DNA from: Acetobacter garciniae
GTDB taxonomy: Bacteria; Pseudomonadota; Alphaproteobacteria; Acetobacterales; Acetobacteraceae
Length of the DNA: 64,000 nt
Assembly: GCF_017377735.1 (NCBI RefSeq)
Contig: NZ_JAFVMH010000003.1
Location: forward strand, 62,001-126,000
Reading direction: 5' to 3'
The notes under the pieces were generated by a model. That model did not search any database. It was not told the DNA's origin and saw only the letters and a list, made by a program, of their open reading frames with translations. This document shows positions 1-64,000 of this stretch, one piece after another (within the stretch, counting starts at the first letter, position 1; the number at the start of each line of letters is the position of its first letter). Both the position numbers and the translations under genes were made by a program.

Positions 1-2
1 AC

Positions 3-1025
3 TTTCTGGTCCTGTCGGGGCTGAGTGGGGGGTATTTCAACGAAAACAGCTACGCCGCCTATACGCAGGGCACGTACCATGTCACCAGTAAATTCAGTAT
101 CACCGCCGGTGCGCGCTTTACCGAGGATGACAAGTCCTTCGTGCCCAACCAGTATATTACCTCGACCATTGGCGAACCGTTCTATTATGAGCCGCCGGGC
201 ACGCCGTTTGTTCCCAAGCAGACCTACCGCAACAACAGCAACAAATGGACGCCCATGGTCAATCTGGCCTATCAGTTCAACCGACAGCTTATGGCGTATG
301 CAACGTTCTCGCAGGGGTTCAAGGGCGGCGGGTTCACGCAGCGTATTGCCGACCCCGCACCCTATCCACCAAGCTTCAAGCCCGAGACCGTGACATCCTA
401 CGAAGGGGGGCTGAAATATCTTGGCCTGCATAACCGGTTGAGACTGACTGCCGCCGGTTTCTATACGTTTTACAACAACATGCAGCTTGAGGTGGCGGAT
501 TCCCAGCATATTGGGCCGTACTATACCAATGCAGGCCGGGCGCGCATCCCCGGCATGGAACTGGAAGGCGATTATTACATAGGCGATGGCTGGCGTGTGA
601 ATGCCGCAGTCGGTCTGACGGATGCCCATTACTCCAAGCTCGATGGCAGCGTGCAGGGGTTGACCCTGGCGTCCAAGCTGGTGCTTGTATCCAAATGGAC
701 CGTAACGGGGGGCGTGGAAAAACGTTTCGATCTGCGTGAGAACGGCAATATTTCACCCCGTGTCGACGTGTCGTACCGTTCCGGGTATTTCACGAACTTC
801 AACGGTATCAACTACCCTGAGCTCTATCAGCCCGGCTATGTCACGGTCGATTTCGCCCTGCGTTGGCATAGCGCCAATGGCCATTATTCCGCCATCGCAG
901 GGGCGAGTAACCTGTCAAACTACAAGTTCCGCACATCGGGCGAACTCAATCCCAGCTTCGGCTATATTCGCCAGGCTTTCGATCGTGGTCGGCAGTGGTA
1001 TGTCCAGGGGGGTGTGACGTTCTGA
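3..1025 (+). CDS. TonB-dependent receptor, C-terminal part (cut by window edge)
   Basis: This is the beta-barrel end of an outer-membrane TonB-dependent receptor; the frame is open from position 3, so the plug domain lies outside the window and 340 residues are visible. The protein ends in an aromatic residue (GGVTF), as outer-membrane barrels do for BAM recognition. Line by line it resembles the complete receptor at 25997-28459: both contain FSQGFKGGGFTQR, GPYYTNAG and RIPG and both close with FDRGRQWY. The two are therefore paralogues, probably for related substrates. An alpha/beta hydrolase follows 100 bases downstream and may act on the imported compound. The substrate cannot be read from the sequence. 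Confidence 0.93.
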   Translation, partial: FLVLSGLSGGYFNENSYAAYTQGTYHVTSKFSITAGARFTEDDKSFVPNQYITSTIGEPFYYEPPGTPFVPKQTYRNNSNKWTPMVNLAYQFNRQLMAYATFSQGFKGGGFTQRIADPAPYPPSFKPETVTSYEGGLKYLGLHNRLRLTAAGFYTFYNNMQLEVADSQHIGPYYTNAGRARIPGMELEGDYYIGDGWRVNAAVGLTDAHYSKLDGSVQGLTLASKLVLVSKWTVTGGVEKRFDLRENGNISPRVDVSYRSGYFTNFNGINYPELYQPGYVTVDFALRWHSANGHYSAIAGASNLSNYKFRTSGELNPSFGYIRQAFDRGRQWYVQGGVTF

Positions 1026-1125
1026 TGGCGCGCACCGACCCGCAGCGGGCATGCAGGTTGCAGCAGCACGGAAAGGGAGCAAAGGCGGCCACAATGGGCA
1101 TTCCCGCGCATGAAGGCAAGGGGGC

Positions 1126-1935
1126 ATGATGATCGATCCGGTTCTGGAAAGCGAATATGACAACCGGCGTAAAGTGCCCCAAAGTGGCGAAATCATTGCC
1201 CGCTGGGCCAGCGATGCCGCGGCATTCCGCCAGCATTGGGCGTGGCAGGAGCCAGATCAGGCCTACGGCGCCACCGCGCGCGAAATGATGGATATCTTCC
1301 TGCCGGGTCCCGATCGGGATGTGCCGATGGTCCTGTTTTTCCATGGAGGTTATTGGCGGGCCCTTGATCGCAGGATCAATAGCCATTTCGCAAGGGGCTT
1401 GCTGGCGCACGGGGTTGGAGTGGCCATGGCCTCATACGATCTGTGCCCTTCGGTGTCGCTTGCCACCCTTGTCGCCCAGGCACAAGGTGCTGCAGGCTGG
1501 CTCGCCCGGCGTCAGGGGCGGCGCATTCTCGCCAGTGGCCATTCGGCCGGGGGGCATCTGGCCGCCATGACCGCCCTCCATGATGGCAGCAGGGTGCATC
1601 CTGTCGCGGCGTGCGTGGCGTTCAGCGGACTGTTTGACCTGGTGCCCCTTGTATCGACCAGCATCAACGCAGATCTGGGGCTGGATAGGGCGACGGCCAT
1701 GCAGCTTTCCCCCATGCGGCTGCCCGCGCCGGACCTACCTTTTCTGGGGGTGTTTGGTGCGGAGGAAGGGCGCGAATATGCAAGGCAGAGCAACGACATG
1801 GCGCGGGTCTGGGGCGGGCGCAGCCTGGCTGTCGCGCAGGCCAATCATTTCACGGTTCTCGACGGGCTGACCGATCCAACGTCCGGGCCGACCCAGGCCA
1901 TGGCCGCCATGGCTTGTGAACTTTCCCGGGCTTGA
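1126..1935 (+). CDS. alpha/beta hydrolase, arylformamidase/esterase-like
   Basis: A 269-residue alpha/beta hydrolase without a signal peptide. The oxyanion-hole motif HGGYW is at residues 73-77, the nucleophile elbow GHSAGGH places the serine at 140, and the likely catalytic histidine is H241 in ANHFTVLD. The acid is probably E213 or E214. The HGGxW plus GHSAGGH pattern is typical of kynurenine formamidase-like and carboxylesterase enzymes of the hormone-sensitive-lipase type. ATG is preceded by AAGGCAAGGGGG. It follows a TonB receptor in the same direction and converges on a MarR regulator, so a job in processing an imported ester or amide is plausible. The substrate is unknown. Confidence 0.85.
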   Translation: MMIDPVLESEYDNRRKVPQSGEIIARWASDAAAFRQHWAWQEPDQAYGATAREMMDIFLPGPDRDVPMVLFFHGGYWRALDRRINSHFARGLLAHGVGVAMASYDLCPSVSLATLVAQAQGAAGWLARRQGRRILASGHSAGGHLAAMTALHDGSRVHPVAACVAFSGLFDLVPLVSTSINADLGLDRATAMQLSPMRLPAPDLPFLGVFGAEEGREYARQSNDMARVWGGRSLAVAQANHFTVLDGLTDPTSGPTQAMAAMACELSRA

Positions 1936-1951
1936 GCGGCAAAAAACGCCG

Positions 1952-2440
1952 TCAGTCCGTATGTTCCAGCGCCAAGGCCGATGCCTTGAGCCGCCCCAGC
2001 AGCCCGAGCAACAGGGTTTGTTCATCCGTATCGAGCGTGCCGACGATTTTTGTAATCCAGTGCTGGTGCCTGGCGGCCATGCGCGCGAAAAGTTTTTCGC
2101 CCTTGCGGGTCAGGCAGACCAGAATGCTCCGCCCATCCTCCGGATGGGGTGAACGCGAGACCAGACCGTCCTTGAGCATGGTGTCGACAAGCCCCGTAAC
2201 ATTTCCCCCCGTTACCATCAGGCGCTTGGAAAGCACCTGCATGGTCAGCGGCGACTGCGCGGAATGAAGCTGCGCCATCACATCGAACCGGGCCAGGGTG
2301 GTCTTGAATTCCTCCCGGAACTGCACGCGAATGTCGCGTTGGATGATTTGCGTACAGGACAGCAACCGCAACCAGACGCGCAGGCTCAGTTTATCGGAAC
2401 TGTTCTCGGTAATGTCCTCGTCGATCTTGTCCAAAGCCAT
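1952..2440 (-). CDS. MarR-family transcriptional regulator
   Basis: A 162-residue winged-helix protein. The central helix-turn-helix covers about residues 60-95 (LTMQVLSKRLMVTGGNVTGL) and the wing carries the family signature DGRSILVCLTRKG. The long N-terminal and C-terminal helices match the MarR dimerisation fold. MarR proteins usually repress neighbouring catabolic or efflux genes and are released by small aromatic ligands. It is convergent with the hydrolase, ending 17 bases from it. Its own promoter must lie in the 263-base gap shared with the LuxR gene at 2704, so either direction could be regulated from there. The ligand is unknown. Confidence 0.9.
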   Translation of the reverse strand: MALDKIDEDITENSSDKLSLRVWLRLLSCTQIIQRDIRVQFREEFKTTLARFDVMAQLHSAQSPLTMQVLSKRLMVTGGNVTGLVDTMLKDGLVSRSPHPEDGRSILVCLTRKGEKLFARMAARHQHWITKIVGTLDTDEQTLLLGLLGRLKASALALEHTD

Positions 2441-2571
2441 GGTAGAATAATCACTGTTCCCTGTCGCGAATGGCGGGAACCAGGGCCCGCACCGGATATG
2501 GGTACAGGAAGTGCTTGACCTTTACAAGAACGCCCGCATCCACTTTTTCGCCAGTTTCGGGGGGAATAATG

Positions 2572-2595
2572 GGGCCCGCTGGCAGATGCGGGCCC
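2572..2595. repeat. GC-rich perfect hairpin between marR and luxR genes
   Basis: An inverted repeat with 8-bp perfect arms, GGGCCCGC (2572-2579) and GCGGGCCC (2588-2595), around an 8-base loop. No T-run follows on either side, so it is not a standard intrinsic terminator. It lies between two divergently transcribed regulators and may be an operator dyad or a leader hairpin. Confidence 0.5.
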
Positions 2596-2703
2596 AGTAC
2601 ACGACAATTTCGTTAACGCAATAGTTTTGTCATGATATAGTTTGGTCTCCTGTCATGACCCTCCCGTGTCGGGCGGCCTGTTTCTCAAGTTGAGGAGACT
2701 GTC

Positions 2704-3450
2704 ATGCCCATTCAAGCAGCCCCCGACGATATGCGCCTGGCCAATCAGATGCTGTGTATCGGCGAAAGTTCGTGCGTGGCGGATCTGGCGAAAAGCCTGC
2801 GCGTATCGCTGGCGGAAACCACATGGTCCTCCGCCCTGGGGTTATACATGTTCAACGGCTCCGACCTGCAGAACCTGTTATGCCTTGGCGTGCCAGAAGG
2901 GTTTGTTGCCGAATACCGTGACCTTATCGGCTCAAGCGATCCTTTGCTGCAAAATGTGCTTGCACATCGTAGCCCCGTGGACGGGCGGGCCCTCCTTGGG
3001 GCAAAGTCATGGAGTGGCAGTTCCATAGGGGCCCTTTTGCTGCGGTGGAATTTGCACCATCACATGTGCGGCCCCATTTTTTTCGATGGGCAGGTAAAAG
3101 GTATTATCTATACCGCAAGCATACATCCGACACGCCCCTATACAGCCAGTTCTGTCGCGTTCATGGACTGTCTGTGCCGTGCCGCATCTCTGGCAATGGC
3201 GCGTCTTAACGGGTGTTCAGCGGGGCCTGCCCCGCATCAGAAACGGCCGGTTCTTGCCGGGCGGGCGAGGGATGTTTCGCTCTTGTTATGCAAGGGAGCC
3301 ACGAACAAGGAAATTGCCCGCTGCCTGGATATTTCCGCCGTCACGGTCAAGGAACACGTCCAGGTGCTTTTTCGCAAATTCGGCTGTCGCAACAGGACGG
3401 AACTGGTAAGTGTTCTGTCACGATCATATGCCAGCGAACTGGATTTTTAA
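2704..3450 (+). CDS. LuxR-family transcriptional regulator
   Basis: A 248-residue regulator. The C-terminal quarter (about 180-240) is a GerE/LuxR helix-turn-helix with the typical NKEIARCLDISAVTVKEHV core and a following LFRKFGCRNRTEL recognition segment. The N-terminal part (about 10-170) looks like a GAF or autoinducer-type sensory domain; I see neither a receiver aspartate context nor clear N-acyl-homoserine-lactone residues. The ATG at 2704 has GAGGAG 6-11 bases upstream. It is followed at 68 bases by the stand-alone Lrp/AsnC ligand domain gene in the same direction. The base composition is lower in GC than the flanks. It likely controls the neighbouring transport cluster; the signal is unknown. 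Confidence 0.88.
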   Translation: MPIQAAPDDMRLANQMLCIGESSCVADLAKSLRVSLAETTWSSALGLYMFNGSDLQNLLCLGVPEGFVAEYRDLIGSSDPLLQNVLAHRSPVDGRALLGAKSWSGSSIGALLLRWNLHHHMCGPIFFDGQVKGIIYTASIHPTRPYTASSVAFMDCLCRAASLAMARLNGCSAGPAPHQKRPVLAGRARDVSLLLCKGATNKEIARCLDISAVTVKEHVQVLFRKFGCRNRTELVSVLSRSYASELDF

Positions 3451-3517
3451 GGGTTCGAATATGATTTTCTTTCTGAAAACAGCCTGCTATAAAAGATAAT
3501 AAAGGAAGCACCGTATC

Positions 3518-3814
3518 ATGTCGTCGCACGTCACGCCGTTACCGTCGTTCAAGCCCCGATGCCTGTTTGTCATGATCAAGTGTCAGTTGGGGAAAGCGTA
3601 TTCCGTGGCGGAATTCATTGTGGATAATATCCCGCAATGCCGCGAAATTTATTCAATCTCGGGCGATTACGATGTCATGGTCCAGTGTTTTCTCGACCCG
3701 TCGCAAGATCCCGGCCTTTTTGTTACACAGACGCTCCAGAGCGTAAAGGGGATTGCAGATACCAAGACAATATTGGCGTTCAACGCCTTTACGCCGCGTG
3801 AGCATCCAGCATGA
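3518..3814 (+). CDS. stand-alone Lrp/AsnC ligand-binding (RAM) domain protein
   Basis: Only 98 residues, with the alpha-beta sandwich pattern of the C-terminal effector domain of Lrp/AsnC regulators: a CLFVMIKC strand, a helix with VAEFIVDNIPQC, then YSISGDYDVMVQC, the hallmark 'ISGDYD' turn, and a final helix and strand (GIADTKTILAFN). There is no DNA-binding helix-turn-helix. Such proteins bind amino acids as oligomers and may act by hetero-oligomerising with complete Lrp proteins or by tuning enzymes. AAGGA lies about 11 bases before the ATG. It sits between the LuxR gene and the convergent LysR gene, which makes it a likely amino-acid sensing part of the adjacent uptake system. Confidence 0.85.
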   Translation: MSSHVTPLPSFKPRCLFVMIKCQLGKAYSVAEFIVDNIPQCREIYSISGDYDVMVQCFLDPSQDPGLFVTQTLQSVKGIADTKTILAFNAFTPREHPA

Positions 3815-3861
3815 CCGTTCCCGCCATGCCCATCCGGGAGCAATGGACCATAGCCTTCCTG

Positions 3862-4800
3862 CTACCTGAATAAAAAACCGCCCGTCAGAACGCCCTGCGT
3901 GAATTCTGTGATTTTCTGTTTGGCGTTGAGGGAAACAAGCTCTTTCAGCCTGACCGTTGCATCTGATTCGGTTTTCCATTTCGGGACCACAAATCCGTAG
4001 GGAAGCGTAATTGTCGGCATGAATTTTTTCATGACTAGATCGCGGCCGCCACTGGTCAGCGCCACAAAAGGGTCGGCCAGCGTCAAGCCCAGCCCCATTG
4101 CGCAAAGCTGGCAGGCTGTCGTGCCGTTTGTTGCTTCAAAAGAAAATTCGAAGTTGCGGTCCATGTTTTCGAACAATCTCTGAAGATGCATCCGTAGTAT
4201 GGAACGTGAATGTGTAACAATCAGCGGTTCATCGACAAGGTCGCTGAATGTGATTTGAGCTTTGTCAGCCAGCTGGTGGTCGTTCTTCATGATGACCATG
4301 GCTTCCACCCGGCAGAACTCAGTCACGGAAACCGCTGGATGTGACAGGGGAAGGGTGGTTATCCCCAGATCGAAGTTTTCATTACCGACCCAGTTCTCGA
4401 TATCGATCCTGTCTCTGACTTCAACCGATACGCTGAAAGCTTTTCTTTCCGAGCGCATGATGGAGAGCGCATCGCCAAGAATGGCGCGCAGTATCAGGGG
4501 TGAGATCATTATTTTCAGATGATTGCGGCGTGGATCGGCGCGGAGTTCCGCAGTAAGGCTTTCCAATCCTTCCATGCTGGCCAGAACGCGTTCGACCTGC
4601 CGATAGTAGCGCCAGCCATTATCGGTGGGGGACAGGCGTTTGTTGGAGCGGTTGAACAGCGTAATGCCCGCCTCCTGTTCCAATGATACCAGAAGCCGGC
4701 CCGTTTGCGGCTGTGTTCGCCCGATACGTTTGGCGGCAGCGGACACCGATCCTGTTTCCATAAAGCCCTTGAAGGCACGCAGCGCACCGATATTAGGCAT
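3862..4800 (-). CDS. LysR-type transcriptional regulator
   Basis: A 312-residue LTTR. The N-terminal winged helix-turn-helix spans residues 1-60 (ALRAFKGFMETGSVSAAAKR, then RTQPQTGRLLVSLEQEAG). The remainder is a periplasmic-binding-protein-like effector domain. It is divergent from the TonB receptor at 5194 across a 393-base AT-rich gap, the usual layout for an LTTR and its target. A 5-10-5 dyad, GCGAA/TTCGC, sits at 4819-4838 just before its start and could be an autoregulatory site. It probably activates the receptor-ABC-transferase series downstream. The inducer is unknown. Confidence 0.92.
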   Translation of the reverse strand: MPNIGALRAFKGFMETGSVSAAAKRIGRTQPQTGRLLVSLEQEAGITLFNRSNKRLSPTDNGWRYYRQVERVLASMEGLESLTAELRADPRRNHLKIMISPLILRAILGDALSIMRSERKAFSVSVEVRDRIDIENWVGNENFDLGITTLPLSHPAVSVTEFCRVEAMVIMKNDHQLADKAQITFSDLVDEPLIVTHSRSILRMHLQRLFENMDRNFEFSFEATNGTTACQLCAMGLGLTLADPFVALTSGGRDLVMKKFMPTITLPYGFVVPKWKTESDATVRLKELVSLNAKQKITEFTQGVLTGGFLFR

Positions 4801-5193
4801 AGGGCATCCCCTTTATATGCGAATCACGTATGTTTCGCTCACTATTACGCATTTGATTTTATTGTCCAGCAGTTTACGTTATCGAAACAATATGCAGGGT
4901 TCGATCAAAAATGGTGTGATGAAGACGTGGTAATTGCCTTTGTGTGGCAATGACTGCAAACGGGAAAAAATAATATGAGAAGGATTTCTCTCTATAAAAA
5001 TAATATTTGAGAAATTTTATAACAAATTATAACACTATAAGACGTTTGATCTGCGTTTGTTGTAAATTTTATATTATATGAAGTGCTTTTAAGGCATCAC
5101 CAAGAATAACAATGACTTAAATGAACACGCGCATGAGTACGCACGCAGGGAGGGCTGCATTGTTATGTCATTTCTCAAGTCGGGAGCGTCGCT
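4801..5193. promoter_or_regulatory. AT-rich divergent control region between lysR and TonB receptor
   Basis: This stretch contains no gene. It is very AT-rich from about 4970 to 5090, in strong contrast to most of the window. Near the LysR start lies the dyad GCGAA-N10-TTCGC (4819-4838), compatible with a LysR-type site. A TTGAGA at 5007 with TATAAC at 5028 (15-base spacer) is a weak promoter candidate towards the receptor. The ribosome site for the receptor is GGAG about 9 bases before 5194. The promoter calls are tentative. Confidence 0.45.
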
Positions 5194-7545
5194 ATGACTT
5201 ATAACGGGACTTCTTATGTTCTTGGTTTTACGGCAGTAAGCGTCGCGCTTTTCGCGGGGTTGCCATCTGCTCGCGCGGCTCAGTCGCAGCAACTTTCCAA
5301 CGAAGCCAGCTATAGTTCACAGAAAAATGCGCATTTGCGAGATGCGCGTCATCCGACCGATCGGGCCCGTCCGCCAGCAAAAGCGCCGCGCAGCGCAGCG
5401 CAGGCGAAAGATCCGGAATATATTCAGGTCAACGGTCAGCAGCGATCGCCGTTCGGAAACAGCGCACGTCAATTGGTCGGGGTTTCTGAAACCCATATCG
5501 ACGAACAAACCATTGCGCTCCACCATGTCGTGAGCGTGCGCGATCTGCAATCGCTCGCACCAAATCTGAGCATCCAGCCGCAGGGTTCAACGACAAACGT
5601 GAATTTCTATTTGCGGGGCGTCGGCTTTAAGGATTTCACATCCAATAATACGCCTTCGGTCATGCCCTATATTGACGGCGTTGCCGTTCCTTTGGGGTAT
5701 ATGGCAGGTGCATCGATTTTTGACGTGCAGGGCGTGGATGTGGTGCCAGGGCCTGCGGGGTACACCCACGGGCAGACTGTCACGGGTGGTGAGGTCAATA
5801 TCGTTACAAACGCCCCGACAAGCACGTTTCATGCCGGCGCCAGCCAGGATATCGCCAGTTATAACAGGCTTATTTCAACGGCGTATCTGTCAGGGCCGAT
5901 TTCGTCTACGTTGAGTTATCGCATTGCGGGAACCACGCAGCATGGTGGCGGGTTCCAGATCAATCGGTATGGCGGCGCAGATTTCGGTAACGCGGATAAA
6001 GGCGCGTTAAGAGGTAAACTGTTGTGGCGGCCAGATGAGAGGACGGACATTACCTTTACTGGATCGTGGTCGCAGGACAATTCAGAGGGGCTGGGGACTT
6101 ACAACATCGAGGATCTGGTCAGCCCGATCCTGCCGCCCGATCGTAATAATCTTATGACAGGCTGGGGATTCCGCAAGGAATTCACGCAGTTGATCGGGGT
6201 GCGGAACGGGTCGAAGCCCTTTAATAATGACACGGTATGGAGCGCGAATATCACCGCGAACCGGGATTTCGGCTGGGCCAAGCTGACATCCATCACCGCG
6301 TTCCAGCAGATGTATATTCATAACCTGAATGACGATGACTCATCCAATTCAGCGTCGTACGATTTTTATTACACAAATAACTCGAATGTTTTTTCGCATG
6401 AAATGCGCTTGAGTTCGACAAATAAAAATTCGCCCCTGGATTGGGTGGTCGGCATGTATTACGATAAAACGACCACAAAAGCGTCTTTGTACAACGATTT
6501 TTCGGCCAGTCCGACACGTCCTTACATATCGGACACACGCTATAGCCAGAACCAGGAGGCCTTTAGCCAGTTCGCGCATGCAGGTTATTTTGTGCTCAAG
6601 AATCTGAAACTGACCGCGGGCGTGAGTCATGAGTCCGATGACCGCGAACTGCTGAATATGACAACGCAACATTATGGTTACAGCGATAATAATTACGGAA
6701 ATCATGGTGCGCTGACGAACGAATTCGCTGGTATGGGAGGCATTGAATACCGCCCGCTACGCCATCTGTTGCTGTTCGGCAATATTCGTAAAGGGTTCAA
6801 GCCAGGTGGCTTTACGGCCAATAATACGGTTATCGCGGCGCAGCTTACGCCTATAAAACCCGAATCCCTGCTGGCTTATGAAGCCGGTCTTAAGACCGAT
6901 TTTTTCAGGAACCGGTTACGCTTCAACTGGACGGGTTTCTGGTACGATTATCACGGACAGCAGATCAAGGGGCAGGAAGTCGTCGCCGGCTATGGTATTG
7001 TCGGACAATATATTAACGTGCCCAAATCGACGATCTGGGGAACCGAGGTCGAAATCGACGCCAATCCTATCCCCGGCCTGATACTCAGCCAGCATGTGGG
7101 ATATGAAAGGGGTAACTATCACGGGCTGCGCTTTATCGATTCTGCTGCGACATACGCGACTTTTGCCAAGACGGGCGTTTATACTGCAAGTTATGATTCC
7201 CTCAATCGCGTCGATGCGGGCATACCGAAGCTGACACTGAACGGAAGTGCGTCGTACAAGATTAACATTTTCCGGGGCTGGAACCTCACGCCGGAAGTGG
7301 ATTACAGCTACAGGGGTTCCGAACTGGATTATCCGGGGAACAATATCTATCGGCTTCCCGCCTATTTCCTGATGAATGCGTCTTTGACCATGGCCAGCAA
7401 TTCCGGAAGGTGGTTGGTTTCGGCTTATGCGTCCAATATTCTTGACAGACATTACGATCTGTCGCGCGAAACGGGCGCGGATTCTTTCTATGGGGTTCCG
7501 GGGGCGCCCCGCTTCATTGGGGGGAGAATGGCGTTTAACTACTAA
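5194..7545 (+). CDS. TonB-dependent outer-membrane receptor
   Basis: A complete 783-residue receptor. A signal peptide (TAVSVALFAGLPSARA, cut before AQSQQ) is followed by a linker, a TonB-box-like YIQVNGQQ near residue 74, a plug domain with FYLRGVGFKDF, and then a 22-strand-type barrel ending in RMAFNY. The plug has the conserved PYIDGVAVP and GGEVNIVT segments. GGAG precedes the ATG. It is distinct from the other two receptors in the window and has lower GC content. Only 46 bases separate it from a Pot-type binding-protein gene, so receptor and ABC importer probably form one uptake route from the outer to the inner membrane. LysR (3862) is divergent. The substrate is unknown; siderophore-type use is not supported by any neighbour. 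Confidence 0.94.
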   Translation: MTYNGTSYVLGFTAVSVALFAGLPSARAAQSQQLSNEASYSSQKNAHLRDARHPTDRARPPAKAPRSAAQAKDPEYIQVNGQQRSPFGNSARQLVGVSETHIDEQTIALHHVVSVRDLQSLAPNLSIQPQGSTTNVNFYLRGVGFKDFTSNNTPSVMPYIDGVAVPLGYMAGASIFDVQGVDVVPGPAGYTHGQTVTGGEVNIVTNAPTSTFHAGASQDIASYNRLISTAYLSGPISSTLSYRIAGTTQHGGGFQINRYGGADFGNADKGALRGKLLWRPDERTDITFTGSWSQDNSEGLGTYNIEDLVSPILPPDRNNLMTGWGFRKEFTQLIGVRNGSKPFNNDTVWSANITANRDFGWAKLTSITAFQQMYIHNLNDDDSSNSASYDFYYTNNSNVFSHEMRLSSTNKNSPLDWVVGMYYDKTTTKASLYNDFSASPTRPYISDTRYSQNQEAFSQFAHAGYFVLKNLKLTAGVSHESDDRELLNMTTQHYGYSDNNYGNHGALTNEFAGMGGIEYRPLRHLLLFGNIRKGFKPGGFTANNTVIAAQLTPIKPESLLAYEAGLKTDFFRNRLRFNWTGFWYDYHGQQIKGQEVVAGYGIVGQYINVPKSTIWGTEVEIDANPIPGLILSQHVGYERGNYHGLRFIDSAATYATFAKTGVYTASYDSLNRVDAGIPKLTLNGSASYKINIFRGWNLTPEVDYSYRGSELDYPGNNIYRLPAYFLMNASLTMASNSGRWLVSAYASNILDRHYDLSRETGADSFYGVPGAPRFIGGRMAFNY

Positions 7546-7591
7546 TAAAAATATGCGCCTGAGCGCACAATAATCCGAACTTTGGCGTAAG

Positions 7592-8659
7592 GTGAATGGC
7601 TTGAAAAGGCGAGAGATACTCAATATCGGCGTGGCCTGTCTTGCAGGGGCACCGTTTGTAAGGCGACAGGCATGTGCGGCAGTGCCCGCAGGCGGGCTGG
7701 AGCTTGCAACCTGGGGCGGTTTGTGGGGGGCTGCCATGGCGCGCTACGTGGACCAGCCTTTCAGCCAGCAGACGGGTGCGAGCGTAACGGATGATTTCAG
7801 TTCAACGCCGGTGGAACGTATCCAGAAAATAAAGATGAGCCAAGGCGACCAGGTTTATGATGTCGTGCAATTGCATGATGGCATAGTGCCGCTGGCCGAA
7901 GCGGAGGGTGTGCTCGAACCGTTGGATGAGACGTGGCCGGAGTTGTCCAATATGAAGGACATTCCCCAACGCTACAAGCGTCTTGGATGGGTCGGGATGG
8001 CCTATTCTGCCCTAGGAATTGCCTATAATCCGAAACTTGTCGGCAAGCCACCCCGGAGTTTCGCAGACCTGTGGAGCAATACCTATCGCGGTATGATCGT
8101 GTTGCCGGAAGTCAGCCATTCCCTCGGGCTTTATATCGTTCCGATCGGCGCGCTGGCCGCAGGAAGGCCTGTTGAGGATACCGAGGCAGGTTTCAAAATG
8201 CTGGAGCGGATGGTTGCGCTGGATCCGATCTGGGCGCGCGATACGGATTCGATCATGAACGCCCTGGCATCTGAAGAGGCCGTAATCGGGCTGCTGTATA
8301 AATCCCAGGTTGAAACGCTGAAACAGAAGGGAAAAAACATAGAATGGATCATGCCACAAGAAGGTGGGATTTCTTATGTTACGGGCACGGGCATCGCAAA
8401 AAACAGTAAAAATATTCGGTTGGCAGCCAGATATCTCAACATGACGATCACCGCCGAATATCAGCGTTTTGTTTCCGAAATATTCAGTTACGAGGGTACA
8501 AATCCCGGCGTTGCCTCTCTTCTGACGCCCGAAGTCCGGCAGCGATGCGGATTTTCCGCTGATGAGCGTTCCAAAATAATAGACCTGGACCAGGAATGGA
8601 TGGCCCACAATCGCGTCGCATGGGCGGATCGTTGGAATCGTGTTGTTTCAGGAGGGTAA
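7592..8659 (+). CDS. ABC transporter substrate-binding protein, PotD-like
   Basis: A 355-residue periplasmic binding protein of the spermidine/putrescine type (COG0687 family by eye). The start is GTG at 7592 with TAAGG immediately upstream. The N-terminus KRREILNIGVACLAGAPF has a twin-arginine followed by a hydrophobic stretch, so export may be by Tat. Family marks include ATWGGLWGAAM early, then VYDVVQLHDG and YNPKLVGKPPRSFADLW. It is the first gene of the binding protein-amidotransferase-like-ATPase-permease-permease series and follows the TonB receptor by 46 bases. Known family substrates are polyamines, iron or small organic amines; which applies here cannot be told. Confidence 0.9.
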   Translation: MNGLKRREILNIGVACLAGAPFVRRQACAAVPAGGLELATWGGLWGAAMARYVDQPFSQQTGASVTDDFSSTPVERIQKIKMSQGDQVYDVVQLHDGIVPLAEAEGVLEPLDETWPELSNMKDIPQRYKRLGWVGMAYSALGIAYNPKLVGKPPRSFADLWSNTYRGMIVLPEVSHSLGLYIVPIGALAAGRPVEDTEAGFKMLERMVALDPIWARDTDSIMNALASEEAVIGLLYKSQVETLKQKGKNIEWIMPQEGGISYVTGTGIAKNSKNIRLAARYLNMTITAEYQRFVSEIFSYEGTNPGVASLLTPEVRQRCGFSADERSKIIDLDQEWMAHNRVAWADRWNRVVSGG

Positions 8660-8713
8660 CGCCCCTGCAAACCCTTATGTCGCTGCTGCGTAGTGTTTCA
8701 AAGGAGAGCGGTC

Positions 8714-10111
8714 ATGCCTGTTATTGAAATAGGCACCTATAATGCCTGGAATTTACACGATCTGGTGCTGCTGAATCGGTGCAGGAAAAAGGGTGTTGCC
8801 TATGTTAATCATGGTAACGACATGCGACGGGAAGAGCCCCCGGCGCAGGAGGCCGGATTTTCTCAAAGCGGGAACCCAAATAACTCCGATGGGCGCGATG
8901 ACACGCATCCTCGCATAGCTTTGTATTGCGGTCAGGCGGTGGGGTATCCGTACTGGGCCTATTATTCACATGCGCTGCTTAGTATCGGGCTCGTGCACAA
9001 GCCCGTTCATCCTCAGGAAATCATCGCGAACGCGCTGGATGATTTTGATGTCTTGATCATGCCCGGCGGGTTTGCGACATGGGGCCTTGATCGGGCGGAA
9101 GGCATGGTGGGGGTGGATGCGACTATCAGTCGCTTCATAGCGCAAGGAGGGCGGTTTCTCGGGTCCTGTGGCGGTGCGTTTTATATGGCGACCGGCCGTC
9201 CCGGCTGGCTTGGCATTCTTGACGCCATGCCAATGTACACTCAGGAATACCTGCTGACAGGGGCAGGGATGGTGAGTATCCGGATTGAGGACGCCCGTCT
9301 TGGGTATCGGCTGCCCGAGGGTCTGGAAATGCCGTACTATCATGGGCCGGTTTTCGATAACAGTCCACGATCGGCGAGAACATTGGGAACGTTCCGTTCA
9401 TTTATCGTACCCAGTCGGCTTTTTATAGACAACCCTTTGAAACCGGCATTATTCCAAACGGAAATGCAGGGAACTCCCGCGATTGTGCATGGAACCCATG
9501 GCGCGGGTCAGGTCGTGGCTTTTTCATCCCACCCGGAGATGGGCGAACTGGTCCGTCGTGCGATCGCGATGAAAGGCTATGTATCGCAGTTCCTGCCAAT
9601 CCGTGGGCTGGAGATCATGAAGCAGACTCTTGCCTTCTATATGTCTGACGATTGCGCGGGCTTTCTGCTTATCCATAACGCCCTGGACTATCTAAATGCT
9701 TTTTCCGCCACGTCGGATTGCCGGGACGCCGGGAACGATGAATGTGAAAACGGCGGTTTTGCCGAGAGTATCGCATCGCTTGATAATAGTATCACACAGG
9801 GGCTGTCGCGTCTTTTGAGCGATATATCGTGCGGACATCCCGATATGGAAACGTTAAGGGATATCGAAATCAAACGCCTTGAAGCGGAATGGGGCCGCGT
9901 GATGGACAGGGTTGACGAAAAAGGGACATGGGGCGTGATAAGCGGCGAACTGAATGCTATTTTCTCGCAGTTGAAGTCGGATGTGACCGTGGCGCTTCGG
10001 CCTGACATGCCTTGGGAAGAGCGTCTCGTGCTTGTGGAATTACCCATTCGTATTGCGACCGCCACGCTCCGTATCATGGCGTGTGACGAGCAGTTGCGGA
10101 ACCTGGCATGA
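8714..10111 (+). CDS. class I amidotransferase-fold protein, BPL_N-like, with Cys-His-Glu triad
   Basis: A 465-residue cytoplasmic protein. The ATG at 8714 is preceded by AAGGAG; an upstream GTG at 8693 lacks such a site. Residues about 65-290 have the class I glutamine amidotransferase fold as in biotin-ligase N-terminal (BPL_N) domains: VLIMPGGFATWGLD, the nucleophile elbow GSCGGAFY with C152, and SSHPEMGE supplying H273 and E275. All three triad residues are therefore present. The last 120 residues are helical and unlike anything I recognise. The gene sits inside the ABC importer operon and overlaps the ATPase gene by 4 bases, so it is co-translated with transport. A role as an amidase on the imported compound is inference. 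Confidence 0.78.
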   Translation: MPVIEIGTYNAWNLHDLVLLNRCRKKGVAYVNHGNDMRREEPPAQEAGFSQSGNPNNSDGRDDTHPRIALYCGQAVGYPYWAYYSHALLSIGLVHKPVHPQEIIANALDDFDVLIMPGGFATWGLDRAEGMVGVDATISRFIAQGGRFLGSCGGAFYMATGRPGWLGILDAMPMYTQEYLLTGAGMVSIRIEDARLGYRLPEGLEMPYYHGPVFDNSPRSARTLGTFRSFIVPSRLFIDNPLKPALFQTEMQGTPAIVHGTHGAGQVVAFSSHPEMGELVRRAIAMKGYVSQFLPIRGLEIMKQTLAFYMSDDCAGFLLIHNALDYLNAFSATSDCRDAGNDECENGGFAESIASLDNSITQGLSRLLSDISCGHPDMETLRDIEIKRLEAEWGRVMDRVDEKGTWGVISGELNAIFSQLKSDVTVALRPDMPWEERLVLVELPIRIATATLRIMACDEQLRNLA

Positions 10112-11202
10112 AACAGCAGCATTCTCCAATCGACGGGTCGCAGGCCGATGTCGTTCTTGCCGGCGTTGAAAAGCGCTATGGAAACACAATTGCTTTGCGT
10201 TCCATGGACCTGAGTATAGAGCGCGGGGAATTGTTCGCCCTGCTTGGCCCAAGCGGGTGCGGGAAGTCGACCACGCTGCGCCTGATTGCAGGCTTTGAGC
10301 AACCCAGTGCCGGGCGTGTCTTCGTGCGTGGGAACGACGTTACGCGTATTCCGTCCTCGAAAAGAAATTTCGGGATAGTTTTCCAGGGTTTCGCGCTGTT
10401 TCCGCATATGACTGTCGCGCAGAATGTCGGCTTCGGCCTAAGAATGCGTAAATTGCAGAAATCCGAGATGAAGCAACGTGTCATGTCTGCGCTGGAACTG
10501 GTCGGGCTCGACCATCTGGCGGATCGGTATCCACGGCAATTGTCAGGCGGGCAGCAACAGCGTGCGGCGCTGGCCCGGGCCATTGTGATCGAGCCGGATG
10601 TTCTTGTGCTGGACGAACCCATGAGTGCGCTGGACAAGATCCTGCGGGACCGCATGCAGGTCGAGATCAGGCGGATCCAGCAGCGGTTGAAAATGACGAC
10701 AATCCTGGTGACACACGATCAGGAAGAAGCATTGGGCATGGCCGATCGTGTGGGTGTGCTGAATGGTGGGCGGATTGAGCAGGTCGGCACACCCCGTTCG
10801 ATTTATGAGACTCCGAGAACCACCTTTGTCGCTACGTTTCTGGGCGCCAGTAACCTGCTGACCGGCAAAGTGGAAGGATATGACGGCGCGCAGGCCGCCA
10901 TCAGCGTGGCAGGCCGTGTGATATCCATACCCCGCGGGGGATTGGAGCGGGGTGCTACGGTCCCCTTGTCGCTTCGTCCCGAGAAAATCCGCCTCTGCGC
11001 TCACAGTCCGTTTATGGGGAAGGTGAAGGAGATGACCTATAAAGGGTCCACGACCTATGTCGAGGTGGACGTGAACGGGGTCTCCTTTGCGATTTCAGGC
11101 GACAGCGCGCAGATACGTGGCCAGCATTGCGAGGTCGGGAATCTGGTCGGCCTTGAATGGGACGCGCGCGATGTGGTTGTGCTGGAGGATGTGGCGTCAT
11201 GA
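10108..11202 (+). CDS. ABC transporter ATP-binding protein, PotA-like
   Basis: A 364-residue importer ATPase. Walker A GPSGCGKST is at residues 47-55, the Q-loop lies in GIVFQGFALFPHM, the signature is LSGGQQQR, Walker B is VLVLDEP with the D-loop SALD, and the switch histidine is in ILVTHDQEEA. The C-terminal 120 residues form a TOBE/OB regulatory domain (FLGASNLLTG onward, SLRPEKIRL), as in PotA, FbpC and MalK. It overlaps the preceding amidotransferase-like gene (ATGA) and the following permease gene (ATGA), which indicates tight translational coupling. It energises uptake through the two permeases at 11199 and 12044. Confidence 0.95.
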   Translation: MKQQHSPIDGSQADVVLAGVEKRYGNTIALRSMDLSIERGELFALLGPSGCGKSTTLRLIAGFEQPSAGRVFVRGNDVTRIPSSKRNFGIVFQGFALFPHMTVAQNVGFGLRMRKLQKSEMKQRVMSALELVGLDHLADRYPRQLSGGQQQRAALARAIVIEPDVLVLDEPMSALDKILRDRMQVEIRRIQQRLKMTTILVTHDQEEALGMADRVGVLNGGRIEQVGTPRSIYETPRTTFVATFLGASNLLTGKVEGYDGAQAAISVAGRVISIPRGGLERGATVPLSLRPEKIRLCAHSPFMGKVKEMTYKGSTTYVEVDVNGVSFAISGDSAQIRGQHCEVGNLVGLEWDARDVVVLEDVAS

Positions 11203-12047
11203 TCCCCGCATATTACAAGGCGCCACGAACGCTTCTGGCCATATTGCCCCTTTGTTTTCTGGCACTTTTTTTTCTGGTGCCTGTCGGTTATTTATTTATC
11301 CTGAGCTTTGTTGAAGGCAACGCCTTTGGTGGTGCCCATTGGACATTCACCACCGCAAATTATACCGGCATGTTAGGAGACAGGTTCTATATCGTTATCG
11401 CTGTCAGGACGATATCCATATCCCTTATAGCGTGCGTTCTTAATGTAATACTGGCGTTTCCTGTTGCACTGTTCGCGGCCCGTCTTCAGTCGGTATGGAA
11501 ATCTGTTTTCCTGACGATTGCCACAGTGCCCCTGATGGTCAGCAATATCGTGCGCGCATTCGGGTGGGTGGTGATATTGGGGCGAAGGGGTATCCTGAAT
11601 TCGGTCCTACAGTTTTTTGCACCGCAAATGGTTTTAAGGCAGCATCTGTTTTCTATCCAGGCAATCTGCTTCGGCCTGCTGACCATTACGCTGCCGTTCA
11701 CCATCATGTTTCTGACGAACGCCGTATCCGGCATCGATCGAAAAAATATCGAAGCGGCGGAATCGCTCGGGGCAACCCGCTGGGGTGTCTTTTATCATAT
11801 CATACTTCCGCTTACCAAATCGGCACTTGCTTCGGGTTTGATGGTCGTTTTCTTTCTGACGTTGAGCGCCTATGTCACCGTCACGCTGCTGGGCGGCCCG
11901 CGCTACAAGACGCTTGTCGGATTTATCTATGATTATTCAGCCACTCTTCGGTGGCCACAGGCGGCGGCACTGTCATTTGTGCTGTTGGGTATAGGGCTGG
12001 CGTTTGCCGGAATCGTTCAGCTCCTGGTTTCGGAGCGCAAGAAATGA
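11199..12047 (+). CDS. ABC transporter permease, PotB-like
   Basis: A 282-residue inner-membrane protein starting at the ATG that overlaps the ATPase stop. About six hydrophobic helices are visible, beginning with LLAILPLCFLALFFLVPVGY. The EAA loop that docks with the ATPase reads EAAESLGATRWGVFYHIILP. PotB-type proteins are the first permease half of spermidine/putrescine-like importers. It overlaps the second permease gene by 4 bases. Confidence 0.93.
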   Translation: MIPAYYKAPRTLLAILPLCFLALFFLVPVGYLFILSFVEGNAFGGAHWTFTTANYTGMLGDRFYIVIAVRTISISLIACVLNVILAFPVALFAARLQSVWKSVFLTIATVPLMVSNIVRAFGWVVILGRRGILNSVLQFFAPQMVLRQHLFSIQAICFGLLTITLPFTIMFLTNAVSGIDRKNIEAAESLGATRWGVFYHIILPLTKSALASGLMVVFFLTLSAYVTVTLLGGPRYKTLVGFIYDYSATLRWPQAAALSFVLLGIGLAFAGIVQLLVSERKK

Positions 12048-12811
12048 GGCGCATGGTTCTGTATTCCGCTGTTGGAATATCCGCGTTTTTGACATTGGTT
12101 CCGATATTTCTGGTGCTTGTCCAGGCATTTAGCGCGGGCGAAATGCTGACATTTCCGCTACCCGGGCTTTCCGTGAAGTGGTTTGTCCGCGCATATACGG
12201 TGCCGGAAATCAGGGAATCCTTTTTGTTCAGCGTTATCCTGGCTGTTGTTTCATCCGTTTTTTCAGTCATGCTTGCATTGTGCGGTGCCTTGTATGTGTC
12301 TCGCAATGGCGGGGTGCTTTCCAGGCTTGTCACTATTCTTGCGTTGGTGCCACTGGTCTTTCCCGCGTTCATACTGGGGCTGGCCTTGCTGTTTTTCTTC
12401 AAGGCTGGCGGGGTCAATGCAAAACTGGGCTTGCTGATCGCGCATATCGTCATCTCAATCCCCTATGCGTTTCGTCCGCTGGTGGAGGCGCTGAAGGAAA
12501 CACCGCTCTCCCTGGAGGAAGCGGCGCAGAGTTTGGGTGCAGGACCGTTGTCATCCTTTGTGTTGGTAACATTTCCTCAAATTGCGGCAGGCGTTGGTAC
12601 AGCGTGGGTTTTTTGTTTTGTTGTGTCGTTTAGCGAATTGAGCGCAACCCTGTTCCTGGCCGGTCCCGGTGCGATGACGCTTCCCGTGGAGCTGTTCAGT
12701 TATCTGGAATTCCAAGGGGATCAGCTTGTCGTCGCGGCGGCATCCACCGCTCAGGTCCTGTTGACGTTGGGAATGGTTTTTCTGGGCAACAGGGTTTTCC
12801 GTCGCAGGTAA
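12044..12811 (+). CDS. ABC transporter permease, PotC-like
   Basis: A 255-residue second permease. The ATG at 12044 overlaps the stop of the first permease; a second ATG at 12053 is possible. It has about six membrane helices and the EAA loop LEEAAQSLGAGPLSSFVLVT. It completes the ABC importer. The next gene, 154 bases downstream, encodes the gamma-glutamyltransferase-like enzyme, so the operon may continue into it. Confidence 0.93.
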   Translation: MRRMVLYSAVGISAFLTLVPIFLVLVQAFSAGEMLTFPLPGLSVKWFVRAYTVPEIRESFLFSVILAVVSSVFSVMLALCGALYVSRNGGVLSRLVTILALVPLVFPAFILGLALLFFFKAGGVNAKLGLLIAHIVISIPYAFRPLVEALKETPLSLEEAAQSLGAGPLSSFVLVTFPQIAAGVGTAWVFCFVVSFSELSATLFLAGPGAMTLPVELFSYLEFQGDQLVVAAASTAQVLLTLGMVFLGNRVFRRR

Positions 12812-12965
12812 ACGGGACGACCGTGAAGAGGCCCCGATATTTGGCATGTTGCCCGTAATAACCGGCGCAACAGGACGGTTACTGTGTTGTCGAACATTTT
12901 TTGCAATTCGTGCTCTTCATGCTCCCCGGTGGGGCAGGCGTATCTTCTGTTCAAAAGGCAAATCG

Positions 12966-14756
12966 ATGAAAAATTTTACGACCAGGCCGGAGTTAAGCGG
13001 TACTTTCGGTGCGATCAGCGCCACGCACTGGTTGGGGGCCGCGGTTGGAAGTTCGGTTCTGGAAAGGGGAGGCAATGCGTTTGATGCCGCTGTCGCATGC
13101 GGCTTTGTGCTGCAGATTGTCGAACCGCACCTGAACGGACCGGGCGGCGATGTGGTCATGATTGTCAAGGCAGCCGGGGAAGACGCCCCTGTTGTTATCT
13201 GTGGGCAGGGTGTTGCGCCGCAGGCCGCGACAATGCAGGCGTTCGACGCCTTGAATCTCAAGATGATTCCGGGCACAGGCCTGCTGCCTGCCGTGGTGCC
13301 CGGGGCGTTCGATGCGTGGATGCTGCTTTTGCGCGATTACGGGACTTGGACGGTGGAGGATGTTCTCGCCTATGCCATCAGTTATGCGGAAAAAGGCTTT
13401 CCGCTTTTGTCGCGGGCCGTGGCCTCCATCGTGCCGGTTGCGGATCTGTTTCGTGAGGAATGGCCGTCATCCGCCGAAATCTGGTTGCCGGGAAATGCGC
13501 TGCCACGCCCGCGTGAGATCATGTTTACGCCCGCGATCGCGAACACGTACAAGCGGATCATTCACGAAGCCAAGTCCAGAAGTGCTGACCGGATCGAACA
13601 AATCGAGGCAGCACGGGCGGCCTTTTATAGCGGCTTTGTGGCCGAAGCCATTGATTCGTTTTATCGTAAGGCGGAACTGTTCGATACGACCGGACGCCGA
13701 AATGGCGGGCTGTTGCGTGGAAGCGACATGGCAAACTGGCGCGCAACCAAGGAAAAATCTGTTTCACTGGAATTTCGCGGGCTACGTGTCCATAAAGCTG
13801 GGCCGTGGAGCCAGGGACCGGTTTTTTTGCAGCAACTCAGCCTGTTGCAGCAATTTGACCTAGAGCGTCTTGTTGCCGTGGGGGGCGATCAGTTCATCCA
13901 TATGGTGGTGGAATGCGCAAAGCTCGCCTTCGCCGATCGCGAAGCGTTCTATGGTGACCCCGCCGCGACCGATATTCCAATAGAGACATTGCTTTCCGAT
14001 GAATATGCGCGGGAAAGAGCAAAGCTTGTCGGTCCCAACGCCTCGCTTGAATGGAACGCAAGTTATTTGCAGAATGCCGCTGAACGTCTGGGCGTTATTG
14101 CCGGACTTGCGGGAAGCGAGGTTCCTGCCGGGCCGGGCGGGGGCGAGGTCACATTCGCAGCCGTGCCGGAAATTGAAGGCGATACGGTACATCTCGATAT
14201 CGCGGACAGATTTGGTAATGTGATTTCCGCAACACCAAGTGGCGGCTGGCTCCAAAGCTCCCCCGCCGTGCCGGGGCTTGGTTTCTCCTTGTCCACACGC
14301 GGGCAGATGTTCTGGCTGGATGAGAGATTGCCGTCCTGTCTCAGGCCCGGCACGCGGCCGAGAACGACATTGACCCCCACGCTTGTAACCCGCGAAGCAG
14401 AGGGCATGTTGGCTTTTGGCACACCCGGTGGCGATCAGCAGGATCAATGGCCGCTGACGGTCTTTTTGCGCCATGTGCTGGGCGGGCAGGGATTGCAGGA
14501 AGCCATTGATGGCCCGATGTTCCACAGCAAGCATTGGCCAAGTTCCTTTTATCCGCGTGATTACGAGTTGGGGCGTATTTTGATCGAGGATCGATTCGGC
14601 ACGGACGTGGCAGCGCGCCTGAGCGAGCGAGGCCATAAGGTTTCCGTTGATGGAAGCTGGTCTTTAGGTCGTATTTGCGCGGTTGAACGGCGGGCAGGAT
14701 TGCTGTTTGCGGGGGCCACGCCACGACATATGCAAAGTTATGCGATCGTCAGGTGA
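12966..14756 (+). CDS. gamma-glutamyltransferase-like Ntn hydrolase, cytoplasmic
   Basis: A 596-residue member of the gamma-glutamyltranspeptidase superfamily. The GGNAFDAAVACGFVL and LNGPGGDVVMI segments match the large-subunit signature. The autoprocessing/catalytic threonine is probably T407 in GDTVHLDIADRFGN, at the normal subunit boundary. The end has GGDQQDQWPLTVFLRHVL. I place the start at the ATG at 12966 because family similarity begins there (MKNFTTRPELSGTFGAISAT) and AAAGG precedes it; an upstream in-frame ATG at 12846 would add 40 unlike residues. There is no signal peptide, whereas classical bacterial GGT is periplasmic. It follows the ABC importer and so probably splits the imported gamma-glutamyl or related amide compound in the cytoplasm. 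Confidence 0.86.
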   Translation: MKNFTTRPELSGTFGAISATHWLGAAVGSSVLERGGNAFDAAVACGFVLQIVEPHLNGPGGDVVMIVKAAGEDAPVVICGQGVAPQAATMQAFDALNLKMIPGTGLLPAVVPGAFDAWMLLLRDYGTWTVEDVLAYAISYAEKGFPLLSRAVASIVPVADLFREEWPSSAEIWLPGNALPRPREIMFTPAIANTYKRIIHEAKSRSADRIEQIEAARAAFYSGFVAEAIDSFYRKAELFDTTGRRNGGLLRGSDMANWRATKEKSVSLEFRGLRVHKAGPWSQGPVFLQQLSLLQQFDLERLVAVGGDQFIHMVVECAKLAFADREAFYGDPAATDIPIETLLSDEYARERAKLVGPNASLEWNASYLQNAAERLGVIAGLAGSEVPAGPGGGEVTFAAVPEIEGDTVHLDIADRFGNVISATPSGGWLQSSPAVPGLGFSLSTRGQMFWLDERLPSCLRPGTRPRTTLTPTLVTREAEGMLAFGTPGGDQQDQWPLTVFLRHVLGGQGLQEAIDGPMFHSKHWPSSFYPRDYELGRILIEDRFGTDVAARLSERGHKVSVDGSWSLGRICAVERRAGLLFAGATPRHMQSYAIVR

Positions 14757-14870
14757 TTGACCGCCCAAAATGGTGTAACTGTCCCACGATACAGGGTGCC
14801 TGCCGCCCGGCGTGGGATGCACGACCCGCCCCGCCGACAGCGCAAGCCCGTTCGGCGTTAACGGAGTGCC

Positions 14871-16166
14871 ATGACGAACAAACTTGCCCCCCGGCATCTG
14901 ACCATGATCGCGTTTGGCGGCCTGATCGGGATGGGGCTTCTGGTCGGGTGCGGCAACGCCATCCACCGCGCCGGGCCCGCCATTGTGCTGAGCATCCTGT
15001 ATGCAGGCCTGTTGACCTATTGCGCCATGCGCACCCTGTCGGATTACATGGAGCTTGACCCTGACCGGGGCTCGTTTCTCGCCTATCTGGGAACGTCGCG
15101 CCGGTCGGCGGAGGAATTTGTCTGCGGCTGGCTTTACTGTGGCTACTGGACCTGCGTGATCGCGGCGGAAGGGCTGGGGGGCGGCATGTTGCTGCATCAG
15201 TATCTGCCATTACCAGTCCTGCCGACATCGCTGGCGCTTATCGCCGCAGCCTGTGTGCTGAACCTGCAATCGGTCAGGCTTTTCGGGCAGGTCGAGTTCT
15301 GGCTGACCATGATCAAGCTTGTCGCCATCATAGCCTTCTGCGCGATCTGCCTGGGTGCCGTCCTGGTGACGCTGTACCACGATGGCGGGCAGATCCTGCA
15401 TGGAACAAGCCTGGCCACGCTGGCGCCCTACGGTATTGGTGCTGCTTTTTACAGTGTGCCGACCATCATGTTCACCATGGCGGGGGCGGAGATCATCACC
15501 ATAGCCCACCGCGAAACCGAGGCATCCAGCCGCACGCTGTCCGGTCTGGCCCGGCTGGTGACATTGCGCATGGTCGCGTTCTATCTTGTGCCCGTCATCC
15601 TTATCCTGCTTATTCTGCCGCTGTCTTCCGTCCGGCCCGGGTTTTCGCCCTTTGCCGATACGCTGGCTTTCCTGCATGTGCCCCACGGCAAGCTGGTGTT
15701 TGACGGCGTCATTCTGGTGACATTGCTGTCATGCATCAATTCCAGCACTTATATCGCATCGCGCGTGCTGAACGAACTCCTGACCGAGGACTGGCCACAG
15801 GGCGGCGGTCACGGTTCATCCGCACCGTTTGCATCGCGGATCCTGGCTGTGTCGGTCGCGGGCGCACTGCTTTGCCTGGGGGCCACGCTGTTCAGTGCTG
15901 CGGCCTTTTCCCTGCTGCTGGATGTCAGCGGTTATATCACCATTGTCGTTTATGGCGTGATCAGCCTGTCCTTTATCCGTTTTACGGCGGGCAAGACCTT
16001 GTCACCCATGACCCGGATACGGGCGTTCGCGGCCCTGTTGCTCAGTGCCGGCGTCATGTCCGCCATTATCGGCGGGGACGCACGGCGCGATGGCATAGAG
16101 TGCTTTCTGGTTCTGCTCGTTCTTCTTTCGGCCTGCCGGATAGGGCTGGCCCGGTCTCTGCGCTGA
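14871..16166 (+). CDS. APC-superfamily amino acid permease
   Basis: A 431-residue integral membrane protein of the amino acid-polyamine-organocation family. The first helix has the family start LTMIAFGGLIGMGLLVGCGN, where the unwound glycine-rich stretch binds the amino acid. About 12 hydrophobic segments follow, including FTMAGAEIITIAHRETE, the helix 6 region with a conserved acidic residue. It is 114 bases downstream of the gamma-glutamyltransferase-like gene in the same direction. It may import an amino acid or exchange a product of that enzyme. It converges on the LuxR gene with a 17-base gap. Confidence 0.87.
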   Translation: MTNKLAPRHLTMIAFGGLIGMGLLVGCGNAIHRAGPAIVLSILYAGLLTYCAMRTLSDYMELDPDRGSFLAYLGTSRRSAEEFVCGWLYCGYWTCVIAAEGLGGGMLLHQYLPLPVLPTSLALIAAACVLNLQSVRLFGQVEFWLTMIKLVAIIAFCAICLGAVLVTLYHDGGQILHGTSLATLAPYGIGAAFYSVPTIMFTMAGAEIITIAHRETEASSRTLSGLARLVTLRMVAFYLVPVILILLILPLSSVRPGFSPFADTLAFLHVPHGKLVFDGVILVTLLSCINSSTYIASRVLNELLTEDWPQGGGHGSSAPFASRILAVSVAGALLCLGATLFSAAAFSLLLDVSGYITIVVYGVISLSFIRFTAGKTLSPMTRIRAFAALLLSAGVMSAIIGGDARRDGIECFLVLLVLLSACRIGLARSLR

Positions 16167-16183
16167 AAGGGCGGGGGGCCTGA

Positions 16184-17356
16184 TCACGGGCTGGCGGCTA
16201 TGGTACGGTTTGCGGGGAGCGGTCTGTTCGACCGCGTTCCCATGGGAGAGAGAGTCCCCATAAAGGTTGCAAGCTGGCTCTGGCTGTTGACATTGAGCTT
16301 GCGGAATATCTCCTTCAGCAGGGTTCTTGCGTATTGCTCGGATATGCCAATAAATTCCGCCGCTATTTTCGGGGGAGTGCCAGCGCCGATATATCTTGCA
16401 AGACGCACTTCCGATTGTGTCAGCCCCCAGATGCGGAGTGCGTTGGATACGTCAGCAGGCGTATCGCCCGGGCGATTGGTCAAAAGGAGAACGGCGGATT
16501 GTCGGTTGATCGAAGAGCCGCGTGATCCAATATGGGGTAATTTCAGTATTTTTAGAAGAGTTTTTGTATTTGTCGTGCAGTTGACACAGATGATGCCGTC
16601 ATCTGGCATTTCGCTGTCCGCAAGCAGAACGCTGGTGATGAGAGAGTGCAGGGAGGACGTATTGTGCCGGTTTGCAAAAGACAGTCGGCCATCTGTGTAA
16701 GTAAAGGCGTCACCGATAAGGGATTTGAATTTGTCATTCATCATCAGGACTTTTGTATCGTTCCTGAGCAATGCGGCACCGCATGTCAAATTCTGGCACA
16801 GGCCGGCAAAACCATCTTCTATCAGGGACGCCTGGCGGTTGCCGACGGAAAGGGTGAGCGAACGGCAGATATGGCGGGAAAGAATATTGCGGATCTGGCG
16901 TTCTTCTTCGGTTTCGTTTCTTTTGCCGAAATGTCTTTGGGTGGATATTTTAACGGCGACTGAAAAAGGGTCTTGATGGATAAAGACATTCGTGCGGCCC
17001 CACTCGTATTTTTTAAGAAATTCCTGGTAAAAGGTCGATCGGGCGACCTCGGCATCGCTTACGAAATCAGCATCGCAGAAATCACCGACCACATTGATTT
17101 TATTCTCAAAGAATTCGTTATAAGGGTCCAGCCTGCAATAGGGGTCTGCGGTGTGGAAATAGTCATGAAACATTGCCACATGCCAGTTCGTGTCGAGTGA
17201 ACTGATCGACAGTTCCTGTTCCTTCGGGTTGGTCGGGACAATAACGGTTGCCGAAATTCCAAGAAGCTTAGAGCATTCCTTCAAGGTTGCGGACCATGTG
17301 CTTTCGTCAACAGCGCAGTTATATATTCCTTCAATAAGCGCATTAAGTTTCAGCAT
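16184..17356 (-). CDS. LuxR-family transcriptional regulator
   Basis: A 390-residue protein. The C-terminal 65 residues are a LuxR helix-turn-helix (LTQSEVRLARYIGAGTPPK, then IAAEFIGISEQYARTLLKEI). The first 300 residues are a large sensory region (KLNALIEGIYNCAVDESTWS at the start), probably PAS/GAF-like as in other long LuxR regulators. I chose the ATG at 17356; an open frame continues to a GTG at 17446, but an AAGGAG-like sequence lies inside that extension and the extension lacks domain character. It converges on the APC permease and is the fourth regulator around this transport island. Confidence 0.85.
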   Translation of the reverse strand: MLKLNALIEGIYNCAVDESTWSATLKECSKLLGISATVIVPTNPKEQELSISSLDTNWHVAMFHDYFHTADPYCRLDPYNEFFENKINVVGDFCDADFVSDAEVARSTFYQEFLKKYEWGRTNVFIHQDPFSVAVKISTQRHFGKRNETEEERQIRNILSRHICRSLTLSVGNRQASLIEDGFAGLCQNLTCGAALLRNDTKVLMMNDKFKSLIGDAFTYTDGRLSFANRHNTSSLHSLITSVLLADSEMPDDGIICVNCTTNTKTLLKILKLPHIGSRGSSINRQSAVLLLTNRPGDTPADVSNALRIWGLTQSEVRLARYIGAGTPPKIAAEFIGISEQYARTLLKEIFRKLNVNSQSQLATFMGTLSPMGTRSNRPLPANRTIAASP

Positions 17357-17925
17357 GACGTTAAAATCTTTTCCAGTTGCGCAGTCCGTCAGGTGTCGGG
17401 GGACGAGCTTCCTGCTTACGACAATAACACTCCTTAACTGTAACACGGGATTGTGATATTGACACCCCTCCCATATGGAAGGGGTCTTTTCTCATGAGAG
17501 CTTGCATGAATACTCAATAATTTATCTGAATTATAACCTGCTGGAACGGGTCTCGCGGGCAAATGCTTGCGTGGCATTGCGTGCCAGGTCTTGCGATCGC
17601 AAATTTTCTTCCTCTGCCCTCTCATATGGGAGCTTAGCCAACAGAGTGATGTGTGCGATGCAAAGCCACTCGAATTTTAAGGTCGACACGAAGGTGGCTG
17701 GTGAAAAGTAATTTTACGCCGATATTCGAGAGGAGAAACGCACCCTTTGAAAGCTGGTACCTGCGATGCAGGTTGGAAGGCTGGTGCTGCACGGTATGGT
17801 GGCGTACCGCCATGCGTTCGGGCTGATCACGCCATTTCCGTTTTAAATTCTGATCCCGATATAAAAGGAGCCAGAGGGGCCGTTCGGCTATGGCGGGCGG
17901 GCCCTGTGTCTGGTACATTTCGAAC
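17357..17925. promoter_or_regulatory. intergenic region with CATATG-centred dyads
   Basis: No gene is supported in these 569 bases. It holds two dyads centred on CATATG: CCTCCCATATGGAAGG (17467-17482) and CTCTCATATGGGAG (17619-17632), plus the perfect 12-bp palindrome TTGCGATCGCAA (17591-17602). These are candidate operator sites for the LuxR regulator that starts at 17356. The first dyad is nested in ACCCCT/AGGGGT arms (17464-17485) followed by CTTTT, so it could also form a terminator-like hairpin in the forward direction. Nothing else is recognised. Confidence 0.45.
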
Positions 17926-18522
17926 ATGAACACAAAAGCAGTGATGATTGCAGCGTTGGCAGGCCTTGTCGCCGTCGTGGGATATGGCTCGCATGCCGGG
18001 CTTTCCATGCTGCGGGCCTTTGCGTCCGCAGCACAGGCGGCTGCCGTTGCACCCAGGCAGGACAGCGTTGCCGGCACATTGCCCGACGGCGCATCGACCC
18101 TGACCGAAACCTACCAGGCGTGGCAGGTCGTGTGCCAGCCCGGCCCGAAGGGTGAGACATGCGTGGTTTCCCAGCGGGTGGCCGACAGCAAGACGCATAA
18201 GCGCATCATGGCAATCCAGTTTCATCCCGATGGCAAGGCGGTTGCGGGCATTGTCGCCCTGCCTCTTGGTGTCAGATTGACGGATGGTGTCGCCATCCGC
18301 GTGGATGGCAAGGCCGTGGGAAAATCCTTTGCCTTCACCACCTGTATTCCCGAAGGCTGCATAGCCTCCCTGACATTGGACGAATCCCAACTGGCCTTGC
18401 TGGAATCCGCCAAGAAGGCGGAGTTCAGTTTTTTCACCGCGGCAGGACATCATGTCGATCTTCCCATAACGGTTACGGGGCTGGATCACGCAATCACGCG
18501 GGTGCGGGCCCTTTCCCGCTAA
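17926..18522 (+). CDS. invasion-associated locus B (IalB)-like protein
   Basis: A 198-residue exported protein. The start at 17926 gives a good signal/anchor segment (AVMIAALAGLVAVVGYGSHA). The mature part matches the IalB family: YQAWQVVCQPGPKGETCVVS, then RIMAIQF and FTTCIPEGCIASLTLD, with paired cysteines that probably form disulphides. IalB-like proteins are periplasmic or surface proteins of alphaproteobacteria with poorly known general roles; the invasion name comes from Bartonella and does not imply virulence here. It stands alone, with 569 non-coding bases upstream and 244 downstream. Confidence 0.8.
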   Translation: MNTKAVMIAALAGLVAVVGYGSHAGLSMLRAFASAAQAAAVAPRQDSVAGTLPDGASTLTETYQAWQVVCQPGPKGETCVVSQRVADSKTHKRIMAIQFHPDGKAVAGIVALPLGVRLTDGVAIRVDGKAVGKSFAFTTCIPEGCIASLTLDESQLALLESAKKAEFSFFTAAGHHVDLPITVTGLDHAITRVRALSR

Positions 18523-18766
18523 ATCGGGCGCTGGGGCAAACCCTGCGTCCAATGGGTTCGACATCAATGGGCGGCGTGCCGGCATTTTCTGGTATCGGCA
18601 ACTCCCGCGCCATCGGTGTGTGGCTGATTTTCGGACTGCTCCGTGGCAACAGGCTTGCCGCAGCGCAGCGCGCAGCACCGGATTGGCGCGGTCGGGCCCG
18701 CGTGGAAAATTGTTGCAAAATCATGTGAAAACTATCTAATTGCTCGGCAGCAGAGTGCGGAGCACC

Positions 18767-20047
18767 ATGGATACCCAGCGCAAAAGCCTTTTCAGCGCCA
18801 TGATCGGCAATATGGTCGAATGGTACGATTTCGCGCTCTATACCGCCGCGACACCGCTGGTTTTCGCCCCGCTGTTTTTCCCACCCGGTCAGTCCTCCTT
18901 CGCAAACCAGTTTGCAGCCATTGTCGTTTTTGCCTCGGGCCATGTCATGCGGCCCGCCGGTGGGGTCCTGTTCGGGCATATGGGCGATTGCCGGGGGCAC
19001 CTGAACGCCCTGCGCTGGACCCTGCTGCTGATCGGGACTGTCACGGTGCTGATCGGGCTGTTGCCCACCTATGCGCAGGCGGGCGTGCTGGCCCCTGTCT
19101 GCCTGCTGGTCATGCGGCTGGTGCAGGGGCTGGCCGCAGGCGGTGAATGGGCAGGCAGTGTGCTGGTGATCGGGGGTGCCGCACCAGACGGGCGGGCGCG
19201 CCATGTCATGATGGCGCTAAGCCAGAGCGGGGTGGCGCTGGGCATGGTGCTGGGCACGGCCGCCCTGTGGCTGGCGCAGTCTCTGCCTGCCACCGCCTTT
19301 ACAAGCTGGGGCTGGCGCGTGCCGTTCCTGATCACGCTGCCTGCCGTCATCATGGGGGTGTGGCTGCGCGCCGGGCTTGCGGTCCCCAACGCGACCACCA
19401 TGGCTGCCCCTGGGGCCGCCCCTGGGGCCGGGCCGGGGCGGGCGGCAGGCTTTCCCTTCTGGCGGCTTGTGCGCACCAGCCCCGGCCCCGTTCTGTGCGG
19501 AATCGGCCTGCGGCTGGCCGAGAATGGCGGCGTTTACCTGATCACCGTGTTCGGCCTGGTTTACGGGCGCGAACAGGGCGTGCCCGACAGGCTGCTGCTC
19601 GCGGGGCTGACGGCGGGGCTTATTGCCGATGGCTGCGCCATGCCGCTTTTTGCCCGTCTGGTCGCGCGGTGGGGGGCTGCGCGCATCTATCTGGGCGGGC
19701 TGGTGGCCCTGGCTGTCCTGTCCGTGCCGTTTTTCGCGCTCATCCGTTCCGGCACGGGCTGGGGTGTGGTGGCGGCCTTTGTCCTGGCCCTCGGGCTGGG
19801 CCACGCCCCCACCATCGCGGTGGAGCCGCTGCTGCTCGAACGCCTGTTTCCCCCCACCGTGCGTTATACCGGGGTTGCGGTGGCGCATGAAGGCGGGGCT
19901 GTGCTGGCGGGCGGCGTCTCGCCCGTGGTGGCGGCGGCCCTTTATCACCTGGCGGGAAATGTGAACGCCGTTGCCTTCTATCTTGTCGGGCTTGTGGCCT
20001 GTTCGGGGCTGGCCCTGCTGGCATGCCGCGCCCCCCTGCAAGAATGA
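18767..20047 (+). CDS. MFS transporter, metabolite:H+ symporter (MHS) type
   Basis: A 426-residue major facilitator with about 12 membrane helices. The start MDTQRKSLFSAMIGNMVEWYDFALY is the MHS-family signature seen in shikimate, citrate, alpha-ketoglutarate and aromatic acid carriers. GGAG is 7-10 bases before the chosen ATG. The inter-helix 2-3 loop reads GGVLFGHMGDCRGHLNAL. It precedes a MarR regulator and the hydroxyacid dehydrogenase operon in the same direction, so it may import an aromatic or hydroxy acid for that pathway. Confidence 0.88.
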   Translation: MDTQRKSLFSAMIGNMVEWYDFALYTAATPLVFAPLFFPPGQSSFANQFAAIVVFASGHVMRPAGGVLFGHMGDCRGHLNALRWTLLLIGTVTVLIGLLPTYAQAGVLAPVCLLVMRLVQGLAAGGEWAGSVLVIGGAAPDGRARHVMMALSQSGVALGMVLGTAALWLAQSLPATAFTSWGWRVPFLITLPAVIMGVWLRAGLAVPNATTMAAPGAAPGAGPGRAAGFPFWRLVRTSPGPVLCGIGLRLAENGGVYLITVFGLVYGREQGVPDRLLLAGLTAGLIADGCAMPLFARLVARWGAARIYLGGLVALAVLSVPFFALIRSGTGWGVVAAFVLALGLGHAPTIAVEPLLLERLFPPTVRYTGVAVAHEGGAVLAGGVSPVVAAALYHLAGNVNAVAFYLVGLVACSGLALLACRAPLQE

Positions 20048-20212
20048 CCCTTTCCGCCGCCGGGCAGATCGGCTAGTCCTGCCTTTTTGGAACCGGTGGT
20101 CCATCAGGCCATCCGGTCACGCAGGGCGAGTCGCCGCCCGGGGGTGCCGAGGTCGGGCAATCTGGCCGCGCCGCCTGCCTGGCAGTACGCTCCCGAGCCG
20201 AGGACTGGTTTT

Positions 20213-20680
20213 TTGAGACGAGGCAAGATCTGGCGTCAGGCCAACCCGACCAATGCGGCTTTTTCGCCTGATGCATCGCCCTTCTTCCATCTGTCGCGGC
20301 TGACGGGGCTGTACCATCTGCGCATGGATGCCCATCTCAAGCCCATCGGCATGGACGTGCCGCGCTGGCGGGTGCTCAATATCCTGTCCGAACGCGATTA
20401 CGCGACCATCAGCACCATTGCCGACCTTGCGGTGATCAGGGTGCCGACCATGACCAAGCTGATCTACCGGATGGAAGCCGAAGACCTGGTCAGCACCCAG
20501 GTTTCCGCCCGGGACGGGCGCGTGACAGAAGTCAGCCTGACCGAGAAGGGCCGCGCCGCAGTCGAGCAGGTGCGCGCCAAGGCGGGGCTGATTTTCGAGC
20601 GCGCCTTCCATGACGTGGAAGATGCCGAGATCGACGCATTCATGAAAACCCTGCGAAAAATCTACGACAATATCTACTGA
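20213..20680 (+). CDS. MarR-family transcriptional regulator
   Basis: A winged-helix MarR protein. Clear MarR features are PRWRVLNILSERDYATISTI, the recognition segment VIRVPTMTKLIYRMEAEDLV and the wing DGRVTEVSLTEKG. The start is uncertain: the frame stays open from 20087, and the TTG at 20213 (LRRGKIWRQANPT) gives the usual family length of 155 residues; the first internal ATG would truncate the N-terminal dimer helix. It lies between the MHS transporter and the 2-hydroxyacid dehydrogenase gene and may control the catabolic operon; an imperfect dyad GGAAATG/CATTCC at 20712-20729 just downstream is a possible operator. Confidence 0.87.
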   Translation: MRRGKIWRQANPTNAAFSPDASPFFHLSRLTGLYHLRMDAHLKPIGMDVPRWRVLNILSERDYATISTIADLAVIRVPTMTKLIYRMEAEDLVSTQVSARDGRVTEVSLTEKGRAAVEQVRAKAGLIFERAFHDVEDAEIDAFMKTLRKIYDNIY

Positions 20681-20711
20681 TCACTCCACCGCGAAAACTT
20701 AATAAATAAGT

Positions 20712-20729
20712 GGAAATGTCTACCATTCC
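20712..20729. promoter_or_regulatory. possible operator dyad upstream of hydroxyacid dehydrogenase
   Basis: An imperfect inverted repeat, GGAAATG-5-CATTCC, in the 106-base gap between the MarR gene and the FMN dehydrogenase gene. The surrounding bases are AT-rich. MarR proteins bind dyads of about this size, but this is only a pattern match. Confidence 0.3.
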
Positions 20730-20786
20730 GCTGTAGTATCGTTCTCGTTCGCCAGGCATGGCGGGGGATGACGGAGTGCGGCGGCC

Positions 20787-21992
20787 ATGATTATTTCCGC
20801 GAACGAACGCAGGCGGGTGGCCCGAAACAGGCTGCCCCGCTGGCTGTTCGACTATATTGACGGCGGTGCCGGGGCCGAGACCACGCTACGCCGCAACACG
20901 GCTGCGCTGGATCGGATCGGTTTTGTCCCGTTCGCCCTGCGCGGCGCGGCTGAACCTTCGCTCAAGGCCCGTGTGCTGGGTCTCGATATGGATTTTCCGG
21001 TCGCCCTCGCCCCTGTGGGCATGGCGGGGCTGGTCTCCCCGGTGGGGGAGATCGCCGCCGCCAGGGCCGCGGTCGGGGCGGGCAGTGCGATGTGCGTGTC
21101 CAGCTTCTCGCTTGCGGGGATCGAGCAGATCGCAGCCAGCGTCGACCCCGCGCGGCTGATGTTCCAGCTCTATGTCTTCCGCGACCGTGCGGTCACGCAG
21201 GATATGCTGTGCCGGGTCTGGGCTGCGGGCATACGCACGCTGGTCGTCACGGTCGATACCCCCATAACCCCCATGCGCGAGCGTGATGCCCGCAACGGTT
21301 TTCGCAGTGCGACCGGTGTTTCGCCCCGTCTGGCGGGGCAGATGCTGGTCCGTCCGCGCTGGCTGTATGGCGCCCTGCGCCGGTCCGACCGGCTGATCGG
21401 CAATCTGGTGCCCTACGGCATGGGCACGAACCTGTTTGCCCAGGCCGCCGCCATCAGCCGCGCCATGGACCCCGGCCTGGATTGGGATGACATGGCCCGC
21501 CTGCGCGCGCAGTGGAAAGGCCGGCTGGTGATCAAGGGCGTGCTGCACCCGCAGGATACGGCGCGTGCCGCAGCCCTGGGGGTGGACGGGGTTGTGCTGT
21601 CCAACCATGGCGGCCGCCAGCTTGACGGCGCCATTTCCGCGATCGAAGCGCTGCCCGCCAGCCTGGATGCGGCACAGGGCCGGGTGGAGGTCTGCGTGGA
21701 TGGCGGCTTTCGCTCGGGCGGCGACATCATCAAGGCACTGGCCCTGGGGGCGTCGGCCGTGTGGATCGGGCGGCCCTGGGTCTACGGACTTGCCACGGCG
21801 GGCGGGCAGGGCGTGGCCGATGTGCTGGCCAGCCTGCGCGATGGCATGCGCAGCACCATGACCCTGCTGGGTGCGGCCGATCTTGCAACCCTGCGCGCGT
21901 CGCGGGCCCAATGTCTTCAAACAGAGTCCATTCAAACGGGCGAAGGTGGCGCGGTTGTGCCCTTTCCCCGCATGGCAGAGGCAACAGCATGA
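20787..21992 (+). CDS. FMN-dependent 2-hydroxyacid dehydrogenase (lactate/mandelate type)
   Basis: A 401-residue TIM-barrel flavoprotein of the LldD/MdlB/glycolate oxidase family, which oxidises an L-2-hydroxy acid to the 2-oxo acid. Family marks are LPRWLFDYIDGGAGAETTLR at the N-terminus, APVGMAGLVSP, the active-site lysine in LVIKGVL, the catalytic SNHGGRQLDG with H274, and VCVDGGFRSGGDI for the FMN phosphate. Residues 180-220 (FRSATGVSPRLAGQMLVRPR onward) form the variable loop that can be a membrane anchor in mandelate dehydrogenase. The stop overlaps the next gene (ATGA). The context of aldehyde dehydrogenase and ring-hydroxylating enzymes favours a mandelate-like aromatic hydroxy acid, but lactate is possible. 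Confidence 0.88.
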   Translation: MIISANERRRVARNRLPRWLFDYIDGGAGAETTLRRNTAALDRIGFVPFALRGAAEPSLKARVLGLDMDFPVALAPVGMAGLVSPVGEIAAARAAVGAGSAMCVSSFSLAGIEQIAASVDPARLMFQLYVFRDRAVTQDMLCRVWAAGIRTLVVTVDTPITPMRERDARNGFRSATGVSPRLAGQMLVRPRWLYGALRRSDRLIGNLVPYGMGTNLFAQAAAISRAMDPGLDWDDMARLRAQWKGRLVIKGVLHPQDTARAAALGVDGVVLSNHGGRQLDGAISAIEALPASLDAAQGRVEVCVDGGFRSGGDIIKALALGASAVWIGRPWVYGLATAGGQGVADVLASLRDGMRSTMTLLGAADLATLRASRAQCLQTESIQTGEGGAVVPFPRMAEATA

Positions 21993-23488
21993 CTGAAACA
22001 CCCATCCTGCCCGCAGTTCGGGATTTTCTGGACCGGCGGCACCAGCTTTATATCGGCGGCCGGTGGGTGGAGGCCGAAGGCAACGCCCGGCTGAATGTCT
22101 ACAACCCGGCCACGGGTGCCATAATCAGTTCCGTGCCCGATGCCACGGCGCGTGATGCCGCGCGTGCGGTCGATGCGGCGCGGGAGAGTTTTCGCGTCGG
22201 TGTCTGGGCGTCCCTCGCCCCCGGCATGCGCGAGCGCGTGCTGCTGCGCCTTGCGGACCTGGTCGAGCGTGATGCGGAAATCCTGGCCCAGCTCGAAACG
22301 CTGGAACAGGGAAAATCCCTTGTCCTGTCGCGTATTCTCGAAGCCGGTGGCGCGCAGTCCTGGATCCGCTATGTGGCGGGGCTGGCCACCAAGATCACGG
22401 GGCAGAGCCTGGACGTGTCCATCGCCCTGCCGCCAGGTGCACGCTATACCAGCTTTACCCGCAAGGAACCCGTGGGCGTGGTGGCGGGGATCGTGCCATG
22501 GAACTTCCCGCTGGTGATCGGGGTGTGGAAAGTGCTGCCCGCCCTGGCGGCGGGGTGTTCGGTGGTGGCCAAACCGGCCGATACCACACCGCTGACCCTG
22601 CTGTACCTGGCCCAGCTCGCGACCGAGGCCGGCGTGCCCGATGGTGTGTTCAATGTCGTGACCGGGCGGGGTGCCGTGGCGGGGGATACGCTGGTGCGCC
22701 ACGCGGATGTGGCCAAGGTCAGCTTTACCGGTTCCACCCCCGTGGGCAAGCGCATTGCCCAGATCTGTGCCGGGCGGCTGGCCCCGGTCTCGCTCGAACT
22801 GGGGGGCAAGAACCCCGCCATCGTGCTGGCGGATGCGGATGTGGAACAGGTGGTGGGCGGGCTGGCACTGGCCGGGTTCCTCAACCAGGGTCAGGTCTGT
22901 GCGGCCTGTTCGCGCGTTTACGTGCAGGCCCCACTGTTCGACAAGGTGGCGGCCGGGCTGCACGCGGCCCTGTCTTCCATGCGGATCGGACCGGGCATGG
23001 ATGAGACGACGCAGGTCAACCCCGTGGCCTCGGCCGTGCAGCAGGACAAGGTATCGGGCTACCTGCAGAACGCGATGGAGCAGGGGGCCGAAATCCTGTG
23101 GGGCCAGAACCTGCCGGGCAATGCGGGGGCGGGCTATTACGTGCGCCCCGCGCTGGTGCTGAACCCCGATGATACCCTTGCCCTCACGCGGGAGGAAGTG
23201 TTCGGCCCCGTCATGGCGCTGACACGGGTCGACAGCGTGGAAGACGCGCTGGCCCGCGCCAATGACAGCAGCTTCGGTCTGGCCGCCAGCGTGTGGACCA
23301 GCAGCCTGGCCCAGGCCATGGACCTGCCCCCGCGCATGCAGGCCGGTACGGTCTGGGTGAACAGCCATGTCATGATCGACCCGAATCTGCCGTTCGGCGG
23401 CATGAAGGATTCCGGCCTGGGCCGCGATTTCGGCACGGACTGGCTGGACGCGTTCACCGAACTCAAAGCTGTCTGTATCCGGCACTGA
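21989..23488 (+). CDS. NAD(P)-dependent aldehyde dehydrogenase, phenylacetaldehyde-type
   Basis: A 499-residue aldehyde dehydrogenase. Substrate/cofactor marks are VVAGIVPWNFPLVIGVWK, FTGSTPVGKRI, the general-base glutamate in LELGGKNPAIV and the catalytic cysteine C304 in NQGQVCAACSR. The usual glycine after the catalytic segment (AGSR) is a second cysteine (C307). The overall look is closest to FeaB/StyD-type enzymes that oxidise aryl or arylacetaldehydes to acids. It begins at the ATG overlapping the hydroxyacid dehydrogenase stop and its own stop overlaps the PQQ dehydrogenase start, so the three are one operon. Confidence 0.92.
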   Translation: MTETPILPAVRDFLDRRHQLYIGGRWVEAEGNARLNVYNPATGAIISSVPDATARDAARAVDAARESFRVGVWASLAPGMRERVLLRLADLVERDAEILAQLETLEQGKSLVLSRILEAGGAQSWIRYVAGLATKITGQSLDVSIALPPGARYTSFTRKEPVGVVAGIVPWNFPLVIGVWKVLPALAAGCSVVAKPADTTPLTLLYLAQLATEAGVPDGVFNVVTGRGAVAGDTLVRHADVAKVSFTGSTPVGKRIAQICAGRLAPVSLELGGKNPAIVLADADVEQVVGGLALAGFLNQGQVCAACSRVYVQAPLFDKVAAGLHAALSSMRIGPGMDETTQVNPVASAVQQDKVSGYLQNAMEQGAEILWGQNLPGNAGAGYYVRPALVLNPDDTLALTREEVFGPVMALTRVDSVEDALARANDSSFGLAASVWTSSLAQAMDLPPRMQAGTVWVNSHVMIDPNLPFGGMKDSGLGRDFGTDWLDAFTELKAVCIRH

Positions 23489-25818
23489 TGGGGGGCAGGC
23501 GGCACATGCACCCGGCGCTGAAAAACGCCCCCGCATATCGGCGGATTTTTGCAGAAATGGCGGGCAGGGGGCGTGCGCTGCCCCCGGCCGGTCTTGCAGC
23601 CTTTCTCGCGCTGGTTGCGATGGGCGCACCGCCGGTGTCCCATGCCGCACCGGCCATGGTTCCGGCCAGCCAAGGCGCTGCCAATGTTCTGCCCGGCCCG
23701 CATGACGGGGCCGATACGCACCCCCCTGCTCCGCAGGGTGCGCTTGGCAGCACGCAGGCCGTGGCAGCCGCCCTTGCTTCGGGCGGCATGGCCGTGCCCG
23801 ACCGGGACTGGCCGCAGCATGGGCGCACGACGGCCGAGCAGCGCTACAGCCCGCTGACACAGATCGACACCCACACCGTGGGGCGCCTTGGCCTGGCCTG
23901 GTATCAGGATTTCGATACATTTCGCGGGCAGGAAGGCACGCCGCTGGTGGTGGATGGTGTCATGTATGTCACCACGAACTGGAGCAAGGTCGAAGCGCTG
24001 AATGCCGCGACCGGGGCCGTGCTGTGGCGTTATGACCCGCGCGTGCCCGGCAATGTGGCGGCCAAGGGCTGTTGCGATACGGTCAATCGCGGTGCGGCCT
24101 ATTGGGAAGGTCGTGTCTATATCGGCACGTTTGACGGGCGGCTGATCGCGCTGGATGCCAGGACCGGCCACCAGTTGTGGAGCGTGAACACCATCCCGGC
24201 CGAGGCCAGCTTGGGCGGCATCCGTTCCTACACCATCGATGGCGCGCCGCGCGTGGCCAAGGGTGTGGTGATGATCGGCAATGGCGGGGCCGAATTCGGG
24301 GCGCGCGGCTTTGTCTCGGGTTTCGACGGGCGGACCGGCGCGCTCAAATGGCGTTTTTATACCGTGCCTGCCCCGGGCAACCGCCCCGACGGCGCTGCGT
24401 CCGACACCGTGCTGGCCCAGAAGGCGTACCGCACCTGGAGCCCCACCGGCGCGTGGACCCGTTCGGGCGGGGGCGGCACGGTGTGGGATTCCATCGTCTA
24501 CGACCCGCAGACCGATCTTGTCTTCCTGGGCGTGGGCAATGGTTCGCCCTGGAGCTACAAGGTCCGCTCGAACGGGGTGGGCAGCAACCTCTTTTTGGGT
24601 AGCATCGTAGCCATCCGCCCAGAAACGGGCGAGTATGTCTGGCATTTTCAGGAAACCCCCATGGACCAGTGGGACTTTACAGCCTCACAACCCATGATGG
24701 TGCTGGACCTGACGATTGGCGGCGTGCGCCGCCACCTGCTGGCCCAGGCCCCCAAGAACGGCTTTTTCTACCTGCTCGATGCCGCAAGCGGGGAATTCGT
24801 TTCCGCCATACCCTACACATTTCTCAACTGGGCCGATGGTGTGGACCCGCTGACCGGCCGCCCGCGTGTCGTGCCCGATGCGTTGTGGTCGCTCACCGGG
24901 CAGACCTGGATGGGGATCCCCGGCTCGCTGGGCGGGCATAACTGGGCGCCCATGGCCTACAGCCCCCGAACGGGATATGTCTATATTCCCGCCCAGCAAT
25001 TGCCGGAACCCTTCAAGTCGGAAAAAGATTTCCATCTCCATGCCATGGGGGTCAATCTCGGCATCGACATGGCGGGCCTGCCCGATGTACCCGCCGTTAT
25101 TGCCGCCGTGACAAGCGGTGTCAAAGGCTGGCTGGAAGCCTGGGACCCCGTGGCGGGCAAGGTGGCGTTCAGGGTGGAACACGACACGGCATGGAATGGC
25201 GGCGTGCTGGCGACGGCGGGCGATCTGGTATTCCAGGGCCTGGCAACTGGCGGTTTCGAAGCTTATAATGCCCGCACGGGGGCGGTGCTGTACCATTTCG
25301 ATGCCCATACCGGCATTGTGGCCCCCCCGATCTCCTACGCGGTGGACGGGCGGCAATATGTGGCGGTGGAAGCCGGATGGGGCGGGGTTTTCCCGCTTAT
25401 GGGCGGCGCACTGGCACGGTACCGCAATCCAGGCATCAACCATTCACGCCTGCTGGTTTTCGCACTTGACGGTCATGCCCGGCTTCCGGCTGAAACACGC
25501 ACCGGGCAGTTGCCCACGCCCATAACGCAGACAGCCGACCAGGCGCAGGTGCCTGCCGGGTACGATCTGTACCAGCATTACTGCCTGGCATGCCATGGCG
25601 ATAACGCCGTGGGGGGTGGCGTGCTGCCCGATCTGCGGTTTTCGGGGGCTTTGGCGTCGAGCGATGCGTTTAACGCCGTCGTGGCGCGCGGGGCCCTGAC
25701 AGCCTATGGCATGGTGGGTTTTTCCAGCGTGCTGGCGGCGCAGGATGTTGAAAAGATAAGGCAGTTTCTGATCAGCCGCGCCGTGGCGCGCCAGGCGGCG
25801 GAAACAGGAAAAAAATAG
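23488..25818 (+). CDS. PQQ-dependent quinohemoprotein alcohol dehydrogenase with C-terminal cytochrome c
   Basis: A 776-residue periplasmic enzyme. The start at 23488 overlaps the preceding stop (TGATG); the ATG at 23506 is an alternative. A hydrophobic export signal ends near PPVSHAAPA. The eight-bladed PQQ propeller covers about residues 110-660, with the vicinal cysteine pair C195-C196 (KGCCDTVNRG) that forms the disulphide ring over PQQ, and WDFT with D396 as catalytic base. A C-terminal cytochrome c domain has C699-x-x-C702-H703 (CLACHG). This is the type II quinohemoprotein design, oxidising alcohols or aldehydes and passing electrons onward. No AdhB or AdhS partner lies nearby, unlike the classic acetic acid bacterial alcohol dehydrogenase. 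Its place in an aromatic operon suggests an aryl alcohol substrate. Confidence 0.93.
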   Translation: MGGRRHMHPALKNAPAYRRIFAEMAGRGRALPPAGLAAFLALVAMGAPPVSHAAPAMVPASQGAANVLPGPHDGADTHPPAPQGALGSTQAVAAALASGGMAVPDRDWPQHGRTTAEQRYSPLTQIDTHTVGRLGLAWYQDFDTFRGQEGTPLVVDGVMYVTTNWSKVEALNAATGAVLWRYDPRVPGNVAAKGCCDTVNRGAAYWEGRVYIGTFDGRLIALDARTGHQLWSVNTIPAEASLGGIRSYTIDGAPRVAKGVVMIGNGGAEFGARGFVSGFDGRTGALKWRFYTVPAPGNRPDGAASDTVLAQKAYRTWSPTGAWTRSGGGGTVWDSIVYDPQTDLVFLGVGNGSPWSYKVRSNGVGSNLFLGSIVAIRPETGEYVWHFQETPMDQWDFTASQPMMVLDLTIGGVRRHLLAQAPKNGFFYLLDAASGEFVSAIPYTFLNWADGVDPLTGRPRVVPDALWSLTGQTWMGIPGSLGGHNWAPMAYSPRTGYVYIPAQQLPEPFKSEKDFHLHAMGVNLGIDMAGLPDVPAVIAAVTSGVKGWLEAWDPVAGKVAFRVEHDTAWNGGVLATAGDLVFQGLATGGFEAYNARTGAVLYHFDAHTGIVAPPISYAVDGRQYVAVEAGWGGVFPLMGGALARYRNPGINHSRLLVFALDGHARLPAETRTGQLPTPITQTADQAQVPAGYDLYQHYCLACHGDNAVGGGVLPDLRFSGALASSDAFNAVVARGALTAYGMVGFSSVLAAQDVEKIRQFLISRAVARQAAETGKK

Positions 25819-25832
25819 TACAGAATCGAAAC

Positions 25833-25861
25833 GAAACTGCTGGACATATCAGTTTCTTTTT
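25833..25861 (+). terminator. Rho-independent terminator after the PQQ dehydrogenase
   Basis: Arms GAAACTG (25833-25839) and CAGTTTC (25850-25856) form a 7-bp stem with a 10-base loop and are followed directly by a run of five T. It lies 14 bases after the dehydrogenase stop, so it probably ends the hydroxyacid dehydrogenase-aldehyde dehydrogenase-PQQ dehydrogenase transcript and separates it from the TonB receptor gene. Confidence 0.7.
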
Positions 25862-25996
25862 CACATAATATTTTATGTTTACGGGCAATCTCGGTCCTTT
25901 TCCGCAAAAAGGGACCGGCGGGGCGGCGCGCCATTGCCTGATCGTATCGATTGATGCCCGCCGGGCGGTCGGCGGGCCAGTGAGGAAACAAGAAAG

Positions 25997-28459
25997 ATGT
26001 GGATAAATCGGACGAGGAAGGGTGTGCTTCCTGCGGTGCTCCCTTCTATGGTTACCCTCAGAACTCCGGTGCTGAAGTCCGGCTGCTCGGTGCTGGCGCT
26101 GGCTTTTGCTTTCGACGCTGCTTCTGCTGCGACACATGCGGTTTCGGGTACCAAAGGGGGTAAGGCCACCACGGCGTCGGTTCAGAAAACCAGTGCGACC
26201 AGTGGCACGACCGGCAATGCGAAAGTGGCGTCCACATCCGCCACGAAAACGGGGGCATCCACCCGTGCCGCGGCGGTCGGGCAAAAGCCCAAAAACACCG
26301 CCGCATTGCGCAGCACCGGGCTTGAGGACGTGATGGTGCATGCCCGCCGGCGTAGCGAACGCCTCGAACGCACGCCCATTTCCATGACCACCATGTCCGG
26401 CCAGCAATTTACCGAGCGTGGCATTACCTCGCTCGACAAGATCCAGAATTTCGCGCCCAATATCTCATTCGGCAACGTGGCCTCCAACTCCGGTGTCGCC
26501 AACGCCGCGGCCGTGTTCATCCGCGGCATCGGCCAGACCGACTTCTCCTTCGGGGTCGATCCGGGTGTGGGCATGTATGTCGATGGCGTGTATGTCGGCA
26601 GCGCCGTGGGCTCGGTGCTGAGCATGGTCGACATTGCCGACGTTTCGGTGCTGCGCGGCCCGCAGGGCACGCTGTTCGGGCGTAACACCATCGGTGGTGC
26701 GGTCTCGGTGTCCTCCCTCACCCCGAACGAGACGCTTTCGGCCAAGGCCGATGTCAAATACGGCACGGCCAACCGCATCAACGTGCGGGCCTTCGTCAAC
26801 ACGCCGGTTGCCAAAAACCTTTATGCCAACTTCTCTGTCGGCAGCTTCATGCAGGACGGCTACGTCAACGCGCCGTACCAGAAGAACGCGCGTTCGCTGG
26901 GCAACCAGGACAGCCGTGTGTTCAAGGGCGCGCTGCGCTGGAACCCGATCGAAAAGCTCGATATCGTCCTGCGTGGCGACTGGTCGCGTGACCGCAGCAA
27001 CGGCGCACCTTTTGTCACCACCGGTGTGATGTCGCCCGCGACCATGATCACGATCAACAACGCCAATGCCGGCGGTACGCTGAACAACTGTTCGGGCTCG
27101 GGCTGCTACAATTCGCGCTATTTCAGCAAGAACACCAACTACGGCACCAGCCCCGACTTTTCCAACCTGACAAGCTGGTCCACCTCGGGCACGATCGACT
27201 ACCACCTGACAGACTATATCGACCTCAAATCCATTACCGCCTACCGCAAAAGCCTTGGCAAGTTCGCGCAGGATCGTGACGCATCGCCGATCGGCATCAA
27301 CGCCGTGTACGACAACTACGCGGAAAAGCAGTTTTCCGAAGAATTCCAGATCAATGGCCGTGTCCTGCACAACCGGCTGCATTATGCGGCAGGTGTGTAT
27401 TACTTCAGCCAGTCCGGCCAGGACCTGAACCCCACGAACTTCTACCTGCTGAGCCTGCAAAGCGGTGGGTATTTCCACGACACCAACTATGCCGCCTACG
27501 CGCAGGCGACGTATGACGTCACCTCCAAGCTGCATATCACGGCGGGCGTGCGCTACACGGAAGACAACAAGAGCTTCACGCCCAACCAGTATTACACCTC
27601 GGGTCGTGCGCCCTATGTCACCATTCCGCCGGGCACGCGTATCGTTCCTTACCAGACCTATCACAACAACAATGCGCGCTGGACGCCCATGGTCAACGTG
27701 GCCTACCAGGTCACGCATGAACTGATGGCCTATGCCACGTTCTCGCAGGGGTTCAAGGGCGGCGGCTTTACGCAGCGCCTGACCAACATTGCCGCGGCCC
27801 CGCCGTCTTTCCGGCCCGAAACCGTGAATTCGTTCGAAGGCGGGCTGAAATTCTACGGGCTCAATCACAGGCTGCGTATCAGTGCGGCCGGTTTTTACAC
27901 ATTCTATAACGACGTGCAGCTTCTGGTGGCCGACGACACCAATATCGGTCCGTACTATACCAATGCGGGCAAGGCGCGTATTCCCGGTTTCGAGCTTGAA
28001 AGCCAATACGCGATCGGCGATGGCTGGACCGCCATCGGCTCCATCGGCATGACGGATGCGCATTACACCAAGCTGAACGGCGGCGTGCAGGGCCTGACCC
28101 TGAGCAGCCCGTTCGTTCTCGTCTCCAAATGGACGGCCAATCTCGGCCTGGCCAAAAAGATCGACCTGGGCAAGGCCGGCACCCTGACCCCGCGTGTGGA
28201 TGCCACCTACCGTTCGCGCTATAACGCCAACCTGAACGCGATCCCCTATGCGCAGCTCATGCAGCCCAAATACATTACCGTGAACATGAGCGCGCGCTGG
28301 GTCAGCGAGAGCGGGCGCTACAACTTCATGGTCGGGCTGGACAACGCCACGAACGAGAAGTTCATGGCCTGGGGTAGCTATTCGGGCAGCTTCGGCAATA
28401 TTCAGAAATCCTTTGATCGCGGCCGCCAGTGGTACATTCAGGGCGGTGTTTCCTTCTGA
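25997..28459 (+). CDS. TonB-dependent outer-membrane receptor
   Basis: A complete 820-residue receptor. The signal peptide ends near FAFDAASA; it is long if translation starts at 25997, and an internal ATG at 26048 would give a more ordinary one. A serine/threonine/lysine-rich linker (about 45-105) precedes a TonB-box-like LEDVMVHARR. The plug (about 110-240) has FIRGIGQTDFSFGVDPGVG, MYVDGVYVG and VLRGPQGTLFGRNTIGGAV. The barrel ends GGVSF. It is a close paralogue of the partial receptor at the window start. The glycine-rich plug motifs are of the type common in alphaproteobacterial receptors for plant or aromatic compounds. It heads the Rieske oxygenase cluster and is its likely uptake protein. 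Confidence 0.95.
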   Translation: MWINRTRKGVLPAVLPSMVTLRTPVLKSGCSVLALAFAFDAASAATHAVSGTKGGKATTASVQKTSATSGTTGNAKVASTSATKTGASTRAAAVGQKPKNTAALRSTGLEDVMVHARRRSERLERTPISMTTMSGQQFTERGITSLDKIQNFAPNISFGNVASNSGVANAAAVFIRGIGQTDFSFGVDPGVGMYVDGVYVGSAVGSVLSMVDIADVSVLRGPQGTLFGRNTIGGAVSVSSLTPNETLSAKADVKYGTANRINVRAFVNTPVAKNLYANFSVGSFMQDGYVNAPYQKNARSLGNQDSRVFKGALRWNPIEKLDIVLRGDWSRDRSNGAPFVTTGVMSPATMITINNANAGGTLNNCSGSGCYNSRYFSKNTNYGTSPDFSNLTSWSTSGTIDYHLTDYIDLKSITAYRKSLGKFAQDRDASPIGINAVYDNYAEKQFSEEFQINGRVLHNRLHYAAGVYYFSQSGQDLNPTNFYLLSLQSGGYFHDTNYAAYAQATYDVTSKLHITAGVRYTEDNKSFTPNQYYTSGRAPYVTIPPGTRIVPYQTYHNNNARWTPMVNVAYQVTHELMAYATFSQGFKGGGFTQRLTNIAAAPPSFRPETVNSFEGGLKFYGLNHRLRISAAGFYTFYNDVQLLVADDTNIGPYYTNAGKARIPGFELESQYAIGDGWTAIGSIGMTDAHYTKLNGGVQGLTLSSPFVLVSKWTANLGLAKKIDLGKAGTLTPRVDATYRSRYNANLNAIPYAQLMQPKYITVNMSARWVSESGRYNFMVGLDNATNEKFMAWGSYSGSFGNIQKSFDRGRQWYIQGGVSF

Positions 28460-28464
28460 TGACG

Positions 28465-28483
28465 GGGGTGTGTGCAACACCCC
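28465..28483. repeat. hairpin directly after the TonB receptor
   Basis: Perfect 7-bp arms, GGGGTGT and ACACCCC, around a 5-base loop, starting 6 bases after the receptor stop. No T-run follows in the forward direction, so it may be a weak terminator or an mRNA-stabilising hairpin that lowers expression of the next gene relative to the receptor. Confidence 0.45.
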
Positions 28484-28625
28484 AGAAAGATAAAAAGTTA
28501 CTTGAAAAGGAAACAAATTGTCGGTACATCAGGACATGGCCGCCACACGGGTCGCGAGTGGCGCGCCGCATGGAACGAAAGGGTACGGCGGCTTGCCGTA
28601 CCCGGAGCAAGGCAGGCACGATACA

Positions 28626-29777
28626 ATGCTTAACGACACTCTTGCGGCTCCACACGCCCTTCAGACCGGTGATGCATTGGAGGGGCTGCTTGCCACCATC
28701 CGTGCCGAAGCCCTGGAATTTCGCGCGCTGCGGCGTATTCCCCAGCCTGTCGTAGAACAGTTCCGGTCGGTGGGCGTCTACCGTGCCCTGGTGGCGCGGC
28801 GTTTTGGCGGGCTTGAAGTCTCGCCCATGACTTTTCTCGACCTGATCGAAACCATCGCCCATGCGGATGCCTCCGCCGGGTGGGTGGCAAGCTTCGGGGT
28901 TTCGGCCACCTATCTGGCGGCCCTGCCCATTCCCACGCTGGAAAAGCTCTATGCGCATGGGCCCGACGTGGTGTTTGCCGGGGCTATCTTTCCCCCGCAG
29001 AAGGCGCGCCCGGTGGATGGCGGCTTCATGGTCAGCGGGCGCTGGCCCTATGCCAGCGGTTGCCCCGGCGCTTCGCTGATCGGGGTGGGGATCGCGGTCG
29101 AAGGCGAAACCGGCGGCCTGCCGCGCACCGCCGTGCTGCCGCGTTCGTCCGTGCAGATCGATGAAACCTGGGACACGATCGGCCTTGCGGGCACCGGCAG
29201 CCACGACGTGGTGGTGGAAGACGTGTTCGTCCCGCATGAATGGACCTTCATTCGCGGCGGCGCGCCCAGCCTGGATGCGCCGATCTATGCCTATCCCTCG
29301 CTCGGGCTGGCCGCACAGGTGCTGACGGTCGTGGGGCTGGGCTGTGCCCGCCGTGCAATTGACGAGGCGCGGACCATGGCCGGGCGCGGTTCCATTACCG
29401 GCGCCCCCGTCATGGGGGACAGGCCGTTCGTCCAGGGCGTGCTGGGCCAGGCCGAGGCGAAGCTGAGTGCGGCGCGCGCCTTTTTCTACGACATCACGCG
29501 CGAAGTCTGGGGCCAGCTCTGCGCGGGTGAGACCATATCGGACAAGCAGGCCAACAAGGTGCGCCTGGCCGCCACCCATGGCGCGCAGACCGCCTTTGAT
29601 GTGGCGCGCGACTGTTTCAGCCTTGGCGGGATCGCCGCCGTGCGTTCGGACAATATCCTGGGCCGCTGCTTCCAGGATTGCGCGGTGGTGGCGCAGCACG
29701 CCTTCATGGCGCGCGGCAATTACGAAGCCGCCGGGCGCGTCATGCTCGGGCGTGGCGACAGGCCGGGCTACCCGTAA
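28626..29777 (+). CDS. acyl-CoA dehydrogenase-fold flavin monooxygenase-like protein
   Basis: A 383-residue protein of the acyl-CoA dehydrogenase fold. It begins at the ATG at 28626; upstream frame to 28518 has no domain character. The pattern (RFGGLEVSPMTFLDLIETIA, HADASAGWVASF, GGFMVSGRWPYASGC, WDTIGLAGTGSHDVVVEDVF) and the C-terminal ACAD type 2 region match flavin-dependent oxygenases such as HsaA, DszC and 4-hydroxyphenylacetate-type hydroxylases. These use reduced FMN or FAD supplied by a separate reductase. True acyl-CoA dehydrogenases carry a catalytic glutamate in a longer C-terminal domain, which I do not see. It stands between the receptor and the Rieske oxygenase genes. The likely role is hydroxylation or monooxygenation of the imported compound. 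Confidence 0.82.
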   Translation: MLNDTLAAPHALQTGDALEGLLATIRAEALEFRALRRIPQPVVEQFRSVGVYRALVARRFGGLEVSPMTFLDLIETIAHADASAGWVASFGVSATYLAALPIPTLEKLYAHGPDVVFAGAIFPPQKARPVDGGFMVSGRWPYASGCPGASLIGVGIAVEGETGGLPRTAVLPRSSVQIDETWDTIGLAGTGSHDVVVEDVFVPHEWTFIRGGAPSLDAPIYAYPSLGLAAQVLTVVGLGCARRAIDEARTMAGRGSITGAPVMGDRPFVQGVLGQAEAKLSAARAFFYDITREVWGQLCAGETISDKQANKVRLAATHGAQTAFDVARDCFSLGGIAAVRSDNILGRCFQDCAVVAQHAFMARGNYEAAGRVMLGRGDRPGYP

Positions 29778-29889
29778 GGGCCGCAGGGTGGCGACTGGCC
29801 TGCCAGCCCGCCGAGGATAAAGGTTTTCCTGCAAACGATGCGGCCCGCCCGCGTGGTTCAGGACCATGAAGAGCTAAGGACGACAACCC

Positions 29890-31185
29890 ATGACGACTCT
29901 CCCCGACCCAAGGAGCCTTGTCAACGCGGACTACGCGGACGGTTCCATCTACTCCAACCCTGACCTGTACGACATGGAAATGGACCGCATTTTCATGCAT
30001 AACTGGATCTGGGTCGCCCATCGCAGCGACATTCCCGAGGCGGGCAGTTTCATCACCACCTTTGTCGGCCCGCATCCGGTTGTCGTCACCCGCGACCGCA
30101 AGGGGGATGTGCATGTCATGCTCAACCGCTGCCGCCATCGCGGGGCGACCGTGTGCGAAAACAAGCGCGGCAAGGCAGCAAGCTTTGTCTGCCCCTATCA
30201 TGGCTGGGCCTACGGGCTTGACGGCGCATTGCGCGGCGTACCTTTCCAGGACGGGTATTCGGGCCAGCTCGACAAGGCGAAGTATCCGCTCGTCTCGCTC
30301 AGGGTGGAAGAATATAACGGCCTGATCTTCGCGACCTTCGATGCCGACATCATGCCGCTGGATGCCTGGCTGGGCCGTGCGAAACCGTGGATCGACCTGT
30401 TCATGAAGCAGGGTGCCGGCTGGCCGGTCAAGACCATGGGCGAGCACAAGTTCACCTTTCCGGGCAACTGGAAGATCCAGCTCGAAAACACGACCGACGC
30501 CTATCATTTCCCCATCGTTCACAAATCCTTCCTGGACTCGGTGGACGGGGAGACACAGAACACCTTCGACTTTGTCGAGGGCGAAGGCTATGTGGAAGAT
30601 CTGGGCCACGGCCACTCCGTCATGGTCATGATCCCCGAACTGGTCGATCTGGAAGCCGACCTGGACGCGCCCATTCCCGAACGCTTCCAGGAACTGGCGG
30701 AAGGCCTGTCCAAGGATTACCCGCCCGAACAGGTGCGCCGGATCGTGCGCGCGGTAGGCGGGTCGGGGTTCAATCTCAACCTTTTCCCCAACCTTGCGTG
30801 TTCCATGGCGTTCTTCCGCGTCCTGCGCCCGCTCAGCGTGACCGAGACCGAAATCCGCCATATCGCCATCGGCATGGATGGCGGGCCCAAGCTGGGCAAC
30901 GACATGCGCCTGCGCCTGCACGAACATTTCCAGGGGCCCATGGGCTTCGGCTCCCCCGACGATGCGGAGGCCTGGGACCGCGTGCAGCGCGGTTCGCTGG
31001 CGGGGCGCGATATCGCCATCCTGCTCAATCGCGGCCTGGGGCATGAAGCCCGGCGCGAAGACGGCAACCTGTTCAGCGATGTCAGCGCCGAAACCGGCAT
31101 GCGCGCGGCCTACCGGCAATGGCTGGCGGCCATGACGGATGTGACCGCCGCATGCAGCAAGAACGAAGAGGAGAGCATGGCATGA
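29890..31185 (+). CDS. ring-hydroxylating dioxygenase, large (alpha) subunit
   Basis: A 431-residue Rieske non-haem iron oxygenase. The [2Fe-2S] site is C81-x-H83 and C101-x2-H104 (CRHRGATVCEN and CPYHGWAYGL). The mononuclear iron site is D203-x2-H206-x4-H211 in NTTDAYHFPIVHKSF, with the third carboxylate in GFGSPDDAEAWDRVQ near D358. These enzymes add O2 to an aromatic ring, usually giving a cis-dihydrodiol, or demethylate ethers. AAGGA lies about 14 bases before the ATG. The stop overlaps the beta subunit start (ATGA). With a beta subunit, SDR and reductase genes following it, a benzoate- or aryl-carboxylate-type dioxygenase is the best guess. Confidence 0.95.
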   Translation: MTTLPDPRSLVNADYADGSIYSNPDLYDMEMDRIFMHNWIWVAHRSDIPEAGSFITTFVGPHPVVVTRDRKGDVHVMLNRCRHRGATVCENKRGKAASFVCPYHGWAYGLDGALRGVPFQDGYSGQLDKAKYPLVSLRVEEYNGLIFATFDADIMPLDAWLGRAKPWIDLFMKQGAGWPVKTMGEHKFTFPGNWKIQLENTTDAYHFPIVHKSFLDSVDGETQNTFDFVEGEGYVEDLGHGHSVMVMIPELVDLEADLDAPIPERFQELAEGLSKDYPPEQVRRIVRAVGGSGFNLNLFPNLACSMAFFRVLRPLSVTETEIRHIAIGMDGGPKLGNDMRLRLHEHFQGPMGFGSPDDAEAWDRVQRGSLAGRDIAILLNRGLGHEARREDGNLFSDVSAETGMRAAYRQWLAAMTDVTAACSKNEEESMA

Positions 31186-31655
31186 GCATCACGCTGAACG
31201 AGGCTGTCGAGCTTGTCACGCTCGAGGCCGACCTGCTCGACCATGGCGATTTCACGCAATGGCTTTCCCTCTATACGGAGGATGGGCTGTATATCGTGCC
31301 CATCGACCCGGATACGGAAGATTTCGAGGATATTCTCAACTACGCCTACGACAATGCCGAAATGCGCGCCAAGCGCGTGCAGCGCCTGCTGGGCGGGCGC
31401 GCCATTTCGGCGGCCCCCCCGGCCCGCACGATCCGCCTGCTTGCGCGCTACCGCATGCTCGACACGGACGAGACCACCTGCACCCTGCGCTGCGCGCAGA
31501 TGCTGACCGAACTGCGCCAGGGGCGTGAACGCTACTACGCCGCCAATGTCACCTTCGATCTCGTGCGCACCGAAACGGGGCTGAAGATCGGGCGCAAGGT
31601 CGTGCGGCTCCTGACCTCGACCGAGGCGCTGACAGCCGTGAGCTACATCCTGTGA
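31182..31655 (+). CDS. ring-hydroxylating dioxygenase, small (beta) subunit
   Basis: A 157-residue protein of the NTF2-like beta-subunit family (EAVELVTLEADLLDHGDFTQ, LYTEDGLYIVPIDPD, YYAANVTFDLVRTETGLKIG). Beta subunits give structure to the alpha3beta3 hexamer. The ATG at 31182 overlaps the alpha-subunit stop, and its own stop overlaps the SDR start. This marks the oxygenase as a two-subunit enzyme. Confidence 0.92.
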   Translation: MSITLNEAVELVTLEADLLDHGDFTQWLSLYTEDGLYIVPIDPDTEDFEDILNYAYDNAEMRAKRVQRLLGGRAISAAPPARTIRLLARYRMLDTDETTCTLRCAQMLTELRQGRERYYAANVTFDLVRTETGLKIGRKVVRLLTSTEALTAVSYIL

Positions 31656-32425
31656 CCGGCGCGCCCGCTTCCGCCGGGGGTGCTCCCTCGGGCGCACCCG
31701 TGGCCATGGTAACGGGCGGTGCGAACGGGCTTGGCGCCTGTATCGCGGCCCATCTGGTGGCGTGCGGGTATCGGGTCGCGGTGGCCGATGTGGATGAAGC
31801 GGCAGCCCAGGCCACGGCCGGGGCGCTGGGGCCGCAGGCCATGGCCGTGGTGGTGGACGTGACCTGCGAACGCTCGGTCGAGGCCGGGCTGGACAGTGTG
31901 GAAGCCACATTCGGCCTGCCCTGGCTGCTGGTGAACAACGCCGCCGTCATGAAGGCGGAGAAAGTGCTCGAAATCGGGATCGACACGTTCGACGCCATTG
32001 TCGCGGTCAACCTGCGCGGCACGTTCCTGGGCTGCCAGCGCTTTGCCCGGCGGCTGCGCGCGGCCGGTGCGGGTGGGCGGATCGTCAATATGGGCTCGCT
32101 CGCGGGGGAAAACGGCGGCACGGCCACGGGGGCGCATTACGCGGCCTCAAAGGGTGGGGTGCATACGCTCACCAAGGTGTTTGCCCGTGACCTGGCCCCG
32201 TATGGCATTACGGTCAACGCCATCGCACCCGGCCCGCTGGACCTGCCTTCGGTCGCGGCCACGATCGGTGCTGAAAACGCCGCGCGGGTGCTGTCCAGCC
32301 TGCCCACAGGCCAGCCCGGCAGCCCCCAGACCGTGGCGCGCATGGTGGCCGAACTGGCCCGGCCGGATGCGGGCTCCATCACCGGCTCGATTATCGACAT
32401 CAACAGCGGGCTTTACATGCGATGA
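31652..32425 (+). CDS. short-chain dehydrogenase/reductase, possible cis-dihydrodiol dehydrogenase
   Basis: A 257-residue classical SDR. The NAD(P) motif TGGANGLG is at residues 21-28, NNAA at 95-98, and the catalytic set is S149, Y163 and K167 (YAASK). An acidic residue (D46) at the end of the second strand favours NAD. The start is GTG at 31652 overlapping the beta-subunit stop. Directly after a Rieske oxygenase it would be expected to re-aromatise a cis-dihydrodiol, as BenD does; that is inference from position. Its stop overlaps the reductase start. Confidence 0.9.
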   Translation: MTGAPASAGGAPSGAPVAMVTGGANGLGACIAAHLVACGYRVAVADVDEAAAQATAGALGPQAMAVVVDVTCERSVEAGLDSVEATFGLPWLLVNNAAVMKAEKVLEIGIDTFDAIVAVNLRGTFLGCQRFARRLRAAGAGGRIVNMGSLAGENGGTATGAHYAASKGGVHTLTKVFARDLAPYGITVNAIAPGPLDLPSVAATIGAENAARVLSSLPTGQPGSPQTVARMVAELARPDAGSITGSIIDINSGLYMR

Positions 32426-33432
32426 CCCAGCCTTCGATCACCCAACCCCGCCCCGCCGACGCCGCCATCCTGCCCGGCCAGAGCCTGGAGGTGGAAGTCA
32501 CCGCCGCCGAACGCCGGGGCGAAGTGCTGCTGTTCAGCCTGGGCCTGCCCGGCGGGGGCGACCTGCCGGTATGGGAGGCCGGGGCGCATATCGACCTCGT
32601 GCTGGGGGATGGGCTGGTCCGCCAGTATTCCCTGTGCGGCGATCCGGCGGATCGGTCGTGCTACCGTCTGGCCGTCCTGCGTGACCCGGCTTCGCGCGGG
32701 GGGTCGGCCGCCGTGCATGAGCAGGTGTCCGTGGGGCGCAGGCTGACCATCGGTGCGCCGCGCAACCTGTTCGCGCTCGATACGGGGGCCGCCTGTTCCG
32801 TGCTGGTGGGCGGGGGCATTGGCGTGACCCCGCTGATTGCCATGGCGTATGAACTGCATGACCGCGGGCAGCCCTTCACGCTGCATTACGTCGCACGCGA
32901 CCCGGTTTTCGCGCAGGTGCTGGCAGAAACACCGTTCGCCGCCAGCGTTGTCGTGCATGACCGTAGCCAGCCGGGGGCGCTGCGTTTCGACCCCGGCCAG
33001 GCGTTATGCGCGCAGGCCCTGCCGCAGGGGGCCGCCCTTGCGGGCACGCATGTCTATACCTGCGGGCCGATCGGGCTGATGGATGCGGTGTTCGAAGCCG
33101 GGCTGGCCCTGGGCTATGCCAGGCCCAGCCTGCACCGCGAAGCCTTTTCCGCCCAGCCCGTGGTGGGGGGCGAGGGCTTCAGCGTGCTGGCCGCGCGTTC
33201 TGGCGTGCGGGTTGAAGTCGGGCCGGAAGACACCATAGCCGGCGCCCTGGGCAAGGCGGGGGTCAAAGTCACGCTAAGCTGCGAGCAGGGGATCTGCGGC
33301 ACCTGCGTTGTCAGCGTGCTGGAAGGCGAGCCCGACCACCGTGACGAATACCTGACCGAAGACGAACGCACCGACCAGATCGCCCTGTGCTGTTCGCGCG
33401 CGCGCAGCCCGCTTCTGGTTGTGGATATCTGA
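32422..33432 (+). CDS. oxygenase reductase, flavin/NAD(P)H and [2Fe-2S] (PDR type)
   Basis: A 336-residue electron-transfer protein. The flavin-binding motif RQYSLCGDP is at about 68-76, the NAD(P)H domain has VGGGIGVTPLIAMAYEL and YTCGPIGLMDAVF, and the C-terminal plant-type ferredoxin has C287-x4-C292-x2-C295 with the fourth ligand at C323/324 (CEQGICGTC, ALCC). This flavin-first, ferredoxin-last order is the phthalate dioxygenase reductase/VanB order. It overlaps both neighbours and is the electron donor for the Rieske oxygenase. PDR-type reductases more often serve alpha-only oxygenases. Confidence 0.93.
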   Translation: MTQPSITQPRPADAAILPGQSLEVEVTAAERRGEVLLFSLGLPGGGDLPVWEAGAHIDLVLGDGLVRQYSLCGDPADRSCYRLAVLRDPASRGGSAAVHEQVSVGRRLTIGAPRNLFALDTGAACSVLVGGGIGVTPLIAMAYELHDRGQPFTLHYVARDPVFAQVLAETPFAASVVVHDRSQPGALRFDPGQALCAQALPQGAALAGTHVYTCGPIGLMDAVFEAGLALGYARPSLHREAFSAQPVVGGEGFSVLAARSGVRVEVGPEDTIAGALGKAGVKVTLSCEQGICGTCVVSVLEGEPDHRDEYLTEDERTDQIALCCSRARSPLLVVDI

Positions 33433-34493
33433 TGTCCGGCGGCCCGAGTGTCTGCGTGGCGGGGATCGGGGCCGTGGGCGGCACGGTCGCCGCCATGCTG
33501 GCCCGTGCGGGGGCCGATGTTTCCGTGGTGGCGCGCGGGGCGACACTGGCTGCATTGCGGGCCGACGGGCTGACCCTGCGCGAAGGGGGGGCTTCCTTCA
33601 CATGCAGGCCCCGGGCCGCCGAACAGGCCAGCGGGCCTGCGCGCGATCTTGTCATCCTGGCGGTCAAGTCGCACCAGCTTGGCGCGGTCCTGCCCGCCGT
33701 GGCCCCGGTCATCGGGCCCGATACGCTGGTGCTGCCCATTGTCAACGGCGTGCCATGGTGGATGACCCTGCCCGGCCCCGATGGCGTGAAATCAGCCTAC
33801 CCCGGTGCTGCCAACCTCAGTGCTGCCAACCCCTGCATAGCCAACCCCTGTGCGGCGGCAGGCCCCATTGTCGACCCCGGGGGCGTTCTGGCCGGGGGCA
33901 TTGCCCCTTCCGCCATTCTGGGCTGTGTGGCCTATGTGTTTTCCACCATGCCCCAGCCGGGTGTGGCCCTGTGCGCGCGCCAGCCCCGCCTTGTGCTGGG
34001 CGTGGCCGAGGCGGGTGCCAGTGCGGGATATAGTACGGGGCCGGCCATGGCGGCGGTCATGGATCTGCTGCGCGCGGCCGGTATCCTGGTCGAACACAGT
34101 GCCGATATCCGCAGCGCGGTATGGGACAAGGTGGTGGCCAATCTTGCGACCAATCCACTTTCCGTCGTGTGCGAGGCACCGCTGGGCCAGCTTGGCACGG
34201 ACGAGCAGACCCGCGCCCTGATCGCCGCCGTCGCGCGTGAAGGCCAGCAGGTGGGGGCCGCCTGCGGCCTGCACCCAGCCCTGGCACCCGAACACCTGCT
34301 GGACATGGTGGCCGCAGCCGGCGGGCACGATACCTCGATGCTTCAGGATTACAGGGGGCGTCGCCCCCTGGAACTGGCCGCGATAGGCGATAGTGTGATC
34401 GCCCTGGCCAGGGTTCACGGCATTGCCGTTCCCGTAACCCAAACGCTCGTGCGGCTGGCGCGCTTCAAAAGCACCGCCGACAGGGAGAAATAA
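33432..34493 (+). CDS. ketopantoate reductase (ApbA/PanE)-like oxidoreductase
   Basis: A 353-residue Rossmann protein starting at the ATG that shares a base with the reductase stop. The NADP motif VAGIGAVGGTVAAMLARAG is at the N-terminus, ILAVKSHQL and LPIVNGVPWWM match the family, and the C-terminal helical domain has WDKVVANLATNPLSVVCEA with the catalytic-type lysine and asparagine. Members reduce 2-oxo acids such as 2-dehydropantoate, and many paralogues sit in catabolic clusters with unknown substrates. A low-complexity insert around residues 118-145 (repeated NP-type steps) is unusual. The context argues against pantothenate synthesis. Confidence 0.85.
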   Translation: MSGGPSVCVAGIGAVGGTVAAMLARAGADVSVVARGATLAALRADGLTLREGGASFTCRPRAAEQASGPARDLVILAVKSHQLGAVLPAVAPVIGPDTLVLPIVNGVPWWMTLPGPDGVKSAYPGAANLSAANPCIANPCAAAGPIVDPGGVLAGGIAPSAILGCVAYVFSTMPQPGVALCARQPRLVLGVAEAGASAGYSTGPAMAAVMDLLRAAGILVEHSADIRSAVWDKVVANLATNPLSVVCEAPLGQLGTDEQTRALIAAVAREGQQVGAACGLHPALAPEHLLDMVAAAGGHDTSMLQDYRGRRPLELAAIGDSVIALARVHGIAVPVTQTLVRLARFKSTADREK

Positions 34494-34496
34494 GCC

Positions 34497-35252
34497 ATGA
34501 CCGATGTCAGCTCAGACGAATGGCGCCTGCGTGTGCGCCTTGCCGAATGTTACCATCTGGTCGATTATTTTGGCTGGACGGAGATGATCTTCAACCATAT
34601 CTCGGTCCGCCTGCCGGGCGAGACACGACGCTATCTCGTCAACGCCTTCGGCCTGAACTACGACGAAATCTCGCCCGAGAACCTGCTTGTGGTCAATGCC
34701 GATGGCAAGCTGGAGGGCGATCCGGCCGACAAGCCCAACCCTGCGGGTTTCGCGCTGCACGGGGCCATCCACGCTGCGCGTGATGATGTGCACTGCATCA
34801 TCCACACCCATACGAGCGAGGTCAGCGCCGTTGCCGTCAAGCAGGGCGGTTTCAGCCACGACAACTTCTACGGTGCGCAGCTTTTCGGCCGGGTGGGCTA
34901 CCACGCGTTCGAGGGCATTACCCTGTATGAGGAAGAACGCCCCCGCATGCTCGAAAGCCTGGGCGACAAGCACGTGCTGGTGCTGCGCAACCACGGCGTG
35001 GCGGTGGGCGAGAGCGATATCGCCCGCGCGTTCTTCCTGCTCTGGACCGTGCAGCGCGCGGCGGAAATCCAGTGCCATGCGGGCATGATCCCCGGCCCCG
35101 ACACGCCGATCAGCGACAAGATCCGGGCCGCCTGTGCGCGTGACGCCGCATGGGTGATTTCCTCCACCAATGCCGCCGACAAGATGTTCGATGCCGCCGT
35201 GCGCAAGATGCGGCGCGAACGCGGCCCGCTCTGGCACGGTGACAATGCGTGA
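34497..35252 (+). CDS. class II aldolase/adducin-family protein
   Basis: A 251-residue zinc protein of the fuculose-aldolase/adducin fold. Metal ligands are H103 and H105 in CIIHTHTSEVSA and H166 in LVLRNHGVAVG. FNHISVRLPGE and PNPAGFALHGAIH match the family. Members cleave phospho-sugar aldols or act as decarboxylases and epimerases; in aromatic clusters, relatives decarboxylate or cleave 2-oxo-4-hydroxy acids. The start is 3 bases after the PanE-like gene, with GGGAGA upstream, so it belongs to the same operon. Confidence 0.87.
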   Translation: MTDVSSDEWRLRVRLAECYHLVDYFGWTEMIFNHISVRLPGETRRYLVNAFGLNYDEISPENLLVVNADGKLEGDPADKPNPAGFALHGAIHAARDDVHCIIHTHTSEVSAVAVKQGGFSHDNFYGAQLFGRVGYHAFEGITLYEEERPRMLESLGDKHVLVLRNHGVAVGESDIARAFFLLWTVQRAAEIQCHAGMIPGPDTPISDKIRAACARDAAWVISSTNAADKMFDAAVRKMRRERGPLWHGDNA

Positions 35253-35348
35253 CATACGGCGCGTGATGGCGGCCGGGGCTATGGGCCTGTTCCACACCCC
35301 CCGGCCCGTGCCCCGGATACCGCCCGTAACGTCCGCCCTGATGCGAGC

Positions 35349-35428
35349 CAGTAATACAGGCCAGTAATACAAGCCCGTGATACCGGCCATTGATACCGTC
35401 CCGTGATGCAGGCCCGCGATACAGGCCG
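35349..35428. repeat. degenerate tandem repeat, unit about 14 bases
   Basis: In the 250-base gap between the aldolase and amidase genes, about six copies of a unit close to CCGTGATACAGGCC follow each other, with forms such as CCAGTAATACAGG, CCGTGATACCGGCC, CATTGATACCGTCC and CCGCGATACAGGCC. No reading frame or strong fold explains it. The rest of the gap holds only the AAGGAGGTGA ribosome site of the amidase. Confidence 0.65.
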
Positions 35429-35502
35429 TATCGCCCATGCTGACGCCGGAATTCGTCCATCCCTGCCATGCCCGCCATGCCGAAAGCCAAGGAGGTGACC
35501 CG

Positions 35503-36744
35503 ATGAGTGAAGACAGATTGCGCCATGCCGCAGCCCTCATCCAGCGTATCGAAACGAGCGAACCCGTCCTGCGTGCGTTCACCGCCTATGACCCGGTGCG
35601 TATCCGTGCTGAAGCGCTGGGCGCACCCCAGGGCCCGCTGAGCGGGCTGAGCGTGGGCGTGAAGGATATTATCGACACCGCCGATTACGCCACGGGCCAC
35701 GGTTCCCCCATTTACGACGGCTGGCACCCCCGTTCGGATGCATCCTGCGTGACATTGCTGCGGGCTGCGGGCGCTGTCTGCGTGGGCAAGACCGTCACCA
35801 CCGAATTCGCGTTCTTCCGCGCCGGGGCCACGGTCAATCCGTACGACCATGCGCGCACGCCCGGCGGGTCTTCCTCCGGTTCGGCCACGGCGGTGGCGGC
35901 GGGCATGATCGATATCGGCCTGGCATCTCAGACGGCGGCCTCGCTCACGCGTCCGGCGTCCTATTGCGGCATTGTCGGCTTCAAGCCCAGCTACGGGCGC
36001 TATGCGTCCGCCGGGATCAAGAGCCTGGCCCCCTCCTTCGACACATTGGGCACCATGACGCGCGATGTCGCGACCGCCGCCCTGGCCGATGGCGTGCTCA
36101 AGGGCCCGGTGGCCGCCCCCACGCCGCTGGTGGCGCAGGCCCCCAAGCGGATCGGCCTGTGCCGTACCCCGCACTGGGCCGAGGCCGGCCCCGCAACACA
36201 GGCGGCGCTGGAGCAGGCCGCCGGCCTGTTCGGCGCGCAGGTGGAGGTGGCCGAGATCGACCTGTCCGCCTTTGCCGATGCCGCCGACCTGCACATTACC
36301 ATCATGAGCTACGAGGCCGTGCAGGCCCTGGCGTGGGAATATACCCACCGGCGCGACATGCTCAGCCCGCAGATCTCGGCGCTGCTCGAAGCCGGGCGGG
36401 GTATTTCCTACGCCACCTACCGCACCGCCCTGGCCCGCGCACAGGACCTGCGCGCGCGCATGGCGGAACTGACACCGCCGGGCACGGTGCTGCTGGCCCC
36501 CGCCGCCCCTGACGTGGCCCCGCTGCTGAGCGAAGGCACGGGCAGCCCGCTGTTCAGCCGCCTGTGGACGCTTTTGCGCCTGCCCACCATCACCCTGCCC
36601 GGGCTGGTCAGTGCGACCGGCCTGCCCGTGGGCGTGCAGCTTCTGGGCCCGTTCGGGGAGGACGAAGCCCTGCTGGCCCACGCCGCCTGGGCCGAGACAG
36701 TGCTGCCCGCCCGCCCCGTGCCCCCCGCGGTTTCGCTGGGCTGA
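35503..36744 (+). CDS. amidase signature family hydrolase
   Basis: A 413-residue amidase. The Ser-cisSer-Lys triad is K54 (GVKDIIDT), S123 in GGSSSGSATA and nucleophile S147 in QTAASLTRPA. The usual DTGGS motif is thus altered to QTAAS, which may change the substrate or activity. AAGGAGGTGA 8 bases upstream is a near-perfect ribosome site. Length is slightly short for the family (usually 430-500). It follows the aldolase and precedes two NTF2-fold genes. Together with the hydrolase-like genes, it suggests an amide or carbamoyl substrate in the pathway. Activity is inferred. Confidence 0.87.
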   Translation: MSEDRLRHAAALIQRIETSEPVLRAFTAYDPVRIRAEALGAPQGPLSGLSVGVKDIIDTADYATGHGSPIYDGWHPRSDASCVTLLRAAGAVCVGKTVTTEFAFFRAGATVNPYDHARTPGGSSSGSATAVAAGMIDIGLASQTAASLTRPASYCGIVGFKPSYGRYASAGIKSLAPSFDTLGTMTRDVATAALADGVLKGPVAAPTPLVAQAPKRIGLCRTPHWAEAGPATQAALEQAAGLFGAQVEVAEIDLSAFADAADLHITIMSYEAVQALAWEYTHRRDMLSPQISALLEAGRGISYATYRTALARAQDLRARMAELTPPGTVLLAPAAPDVAPLLSEGTGSPLFSRLWTLLRLPTITLPGLVSATGLPVGVQLLGPFGEDEALLAHAAWAETVLPARPVPPAVSLG

Positions 36745-36791
36745 CGGGACGGTGCCCCGGTATGGCACCCATTTCCAAGGAGAGTGACCCC

Positions 36792-37385
36792 ATGGCCGAT
36801 GATACATCCCCATCCGCAAGCCTTGTCGCCACGCTGAGTGCCAACCTGGCGGCCCTGACCCGCCGGGTGGAGGACCTGGAAGCCGAAGCGGCGATCCGCC
36901 GCATTCAGGCGCGCTACATGTTCCTGTGCGACACGCCCTGCCCCGAAGCCGGGGTGGAGGACGACGCCACGCGGATCGATCGGATCATGGAACTGTATAC
37001 AGAAGACGCAGTGTGGGAAGGGGTGGGGGAATACTACACCAACCAGTTCGGCCAGTGTGTGGGCAAGGCGGCCATTCGCAGGCATTTCGAAGGGTTCTGG
37101 GGCCTCAAGCGCGACCCGGCTCTGGTGCTGAACGTGCATTACCTGACATCCGAACAGATCCATGTGCATGGCGATACGGCAGATGGGCAATGGGTGCATT
37201 GCCAGCCCTGGATTTTCAGCGATGGCAGTTCGCTGCTGCGTTCGAGCCGCCTGAACAACCTGTTCCGCCGCGAAGACGGTGTGTGGAAAATTGCCCGCAC
37301 CCGCACGGAAAATGTCTTCATCGCCCCGCTGGCCACCGGCTGGGCGCAAAGCATCCCCACCCGCTCGGTGCTGATGCAGCCCTAA
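36792..37385 (+). CDS. NTF2/SnoaL-like protein
   Basis: A 197-residue protein with an N-terminal coiled segment (LSANLAALTRRVEDLEAEAA, about 14-33) and an NTF2-like alpha+beta barrel (RYMFLCDTPCPEAGVEDDAT, then LYTEDAVWEGVGEYY, RHFEGFWGLKRD, FRREDGVWKIARTRTE). This pattern is that of SnoaL-like dehydratases/isomerases found in ring-hydroxylating clusters. AAGGAG precedes the ATG by 9 bases. The catalytic activity is not known; related folds carry out dehydration, isomerisation or only bind ligand. It is co-directional with another small NTF2-fold gene downstream. Confidence 0.8.
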   Translation: MADDTSPSASLVATLSANLAALTRRVEDLEAEAAIRRIQARYMFLCDTPCPEAGVEDDATRIDRIMELYTEDAVWEGVGEYYTNQFGQCVGKAAIRRHFEGFWGLKRDPALVLNVHYLTSEQIHVHGDTADGQWVHCQPWIFSDGSSLLRSSRLNNLFRREDGVWKIARTRTENVFIAPLATGWAQSIPTRSVLMQP

Positions 37386-37439
37386 AGGCCGCAATCGGCC
37401 GGACGCTATAAAAACAGACGTATAAAAAGGACTTTTCCG

Positions 37440-37832
37440 ATGGATGATCTCAAGGTCGCAACACAGGAAATCGTGGACCTGCACGTGCTGCTCCAGGCAT
37501 GGTTCCGGGGCGAGGGGTCTGAAAACCCGCAGGATATCCTGGCCCATTTCGCACCGGGTTATGAAATGGTAGGGGCCGCGGGCCGCCGCATCGGGCTGGA
37601 CGCCTTTGCGGGTGCGCTGCCCGTGCTGCGCGGCTCACGCCCCGGCCTGGTGATGGAGATCGAGGACGTGGCCATCCACACCCGCCTGGGCGAAGCCCTG
37701 CTGGCCACCTACCGGGAAGTGCAGACCCAGGGCGAAAGCCGCACCGAACGCTGGTCGAGTGCGCTGTTCGTGCCCGGCAACACCGCAACCGGCCTGGCCT
37801 GGAGCTTTTTGCAGGAAACCTTCCTGCCCTGA
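37440..37832 (+). CDS. small NTF2-like (DUF4440-type) protein
   Basis: A 130-residue protein with the NTF2 fold pattern: a first helix WFRGEGSENPQDILAHFAPG, strand pair YEMVGAAGRRIG and VMEIEDVAIHTRLGEALLAT, and RTERWSSALFVP. AAGGA is 11 bases before the ATG. It differs from its neighbour at 36792 by lacking the coiled N-terminus. Function unknown; a binding or accessory role in the aromatic pathway is possible. Confidence 0.75.
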   Translation: MDDLKVATQEIVDLHVLLQAWFRGEGSENPQDILAHFAPGYEMVGAAGRRIGLDAFAGALPVLRGSRPGLVMEIEDVAIHTRLGEALLATYREVQTQGESRTERWSSALFVPGNTATGLAWSFLQETFLP

Positions 37833-37961
37833 AAAACCCGGCACGGCGTCACCCCGTATCGCCACGCGGGGTGGCGCGGGGCATGATCCATGGGCCGCGC
37901 GCATGGACAGGGCGGGTAATTATTATAGTGTTACGATACCGATACAATTAAGGGGCAGGCC

Positions 37962-39242
37962 ATGAAAGCGCGTTCCGTGATTACCCTGTTCGCGACAGCC
38001 TATGTCCTGTCCTTTGTGGACCGGCAGATTCTTGCGTTGCTGATCGGCCCGGTCAAGGCCGATCTGGGCCTGTCCGACTTCCAGTTCGCGCTGCTCAACG
38101 GTCTTGCCTTCGCGCTGTTCTATTCCGTGCTGGGCCTGCCGGTGGCGGCTTTGGCCGATCGCATGCCACGCCCGCCCATTCTGGCGAGTGGCGTGGCGTT
38201 ATGGAGTGTAGCGACAATCGGCTGCGGTTTTTCCTCGAACTTCTGGCAGCTTTTTGCCTGTCGCACCTGCGTGGGCATTGGGGAGGCAGCTCTTGTGCCC
38301 GCCGTCTATTCCTTCCTGGCCGATATCGTTCCCCCCGCACGGCTGGGCCGCACGCTGGCACTGTTCTCGCTCGGCTCCTTCGTGGGGGCGGGGCTGGCCT
38401 TCCTGTGCGGCGGCATGGTGCTGGCCGCGCTGCATGACGCCACATCCTGGCACGGTATTGCGGGGTGGAAACTGTGTTTCATGGCCGTGGGCCTGCCCGG
38501 CCTGCCCCTGGCGCTGAGCATTGCGCTGGGCGTGCGCGAACCCGCCGGGCGGGTTTATGCGCAAACCGGGCACGCGGCGGGCCCGAACCCGTCCGCCTGG
38601 GCGGCCCCGCGCTACATGGCCCGGCATTGGAAGTTCTTTACGCTGCATTTTCTGGGCTATTCCTGCACGGCCATCATCCTGTTCTCGCTCATGAGCTGGA
38701 CGCCGGCGCTGCTGGGGCGCGGGCGGCATTTTTCGCACCAGGATGTGGGGCTGGTCATGGGCCTGATCGCCATCGTGTGCGGGTGCGGCGGGGTTTATAC
38801 CAGCGGGCGGCTGATCGACCTGCTGGCCAGCCGTGGCCATGCCGATGCACCGGCCCGGGTCGGGCTGACGGGGGCTGTCGCGGCCCCGCTCTTTCTGCTT
38901 GCGGCGCTGTCCATGTCCGCGAACGTGGCGTTTGTGCTGCTGCTGGCGGTGGCGTTCTTTTTCGCGTCCTTCCCCATGCCGCCTTCGGCACTGGTGGTGC
39001 AGCAGCGGGTGCCCAAAGCCCTGCGCGCGCAGTTTTCAGCCACATTGCTGCTGTGCAACGCCATGATAGGCCTGTCCGGCGGGTCCATGCTGATCGGCTA
39101 TCTGGATGACCACGTGTTCCGCACGGCGGGTGGTGTTGCGTCCTCCCTGGGGTGGGTGGTGGCGGGGGCGGCGGTTGTCTCTGCCCTGTGCATTGCCGCA
39201 ACCCGGCCGTATCTGCGCAATCCCGAACCAGCCAACGGATAA
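37962..39242 (+). CDS. MFS transporter, spinster/hexuronate-like
   Basis: A 426-residue, 12-helix major facilitator. The N-terminus SFVDRQILALLIGPVKADLG and the loop FYSVLGLPVAALADRMPRPP are typical of the spinster-like/anion:cation symporter group, often found with aromatic or sugar-acid catabolism. AAGGGG precedes the ATG. It is the last gene of the catabolic series and is followed at once by a hairpin element. It probably moves a substrate or product of the pathway across the inner membrane. Confidence 0.9.
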   Translation: MKARSVITLFATAYVLSFVDRQILALLIGPVKADLGLSDFQFALLNGLAFALFYSVLGLPVAALADRMPRPPILASGVALWSVATIGCGFSSNFWQLFACRTCVGIGEAALVPAVYSFLADIVPPARLGRTLALFSLGSFVGAGLAFLCGGMVLAALHDATSWHGIAGWKLCFMAVGLPGLPLALSIALGVREPAGRVYAQTGHAAGPNPSAWAAPRYMARHWKFFTLHFLGYSCTAIILFSLMSWTPALLGRGRHFSHQDVGLVMGLIAIVCGCGGVYTSGRLIDLLASRGHADAPARVGLTGAVAAPLFLLAALSMSANVAFVLLLAVAFFFASFPMPPSALVVQQRVPKALRAQFSATLLLCNAMIGLSGGSMLIGYLDDHVFRTAGGVASSLGWVVAGAAVVSALCIAATRPYLRNPEPANG

Positions 39243-39250
39243 AAGTTTTT

Positions 39251-39288
39251 GGTGACGCTTTTTTAAAAAAGCTTCAAAAAACGTCACC
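39251..39288. terminator. nested palindrome after MFS gene, terminator or dispersed repeat
   Basis: Outer arms GGTGACG (39251-39257) and CGTCACC (39282-39288) enclose the perfect 16-base palindrome GCTTTTTTAAAAAAGC (39257-39272). A TTTTG follows the right arm and AAAAG precedes the left arm, so it can end transcripts from both sides. It starts 9 bases after the MFS stop. Hairpins of this look occur between genes in acetic acid bacteria, so it may be a dispersed intergenic element; I cannot confirm this without a genome scan. Confidence 0.65.
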
Positions 39289-39373
39289 TTTTGAAAAAAT
39301 GCGACACCCATAACCTTTTAAGGAATATTGTGTCGGCAGCTTATACGCCCCGGCTCGGCGTCCGCTCGTGCCG

Positions 39374-40033
39374 TCAGTGAAAATCGGCGCGGAATTTATC
39401 CACTGCGGCCTGGGCGCAGGCCTCGTCCTTGTCCCCGCCCGATGCGCCTGAAACACCAATGCCGCCCAGCACCGTGCCGTCGGCCTTGCGCAACGTCACG
39501 CCCCCGGCAATGAAAATGACCTCAGGCACTGTTGCCAGTGACCCGTCGGCCGGGCCTGTCAGTTTGGCGGCGACAAGTTCACTGGTCGAATTCTTGTTAA
39601 AGGCCATGCCGTAGGAATAGGCAGTATAGGCCTTGCGGTAGGACACCGACAAAGATTGCAGGGGCACGGTATCGCCCTTGATGACAACCTGCTGGTGGCC
39701 GGACGGGTCCACCACTGTCGCCGTGACAGAAAAACCGCGCGCCGCACAGACACGAACAGCCTCCGCCGCCAGTTTTTCGGCCGTCATCCAGTCGAGCTTC
39801 TGCGTGGTGATTAGGTTCGTGCCCGCAGCCCGCGCCTGCGGGGCCATTGCCCCGCCCGCAAGGCTTCCCGCGCAAAGCATGAAAGCCCCCGCAAGGACCG
39901 CTGAAGGGCCGCCCCGAAGTGTTCTGGCAAGAACACCCCCAAGCCCCGAAAGGGTCTGCCCAAGCCCCGCCGGAATAGCCCCCTCAGCAGCTTTGCCGGC
40001 AGCTTTCCTGCCAGCCCTTGCGGTGTGGCGCAT
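39374..40033 (-). CDS. GlcG/HbpS-like exported protein (DUF336 family)
   Basis: A 219-residue protein. The N-terminus is long (about 50 residues) before the export signal LAGAFMLCAGSLAGGAMAPQ, which ends at ARAAG. The mature part matches the GlcG/HbpS fold: LDWMTAEKLAAEAVRVCAAR, SVTATVVDPSGHQQVVI, AYTAYSYGMAFNKNS and AGGVTLRKADGTVLGGIGVS. HbpS-type proteins bind haem or cofactors, while GlcG's role is unclear. GAGGAA precedes the ATG. It begins 3 bases after the aldo-keto reductase stop, so the two are an operon on the reverse strand. Confidence 0.85.
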   Translation of the reverse strand: MRHTARAGRKAAGKAAEGAIPAGLGQTLSGLGGVLARTLRGGPSAVLAGAFMLCAGSLAGGAMAPQARAAGTNLITTQKLDWMTAEKLAAEAVRVCAARGFSVTATVVDPSGHQQVVIKGDTVPLQSLSVSYRKAYTAYSYGMAFNKNSTSELVAAKLTGPADGSLATVPEVIFIAGGVTLRKADGTVLGGIGVSGASGGDKDEACAQAAVDKFRADFH

Positions 40034-40036
40034 GGG

Positions 40037-40888
40037 TCAGAATTCCTCGTAAGTGGCCGGGTCCTGGCCGAAGGTGCGCCCGTCGGGCCGGGCGAGGGTT
40101 GCGATCTGTTCCATGTCCTGCGGGCTCAGTTCGAAATCGAACACGCTGAGGTTTTCGGTCTGGCGCGGTGCGGCCGTGGCCTTGGGCAGCGGCACGGCAC
40201 CAAGCTGGACATGCCAGCGCAGGATGACCTGGGCAATCGTCTTGCCCACCCGTGTGGCCACGGTCTTGAGTACGGGGTCTTGCAGCATGTGGCTGGCCCG
40301 GCCCAGCGGGCTCCACGACTGGGTGAGAATACCATGCGCCTTATCGAAGGCGCGCTGTTCCGCCTGGGGAAAATAGGGGTGCAGTTCCACCTGGTTCACG
40401 GCGGGGGTGACACCGGTTTCGGCAATGATCTTTTCAAGGTGTTCGGGCAGGAAGTTGCACACGCCAATGGAACGGATCAGGCCTTTTTTCTGTGCCTCGA
40501 TCAATGCGGTCCAGGCTTCGACATACAGGCCCTTGCTGGGGTTCGGCCAGTGGATGAGATACTGGTCGTAATAGTCGAGCTGCGCGCGATAGAGCGATTC
40601 CTCGACCGTGGCGATGGCTTCCTTGAAATGCTGGTGGCGGCCCGGCAGCTTGGAGGTCACGCGCAGTTCCGCACGCGGAATGCCAGACTGGCGGATGGCT
40701 TCGCCCACGGCCCCTTCATTTTCGTAATTGAAGGCGGAATCGAGCAGGCGGTAGCCGACCTTGATCGCGCTGACCATGTCGCCAACGCCGGCCGAGCCGT
40801 TCAGCAGATAGGTTCCAAACCCGATGGCGGGCTGGGTCGCCCCGTCGTTCAGGGTCCGTGTCGGGATTGTCGGTGCGGTCATGGGCAT
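40037..40888 (-). CDS. aldo/keto reductase
   Basis: A 283-residue AKR of the 2,5-diketogluconate reductase-like group. The catalytic tetrad is D50, Y55, K80 and H113 (LLDSAFNYENE, TSKLPG, LIHWPNPSKG), and SIGVCNFLPEHLE and the NADPH-binding LPKATAAPRQTEN are present. AAGGAG 6 bases before the ATG is a strong ribosome site. These enzymes reduce aldehydes and keto-sugars with NADPH. In acetic acid bacteria, keto-gluconate or aldehyde detoxification is plausible. Confidence 0.93.
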   Translation of the reverse strand: MPMTAPTIPTRTLNDGATQPAIGFGTYLLNGSAGVGDMVSAIKVGYRLLDSAFNYENEGAVGEAIRQSGIPRAELRVTSKLPGRHQHFKEAIATVEESLYRAQLDYYDQYLIHWPNPSKGLYVEAWTALIEAQKKGLIRSIGVCNFLPEHLEKIIAETGVTPAVNQVELHPYFPQAEQRAFDKAHGILTQSWSPLGRASHMLQDPVLKTVATRVGKTIAQVILRWHVQLGAVPLPKATAAPRQTENLSVFDFELSPQDMEQIATLARPDGRTFGQDPATYEEF

Positions 40889-41436
40889 AAGCTCCTTGTT
40901 CTGATCCCGGCCGTGCCATCGTCACCAAGACAGGCCGGAATGCGCGGGGGTGTCGCGGGCGACACCAGGAATGCTGTCGCGGCACGATGGCGGCGAACAG
41001 CCCCCGCGCGGGGAAAGTCTGGCGTTTGTCGGCCGCTCTGGTGCCGGGACAAACGCATGGATTCAGCAACCGAAGGGAGGAGGCATGTCTTCGCAGGTGA
41101 CGGGGACGTGCATGGTTATGTGTCTCCCAAATGCTTGAACGCGCGTGACCCCGGCTTGTGCCAGGGGCAGGCTATGGGTGCGTGGCCGGCCATGAGAGAG
41201 CATGAAATGCGTCGCGTCAACGCGTATCAATGGCCAGCTTGCCGGTTGCGGGGCATGACAGCGCGTGGCGATAGCACGCCTGCGTGTCATGGTATCCGTG
41301 AATTCACTATAAAAAAAGCGATATCGTTTGGCAAGGTCGGGTGCAAAAGCGGGTGCCATCCGCCTGCTGTGCGTATCGCTCGTCAGGCTCTATAATGTCA
41401 CGCTGCGGGAATGCAGGGCAACGGGGCAGGAAGGCC
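40889..41436. other. 548-base gap with one tiny unexplained frame
   Basis: No ordinary gene is supported here. The reverse promoter for the aldo-keto reductase must lie at its left end. One short frame, 41085-41138 (17 residues), stands out for its ribosome site AAGGGAGGAGG, and a CACTATAAAA sequence near 41313 is AT-rich against a GC-rich background. A perfect repeat GTCGCGGGCGAC near 40953 is a short GC-rich dyad. Confidence 0.5.
41085..41138 (+). CDS. possible 17-residue peptide with strong ribosome site
   Basis: The frame encodes MSSQVTGTCMVMCLPNA and stops. The ATG is preceded by AAGGGAGGAGG at the correct distance, stronger than for most genes here. The peptide has two cysteines in TCMVMC. 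It could be a leader peptide, a remnant of a decayed gene, or chance. No family is recognised. Confidence 0.3.
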   Translation: MSSQVTGTCMVMCLPNA

Positions 41437-41646
41437 ATGGCGCAGAATTTTCACGTTGGTGAGCGGGTGTGGTGGAATTCCGAAGCGGGGCGTGTGGGCG
41501 GCACCATTATCGCGGTGCACACGCAGGATTTCCCGGTCAATGGCTATACCCACCATGCCAGCGCGCAGGACCCGCAATATGAAATCCGCAGTCTCAAGAC
41601 CGATCATATCGCCTTCCACAAGGGGGCGGCCCTGACACGGGAATAA
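41437..41646 (+). CDS. HVA1/DUF2945-family small protein
   Basis: A 69-residue protein with the Tudor-like DUF2945 pattern: HVGERVWWNSEAGRVGGTII, then DPQYEIRSLKTDHIAFHKGA. The ATG at 41437 has GGAAGG 5-10 bases upstream; the frame extends to 41341 without domain character. Members are common, small and of unknown function in bacteria. It stands alone between two long gaps. Confidence 0.82.
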   Translation: MAQNFHVGERVWWNSEAGRVGGTIIAVHTQDFPVNGYTHHASAQDPQYEIRSLKTDHIAFHKGAALTRE

Positions 41647-42279
41647 CCCGCCGGGCAAGACCGTGCAGGATGAACGACCCGGCCTGATACGCCCGTTCTG
41701 TGGCGTGACCGCGCAGCCGCGCCTGTCCGGACACGACAATGCCGGCTGCGGAGTCTCCAGGCGCGGCCGTGCCTGCGGGGGGAACGGCCCGGTGCGCGCG
41801 CGGACATGGCACGCCCGTTCAGCATGTTTCATGACAGGGACTGTTTTGTCTCCCGTCAGGCAAAAGCCGCCCTGCATGGGGGGAGAACTGGCATAACGCG
41901 CGCATCATGGGCCGGCGGCAGGGACGGCCATGGTTATTCTGGCGGGTGTTCGCAACTATGCGGCGTTTCTTCACGGCCCTGTACCGCGCAATAGGGGAGG
42001 GCGGGAAATCTGTAGGAATTTGTACCTCTCTCGTTCCAAGAGTATAAATTTTTACATTTATTATAAAAAGAACGCAATTCAGCGAATCAATACAAATAAA
42101 GTTCACAGATTGCGGTTAATTAATTATTAAATTAAGTTTGACTAATTTCAAGATGATGTGATTTCGTAAGTCCACCGCAGGCACAGGGCCCGCAGTCCCG
42201 CCCCGCTTCCCTGCGGGTGTGGATACGATGGACCCGACTGCTTTCCTGCTAGAAAAATGTTGTATGTCAGGAGGTTGAC
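41647..42279. promoter_or_regulatory. lsdA upstream region
   Basis: No convincing gene lies in these 633 bases. The first half is GC-rich. From about 42010 to 42165 the sequence is strikingly AT-rich, a plausible promoter region for levansucrase, with a TTGACT hexamer at 42138. Between this and the start lies a hairpin with arms CCCGCAG (42189-42195) and CTGCGGG (42211-42217), so the lsdA transcript would carry a structured leader. AGGAGG lies 5-10 bases before the lsdA ATG. Confidence 0.5.
42189..42217 (+). promoter_or_regulatory. leader hairpin upstream of lsdA
   Basis: Perfect 7-bp arms CCCGCAG and CTGCGGG with a 15-base loop lie between the AT-rich promoter region and the lsdA start. No T-run follows, so an mRNA-stability or translation effect is more likely than termination. 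No function is shown by the sequence alone. Confidence 0.4.
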
Positions 42280-44016
42280 ATGCTGAAACCACGCAATACA
42301 GGCCCGATGCTTGCCATGGCATTGGCCGGATCGCTGCTTGCATCCGTCTGTATGCCCGCCCTTGCCCAGCAGACGCAGGACGCCCGGCGCGAAGCCGCGC
42401 GCGTGCCGCCCCGCCCGGGCATGATGCCGCATGCAGGCCGCATGTTCCCGGGCAGTTCGCTGTCCGGCGTGCCGGGCTTTGCCCTTCCCTCTGTCCATAC
42501 CCAGCAGGCTTACGCGCCCGATGGCACGTTTACCGCCCGCTGGACGCGTGCGGATGCGTTGCAGATCAAGGCGCATTCCTCCACCTCGGTCCCGGCGGGG
42601 CAGAATTCCCTGCCCGCGCAGTTGATCATGCCCGATATTCCCGCAGATTTTCCAAGCATCAACCCGGATGTATGGGTATGGGACACCTGGACCTTGATCG
42701 ACAAGCACGCCAACCAGTACAGCTATAACGGGTGGGAGGTCATTTTCTGCCTCACTGCCGATAAAAACGCCGGATATGGCTTCGACGATCGGCACACCCA
42801 TGCGCGGATCGGCTATTTTTACCGGCGCGCGGGCGTGCCTGCCAGCAGGCGTCCGGCCAATGGGGGGTGGATCTATGGCGGGCTGATCATTCCCGAAGGC
42901 GCGCAGGAACAGGTTTTCGCGGGCACGACCTACACGATCACGGCGGAATGGTCCGGGTCCATGCGGCTGCTGAACACGAACGGGAACGATGTCTCGCTGT
43001 TCTATACCGACATGGCGTTCAACCGTAATGCGGCGGGTGAGGACATAACCCCCTCGCAGGCGGTCATTACGCAAAGCCTGGGCAAGATCCATGCGGATTT
43101 CAACCATGTATGGTTCACGGGCTTTACCACCCATACGGCCCTGCTGCGGCCCGATGGCGTGCTGTACCAGAATGGCGCGCAGAATCCGTACTACAACTTC
43201 CGCGATCCGTTCACGTTCGAAGATCCCAAACACCCCGGCACGAACTACATGGTTTTCGAAGGCAATACGGCAGGCCAGCGTGAGACGCCCCGCTGCACGG
43301 ATGCCGATCTGGGCTACCGCCCGAACGACCCGCAGGCCGAAACATTGCAACAGGTGCTGGACAGCGGGGCCTATTACCAGATGGCCGCCATAGGCCTGGC
43401 GCGGGCCACGGATTCATCCCTGTCGAAATGGACGTTCCTTTCGCCGCTGATTACGGCGAACTGCGTGAACGACCAGACCGAACGCCCGCAGATGTATATC
43501 GATAACGGCAAATACTATATCTTTACCATCAGCCACCGCACGACCTTTGCCGCGGGGGTGGACGGGCCGGATGGCGTGTACGGTTTTGTGGGCAACGGCA
43601 TCCGCAGCGATTTCCAGCCCATGAACTATGGCAGCGGGCTGGTGCTGGGCAACCCGACCGACCTGAATACACCCGCAGGCACGGATTACGACCCCGACCC
43701 GCAGCAGAACCCGCGGGCGTTCCAGTCCTATTCGCATTACGTCATGCCCGGCGGGCTGGTGGAATCCTTTATCGACACGATCGAAACCCGGCGCGGCGGC
43801 ACGCTGGCCCCTACGGTGAAAGTCCGGATCGGGGGGGCTGCTTCGGCTGTCGATACGCATTATGGCAATGGCGGGCTGGGCGGCTATGGCGATATTCCGG
43901 CCAACCGGGTGGATATCAACATTCTCGCCTTCATCGCGGACCTGGCAAGCCAGAACGCGCAGGTGGGCCGGAACGTGACAGGGCAGATCAACGCGTTTCT
44001 CAATAGCGGGCATTAG
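42280..44016 (+). CDS. lsdA: levansucrase LsdA (GH68)
   Basis: A 578-residue secreted levansucrase, which transfers the fructosyl unit of sucrose to growing levan and releases glucose. A signal peptide (LAMALAGSLLASVCMPALA) is cut before QQTQD. The GH68 triad is nucleophile D135 in VWVWDTWTLID, transition-state stabiliser D309 in NFRDPFTFED and acid/base E401 in NDQTERPQMY. C339 and C395 match the disulphide cysteines of G. diazotrophicus LsdA. Length and residue numbering coincide with that enzyme. AGGAGG precedes the ATG. It is followed by levanase; the type II secretion operon downstream is its known export route in G. diazotrophicus. Confidence 0.98.
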   Translation: MLKPRNTGPMLAMALAGSLLASVCMPALAQQTQDARREAARVPPRPGMMPHAGRMFPGSSLSGVPGFALPSVHTQQAYAPDGTFTARWTRADALQIKAHSSTSVPAGQNSLPAQLIMPDIPADFPSINPDVWVWDTWTLIDKHANQYSYNGWEVIFCLTADKNAGYGFDDRHTHARIGYFYRRAGVPASRRPANGGWIYGGLIIPEGAQEQVFAGTTYTITAEWSGSMRLLNTNGNDVSLFYTDMAFNRNAAGEDITPSQAVITQSLGKIHADFNHVWFTGFTTHTALLRPDGVLYQNGAQNPYYNFRDPFTFEDPKHPGTNYMVFEGNTAGQRETPRCTDADLGYRPNDPQAETLQQVLDSGAYYQMAAIGLARATDSSLSKWTFLSPLITANCVNDQTERPQMYIDNGKYYIFTISHRTTFAAGVDGPDGVYGFVGNGIRSDFQPMNYGSGLVLGNPTDLNTPAGTDYDPDPQQNPRAFQSYSHYVMPGGLVESFIDTIETRRGGTLAPTVKVRIGGAASAVDTHYGNGGLGGYGDIPANRVDINILAFIADLASQNAQVGRNVTGQINAFLNSGH

Positions 44017-44155
44017 GCGCATAGACGGCCTGTAAAGTGCGGGAATGCCCGAGCGCAAAGTGCCTATGCAAAGCCCGGCTCCATTCCACCCCGGTTGGAA
44101 ACAGGCGGGGGAGGGGGCCGGGTAACTTTGCATGCGACAGAGGGGGAAAGGGCGC

Positions 44156-45772
44156 ATGGCATGGCGGGGCCGGATACTGGGCGTGGGGTGGGGCAGGCTG
44201 GCGGCGCGCGCCGGGTGCCGGGGCGCTGCGGCAGGGCTTGCGCTGCTGCTGTCCTGCCCGGTGCCGGGGCTGGGGGCGGACACACCGCAATGGCGACCGG
44301 CCCTGCATTTTTCCCCCGCCGCGCATTGGATGAACGACCCCAACGGCCCGATCCTGCTCGATGGCGTCTATCATCTTTTTTATCAGTATAATCCCGGCGG
44401 CATGGTCTGGGGGCCCATGTCCTGGGGGCACGCCACCAGTCCTGACCTGCTGCACTGGCACGAACAGGCCATAGCCCTACGCGCAAAACCCGGGGAGGAC
44501 ATGTTTTCGGGCACAGTCATCCTCGATCGCGATAACCGTTCTGGGTTGGGGAATGTCCAGCACCCGGCGCTGCTGGCTTTCTATACCTCGGTTTTTACCG
44601 ACCACCCGGATCATCCCGACGGCACGCAGGCGCAATCGCTTGCCTATAGTCTGGATAATGGCGCGACCTGGCAGGCTTATGCCCATAACCCGATCCTGAC
44701 TCTGCAACCCGATTCCAGGCAGTTCCGCGACCCGTCCCTGACCTGGTACGCGGCCGGGCAATGCTGGATCATGGCAACGGTGGTGGGGGATGCGCAGGTC
44801 ATCAAGCTCTATCGTTCGACCGATCTCCTGCACTGGTCGTTCCTGAGCGACTTTCAGCCCTCGGGGTATCGCAAGCCGGGTATGGCGTGGGAAATGCCGC
44901 TGCTGGTCCCGCTTCCGCTTGACGGCAATCCGCAGGACATGCGCTGGGTGATGCTTGTCAGCGTCAATCCGTGGAGCATCGCTGGCGGGTCGGGGGTGCA
45001 GTATTTTATCGGCCGGTTCGACGGTGTGCACTTCACCCCCGATGCGCTGCCGCCGGTGGGGGCCGATCCGTCCGCCTATGGCTGGCTCGATCACGGGGCC
45101 GATCATTACGCAACGGCGCGCATCGCCAATACTGGAACTGGCCCGCCCACGCTGATCGGTTGGATGAACAACTGGGACTACGCGCAAGACGTTCCCACCG
45201 CACCGTGGCGGGGGCAGATGACCCTGCCTGCCGAACTTGCGCTGAAAACGCTGGACGGCCACCCCACGCTGGTGCAGGCACCCGCCCAGCCATATCGGGA
45301 CTGGCTGGCGCGGCAGGGCATGCGGACCTACCCCGACCGCATGGTGGGGCGTGACCGGCCGTGGCGCGCGCCGTTCAGGGGCGATGTGCTGGATATCCGC
45401 CTGACCCTGCGCCGGGGGGATGGTACACGCGCAGGGCTTGTGGTGCGCCAAACCCCCGATGGTAAAACCGGCACGGTCATCAGCTACGATTTCACCACCG
45501 CCGATCTGATCGTGGATCGCGGCCATTCGGGCGATGTCGGGTTTTCCCCCAAATTCAGCCCGGTTCACATCGCCCATCTGGCCGCACCCGGTGGCGTGGT
45601 GTCGCTGCATGTGGTGATCGACCGCTGTTCCGTCGAGGTTTTTGCCAATGATGGCGTGCTGCGCATGACCGATCTGGTCTTTCCGCCCGCCGATGGCACG
45701 AATGTGTCGTTATTTTCCACAGCCGGAAGCACCCGTTTCAGTGCCCTGCGCGTTACGGTGCTGAACCGGTGA
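44156..45772 (+). CDS. lsdB: levanase LsdB (GH32)
   Basis: A glycoside hydrolase family 32 enzyme that releases fructose from levan. The start is set at the ATG at 44156 (538 residues), which has GGGGGAAAGGG just upstream; the ATG at 44132 would add eight residues. A signal segment (AAAGLALLLSCPVPGLGA) precedes the catalytic domain. Numbered from 44132, D69 (HWMNDPNG) is the nucleophile, D200 (FRDPSLTW) the stabiliser and E254 (WEMPLLVPL) the acid/base, a five-bladed propeller followed by a C-terminal beta sandwich (VVIDRCSVEVFANDG). It lies 139 bases after lsdA, as in G. diazotrophicus, and its 3' end overlaps the lytic transglycosylase gene by 20 bases. Confidence 0.95.
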   Translation: MAWRGRILGVGWGRLAARAGCRGAAAGLALLLSCPVPGLGADTPQWRPALHFSPAAHWMNDPNGPILLDGVYHLFYQYNPGGMVWGPMSWGHATSPDLLHWHEQAIALRAKPGEDMFSGTVILDRDNRSGLGNVQHPALLAFYTSVFTDHPDHPDGTQAQSLAYSLDNGATWQAYAHNPILTLQPDSRQFRDPSLTWYAAGQCWIMATVVGDAQVIKLYRSTDLLHWSFLSDFQPSGYRKPGMAWEMPLLVPLPLDGNPQDMRWVMLVSVNPWSIAGGSGVQYFIGRFDGVHFTPDALPPVGADPSAYGWLDHGADHYATARIANTGTGPPTLIGWMNNWDYAQDVPTAPWRGQMTLPAELALKTLDGHPTLVQAPAQPYRDWLARQGMRTYPDRMVGRDRPWRAPFRGDVLDIRLTLRRGDGTRAGLVVRQTPDGKTGTVISYDFTTADLIVDRGHSGDVGFSPKFSPVHIAHLAAPGGVVSLHVVIDRCSVEVFANDGVLRMTDLVFPPADGTNVSLFSTAGSTRFSALRVTVLNR

Positions 45773-46265
45773 TTCCTCCGGAGGTGTCCAATGTCGGTAC
45801 CAATGGGGGCGCTACTACGGGGGGCAGTGCCGGTGCCAGCACCTGCGGCGTGGCGCGCGCGGGTGGTTGCGCGAACAGGGCGCGGGCGCGGGCCAGCACC
45901 AGTGCCTGGTAGGACTGGTTGAAAAGGGTGGTGTGGGAATGATAATCGCCGACAGCACGCATCAGGTTGCCCCCCGCCCCCAGCAGGTTGAGCCGCATGA
46001 TCGCCCCTGCCGCGCTGATATTGTAGCAAGGCTGGCTCAGCAAGTTGCGGTAGACGGTCTGCGGCGCGGTATGGGTATACCGGGCGATGGGGCCGACCCA
46101 TATGGTGTTCACCTGCATCACGCCCAGATCCTCCGTCCCGTTCGTGTTGCGATGGATCAGGCCGTTGCGCCCGCCTTCCACAAGCTGGATCACCGGCAGG
46201 ACACGCGGCGGCAGGTGGTAGAGGGATGCGGCCAGCACCATGCAGCCCAGATAGACAATGGCCAT
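45753..46265 (-). CDS. lytic transglycosylase-like protein
   Basis: A 170-residue periplasmic protein of the SLT/lysozyme-like fold, which cleaves peptidoglycan. The N-terminal helix MAIVYLGCMVLAASLYHLPP can act as a signal or anchor. The catalytic glutamate is E30 in VIQLVEGG, followed by the family motif EDLGVMQVNTIW. Its C-terminus is proline-rich. It is read against the flanking genes and ends inside the lsdB 3' end. Small transglycosylases often serve assembly of secretion or pilus machines, so a role in passing the type II secretion system through the wall is reasonable. An upstream in-frame start (46322) looks less natural. Confidence 0.85.
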   Translation of the reverse strand: MAIVYLGCMVLAASLYHLPPRVLPVIQLVEGGRNGLIHRNTNGTEDLGVMQVNTIWVGPIARYTHTAPQTVYRNLLSQPCYNISAAGAIMRLNLLGAGGNLMRAVGDYHSHTTLFNQSYQALVLARARALFAQPPARATPQVLAPALPPVVAPPLVPTLDTSGGITGSAP

Positions 46266-46517
46266 GACGGATATCCTTTTCGTTCTGGCTCTTCTGGCTC
46301 TTGCGCCGCCTCTTGTGCCCATGGGGTTCGCAGCCGGTCTTTTTCACGCCCGGCGCGGCATGTTTCCCCCTCAAAAGGGTTTTTCCCGCCCCCGGGTTTC
46401 GCGGGAGCGGGCGTTTTTCGTGGCGCGGCAGGCCGGGCAGGCGCGTGCCCGGGCGGCACTTTTTTGTACCCTTCCCGTCATGCCCTTGGGGTTTCATAAC
46501 GCAGGAGGTCCATTTCC
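46266..46517 (+). promoter_or_regulatory. control region and leader of the type II secretion operon
   Basis: This 252-base gap contains tandem terminator-like hairpins: CCCTCAAAAGGG (46368-46379) followed by five T, and a GC-rich hairpin with arms CGCCC (46388-46392) and GGGCG (46409-46413) followed by five T (46414-46418). It is the equivalent of the region that in G. diazotrophicus holds the small lsdX gene. A frame beginning MTDILFVLALLALAPPLVPM at 46264 is the only candidate, but it lacks a good ribosome site. Confidence 0.5.
46388..46418 (+). terminator. terminator-like hairpin in lsdG leader
   Basis: Arms CGCCC and GGGCG with an inner CCCG/CGGG stem are followed by TTTTT. It ends 99 bases before the lsdG start and so would sit in the operon leader as an attenuator, or it could close a transcript from upstream. 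Confidence 0.5.
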
Positions 46518-46973
46518 ATGCCAAGATCCGTGCGATTATCCGTCCCGCCCCGCCACCTGGCGGCAAGGCGGGAGCAGGGTTTCACGCTGCTGGAACTGCT
46601 GGTGGTCATTGCCATTCTCGGCCTGCTGATCGGGCTGGTGGCCCCCGCGGCTTTGCGGCAACTGGGCGGGGCCCGCAATTCCGTGGCGCGGCAGTCGATC
46701 CAGCGGCTGGGGCAGGTGCTCGACCTCTACCGGCTGGACATGGGCAGCTACCCCAGCACGCAGGAGGGGCTGCGCGCGCTCGTCACCCGCCCCGACGGGG
46801 CGGAGAACTGGAACGGCCCCTATGTGCGCGAAGGGGCCGAACCGCTGGACCCCTGGCGGCACCCCTATATTTACCGCAATCCGTCCGAACGGCCGGGCCA
46901 TGATTATGACCTGTGTTCGGCGGGGTCCACCGGCAATGCCGCCAATACGGCAGCCCTTATCTGCAATCCCTGA
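46518..46973 (+). CDS. lsdG: type II secretion major pseudopilin LsdG
   Basis: A 151-residue major pseudopilin. The prepilin cleavage site is G21/F22 in QGFTLLELLVVIAILGLLIG with the conserved glutamate at +5. The rest matches GspG: RQSIQRLGQVLDLYRLDMGS, YPSTQEGLRALVTRPDGAEN, WNGPYV and DPWRHPYIYRNP. AGGAGGT precedes the ATG. It forms the periplasmic pseudopilus that pushes substrate through the secretin. First clear gene of the operon. Confidence 0.96.
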   Translation: MPRSVRLSVPPRHLAARREQGFTLLELLVVIAILGLLIGLVAPAALRQLGGARNSVARQSIQRLGQVLDLYRLDMGSYPSTQEGLRALVTRPDGAENWNGPYVREGAEPLDPWRHPYIYRNPSERPGHDYDLCSAGSTGNAANTAALICNP

Positions 46974-46984
46974 GCCCGATCCCG

Positions 46985-47770
46985 ATGCTGAACACGCCCT
47001 GGCTCGTGCTGCTGCTGGCCCCTTTCGTGGGTTCGTTCCTGGGCGTGCTGGCCTGCCGCCTGCCCAGGGGCGAGCGCGTGCTGATCGCGCGTTCCGCCTG
47101 CGCGGGGTGTGGGGCAGTGCTGGGCCCGCACGAACTGGTGCCGCTGGTCAGCTACCTGATCCAGAACGGGCGGTGCCGGAGCTGTGGCGCGCGGATCGAT
47201 GCCGAACACCCTGCCATGGAGCTTATGGCCCTGGGGATTGCGGTCCTGGCGCTTCTGGCATGCTGGCAGGGCGTGAAAACGGGCGTATATGGCGCGTCTT
47301 TTCCCATGCAGGTGGTGTGGCAGGGCTGCGTGCTGGGGTGGTGGCTGCTCGTTCTGGCCATGATCGATTTCAGGACGTATCGCCTGCCCGACGTGCTGAC
47401 CCTCCCCCTTGTGGCTCTGGGGCTGGCGCTGGCGGCAGGGGGCGGGTGGCGCGCTGTAATGGTTCGTGGCGTGGGGGCAGGGCTGGGTTACGCGGCCTTT
47501 GCGGGCATGGCGGCCCTGTATCGTCGCGTGCGCGGGCAGGATGGGCTGGGGCTGGGCGATGCAAAATTGCTGGCCGCCGCCGGGGCCTGGCTGGGCCCGG
47601 CCGTGCTGCCCCGGCTTGTCTGTGCGGCGGCGGTGCTGACACTGGGCGGGGCTTGGCTTGCCACACGCGGCGGGCTGGCGCGCGGGCAAAGGGTGCCGTT
47701 CGGGCCCGGCCTTGCCGTGGCGATATGGGGCGCATGGCTGTGCCGGGCCGCCGGCCTGCCCGGCCCATGA
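46985..47770 (+). CDS. lsdO: prepilin peptidase/methyltransferase LsdO
   Basis: A 261-residue inner-membrane aspartic protease. The zinc-binding cysteines are C39, C42, C64 and C67 (CAGC and CRSC). Catalytic aspartates are D128 in AMIDFRTYRLPD and D192 in GLGLGDAKLL. About eight membrane helices follow the family plan. It cleaves and methylates the pseudopilins encoded around it. The start ATG lies 11 bases after lsdG. Confidence 0.94.
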   Translation: MLNTPWLVLLLAPFVGSFLGVLACRLPRGERVLIARSACAGCGAVLGPHELVPLVSYLIQNGRCRSCGARIDAEHPAMELMALGIAVLALLACWQGVKTGVYGASFPMQVVWQGCVLGWWLLVLAMIDFRTYRLPDVLTLPLVALGLALAAGGGWRAVMVRGVGAGLGYAAFAGMAALYRRVRGQDGLGLGDAKLLAAAGAWLGPAVLPRLVCAAAVLTLGGAWLATRGGLARGQRVPFGPGLAVAIWGAWLCRAAGLPGP

Positions 47771-47788
47771 ACGCGAAAGGCCGCCACC

Positions 47789-49765
47789 ATGGACGATGAC
47801 ACCCGCCCCGACAATGCGCCCGGCCCCTCCGCCGCCCCCAACGCCCATGCGGATGCGCCGCCATGGCCTGTTGCCCCGCCTGCCACCCCCGAAACGCTGC
47901 CACCCGACCCCGCCAGCGCGCCGAACACCAATGCGGATGCCCTGTGGCCTATCGACCCGCTGGTCGTGCCGGAAACCCCGCCCATGGACCTCGACACCGG
48001 CCCCGGTTCCGATGGCGGCGCGAACGGGGGGCCGGGTGCGATCCCCGCCAAACCCTTCGACCCACCTGCTTCGGGGCTGGCCGATACGCCCCGTGTGGAG
48101 GAACTGGCGGCCCTGCTGGTGGCGCAGGGGCGGTGCGAACCCCGGGCCATAGAGCGCGCCCGCCGCGCGGCGGAACAGAGCGGGCGGCGGCTCGACCAGA
48201 TCCTGCTGCAACTGGGTCTGGTCTCCGAACGCGACATGGCGCACGCCTATGCGGACCTGCTGGGCATTCCCCTTGCCACCCCGGCCGATTATCCGGACGA
48301 GCCCGTGCTGGCCGATGTGCTGGGCGCGCGGTTCCTGCGCGATGCCCATGCCCTGCCCCTGGGGGTGGCGGGGCATGTCCTGTCTGTCGCCCTGCGCGAC
48401 CCGCTTGATGGCTTCACCCCCGCAGCCCTTGCCGCCGTAACGGGGCTGGAGGTCGCACCCCGCGTAGCCACGCCCATCGAGCTTGAAAGCGCGCTGGACC
48501 GCCTGTACCCCCGCCCGCAGGATGAGGAGACAGCCCCGGCGGAGGAAGACACAGGCCAGGAAAACGACGCCGAACGGCTGAAGGACCTGGCGTCGGAAGC
48601 GCCGGTCATCCGCCTGGTCAACCAGATCATCAGCCGCGCGGTGGAAACCCATGCGTCGGACATCCATCTCGAACCGTTCGAGGACCGGCTGCGCGTGCGC
48701 TACCGTTACGACGGCGTGCTGCATGAAATGGACAGCCAGGTCGCCCAGCTTGTTCCGGCCATTATCTCGCGCATCAAGATCATGGCGCGGCTGGACATTG
48801 CCGAGCGCCGCCTGCCGCAGGACGGGCGCATCAAGCTGGCGGTGCGCGGGCACGAGGTGGATTTCCGCGTCTCCACCATTCCCTCCCTGTATGGGGAAAC
48901 AGTGGTGCTGCGCGTGCTCGACCGCTCCACCATGCGCTTCGATTACGCAACCCTTGGCCTGGCGCCCGATATTGTCACCCGCCTGCGCGCACTCCTTGCC
49001 CTGCCCAACGGCATCGTGCTGGTGACCGGGCCCACGGGTTCGGGCAAGACCACCACCTTGTATACGGGGCTTGCCGATCTCAATGCCGTCACCCGCAAGG
49101 TGGTGACCATAGAAGACCCCGTGGAATACCAGCTTGGCGGCATAAGCCAGGTGCAGGTCAAACCCCAGATCGGGCTGAGTTTCGCGGCCCTGCTGCGGGC
49201 CATCCTGCGCCAGGACCCCGACGTGATCATGGTGGGCGAAATCCGCGATATCGAAACCGCCCAGATCGCCGTGCAGGCGGCACTGACCGGGCATCTGGTC
49301 CTGTCCACGCTGCATACCAATTCCGCCGCCGCCGCCATTATCCGCCTGCGCGACATGGGGGTGGAGGACTACCTGCTGACCGCCGTGCTGCGGGGCGTGC
49401 TGGCCCAAAGGCTGGTGCGCCGCCTGTGTGATGTCTGCAAGGTGCCCTACACCGCCCCGCCGGAACTGGTGGAGCGCCTGCACCTGCGCGGGCTGGGGCA
49501 CGACGGGCCGGTCAGCCTGTTCCACGCCACGGGCTGCGCACAATGCCGCCACACCGGCTATAACGGCCGTCAGGCCATTGCCGAGCTTCTGGAACCCGAT
49601 GACGCCATAGAGCGGCTGATCTTCGCACGCGCCGATCATATCGCCATAGAACGCGCAGCCATTGCCGCGGGCATGGTGCCGATGTTCACCGCAGGGCTTG
49701 CAGCCGCCCTGAGGGGTGAGACCACGATAGAGGAAGTCATGCGCTCCATCCGCGAGGATGGATGA
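47789..49765 (+). CDS. lsdE: type II secretion ATPase LsdE
   Basis: A 658-residue assembly ATPase. The first 90 residues are a proline/alanine-rich low-complexity extension not seen in most GspE proteins, followed by the N1 domain (about 100-230). Walker A GPTGSGKTTT starts at residue 414, with the aspartate box EDPVEYQLGG, Walker B VIMVGEIRD and the histidine box STLHTNSAAAA. The zinc tetracysteine is CDVC and CAQC. It powers pseudopilus assembly from the cytoplasm with LsdL and LsdF. Confidence 0.96.
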   Translation: MDDDTRPDNAPGPSAAPNAHADAPPWPVAPPATPETLPPDPASAPNTNADALWPIDPLVVPETPPMDLDTGPGSDGGANGGPGAIPAKPFDPPASGLADTPRVEELAALLVAQGRCEPRAIERARRAAEQSGRRLDQILLQLGLVSERDMAHAYADLLGIPLATPADYPDEPVLADVLGARFLRDAHALPLGVAGHVLSVALRDPLDGFTPAALAAVTGLEVAPRVATPIELESALDRLYPRPQDEETAPAEEDTGQENDAERLKDLASEAPVIRLVNQIISRAVETHASDIHLEPFEDRLRVRYRYDGVLHEMDSQVAQLVPAIISRIKIMARLDIAERRLPQDGRIKLAVRGHEVDFRVSTIPSLYGETVVLRVLDRSTMRFDYATLGLAPDIVTRLRALLALPNGIVLVTGPTGSGKTTTLYTGLADLNAVTRKVVTIEDPVEYQLGGISQVQVKPQIGLSFAALLRAILRQDPDVIMVGEIRDIETAQIAVQAALTGHLVLSTLHTNSAAAAIIRLRDMGVEDYLLTAVLRGVLAQRLVRRLCDVCKVPYTAPPELVERLHLRGLGHDGPVSLFHATGCAQCRHTGYNGRQAIAELLEPDDAIERLIFARADHIAIERAAIAAGMVPMFTAGLAAALRGETTIEEVMRSIREDG

Positions 49766-49780
49766 TGAGGGCGCCCGCCC

Positions 49781-51007
49781 ATGGCTGAATTCCGCTACAC
49801 GGCCGTAAACGCCCAGGGGGTTCTGGTGCGCGGGATGATCGAAGCCCCGGGCAGGGCCGAAGCCGCGACCGCGCTGCGCGCCCAGGGCCATATTCCCATG
49901 CGGATCGCACCCCCTGGCCCCTTCGCCTTCGTGGCGGGGCTGGGGGCCGGTGGGGCCGGGTTGCGCCGGGGTGGGCTGCGCCGGGCGGAACTTGCTTCCA
50001 TGACGCGCGAACTCGCGGTCATGCTGGGGGCCGGGCAGGATATCGACCGCGCACTGCGCTTTGTGGCCGATAGCAGCAGGCGTGCGCGCGTGCGCGCCCT
50101 TCTGGCGCAGATCCGCGCGGCGGTGCGCGACGGCAGCACCCTGCATGCGGCCATGGCCCGCTATCCGCGCAGCTTTCCACGCCTGTATACCGGCATGGTC
50201 CGCGCGGCGGAGGGCAGCGGCACGCTGGCCGCCACCATGGAACACCTGGCCACCTTGCTGGAGCGCGAACGCGCGCTGAGTGCGACCGTCCAGTCGGCCA
50301 TGATCTACCCGGCCGTGCTGACAGTGGCCGCCATGGGGTCGGTCTATCTGCTGCTGACCCAGGTATTGCCGCAGTTCACGCCCCTGTTTGCCAGCAATGG
50401 GGTGGCCCTGCCTGCCTCCACGCAGTTCATGGTGGGGCTGGGCGACTGGCTGGGCCGCTACGGGCTGGCGCTGCCGGTGGCGGCACTGGGGCTGGGGCTT
50501 GGCGCGCGCGCGTTGCTGAAGCGCCCGGCCATCAGGCTATGGGCGGATACATGGGTGCTGCGGCTGCCGGTGGCGGGGTCGTTGCTGCGCGAAATCCTGG
50601 CCGCCCGGTTCGCGCGCATGCTGGGAACCCTGCTTGAAAACGGCGTGCCCATCCTGTCCTGCCTTGCGATCACGCGCACGGCCCTGGCCAATCGCGCAGC
50701 CCTTGCCGCGATAGAGGATGCCATACGCAGTGCCAAGGCCGGTCGCGGCGTGGCCGGCGCACTGGACCGCGCGGGCGTGTTTCCGCCCCGCATGGTGCAC
50801 CTGCTGCGCCTGGGCGAGGAAACGGCCCGGCTGGGGGCCATGGCGTTGCAGGCAGCCAATATTCACGAGGAACAGACCCGGCTTGCAACCCAGCGTCTGG
50901 TTGCGTTGTTGGTACCTGCGATCACCATTGTCATGGGGTTGCTGGTGGCGGGAATTGTCTCCTCCCTGCTGCTGGCCATGCTGAGCCTGAACGACCTTGC
51001 GCAATAG
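49781..51007 (+). CDS. lsdF: type II secretion inner-membrane protein LsdF
   Basis: A 408-residue platform protein. Two GspF domains (about 70-195 and 270-395) each have a cytoplasmic helix bundle, with membrane helices around 175-195, 220-245 and 380-400. Family marks are MTRELAVMLGAGQDIDRALR and RMLGTLLENGVPILSCLAIT. The N-terminal YTAVNAQGVLVRGMIEAPG is typical. Its 3' end overlaps the next gene by 11 bases. Confidence 0.95.
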   Translation: MAEFRYTAVNAQGVLVRGMIEAPGRAEAATALRAQGHIPMRIAPPGPFAFVAGLGAGGAGLRRGGLRRAELASMTRELAVMLGAGQDIDRALRFVADSSRRARVRALLAQIRAAVRDGSTLHAAMARYPRSFPRLYTGMVRAAEGSGTLAATMEHLATLLERERALSATVQSAMIYPAVLTVAAMGSVYLLLTQVLPQFTPLFASNGVALPASTQFMVGLGDWLGRYGLALPVAALGLGLGARALLKRPAIRLWADTWVLRLPVAGSLLREILAARFARMLGTLLENGVPILSCLAITRTALANRAALAAIEDAIRSAKAGRGVAGALDRAGVFPPRMVHLLRLGEETARLGAMALQAANIHEEQTRLATQRLVALLVPAITIVMGLLVAGIVSSLLLAMLSLNDLAQ

Positions 51008-51440
51008 AGCCAGCCCGGCGGATGCAGACGGCTTCACCCTGATCGAAATGATCGTGGTGCTGCTGGTTCTGGGGCTGATCGGCGCGTTGGGGCTGGCGCG
51101 CGGCCCGTTCCATTCCCCCGCACTGGACCTGCGCGGGGCCGGGCAACTGCTTGCCTCCGCCTTGCGGGAAACCCGGTTGCAGGCCATTGGGGCGGGGAGT
51201 ACGCGCATGTTCACGATCGGAACAGGGCCCGCAGGGGTCTGGTATGGCGGCCCGCCCGGGCCGGGCACGGTGCTTCCCACCCTGCCACGCAAGGTCGCCC
51301 TGGCAAGCGGGCCCGCGCGCATCGTCTTCTTTCCCGACGGCAGCGCCCTGGGTGCCCCCATCGTGCTGGCGGAAGGCGGGCGGCGGGTGGTGCTGCGCGT
51401 GAACTGGCTGAGCGGGGCCATTACGCTGGAGGGGCCATGA
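50997..51440 (+). CDS. lsdH: type II secretion minor pseudopilin LsdH
   Basis: A 147-residue minor pseudopilin. The prepilin site is G12/F13 (DGFTLIEMIVVLLVLGLIGA) with the +5 glutamate. A TTG start overlapping lsdF is the only start that keeps a complete leader; it implies translational coupling and low expression, as fits a minor pseudopilin. The C-terminal GspH-type domain (FFPDGSALGAPIVLAEGGRR) is visible. Confidence 0.87.
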   Translation: MRNRASPADADGFTLIEMIVVLLVLGLIGALGLARGPFHSPALDLRGAGQLLASALRETRLQAIGAGSTRMFTIGTGPAGVWYGGPPGPGTVLPTLPRKVALASGPARIVFFPDGSALGAPIVLAEGGRRVVLRVNWLSGAITLEGP

Positions 51441-51949
51441 CAGCCCAACCCCGCCCTGCGCGCGCCTGCCCCCGCCCCCGAGCAGGCCCCCCAACAGGGC
51501 CCGGAGCACGTCTGGCGGCAGGCCCAGGGGCAGGCCATGGCGCAGCCCGTGAAGCAGCCCAGCAGGGCTTTACCCTGATCGAGGTACTGGTGGCGTTCGT
51601 GATCGTGATCATGGCGTTCTCGGTCGTCTATCGCGGCATGGTGGACGGCGTTGCGGCAAGTCAGGTTGCAATCCGCGCGCAGCAGGCCATCTCCCGCGCG
51701 CAGTCGCATCTGGCGGCGGTGGGCCACGGCATGCGCGTGGGCGTTCTGGAACAGGACGGGGACGACGGCAGCGGCTTTCACTGGCATGTGCGCATCCTGC
51801 CCGAACAGACGGAACAGACCGCTCTGGGCGGGCTGGGCCTGTACCGTGTGGAGGTCAGCGAATCCTGGCCCGACCCGCAGACCGCTACAGGCCGGCGCAT
51901 GCTGGTGCTGCACACAAGGCGGCTCGGCCCCGCGGGGGAGGCACCATGA
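51437..51949 (+). CDS. lsdI: type II secretion minor pseudopilin LsdI
   Basis: A 170-residue minor pseudopilin with the cleavage site G44/F45 in QQGFTLIEVLVAFVIVIMAF. The leader is 44 residues and rich in proline, alanine and arginine, far longer than the usual 6-20. I see no better downstream start, as the frame has no ATG between position 1 and the cleavage site. The mature part has ISRAQSHLAAVGHGMRVGV. The start overlaps lsdH by 4 bases and the stop overlaps lsdJ. Confidence 0.9.
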   Translation: MTAQPRPARACPRPRAGPPTGPGARLAAGPGAGHGAAREAAQQGFTLIEVLVAFVIVIMAFSVVYRGMVDGVAASQVAIRAQQAISRAQSHLAAVGHGMRVGVLEQDGDDGSGFHWHVRILPEQTEQTALGGLGLYRVEVSESWPDPQTATGRRMLVLHTRRLGPAGEAP

Positions 51950-52665
51950 ACGAGCAGGCACCCCCGCGGGGGCGGGTGGCGCAGGGGGGCTTTACCCTGC
52001 TGGAACTGCTGGTGGCGCTGGTCGTGTTCTCGCTGGTCCTGCTGGTGCTTGAACAGGGGTTCCGCGCCGCAACCATGCTGTTCGAACGCCAGCGCAGCCT
52101 GCTGGATGGGCAGGCCGAACTGGGCGCGTTCGACCGGGTGTTGCGCGGGCTGATCGCGCAGGCCGATCCCGGGAGTGGGCCCGGTGGCACCAGCGGCCCC
52201 GTTGCCAGTCTGGATTCCGCAGCCGGAGGTGAGCCCACTGGCGGCCTTTCCGCCAGCCCCACCAGTTCCATCGGGGCGGGTGGGGGCAGCGGCCTGTTTT
52301 TTGTCGGGCAGGCGCATGGGCTGGCCTTGCGCACGGTGCTGCCGCAGGCGTTGCGGGCGGCGGCGGGGATGGGGGCGGACGGGCAGGCCGATATCCGCCT
52401 GGGGGTGGACGGCGCGCACCGGCTGATACTCGGCTGGGTCGCCTACCGGCATGTCATCGCCCCGGCCATGCCCGTGCGGCAGCAGGTTCTGCTGGCCGGC
52501 GTGCAGGACATGGAATGCGCCTATTTCTCCAACGGAAACTGGAAAAAGACATGGTACGGCGACAGGCTTCCCGAACTGGTGCGGATCGGCATCCGCTTTG
52601 TGCCCCGCGATGGCAGGCACTGGCCCGATATCGTCGCAGCCCCCCTGCGCGACCCCATGCCCTGA
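51946..52665 (+). CDS. lsdJ: type II secretion minor pseudopilin LsdJ
   Basis: A 239-residue minor pseudopilin. The cleavage site is G15/F16 (GGFTLLELLVALVVFSLVLL). A glycine/serine-rich insert lies at about 70-110 (PGSGPGGTSGPVAS). The C-terminal part has AGVQDMECAYFSNGNWKKTW. It overlaps lsdI by 4 bases. LsdH, I, J and K are expected to form the pseudopilus tip. Confidence 0.9.
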   Translation: MNEQAPPRGRVAQGGFTLLELLVALVVFSLVLLVLEQGFRAATMLFERQRSLLDGQAELGAFDRVLRGLIAQADPGSGPGGTSGPVASLDSAAGGEPTGGLSASPTSSIGAGGGSGLFFVGQAHGLALRTVLPQALRAAAGMGADGQADIRLGVDGAHRLILGWVAYRHVIAPAMPVRQQVLLAGVQDMECAYFSNGNWKKTWYGDRLPELVRIGIRFVPRDGRHWPDIVAAPLRDPMP

Positions 52666-52957
52666 CAGAACCTGCGGGCCCCACAGATGCCAAGGCCGGG
52701 GCACTGCCGGGCGCGCAACACCGGACGAATACGCGCCTTCCCGCACGGACAGGGGCCACGACAGATCCGTGCGGTCTGGCAGGTGCGGGCCATGCGGCAC
52801 GTGAAAAGACCCCGACAGGCCAGCAGGTTTTGACAAATGAGCGGACGGCAGGCCGGGCGTGCGGGCTCCCCCCATGGCTCCCCCGTTGGCTCTTCCAAGG
52901 GGCCAGGCAACGCTTCACCGGTCGGCCCCCTTGCGGGCGCGATTACAGGCTTGCGTG
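52666..52957 (+). other. 292-base break in the secretion operon
   Basis: A GC-rich stretch without a supported gene between lsdJ and lsdL, in an operon whose other genes mostly overlap. The lsdL frame is open back to a GTG at 52859, but that extension has no GspL character. No promoter or terminator is evident. Confidence 0.5.
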
Positions 52958-54016
52958 ATGATCGTCAGCGCCTTTCTCGACTGGTGGTGGCGGCAGATGC
53001 GCGGCCTGGTGCCACGCCGGTTGCGGCTTGTGCGTTTTTCGTCCCGGCCGGTGCTGGTCGCGTTGTGGGATGGCGCGACCCTGACCCTGTGCGTGGAAGG
53101 GCCGGGCGGGCGGGTGACGCTGGGCACGCTGGCCACTTCCGCCCCCCCTGACGATACCCTGCGCGCCGCGTGCGATGCGGTGTTGAAGGCCCGCCCGGCC
53201 CCCGCTGCGATCGTGCTGCGGCTGGGGGCCGGGCGGATCATCCGCCGCGCGGTCAGCCTGCCTGCCGCGACCGAGGCCGATCTGGGCGGCGCCCTGGCCT
53301 TCGAGATGGACCGGCTGACCCCCTTTGCGGCTGATGCGGTTGTCTACCGTTACGATATCGTGCGGCGCGATCCGGAACTGAACCAGATCCAGCTTGTACT
53401 ATCCGTGGTGCCGCGCGCCTTTATCGAACCCGCCCTGCACATGCTGGCCACATTGGGCGTGCGCCCCGCCTGGGTGGAGGATACGGGGGGCGCGGGGCGT
53501 ATCGCCCTCGGGGCGGGGCGTGCGGGCCGATGGGGGCGTGGGCCGGGCGTGCTGCGCGGTGCCGCGCTGGCGGGGGTTTTGTGCCTGCCGGTGCTGGCGG
53601 TGGCGGCGCTGTTTTCGCACCAGTCGGCCCAGCAGGCGCGCCTTGCGGCCCGGATTGCGGCCCTGCAACCCGCCCTGCACCAGGCGATGCTGCTACGCCG
53701 CACTGTGGAAGACCGGCAGGCGGGGGCCACCGTCATTGCCCGCGCGCGCCAGCAATGGGGCGACCCCATGGCCGTTCTGGCCGCCACCACGCAGGTCCTG
53801 CCCGATAACAGTTTCCTGACCGATCTGGTCCTGCGGCAGGGGCAGTTGATCATGATCGGCCAGTCGCCCGAGCCCACAGCCCTTATTCAGGCGTTAAGCA
53901 CGAACACGCTGTTCCACGATCCTGCCTTCGCGGCCCCGGTCACGCGCGCGCAGGGGCAGGGGGCAAGCGCGTTTTCCATCCGGGTCGATGTCGGCACCAA
54001 GGGGGGCGGGCCGTAA
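52958..54016 (+). CDS. lsdL: type II secretion protein LsdL
   Basis: A 352-residue bitopic protein. The cytoplasmic domain (about 1-210) is actin-like as in GspL (ALWDGATLTLCVEGPGGRVT, LGGALAFEMDRLTPFAADAV). A membrane helix follows (VLRGAALAGVLCLPVLAVAA) and then a PilN/GspL periplasmic ferredoxin-like domain. It links the LsdE ATPase to the inner-membrane platform. The ATG at 52958 gives the natural start. Identification is by order and topology as well as sequence. Confidence 0.85.
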   Translation: MIVSAFLDWWWRQMRGLVPRRLRLVRFSSRPVLVALWDGATLTLCVEGPGGRVTLGTLATSAPPDDTLRAACDAVLKARPAPAAIVLRLGAGRIIRRAVSLPAATEADLGGALAFEMDRLTPFAADAVVYRYDIVRRDPELNQIQLVLSVVPRAFIEPALHMLATLGVRPAWVEDTGGAGRIALGAGRAGRWGRGPGVLRGAALAGVLCLPVLAVAALFSHQSAQQARLAARIAALQPALHQAMLLRRTVEDRQAGATVIARARQQWGDPMAVLAATTQVLPDNSFLTDLVLRQGQLIMIGQSPEPTALIQALSTNTLFHDPAFAAPVTRAQGQGASAFSIRVDVGTKGGGP

Positions 54017-54060
54017 CCATGCCTCAGGGGAACCATGGCGCAAGGGAAAGGGGAGGGGTG

Positions 54061-54852
54061 ATGTCCGTCGCAGCACTGATACGCCGCCTGCCCGAAGGGC
54101 GTGCGGGCCGCGCGCTGGCCCTTTTGCTGCTGGGCTGCGTGCTGGGGCTGGCCTGGCTGTCCGTGCTGGGCCCGGTATGGAGCCGCTATGCCGAGCGCGC
54201 GCAGGGGCTGGCCCTCCAGCGCGCGACACTGGCGCGCATGCAGCGGCTGGTGGCAACCCTGCCCGCCCTGCGCCACGCGGCAGCAGTTGCGGCCCCCGGC
54301 CCGTCCCCCCTGATCGAAGGGGCGACCGACGCCGTGGCCGGCGCCAACCTGCAGGACAGGCTTCAGCAGGTGGCGACCGCGCTGGGGGCCAGTATCGTCA
54401 GCACCGAAAACGTGCCCTCCGTGCTGGTGGGGCATTACCGGCGGATCGGGCTGCATGTCAGCATCAGCGCCTCGTTCCCGACCGTGATCGGCTTTATCGC
54501 CCGGCTTGAAGCGGGAACACCGGCCAGCGTGATCGACGCACTGCACCTGCGCGTAGCAGAAGAAGGCGGTGCCGCCGCCAACATGGACTGCGACATGATC
54601 GTCTACGCATTCCGCCACGCGGACGGCGCCCCCAACGCACCCCCTGCATCCGCCCCGGCCCCTGTGGAGGGTTCGGCATTTGCCCCCATAACGGCTTCCA
54701 CTGTGGCCCCCGCTGGGGCGCCCGCGGGTGGGCCGACATCCCCGCAATCGTCCCCGGATTCGCCTGCCGGGTCGGCCCCGGCCATCGTGGGGGACCCCGC
54801 ATCTCCCGCACCCTCCCCGCCATCGCTCCCGCCTGCGGGGGACGCGCCATGA
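54061..54852 (+). CDS. lsdM: type II secretion protein LsdM
   Basis: A 263-residue GspM-like protein: a short cytoplasmic N-terminus, one membrane helix (ALALLLLGCVLGLAWLSVLG), then a coiled segment and a ferredoxin-like periplasmic domain (LQDRLQQVATALGASIVSTE, HYRRIGLHVSISASFPTVIG). The C-terminal 60 residues are proline/alanine-rich. GGGGAGGGG precedes the ATG. It overlaps lsdN by 4 bases and partners with LsdL. Confidence 0.88.
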   Translation: MSVAALIRRLPEGRAGRALALLLLGCVLGLAWLSVLGPVWSRYAERAQGLALQRATLARMQRLVATLPALRHAAAVAAPGPSPLIEGATDAVAGANLQDRLQQVATALGASIVSTENVPSVLVGHYRRIGLHVSISASFPTVIGFIARLEAGTPASVIDALHLRVAEEGGAAANMDCDMIVYAFRHADGAPNAPPASAPAPVEGSAFAPITASTVAPAGAPAGGPTSPQSSPDSPAGSAPAIVGDPASPAPSPPSLPPAGDAP

Positions 54853-55739
54853 CCCGTTCTGGCCCGTATCCCGGCGCGCCGGTTCTGCTGGTGGCGACGG
54901 TCCTGCTGGGCAGTGGGGTGGCGGGGGCTGCCCATCGGGGCCTTACGCCGGTGAGCCCGCATTCCGCCCCCGCGCAGGTTCCGCTGACACCCCCCAAAGG
55001 CCCGCACCACGGAGCGACACGCCCCGATGGCACGCATTCCGAAGTGACAAGCCCCAACGTGACGTATCCCGGTGGCACGCATCCGGAAGTGATTCATCAT
55101 GAGGTGACGCATCGCAAAGTCACGGATGCGGGGGCTGCGCCGCCGTCGGCTGTGCGTGCGGCAACGACCGTTGCGGGGGGCGGTCAAGGCGCGCCGTCGC
55201 GTGTTCTCGACGCTGCGCCCCGACTTATGGCCGGGGCTGCGCCGTTGCGTGTGGCGGTGGAGGCGACGGGGCGTGTGCCGGGGCCGCAGCCCCTGCCCGA
55301 TGCGGCGGGGATCGAAGCCGCGCGGCAGGTCATTCTGGCCCGCCCGCTGTTCAGCCCCGCAAGGCGACCTGCCGCAGGGGTTGCCGCGGGCAATGGCCTG
55401 CCGCGCCTGACGGCGATCGTGGTCAGCAGCGGGCGGCGGCGGGCCCTGTTCATGGTCGCGGGGCAGGGGCGTGGGCAGGTGGTCGATGTGGGCGGGGTTG
55501 TCGGGCCGTGGACCGTTACCGCCATAGACACTGGCGTGGTGCATGTGCGCGGGCCGTCGGGCGAACAGGTTCTGCGCCCCGATCGCGATCGCAGCGCCGA
55601 GCATCCGGTGCCCGGCCCCGCTTCTGGCCCACCCTCTGGCCCAGTTTCTGGCCCGGCCCGGAACCCGGCCCCGCCCGTGGGGCCGGGCAATGGCTCTCCC
55701 CCGTCTTCCTCCGCTCATGTGACAGGCCCCACGCCATGA
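54849..55739 (+). CDS. lsdN: type II secretion protein LsdN, GspC HR-like
   Basis: A 296-residue protein with an N-terminal hydrophobic segment (VLLVATVLLGSGVAGAAHRG). Residues 160-245 (RPLFSPARR, LPRLTAIVVSSGRRRALFMV, VVDVGGVVGPWTVTAIDTGV) match the homology region of GspC, the part that touches the secretin. No other GspC gene is in the operon, so this gene may be the functional C component. Residues 56-93 contain degenerate repeats of the type GTHPEVTxPxVT, and the C-terminus is proline-rich (GPASGPPSGPVSGPA). The repeats could form an extended periplasmic linker. Confidence 0.8.
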   Translation: MTRSGPYPGAPVLLVATVLLGSGVAGAAHRGLTPVSPHSAPAQVPLTPPKGPHHGATRPDGTHSEVTSPNVTYPGGTHPEVIHHEVTHRKVTDAGAAPPSAVRAATTVAGGGQGAPSRVLDAAPRLMAGAAPLRVAVEATGRVPGPQPLPDAAGIEAARQVILARPLFSPARRPAAGVAAGNGLPRLTAIVVSSGRRRALFMVAGQGRGQVVDVGGVVGPWTVTAIDTGVVHVRGPSGEQVLRPDRDRSAEHPVPGPASGPPSGPVSGPARNPAPPVGPGNGSPPSSSAHVTGPTP

Positions 55740-58132
55740 CCGCTTATGCCCGTGCCTCCGATAGCCTGATGGTCTGCCTGCCCCTGCGGTGCGCGGGGCT
55801 TGTCCTGTGCCTGTGGGTCGGGGGGTGCGAGCATGGGCCGCCGCATGTGCGCCCGCTGGGGGTGTTGCCCCTGCCCGGCCCCCCCGCGGATACAACGCAG
55901 GGGCGGCTGGGCCCGGCGGACCAGACGGGCCGGGTGGAATACAGTTTTGGGCGGACGGTAACACCCGGCATCGTGCAGGGTGGCGCGGGGGGCGGGGGCG
56001 ATATCGCGCTGAATTTTGCCGATACCGATGTGCGCGATGCCGTGGCGCAGATCCTGACCGATATCCTGCATGTCAACTACGCCATCGATCCGGCGGTGCG
56101 CGGGCAGGTCACGCTGCATACCTCTGCCCCCCTGACGGTGGCCCAGGTCCTGCCCGCACTGGAGATCATGCTGGCCCAGGTGCACGCCGTGCTGCTGCGC
56201 GGTGACGGGCTGTACCGTATCGTGCCCGGCCAGGCCGAAGCGGGTACCGCCGCCGGTGCCAGTGCCGGCGCTGTGGGCGATGCGGCGTCCCTTGGCAGTG
56301 CCATCATGGTGCCGCTGCGCTATGCGGAGGCCACGTCCCTTGCGCGCGCGTTGCAGCCTTTCGTGCAGTCCGGGGCGCGGGTGGTGGCGGTGGACAGCGC
56401 GAATGCGATCCTTGTCGGGGGCGACCCCACGGTGCGCAACGCGCTGGTGGAGGTGATCGCGGCCTTCGACGTGGACTGGCTGAGCAGCCAGTCCTATGCG
56501 CTGCTGCCCGTGGAATCGGGCAATGCCAAGGATATGGCAGCCGCCTTGCAGACCGCCCTGCATGGCAGCGGCGGCTCGCTGGCACAGGTGGTGCAGGTCC
56601 TCCCGCTCAGCCGTGTCAACGCTGTGCTGATCGTTGCACGCAGCGCACGCTATATCGACGATGCCCGCCGCCTGTTCGCGCTGATCGCGCGCAATCGCCG
56701 GGCCAGCGTGCGGTCATGGCATATTTTCTATGTGCAGAATTCCTCCGTCAACGACATCGCCTATACGCTGCAACAGGCGTTCACCCCCGATAATGTCACG
56801 GCCCTGCCGCCGGGCAATGCAGGTGCGGCGTCGCAACTGGGGCAGACAGGCTTTACCGGCGGCATGGCCAATGCGCTGGGTGGGGGCACAATGGGCGGCG
56901 GTACAGCCGGCGGCACGACTGGGGGTGCGATCGGGGGCACCACCGGCGGCACGCTGGGTGGGGGCCTGGGCGGTGGCACGGCGGAAACCGGGCTGGGGGC
57001 GGCATCGCAAACAGGGGCGCAAGCCGGCACATCAGGGAACACACAGGGGGGCACGCAAGCCGGTGCGGGCCAGCAGGCGGCGGCCTTCAACAACCCGCTG
57101 CTGGGCGGGCTGGACAGCACCGCCCAGGCAGAACCCCACCCACAGGGCATGCGGATCATCTACAACACGCAGCATAACGCCATTCTGGTCTACGCCACGG
57201 ACCAGGAAAGCGACACGCTCGAACAGATGATGCGCCGGATCGATGTCATGCCCCTGCAGGTGCGCATAGATGCCGTGGTGGCGGAAGTGCAGTTGAACGA
57301 CGCGCTGCAATACGGCACGCAGTTCTTCTTCAAGTCCGGCGGGATCAATGGCGTGCTGAGCAACAACAGCCAGACCATTACCGTCAACACCCTGGCGTCC
57401 GCCGCGTTCAGCCATACGCTGCCGGGCTTTATCATTGGCGGGGCCAGCGGGGGCGGGGCCCCTTTCGCGATCGATGCGCTGCAGAACGTCACGACCGTGC
57501 ATGTGCTGTCATCGCCGCAGTTGATGGTGCAGGACAACCGGCCTGCCCGCCTGCAGGTGGGCCAGCTTGTGCCGGTCCAGATCGGATCGCAGTCCAGCAC
57601 CATCGGCACCTCGATCTACAACCAGTTCACCTACCAGCCCACGGGCGTGATCATGGAGGTCACGCCCCATGTCAGCCAGAACGGGCTGGTGACACTCGAT
57701 ATCGCGCAGGAAGTCAGTTCCATCAGCAATACCTCCCCCGTCACCACGACCAGCACCAGCACGAACCCCACCTTCAACGACCGTTCGGTCAGTTCGCGCG
57801 TGGTGGTGCAGGACGGGCAGACCGTGGGGCTGGCGGGGCTGATTACCGAAAGTTCCTCGCGCGCCAATAGCGGTATTCCATGGCTGAAGGATATTCCCAT
57901 ACTCGGCTTCCTGGCGGGGACGCAGAACAACAACCGCCTGCGCACCGAACTGGTGATCCTGATCACGCCCCATGTCATTCACGACCAGCGCGACGCCGTA
58001 AGCCTGATGGAAGACCTGCGCGACACCCACCCCAACGCCGCCAACGTGCCCGACGAACTTGGCCCCATGCACCGCACCGGCAGTTCGGACCCCCAGCAAT
58101 GGCTGCGCCGCAAGGTCCGGCTGGACCGGTGA
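55736..58132 (+). CDS. lsdD: type II secretion secretin LsdD
   Basis: A 798-residue outer-membrane secretin. The N-terminus has a lipobox-like VGGC near residue 31, so it may be a lipoprotein. The N0-N3 periplasmic domains cover about 80-520, with a glycine-rich loop at about 380-450 (GGGTMGGGTAGGTTGG). The C-terminal secretin domain carries QDGQTVGLAGLITESSS, GIPWLKDIPILGFLAGTQNN and RTELVILITPHVI. It forms the exit channel for LsdA. The start overlaps lsdN. Confidence 0.95.
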   Translation: MTAYARASDSLMVCLPLRCAGLVLCLWVGGCEHGPPHVRPLGVLPLPGPPADTTQGRLGPADQTGRVEYSFGRTVTPGIVQGGAGGGGDIALNFADTDVRDAVAQILTDILHVNYAIDPAVRGQVTLHTSAPLTVAQVLPALEIMLAQVHAVLLRGDGLYRIVPGQAEAGTAAGASAGAVGDAASLGSAIMVPLRYAEATSLARALQPFVQSGARVVAVDSANAILVGGDPTVRNALVEVIAAFDVDWLSSQSYALLPVESGNAKDMAAALQTALHGSGGSLAQVVQVLPLSRVNAVLIVARSARYIDDARRLFALIARNRRASVRSWHIFYVQNSSVNDIAYTLQQAFTPDNVTALPPGNAGAASQLGQTGFTGGMANALGGGTMGGGTAGGTTGGAIGGTTGGTLGGGLGGGTAETGLGAASQTGAQAGTSGNTQGGTQAGAGQQAAAFNNPLLGGLDSTAQAEPHPQGMRIIYNTQHNAILVYATDQESDTLEQMMRRIDVMPLQVRIDAVVAEVQLNDALQYGTQFFFKSGGINGVLSNNSQTITVNTLASAAFSHTLPGFIIGGASGGGAPFAIDALQNVTTVHVLSSPQLMVQDNRPARLQVGQLVPVQIGSQSSTIGTSIYNQFTYQPTGVIMEVTPHVSQNGLVTLDIAQEVSSISNTSPVTTTSTSTNPTFNDRSVSSRVVVQDGQTVGLAGLITESSSRANSGIPWLKDIPILGFLAGTQNNNRLRTELVILITPHVIHDQRDAVSLMEDLRDTHPNAANVPDELGPMHRTGSSDPQQWLRRKVRLDR

Positions 58133-58145
58133 TCGGCAGGGCCCC

Positions 58146-58988
58146 ATGGCGGCACAACCGGGCAGGAAAGGGGGTAACGCGCGTGGGCAGGGCGGCTTTG
58201 CCCTGCTGATCGTGTTGTGGACACTGGTGGGGCTGTCGCTGCTGGTATCGGTGGTGCTGGCCGTGGCGGGGTCGGCCCTGCGCGGCACGTCGGCCCTGCG
58301 GGGTGCGGCCCAGGTGCAGGCCCTGGCGGAAGGCGAGATCTGGGATGCGGTGTTTCACGCGCTGGACCGCTCCCCCGCCCGCTGGGCCATGGATGGCAGG
58401 GCCTACACCCCCGGCATGCAGGGGGCCGCCATGACGGTGCGCCTGTTCGATGAGGCCGGGCTGGTCAACCCCAACACCGCCCCAAGGGCGTTGCTGGTTG
58501 CCCTGCTGCACGGTTGTGGCGCCACCCCGGCACAGGCGGCGGACATTGCCGCGAACATGGCGCAATGGCGCAGCAGTGCTGCGGGGAACGCGGCGGCTAC
58601 GCGCCAGCGCTACCTTGTTGCGGGGCGTGGCTACAGCCCGCCGTATGGCGCGTTCCAGAGCGTGGAAGAACTAGGGCTGGTGCTGGGCATGACGCCACGG
58701 CTGTTGCAGGCCCTGCGGCCGCATCTGTCCCTGACCCAGCCCAATGATCCCGATATCGGCCTGGCCGACCCCGTGGTGCGCCAGGCCCTGCGCGAGGCAG
58801 GCCTGTTTATGCCGCACCAGCCTTTGCCGGGCGAGGTCAGGCCACGGAGTTTCGTGGTCCTTGTCGATGTTCGCGACACCCAGGGCTACCGGGCGATGCG
58901 GGAGGCGACAATCCTGCTCACCCCGGCTGCGGGCACACTGGCCGATGGCGTGCATGTGGTGCGGATACGCACGCCGGACGGGCCATGA
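58146..58988 (+). CDS. type II secretion minor pseudopilin GspK-like
   Basis: A 280-residue protein with prepilin cleavage after GG at 16/17 (GGFALLIVLWTLVGLSLLVS); the +5 glutamate is absent, as is usual in GspK. The large inserted domain has GLVNPNTAPRALLVALLHGC and helix-hairpin-helix-like repeats (VEELGLVLGMTPRLLQALRP). GspK caps the pseudopilus tip with H, I and J. It lies 13 bases after lsdD; a K gene at the end rather than after J is a distinctive order. Confidence 0.88.
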   Translation: MAAQPGRKGGNARGQGGFALLIVLWTLVGLSLLVSVVLAVAGSALRGTSALRGAAQVQALAEGEIWDAVFHALDRSPARWAMDGRAYTPGMQGAAMTVRLFDEAGLVNPNTAPRALLVALLHGCGATPAQAADIAANMAQWRSSAAGNAAATRQRYLVAGRGYSPPYGAFQSVEELGLVLGMTPRLLQALRPHLSLTQPNDPDIGLADPVVRQALREAGLFMPHQPLPGEVRPRSFVVLVDVRDTQGYRAMREATILLTPAAGTLADGVHVVRIRTPDGP

Positions 58989-59164
58989 GCGCAGGCACGG
59001 TTTGACGCAGGTTTCTGGTCTTTCATGGATGTGCGAGCACTGCCGGGTATTTTTCAGGTTTATGAAAAATCTTTCCGTAATGTAAGGATTTGTCTGGTCG
59101 TGTTTCGCTGCGGCGTGGTGTTCGGGTCGTGCGCAATCCGGTGTTTTGGGAAAAATCTTCTGTT

Positions 59165-59929
59165 TCAGGCGGGAGATGTCTTGCGCATGATGCGGCGCAG
59201 CAGGCTGTGTGCGTGCGGATTGCCGTAATGGAACAGGGCGGTTGCCCGTATTTTATCATGATCGCAGGGTTCATTGGCGTGAACGACCCGATAGCCCCAG
59301 AAGAAATAGATGTTCCCCGGTTTCATCGAGACTTTTATGGTTTTTATCCTGCCGGAAAGCACGTGTTTTTTCAGGAATTTCTGGGTAACCCTGTTGTCGA
59401 GCAGAACCTTGTCGAGCAGATTGCCCAGGTATGTTCTGCGAATTTTACGCATGCGCGGGAGCATGATCAAATCGCCCAACTGGCCCTGCGTTGGCATGAT
59501 GACGGGCATCAACGCCGTCAGCACAAAGGAATCGTAGTGGAACAGGAACGCATGATCCGCCCCGGTTTTACCGCTCAGGCAGCGCAGGACCTGGTAAAAG
59601 GCGGCATGCGGTAGCGGGTGTCTTGTGCCGGCCTCATAAAGTGCCCTGCATGCGGCCATGAATTCGGGCGTGCCCGACAGCACGTGCAGGAAGGTATCGC
59701 GCAGGGCTTCGGCACCGGTGAAAGAGATATATTCGCCCCCTGCCTGCGCGACGGCGTGTTCGATGAACGCGGCCAGGGGAGCCAGGTCTTCGGGGCGGAT
59801 GCAATCCTGCGCGACACCATAGCCCCGATGGTTCATGTCATGAACGATCTGCCTGAGTGCCGGGGCAGAGAGAACCGGAAAGGCCGGCTGGGGTGGGGCT
59901 GCAACGTCTTCAGACATTTTCAGTAACAT
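59165..59929 (-). CDS. 2-oxoglutarate/Fe(II) dioxygenase-like protein
   Basis: A 254-residue protein starting at the ATG with GGGAGG upstream (59929); the longer upstream frame lacks domain character. It has the facial triad pattern H131-x-D133 (FLFHYDSFVL) and H217 (YRVVHANEP), with the 2-oxoglutarate-binding arginine probably R228 (KIRATALFHYG). Related phytanoyl- or prolyl-hydroxylase-like enzymes hydroxylate diverse substrates. It is the last gene of a reverse-strand exopolysaccharide series, so a sugar, lipid or peptide tailoring role is possible. Family assignment is by eye. Confidence 0.62.
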   Translation of the reverse strand: MLLKMSEDVAAPPQPAFPVLSAPALRQIVHDMNHRGYGVAQDCIRPEDLAPLAAFIEHAVAQAGGEYISFTGAEALRDTFLHVLSGTPEFMAACRALYEAGTRHPLPHAAFYQVLRCLSGKTGADHAFLFHYDSFVLTALMPVIMPTQGQLGDLIMLPRMRKIRRTYLGNLLDKVLLDNRVTQKFLKKHVLSGRIKTIKVSMKPGNIYFFWGYRVVHANEPCDHDKIRATALFHYGNPHAHSLLRRIMRKTSPA

Positions 59930-60203
59930 CTGGGCCTCCCGGAATGATCGCGGATGGTGATCGTCGTTTGAAGACCCGCCATGATTCGGCACTGAATGGG
60001 CATTGATAACGCGTGGTTTGCAAGGCGCCGGGCGGGCGGCATTTCGCAAACGCCGGCGAATGTATTTTGTTCCATACAGCCATGGCCCGGCACGGTGGGG
60101 AATGAATGCCCCGGAACCGCAACCTGCCGGGCCGGCCGCCTGCTGGGTTCGCCCGGCGGCATTTCTCATGTCTTTGGGGCCGTGCCTGTCCGACAGGCCC
60201 GCT

Positions 60204-61226
60204 CTACCACGCGTGCCAGTCCAGGTCCCGCGACAGGGCACGCCGGGCAATGGCCTTGCTGGTGGTGGCGACATGCCATGCCAGCGAACGACCGTTGATT
60301 TCGGGCCGGGCGATGGGCGGGCACCCGAAGCTGGAGACCATTTTGGCGGTTTCCACGGAATGATAGCTGTCAAAGTCGAATATCAGGTTTCTGGCATGGG
60401 CTATTTCTATGCATTTCCATAACAGCAGCAGGTTGGCGCCGCAGATCCCGCTTTGCCGGTCGCGGGTGGACTGCCAGAAATAGGCCGTGTGGCTTCCCCA
60501 GACCATGATAACGGAGGCGACACATTTCCTGCCGTCCCATGCGCTGAGCGTAGTACCCTGCCCGCGCCGCGCGCATTGTTCGAATATCCGTTCCAGCACC
60601 GTGAACTGGTGCGTATTGCCCGATGCCCCGCGCTCCACCCGTGAAAGGGCGATAAAGTTGGAAAGCCCGATATCCTGCGTTACCTCCAGCCTGCGCCCGG
60701 CCGAGCGGATAAGATTGCGACTTTTCTGGTCACAGTCACGCAATGTGCGATCAAGGCTGAAGCCCGCGGCAAGACGGAAGGTGAATTTCTGGCGGATCTG
60801 CAGCCCGGCCAGGGAAAACCCGAAGGGCGTTTCATCCTCCGGGTCAAGCAGAAGGCGCAGGTTGTCGTATTGGGGCAGGCGTTCGACCAGTTCCCCCACC
60901 AGCATGCGGATATTGCGCCGCCGCTTGAACGGACCCGATGGCGGCAGCGTGAGATCGGGCCGGAGCGTGCGGGTATAGGGCGGCATAGCAATGGTCATGA
61001 GCCCGTGTTTTTTCAATTTGTATACAGGCAGGGCAAGGCGCATGTTGCCATCGCGCCGGACCTCTATCATGTCGTACCGCCCGCGTGTTGCCGCATCCCA
61101 CCACCAGCTTTCGCTGAACGGGTCCGGCTTTGACGGTGCGCTATCATGGGGGACGAGCTGCGTCGGGCCGCAAACGGGCCCGGGGGCAAGCAGGGGAAGG
61201 CTGCGTGCAAAGACAGAGTTATCCAT
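60204..61226 (-). CDS. FemAB/GNAT-like protein in polysaccharide cluster
   Basis: A 340-residue protein with the double-GNAT layout of FemAB/Acetyltransf_6 proteins: FSESWWWDAATRG at the N-terminus, RLALPVYKLKKHGLMTIAMP, and a second domain with LSAWDGRKCVASVIMVWGSH, TAYFWQSTRDRQS and NLLLLWKCIEIAHARN. AGGA lies about 6 bases before the ATG. Such proteins transfer acyl or aminoacyl groups and often sit in exopolysaccharide operons. It follows the polymerase-like gene by 46 bases. The donor and acceptor are unknown. Confidence 0.75.
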   Translation of the reverse strand: MDNSVFARSLPLLAPGPVCGPTQLVPHDSAPSKPDPFSESWWWDAATRGRYDMIEVRRDGNMRLALPVYKLKKHGLMTIAMPPYTRTLRPDLTLPPSGPFKRRRNIRMLVGELVERLPQYDNLRLLLDPEDETPFGFSLAGLQIRQKFTFRLAAGFSLDRTLRDCDQKSRNLIRSAGRRLEVTQDIGLSNFIALSRVERGASGNTHQFTVLERIFEQCARRGQGTTLSAWDGRKCVASVIMVWGSHTAYFWQSTRDRQSGICGANLLLLWKCIEIAHARNLIFDFDSYHSVETAKMVSSFGCPPIARPEINGRSLAWHVATTSKAIARRALSRDLDWHAW

Positions 61227-61272
61227 GCCATACGTTCCTGATGATGAGATCGGCAAACCGCAGGAACCGGCT

Positions 61273-62757
61273 CTATCCCACTTCGTGCATAAGCTGGGAC
61301 GGGTCCGGTTTCACGGGAGTACAGGGGGGTATCGGCGCAAGCGATAGCTGGGCCACCAGGGCGGGTGGGCGCATCGCGGCCGCCATTTTTCGCAACAGGC
61401 CGATCCGCGCGATGGCTGCGATCAGCAGGGCGATCAACAGGTAGAAATCGAGATATTCCAACGTGGGGCTGGAAAGACACGCCGCGATCAGCCCGCCGAT
61501 CAGGGCGGGCAGCACGCCTTCGATCACCATGCGTTCGGGCCCCGGCGGCATGGACCGGCGGGCCTTTATGGCCGCGCGCAGCAGCGTCATGTTGAAGATC
61601 ATCAGTCCGACCCCGCCCACAAGCCCGGTATTGGACAATATCCCCGGCAGCAGGCTGGAGGCGCGATTGCTGCCCCAGCCCACGCCCAGCCCATAGGTCT
61701 GCCCTACCAGTTCGAGGGAATCGCGATCCACCTGCGAGCGATCCTGGTAGGACTGGCTTTCCTTTTTTTCAGCCGTGGACTGGTAGACGAACTGCACGGC
61801 GGGCACGACCGAGGGCGCCAGGGTGACCACCACCAGCACCCCGAACCCGATTACCACCGCACCGCCCAGCATCAGGCGCATGATATTGCCCAAAAGCCTG
61901 TTCGCCCCACTTGCCAGTGCCGCCAGGGGCAGCAGGCACAACCCGGCGGCAACGGTAATGAAGCCGGTGGTGGAGGTCGTGCAGGCAAGGGCCAGGGCAG
62001 AGGCGGGAATAAGCCATTTGGCCTGCGCCACCCTGTAGCCTTGCAGCACGATCCATACGCTGGAGAACAGCACCTCGCTCAAAAACGTGGCGCAGGCGGC
62101 CGGTTCCGAGAAGGAGGCGTTGATGCGCGGCATGGGCCCTGCCGTCTGGGTCTTGAGAACCGACCAGCCGGGGTTGGAATAGAAAAAAATGTCAGGGTAG
62201 GGAACGCCGGCCAGCCGGTGGGCAAGCTGCCACAGGCAGATGGCGACCACGCACCACCCGCCGATCAGGAAGGTGCGGTACAGCCGCTCGATACGGATAT
62301 CGCTGCGGGTCAGGAACCGTGCGGCAACCACTAGGAAGCTGGCGTTCACGGCCAGATAGATATCTTGCGAGATATTGCCGAAACTGGGGGCCAGCAAAAC
62401 GCGCCCGCCGACGGAATCCCCCTTCTGCGGCCAGACCATGACCTGGTTCATGAACAGGCGCGGCATGATGATCGAACCCAGCAGGGTCCATGTCACGACA
62501 AGAAGAAAGGGCAGGCACAGCGCCATCACTGGCCTGTCGCCGGGGTAGCGCACGCCCATGGCGAATTGCAGCAGCACATAGCTCATGAACGCCATGGCGG
62601 GCACCATGGTGGGCTGCACGCCAAGCCCGCCCAGTACAAGGGCCGCCGCCGCAGGCAGGATACCGGCGAGCATCAGCACCTGGAGTATTCTGAAAGGACG
62701 TGTCCACAACACCAGGCAGAGCGGAAACAAGATCATCCCGACTATTGGAACCGTCAT
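61273..62757 (-). CDS. polysaccharide polymerase/O-antigen ligase-like membrane protein
   Basis: A 494-residue integral membrane protein with about 10-12 helices and a large periplasmic loop near the middle (residues about 195-225, PYPDIFFYSNPGWSVLKTQT) and another near 320-360. The topology and the late GLGVGWGSNRASSLLPGILS segment resemble Wzy polymerases and O-antigen ligases. It is 48 bases after the glycosyltransferase gene, on the same strand. It probably polymerises lipid-linked repeat units of an exopolysaccharide. Confidence 0.78.
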   Translation of the reverse strand: MTVPIVGMILFPLCLVLWTRPFRILQVLMLAGILPAAAALVLGGLGVQPTMVPAMAFMSYVLLQFAMGVRYPGDRPVMALCLPFLLVVTWTLLGSIIMPRLFMNQVMVWPQKGDSVGGRVLLAPSFGNISQDIYLAVNASFLVVAARFLTRSDIRIERLYRTFLIGGWCVVAICLWQLAHRLAGVPYPDIFFYSNPGWSVLKTQTAGPMPRINASFSEPAACATFLSEVLFSSVWIVLQGYRVAQAKWLIPASALALACTTSTTGFITVAAGLCLLPLAALASGANRLLGNIMRLMLGGAVVIGFGVLVVVTLAPSVVPAVQFVYQSTAEKKESQSYQDRSQVDRDSLELVGQTYGLGVGWGSNRASSLLPGILSNTGLVGGVGLMIFNMTLLRAAIKARRSMPPGPERMVIEGVLPALIGGLIAACLSSPTLEYLDFYLLIALLIAAIARIGLLRKMAAAMRPPALVAQLSLAPIPPCTPVKPDPSQLMHEVG

Positions 62758-62805
62758 CGCGCGTAACCCCTGGCGTTGCTGTGATATCCCCTGTGCTGGT
62801 GTTGT

Positions 62806-63966
62806 CTAGGCGTCGCAGCTTGCCTCCACCCCGAACGGGCGCAGGTCGTGCATGGCCTGTTCGACCACGCGCAGCATGGACTGGCGGAAGGCTGGCTGTG
62901 AAAAACGCTGGGCATTGGCGCGGCAGGCCTGCGGGGTGATCCGCGCCTCCATGCTCTCGAACTCCGCCACGGCGGCCATGATGGCGTCACAACTCTGGTG
63001 GTTGAAGAAAACGCCGGTCGGGCCGCCGCTTTCCCCGTCCTCGCGCACGATGTCGCGCGCCCCCCCGCGCCCCAGGACGATCAGCGGCGTGCCGCAGGCC
63101 TGCGCCTCCACCATCGCGATGCCGAAATCCTCTTCCGCCCCGAACACGAAGGCGCGGGCCTGCTGCATCAGGTGCAGCACTTCCGTATCGGTTATGCGGC
63201 CGTGCAAAACGATATTGGGGGCGTTGCCCGCAAGGGCTGCGATCCGTTCGCGTTCCGGCCCGTCACCCGCCACGTGCAGAACCTTGCCCGGCATGCGCAG
63301 GAAGGCCTCCACCACCAGGTCCACACGTTTGTAGGGAACCAGGCGCGAGATCACGGCGTAATCCTTGCGTGGGTGGTCCGTGGCGTCAAAGCGCTGCGTG
63401 TCCACCGGCGGATAGACCACGACCGCTTCGCGCCGGTAGACTTTCCTGATCCTGCGCGCAATATAGCTGGAATTGGCGACAAACACGTCCACCCCGGCGG
63501 CGGAGCGTACATCCCAGTTGCGCAGGCGGTGCAGCAGCCAGCGTGCATACAGCCCGCGCACGCCGCGCTGCATGCCGCCCTGGCGCAGATAGGCGGCCTG
63601 CATGTCCCATGCGTAGCGCATGGGCGAATGAACGTAGCAGATATGGATCTGGTCGGGTCCGGTTATCACGCCCTTGGCGCAGGCATGGTTGCTGGAAATC
63701 ACCAGGTCGAACCCCGCTAGGTCGAGCTGTTCGACGGCAAGTGGCATCAGGCCCAGATAGTTGCGAAAATGCCCGCGTGCGAAGGGAAGCTTCTGGATGA
63801 ACGTAGTATGCACCGCCCGTCCGCCCAGCATGGCGCGTTCGGCAGTAGGCATGAAATCGACAATGGCGAACAGTTCGGCCTGGGGGAAGAGGATCAGCAA
63901 CTGTTCCACCACCCGTTCGGAGCCGGCATAATGTTCGAGCCATTCATGCACGATGGCGACACGCAT
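62806..63966 (-). CDS. family 4 glycosyltransferase
   Basis: A 386-residue GT-B fold retaining glycosyltransferase. The N-terminal MRVAIVHEWLEHYAGSERVV and NHACAKGV are typical of the WbaZ-like GT4 group. The donor-side signature is E279-x7-E287 (EEDFGIAMVEA), with ISRLVPYKRVDLVVEAFLRM before it. WbaZ-like members are often mannosyltransferases of exopolysaccharide clusters such as acetan; the exact sugar cannot be read. First gene of the reverse-strand series in this window; the cluster continues beyond the edge. Confidence 0.9.
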   Translation of the reverse strand: MRVAIVHEWLEHYAGSERVVEQLLILFPQAELFAIVDFMPTAERAMLGGRAVHTTFIQKLPFARGHFRNYLGLMPLAVEQLDLAGFDLVISSNHACAKGVITGPDQIHICYVHSPMRYAWDMQAAYLRQGGMQRGVRGLYARWLLHRLRNWDVRSAAGVDVFVANSSYIARRIRKVYRREAVVVYPPVDTQRFDATDHPRKDYAVISRLVPYKRVDLVVEAFLRMPGKVLHVAGDGPERERIAALAGNAPNIVLHGRITDTEVLHLMQQARAFVFGAEEDFGIAMVEAQACGTPLIVLGRGGARDIVREDGESGGPTGVFFNHQSCDAIMAAVAEFESMEARITPQACRANAQRFSQPAFRQSMLRVVEQAMHDLRPFGVEASCDA

Positions 63967-64000
63967 GGCCTTGGGGCCCTGTTCCGCCGGACGGACGACA

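Follow-up and report, generated by a model that had tools for sequence, protein, structure and literature searches.

A candidate uptake-and-cleavage gene set joining a TonB receptor, an ABC importer and an LmbA-like Ntn-hydrolase in Acetobacter garciniae

Gene layout of the locus

The window analysed here, a 64,000-nucleotide stretch of the Acetobacter garciniae contig NZ_JAFVMH010000003.1 (positions 62,001 to 126,000), contains a run of genes on the forward strand that begins with a TonB-dependent receptor and ends with an APC amino-acid permease (Table 1). Domain matches confirmed that all genes named in an earlier, sequence-only reading are present, belong to the families assigned to them and lie where they had been placed, and its "four regulators" can be read as the MarR, LuxR-type, LysR-type and LuxR-like genes. 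From the receptor to the APC permease the intergenic gaps are, in order, 46, 54, -4, -4, 5, 154 and 114 nt; given the 154-nt and 114-nt gaps before them, the genes of the gamma-GT-fold (GGT-fold) enzyme and of the APC permease may have their own promoters. For the GGT-fold gene, the start at 12966 was chosen over the ATG at 12846, which would add 40 residues absent from eight aligned homologues.

Table 1. Genes of the candidate system and neighbouring regulators, in positions of the window.
Feature	Position	Strand	Remarks
MarR regulator	1952..2440		possible fourth regulator
LuxR-type regulator	2704..3450	+	GerE domain; GAF match just below cut-off; candidate system member
LysR-type regulator	3862..4800	-	divergent from receptor gene, 393 nt between
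TonB-dependent receptor	5194..7545	+	Plug (PF07715) and barrel (PF00593), both above cut-off
Periplasmic binding protein (SBP), PotD/opine/GABA fold	7592..8659	+	
Class I GATase-fold protein	8714..10111	+	PF09825; PF07685 just below cut-off
ABC importer ATPase with TOBE domain	10108..11202	+	
ABC importer permease 1	11199..12047	+	
ABC importer permease 2	12053..12811	+	
LmbA2991-like Ntn-hydrolase, gamma-GT fold	12966..14756	+	predicted cytoplasmic
APC amino-acid permease	14871..16166	+	best NCBIfam models are GABA permeases, below cut-off
LuxR-like regulator	16184..17356	-	GerE match below cut-off; candidate system member

Conservation and spread of the gene set

The core order of SBP, GATase-fold protein, ATPase and two permeases proved complete in 23 of 29 loci from proteobacteria, and five of the six loci with an incomplete core are cut by sequence ends. 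A GGT-fold gene adjoins the core in 16/29 of these loci; the 13 that have none adjoining include some cut by sequence ends. The import core occurs in many soil bacteria, often with a cutting enzyme alongside. The TonB receptor and the APC permease, however, were beside none of 33 GATase loci, examined with flanks of up to 10 kb (several loci being much shorter), and are therefore placed outside the conserved set. Since other genera share the core order, the grouping exceeds chance, although the receptor and the APC permease were not found travelling with it. The recurring core bears out the proposal of an uptake unit whose gene order is conserved, and the gene-order search elsewhere upheld the core and, less often, the GGT-fold gene, but not the two outermost members. 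A literature search, judged by titles and abstract openings, returned no account of the cassette.

A search of 394 other genomes of the order gave no homologue of the GATase-fold protein at E<=1e-20. The genes flanking the system are also accessory, the one at 1126-1935 occurring in 0/48 other genomes of the genus and the one at 18767-20047 in 2/48, and a different catabolic cluster lies upstream. A clean island with an empty site was considered for this region and set aside. It is conceivable that the core was gained horizontally as an intact cassette for import and cleavage and that the receptor is an unrelated neighbour serving another nutrient. The restricted occurrence of the GATase, the accessory flanks, the different upstream cluster and the failure to find the receptor at the 33 GATase loci agree with this reading. 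However, the receptor gene is separated from the SBP gene by just 46 nt on the same strand, and the company kept by its relatives also argues against an unrelated neighbour.

The TonB receptor and its relatives

Relatives of the receptor are found in Gluconobacter, Acetobacter and Nguyenibacter, and of 200 genomes examined from the order, 69 (its own included) encode a homologue at E<=1e-90. In this clade an inner-membrane transporter is adjacent in 44/70 loci and a hydrolase-type gene in 28/70, so the pairing of such a receptor with a transporter or hydrolase is usual. Neighbours common to the clade in acetic-acid bacteria are MFS, SDF or SSF transporters, which weakens the earlier argument that a TonB receptor beside this importer is odd and points to a large or scarce ligand. 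In three other genomes a receptor homologue adjoins a GGT-fold enzyme, and the one of the three whose residues were tested (L107) encodes an LmbA-type enzyme. Three of the four genomes with this receptor-enzyme arrangement belong to one genus and probably represent one event. With the clade-wide habit of adjoining a transporter, this arrangement makes a horizontally gained core beside an unrelated receptor, in our estimation, rather unlikely.

The GGT-fold enzyme and the binding protein

The GGT-fold enzyme shares 51.5% identity with LmbA2991 (583 aligned residues) versus 24.9% with E. coli GGT. LmbA2991 of S. lincolnensis, which we take to be the protein of PDB entry 6j3a, is a gamma-GT homologue for which C-C bond cleavage was demonstrated, and it matches the cassette enzyme at ten compared gamma-GT active-site positions. 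Thr407 aligns with Thr391 and is invariant in 9/9 aligned sequences; Asp406/Thr407 is the presumed self-cleavage site. By its Asp-Thr motif and overall similarity, the enzyme is assigned from sequence to the LmbA-like Ntn-hydrolases, a class for which hydrolytic C-C cleavage by way of an oxalyl-Thr is characteristic. Inspection by eye of the protein beginning at 12966 showed no N-terminal signal.

In E. coli GGT, Arg114 and Asp433 hold the alpha-carboxylate and the alpha-amino group of the gamma-glutamyl moiety, and Asn411, Gln430, Ser462 and Ser463 are further substrate-site residues. Arg114, Asp433, Ser462 and Ser463 are common to both true GGTs compared. In the window enzyme and 11/11 cassette homologues, that is, in 12/12 LmbA-type enzymes, Arg114 is replaced by Gln and Asp433 by Met, while Ser462 and Ser463 are both Thr, which are mild changes. 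A second enzyme subfamily, not of the LmbA type, lacks Arg114 and Asp433 in 7/7 sequences. Asn411 and Gln430 are Gly and Arg in the window; these changes tell little, as both positions are Glu in the second true GGT.

The SBP has the two-lobed PotD-type fold and an RR pair near its N-terminus that looks Tat-like by eye. Glu171, Asp257 and Asp168 of PotD are its acidic polyamine anchors. In the alignment of 12 cassette SBPs, the Glu171 position is Ser in 12/12 and the Asp257 position is Thr, Ser, Ala or Trp in 12/12. The Asp168 position is Val, Ile or Ser in 12/12, with an acidic residue one place before in 11/12, so that the alignment is possibly off by one there. By sequence, then, at least two of the three anchors are missing from all 12. 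Identity of the SBP to the Atu4243 GABA receptor and to the Agrobacterium opine receptors AgtB and MotA is 19-23%, with small margins over PotD.

These residues bear directly on the ligand first proposed for the locus, a gamma-glutamyl or amide-conjugated amine taken up by a Pot-type importer and hydrolysed at its gamma-glutamyl bond in the cytoplasm. The family names fit such a route, a Cys GATase fold can cleave gamma-amides, the acidic residue next to the Asp168 position speaks for it, and the Asn411 and Gln430 changes say little either way. A precedent exists in GisABCD-Ggt of Staphylococcus aureus, which likewise combines an ABC importer with a cytoplasmic GGT-fold enzyme and imports its substrate intact; there, however, the Ggt has been reported to be a genuine gamma-GT, and the available text of that source describes neither a GATase partner nor a TonB receptor (PMC10355420). 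Against a gamma-glutamyl substrate stand the altered active-site positions of the LmbA-type enzymes, above all Arg114 and Asp433, the loss of the same two residues in the second subfamily, and the report, in the portion of the source available, that LmbA and Ant6 have no gamma-glutamyl activity (PMC6085292). Against an amine stand the non-acidic residues at Glu171 and Asp257, so membership of the Pot type does not imply amines here. Both polyamines and gamma-glutamyl amines were thus rejected as the best reading, on the anchor residues and on the active-site residues, respectively, and a GisABCD-Ggt-like route appears improbable. PotABCD itself differs from the cassette both in its anchors (by this alignment Asp168 too) and in having no added GATase and Ntn-hydrolase genes.

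The GATase-fold protein

The second putative hydrolase-type enzyme, whose presence agrees with the expectation of two different amide-bond enzymes in the unit, has a class I GATase fold and a Cys-His-Glu triad. Cys152, His273 and Glu275 are invariant in 36/36 chosen aligned sequences of 33-47% identity to the window protein. Unlike the class I glutaminases PdxT and HisH, it carries an additional C-terminal helical region of about 120 residues and has no known synthase partner; no synthase domain was matched, and its sequence profile found no PDB chain at E<=0.001. No signal was seen on the protein. Its gene lies between those of the SBP and the ATPase wherever both were seen (27/29 loci), which, with the helical extension and the lack of a matched synthase domain, would suit a subunit that regulates the ABC importer or acts as its scaffold. 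The retention of the complete triad at such low identity argues for a pathway enzyme, and we regard the subunit role as quite doubtful.

Discussion

From these results, an uptake-and-cleavage system may be proposed, to which we give an even chance of being correct: a small carboxylated conjugate would be imported whole and cut in the cytoplasm by the LmbA-like Ntn-hydrolase, which would have a GATase-fold partner. The proposal is built on gene order, protein families, conserved catalytic residues, altered gamma-glutamyl and polyamine residues and the recurrence of the core; the location, the order of steps, the ligand and the roles of the receptor and the APC permease are those we infer. Several observations count against it: the receptor and the APC permease were not found at the 33 GATase loci surveyed, the 154-nt and 114-nt gaps would permit separate transcription of the GGT-fold and APC genes, most of the receptor-enzyme pairs probably go back to one event, the second enzyme subfamily is not of the LmbA type, and 13 of 29 loci, some of them truncated, show no GGT-fold gene next to the core. 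The TonB receptor would pass the conjugate through the outer membrane, and the binding protein would hand it to the ABC importer. In kind, the conjugate would be closer to an opine, an amide or a keto acid than to a polyamine or gamma-glutamyl amine. The Ntn-hydrolase, presumably activated on self-cleavage before Thr407, would attack the conjugate carbonyl through an acyl-Thr intermediate, the GATase-fold protein may carry out a second step on the conjugate or its product, and the APC permease may move the released amino-acid-like product. Of the earlier idea of a ligand imported whole and cut in the cytoplasm, the place of cleavage is retained as most likely, because no signal was seen on either enzyme, but the gamma-glutamyl or amine ligand is not.

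LmbA2991 has been studied in actinobacterial antibiotic biosynthesis, its intrinsic role being stated as unclear in the part of the source available (PMC5519988), whereas the cassette enzyme is tied to an importer. We tentatively suggest, while thinking it less than probable, that this cassette supplies the physiological setting so far missing for LmbA2991-type enzymes. It would be a dedicated pathway for breaking down a conjugated metabolite, a 2-oxo- or acyl-carboxylate, which the Ntn-hydrolase would cut, perhaps at an oxalyl or C-C bond, together with a second, GATase-fold enzyme; in acetic-acid bacteria it would be joined to a TonB receptor of a clade whose gene neighbours suggest uptake of small amides, peptides or organic acids and not of iron complexes. 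An oxalate-releasing reaction was not adopted as the best reading: no oxalyl-CoA decarboxylase above the cut-off was found in the host genome (best match 188 of 739 bits), which weakly disfavours it.

The cassette places the orphan gamma-GT homologues and a so far unassigned family of GATase-fold proteins in a shared, testable context, and the labels "PotD" and "gamma-glutamyltransferase" are misleading for its proteins. The analysis also suggests that a clade of TonB receptors of acetic-acid bacteria may serve the uptake of small organic nutrients, in many cases with an inner-membrane carrier and a hydrolase dedicated to each receptor.

Organisation of the gene string

On the plus strand, a receptor is followed in order by the solute-binding protein (SBP), GATase-fold protein, ATPase, two permeases, GGT-fold enzyme and APC permease, with intergenic gaps of 46, 54, -4, -4, 5, 154 and 114 nt. 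The GC content was 0.46-0.63 across about 2.4-16 kb (800-base windows) and 0.61-0.71 beyond 20 kb of the window (4-kb windows), in a host genome of 3.8 Mb. Upstream of the cassette region, in locus L206 (G000:C23:47000-64000), a second TonB receptor and an alpha/beta hydrolase adjoin a salicylyl-CoA 5-hydroxylase-type enzyme and a protein of the benzoate-CoA ligase family. The locus also carries a large gene resembling serine recombinases. Downstream, an HsaA-like flavin monooxygenase and a ring-hydroxylating dioxygenase large subunit, both scoring below NCBIfam cut-offs, would fit an aromatic degradation cluster.

Coordinates of the features discussed (window positions unless a locus is named)
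Feature	Position	Strand
Upstream region described above (with L206)	1-1935	
Serine-recombinase-like gene	L206:258-1961	
TonB-dependent receptor	5194-7545	+
SBP (PotD-like)	7592-8659	+
GATase-fold protein	8714-10111	+
ATPase, two permeases	10108-12811	+
GGT-fold enzyme	12966-14756	+
APC amino-acid permease	14871-16166	+
HsaA-like monooxygenase, dioxygenase large subunit	28536-31182	

Recurrence of the import core

Thirty-six GATase-fold proteins, picked among 120 matches listed, were aligned and used to scan species genomes, which gave 33 loci (29 proteobacterial, four from Lachnospiraceae/Clostridia), and neighbouring genes were sought with the window proteins as queries. A cassette of this kind was absent from all four Lachnospiraceae/Clostridia loci. 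Among the 29 proteobacterial loci, the SBP lies directly upstream of the GATase in 27, the ATPase directly downstream in 28, both permeases come next in 24, and the five-gene core is complete in 23; of the other six, five are cut by sequence ends (L021, L022, L023, L027, L032) and L031 holds the GATase alone. Among the genera named at these loci are Rhizobium, Neorhizobium, Aureimonas, Aurantimonas, Roseovarius, Burkholderia, Pandoraea, Microvirga and Bosea; many of the remaining loci come from metagenome bins. On two annotated plasmids of Neorhizobium, a divergent GntR gene is followed in order by SBP, GATase-type gene, ATPase, two permeases and a gamma-glutamyltransferase. At E ≤ 1e-20, a search for the GATase gave no match in 394 other genomes of the host's order and matches in four of 384 others in its class. 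No relative of the window receptor or APC permease was found at any of the 33 loci at E ≤ 1e-4, with flanking sequence of 10 kb at most and some loci spanning just 3-12 kb.

The GGT-fold enzyme and its possible ligand

In 16 of the 29 proteobacterial loci the core has a GGT-fold gene beside it. Eleven enzymes encoded after the permeases are 57-75% identical to that of the window; the five encoded before the SBP belong, with two encoded further away (L018, L021), to a second subfamily (34-37%). Elsewhere in the family, genomes carry stand-alone GGT-fold genes (L182, L190, L191, L196, L197) near a two-gene pair; the pair in L182, which was the locus scanned, matches PhnM and DUF1045 of phosphonate operons.

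The nearest solved structures are 6j3a and 6j3i, with chains of 617 residues containing the stretch TCHLDVVDRW, its Thr replaced by Ala in 6j3i. The Streptomyces lincolnensis homologue LmbA2991 is described as having a 420-residue large subunit and a 197-residue small subunit beginning TCHLDVVDRW (PMC5519988); because these features agree, we infer that 6j3a is LmbA2991 and 6j3i its Thr421Ala form. The same paper reports C-C bond cleavage by LmbA2991, the intrinsic role of which its authors call unclear (PMC5519988). A reply paper describes LmbA and Ant6 as lacking gamma-glutamyl activity and does not say the same of LmbA2991 (PMC6085292).

The window enzyme matches LmbA2991 at all ten active-site positions compared. 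We take these positions to have their usual gamma-glutamyltransferase roles (E. coli numbering, confirmed by a check for Arg114). Arg114 and Asp433, found in both true GGTs compared, are replaced by Gln and Met in the window enzyme and in all 11 cassette enzymes of the same type. The ligand proposed in the sequence-only reading, a gamma-glutamyl or amide-conjugated amine, is not supported. Ser462 and Ser463 are mildly changed, to Thr; the altered Asn411 and Gln430 were given no weight, since one of the two true GGTs is also altered there. The polyamine residue test is a little weaker at Asp168, one of the PotD polyamine anchors, and the gamma-glutamyl test at Asn411 and Gln430; import of such an amine is rated as unlikely. 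Our best guess for the substrate is instead a small carboxylated conjugate.

Divergence within the cassette

Twelve cassettes with an LmbA-type enzyme were compared, taking five Rhizobiaceae loci as reference and Aureimonas (L011) as yardstick. Identity to the reference was 74-75% in the window versus 76% in L011 for the GGT-fold enzyme and 43-45% versus 46% for the GATase. The window was somewhat further away in the ATPase (55-56% versus 61%) and much further in the SBP (53-56% versus 72%) and permeases (44-46% and 48-50% versus 75%), its SBP and permeases having diverged far faster than the cassette's two enzymes. From these identities, the importer seems to have changed while the reaction was kept, perhaps because of its link to TonB, a different host membrane or a mixed origin.

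The receptor clade and its neighbours

The receptor clade was found in 69 of 200 genomes of the order, the host's included (E ≤ 1e-90). Relatives of the window receptor with a genus name belong to Gluconobacter, Acetobacter and Nguyenibacter, from which we take the host to be a bacterium of the acetic-acid type. Public short contigs encode a receptor (P0121) 91% and an SBP (P0242) 90% identical to those of the window; close relatives of both therefore exist elsewhere. From the upper part of the match list 71 loci were drawn, and dropping L075 (receptor alone) left 70 from 42 genomes. In 44/70, a transporter gene on the same strand as the receptor is no more than two genes away; 28 have a co-directional hydrolase-type gene within three (24 once PGA_cap-like genes are set aside), and 21 (17) have the two together. 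The corresponding numbers for 87 control genes, each separated from any receptor by five genes or more, are 2, 4 and 0. These counts are biased, as reference proteins came from the same loci, many loci from related species, and controls exclude other TonB receptor clades. By Pfam, the partners include MFS, SDF and SSF carriers, and M20/M24 peptidases, amidase, amidohydrolase, a PGA_cap-like protein, Ldh_2 dehydrogenase and GGT-fold enzymes.

At 19 loci (L139, L140, L142-L145, L147-L149, L152, L156, L159, L162, L165, L166, L168, L175, L176, L181) an SDF dicarboxylate-symporter cluster gene adjoins the receptor. A GntR/FCD regulator and an Ldh_2 dehydrogenase often accompany it, which points to a small organic acid as the compound taken up by the TonB receptor there. 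Others (L128, L129, L131, L133, L138, L155) pair a PGA_cap-family protein with M20 peptidases or amidohydrolases; the L128 protein matches a single NCBIfam model, that of lasso peptide Trp epimerase MslH, at a score below cut-off.

Genomes G211 and G220 carry receptor, MFS-cluster gene and GGT-fold enzyme in that order, as does G134, pieced from two analyses (the gene caller missed the enzyme in one); the G211 enzyme has the LmbA-type residues. Receptor and enzyme matches coincide in four genomes, the window's included, and lie close together in all four, each search covering 200 genomes of the order in draws that may differ. The import cassette is conserved, often with a cleaving enzyme, and looks undescribed; in the window's host it is joined to a TonB receptor.
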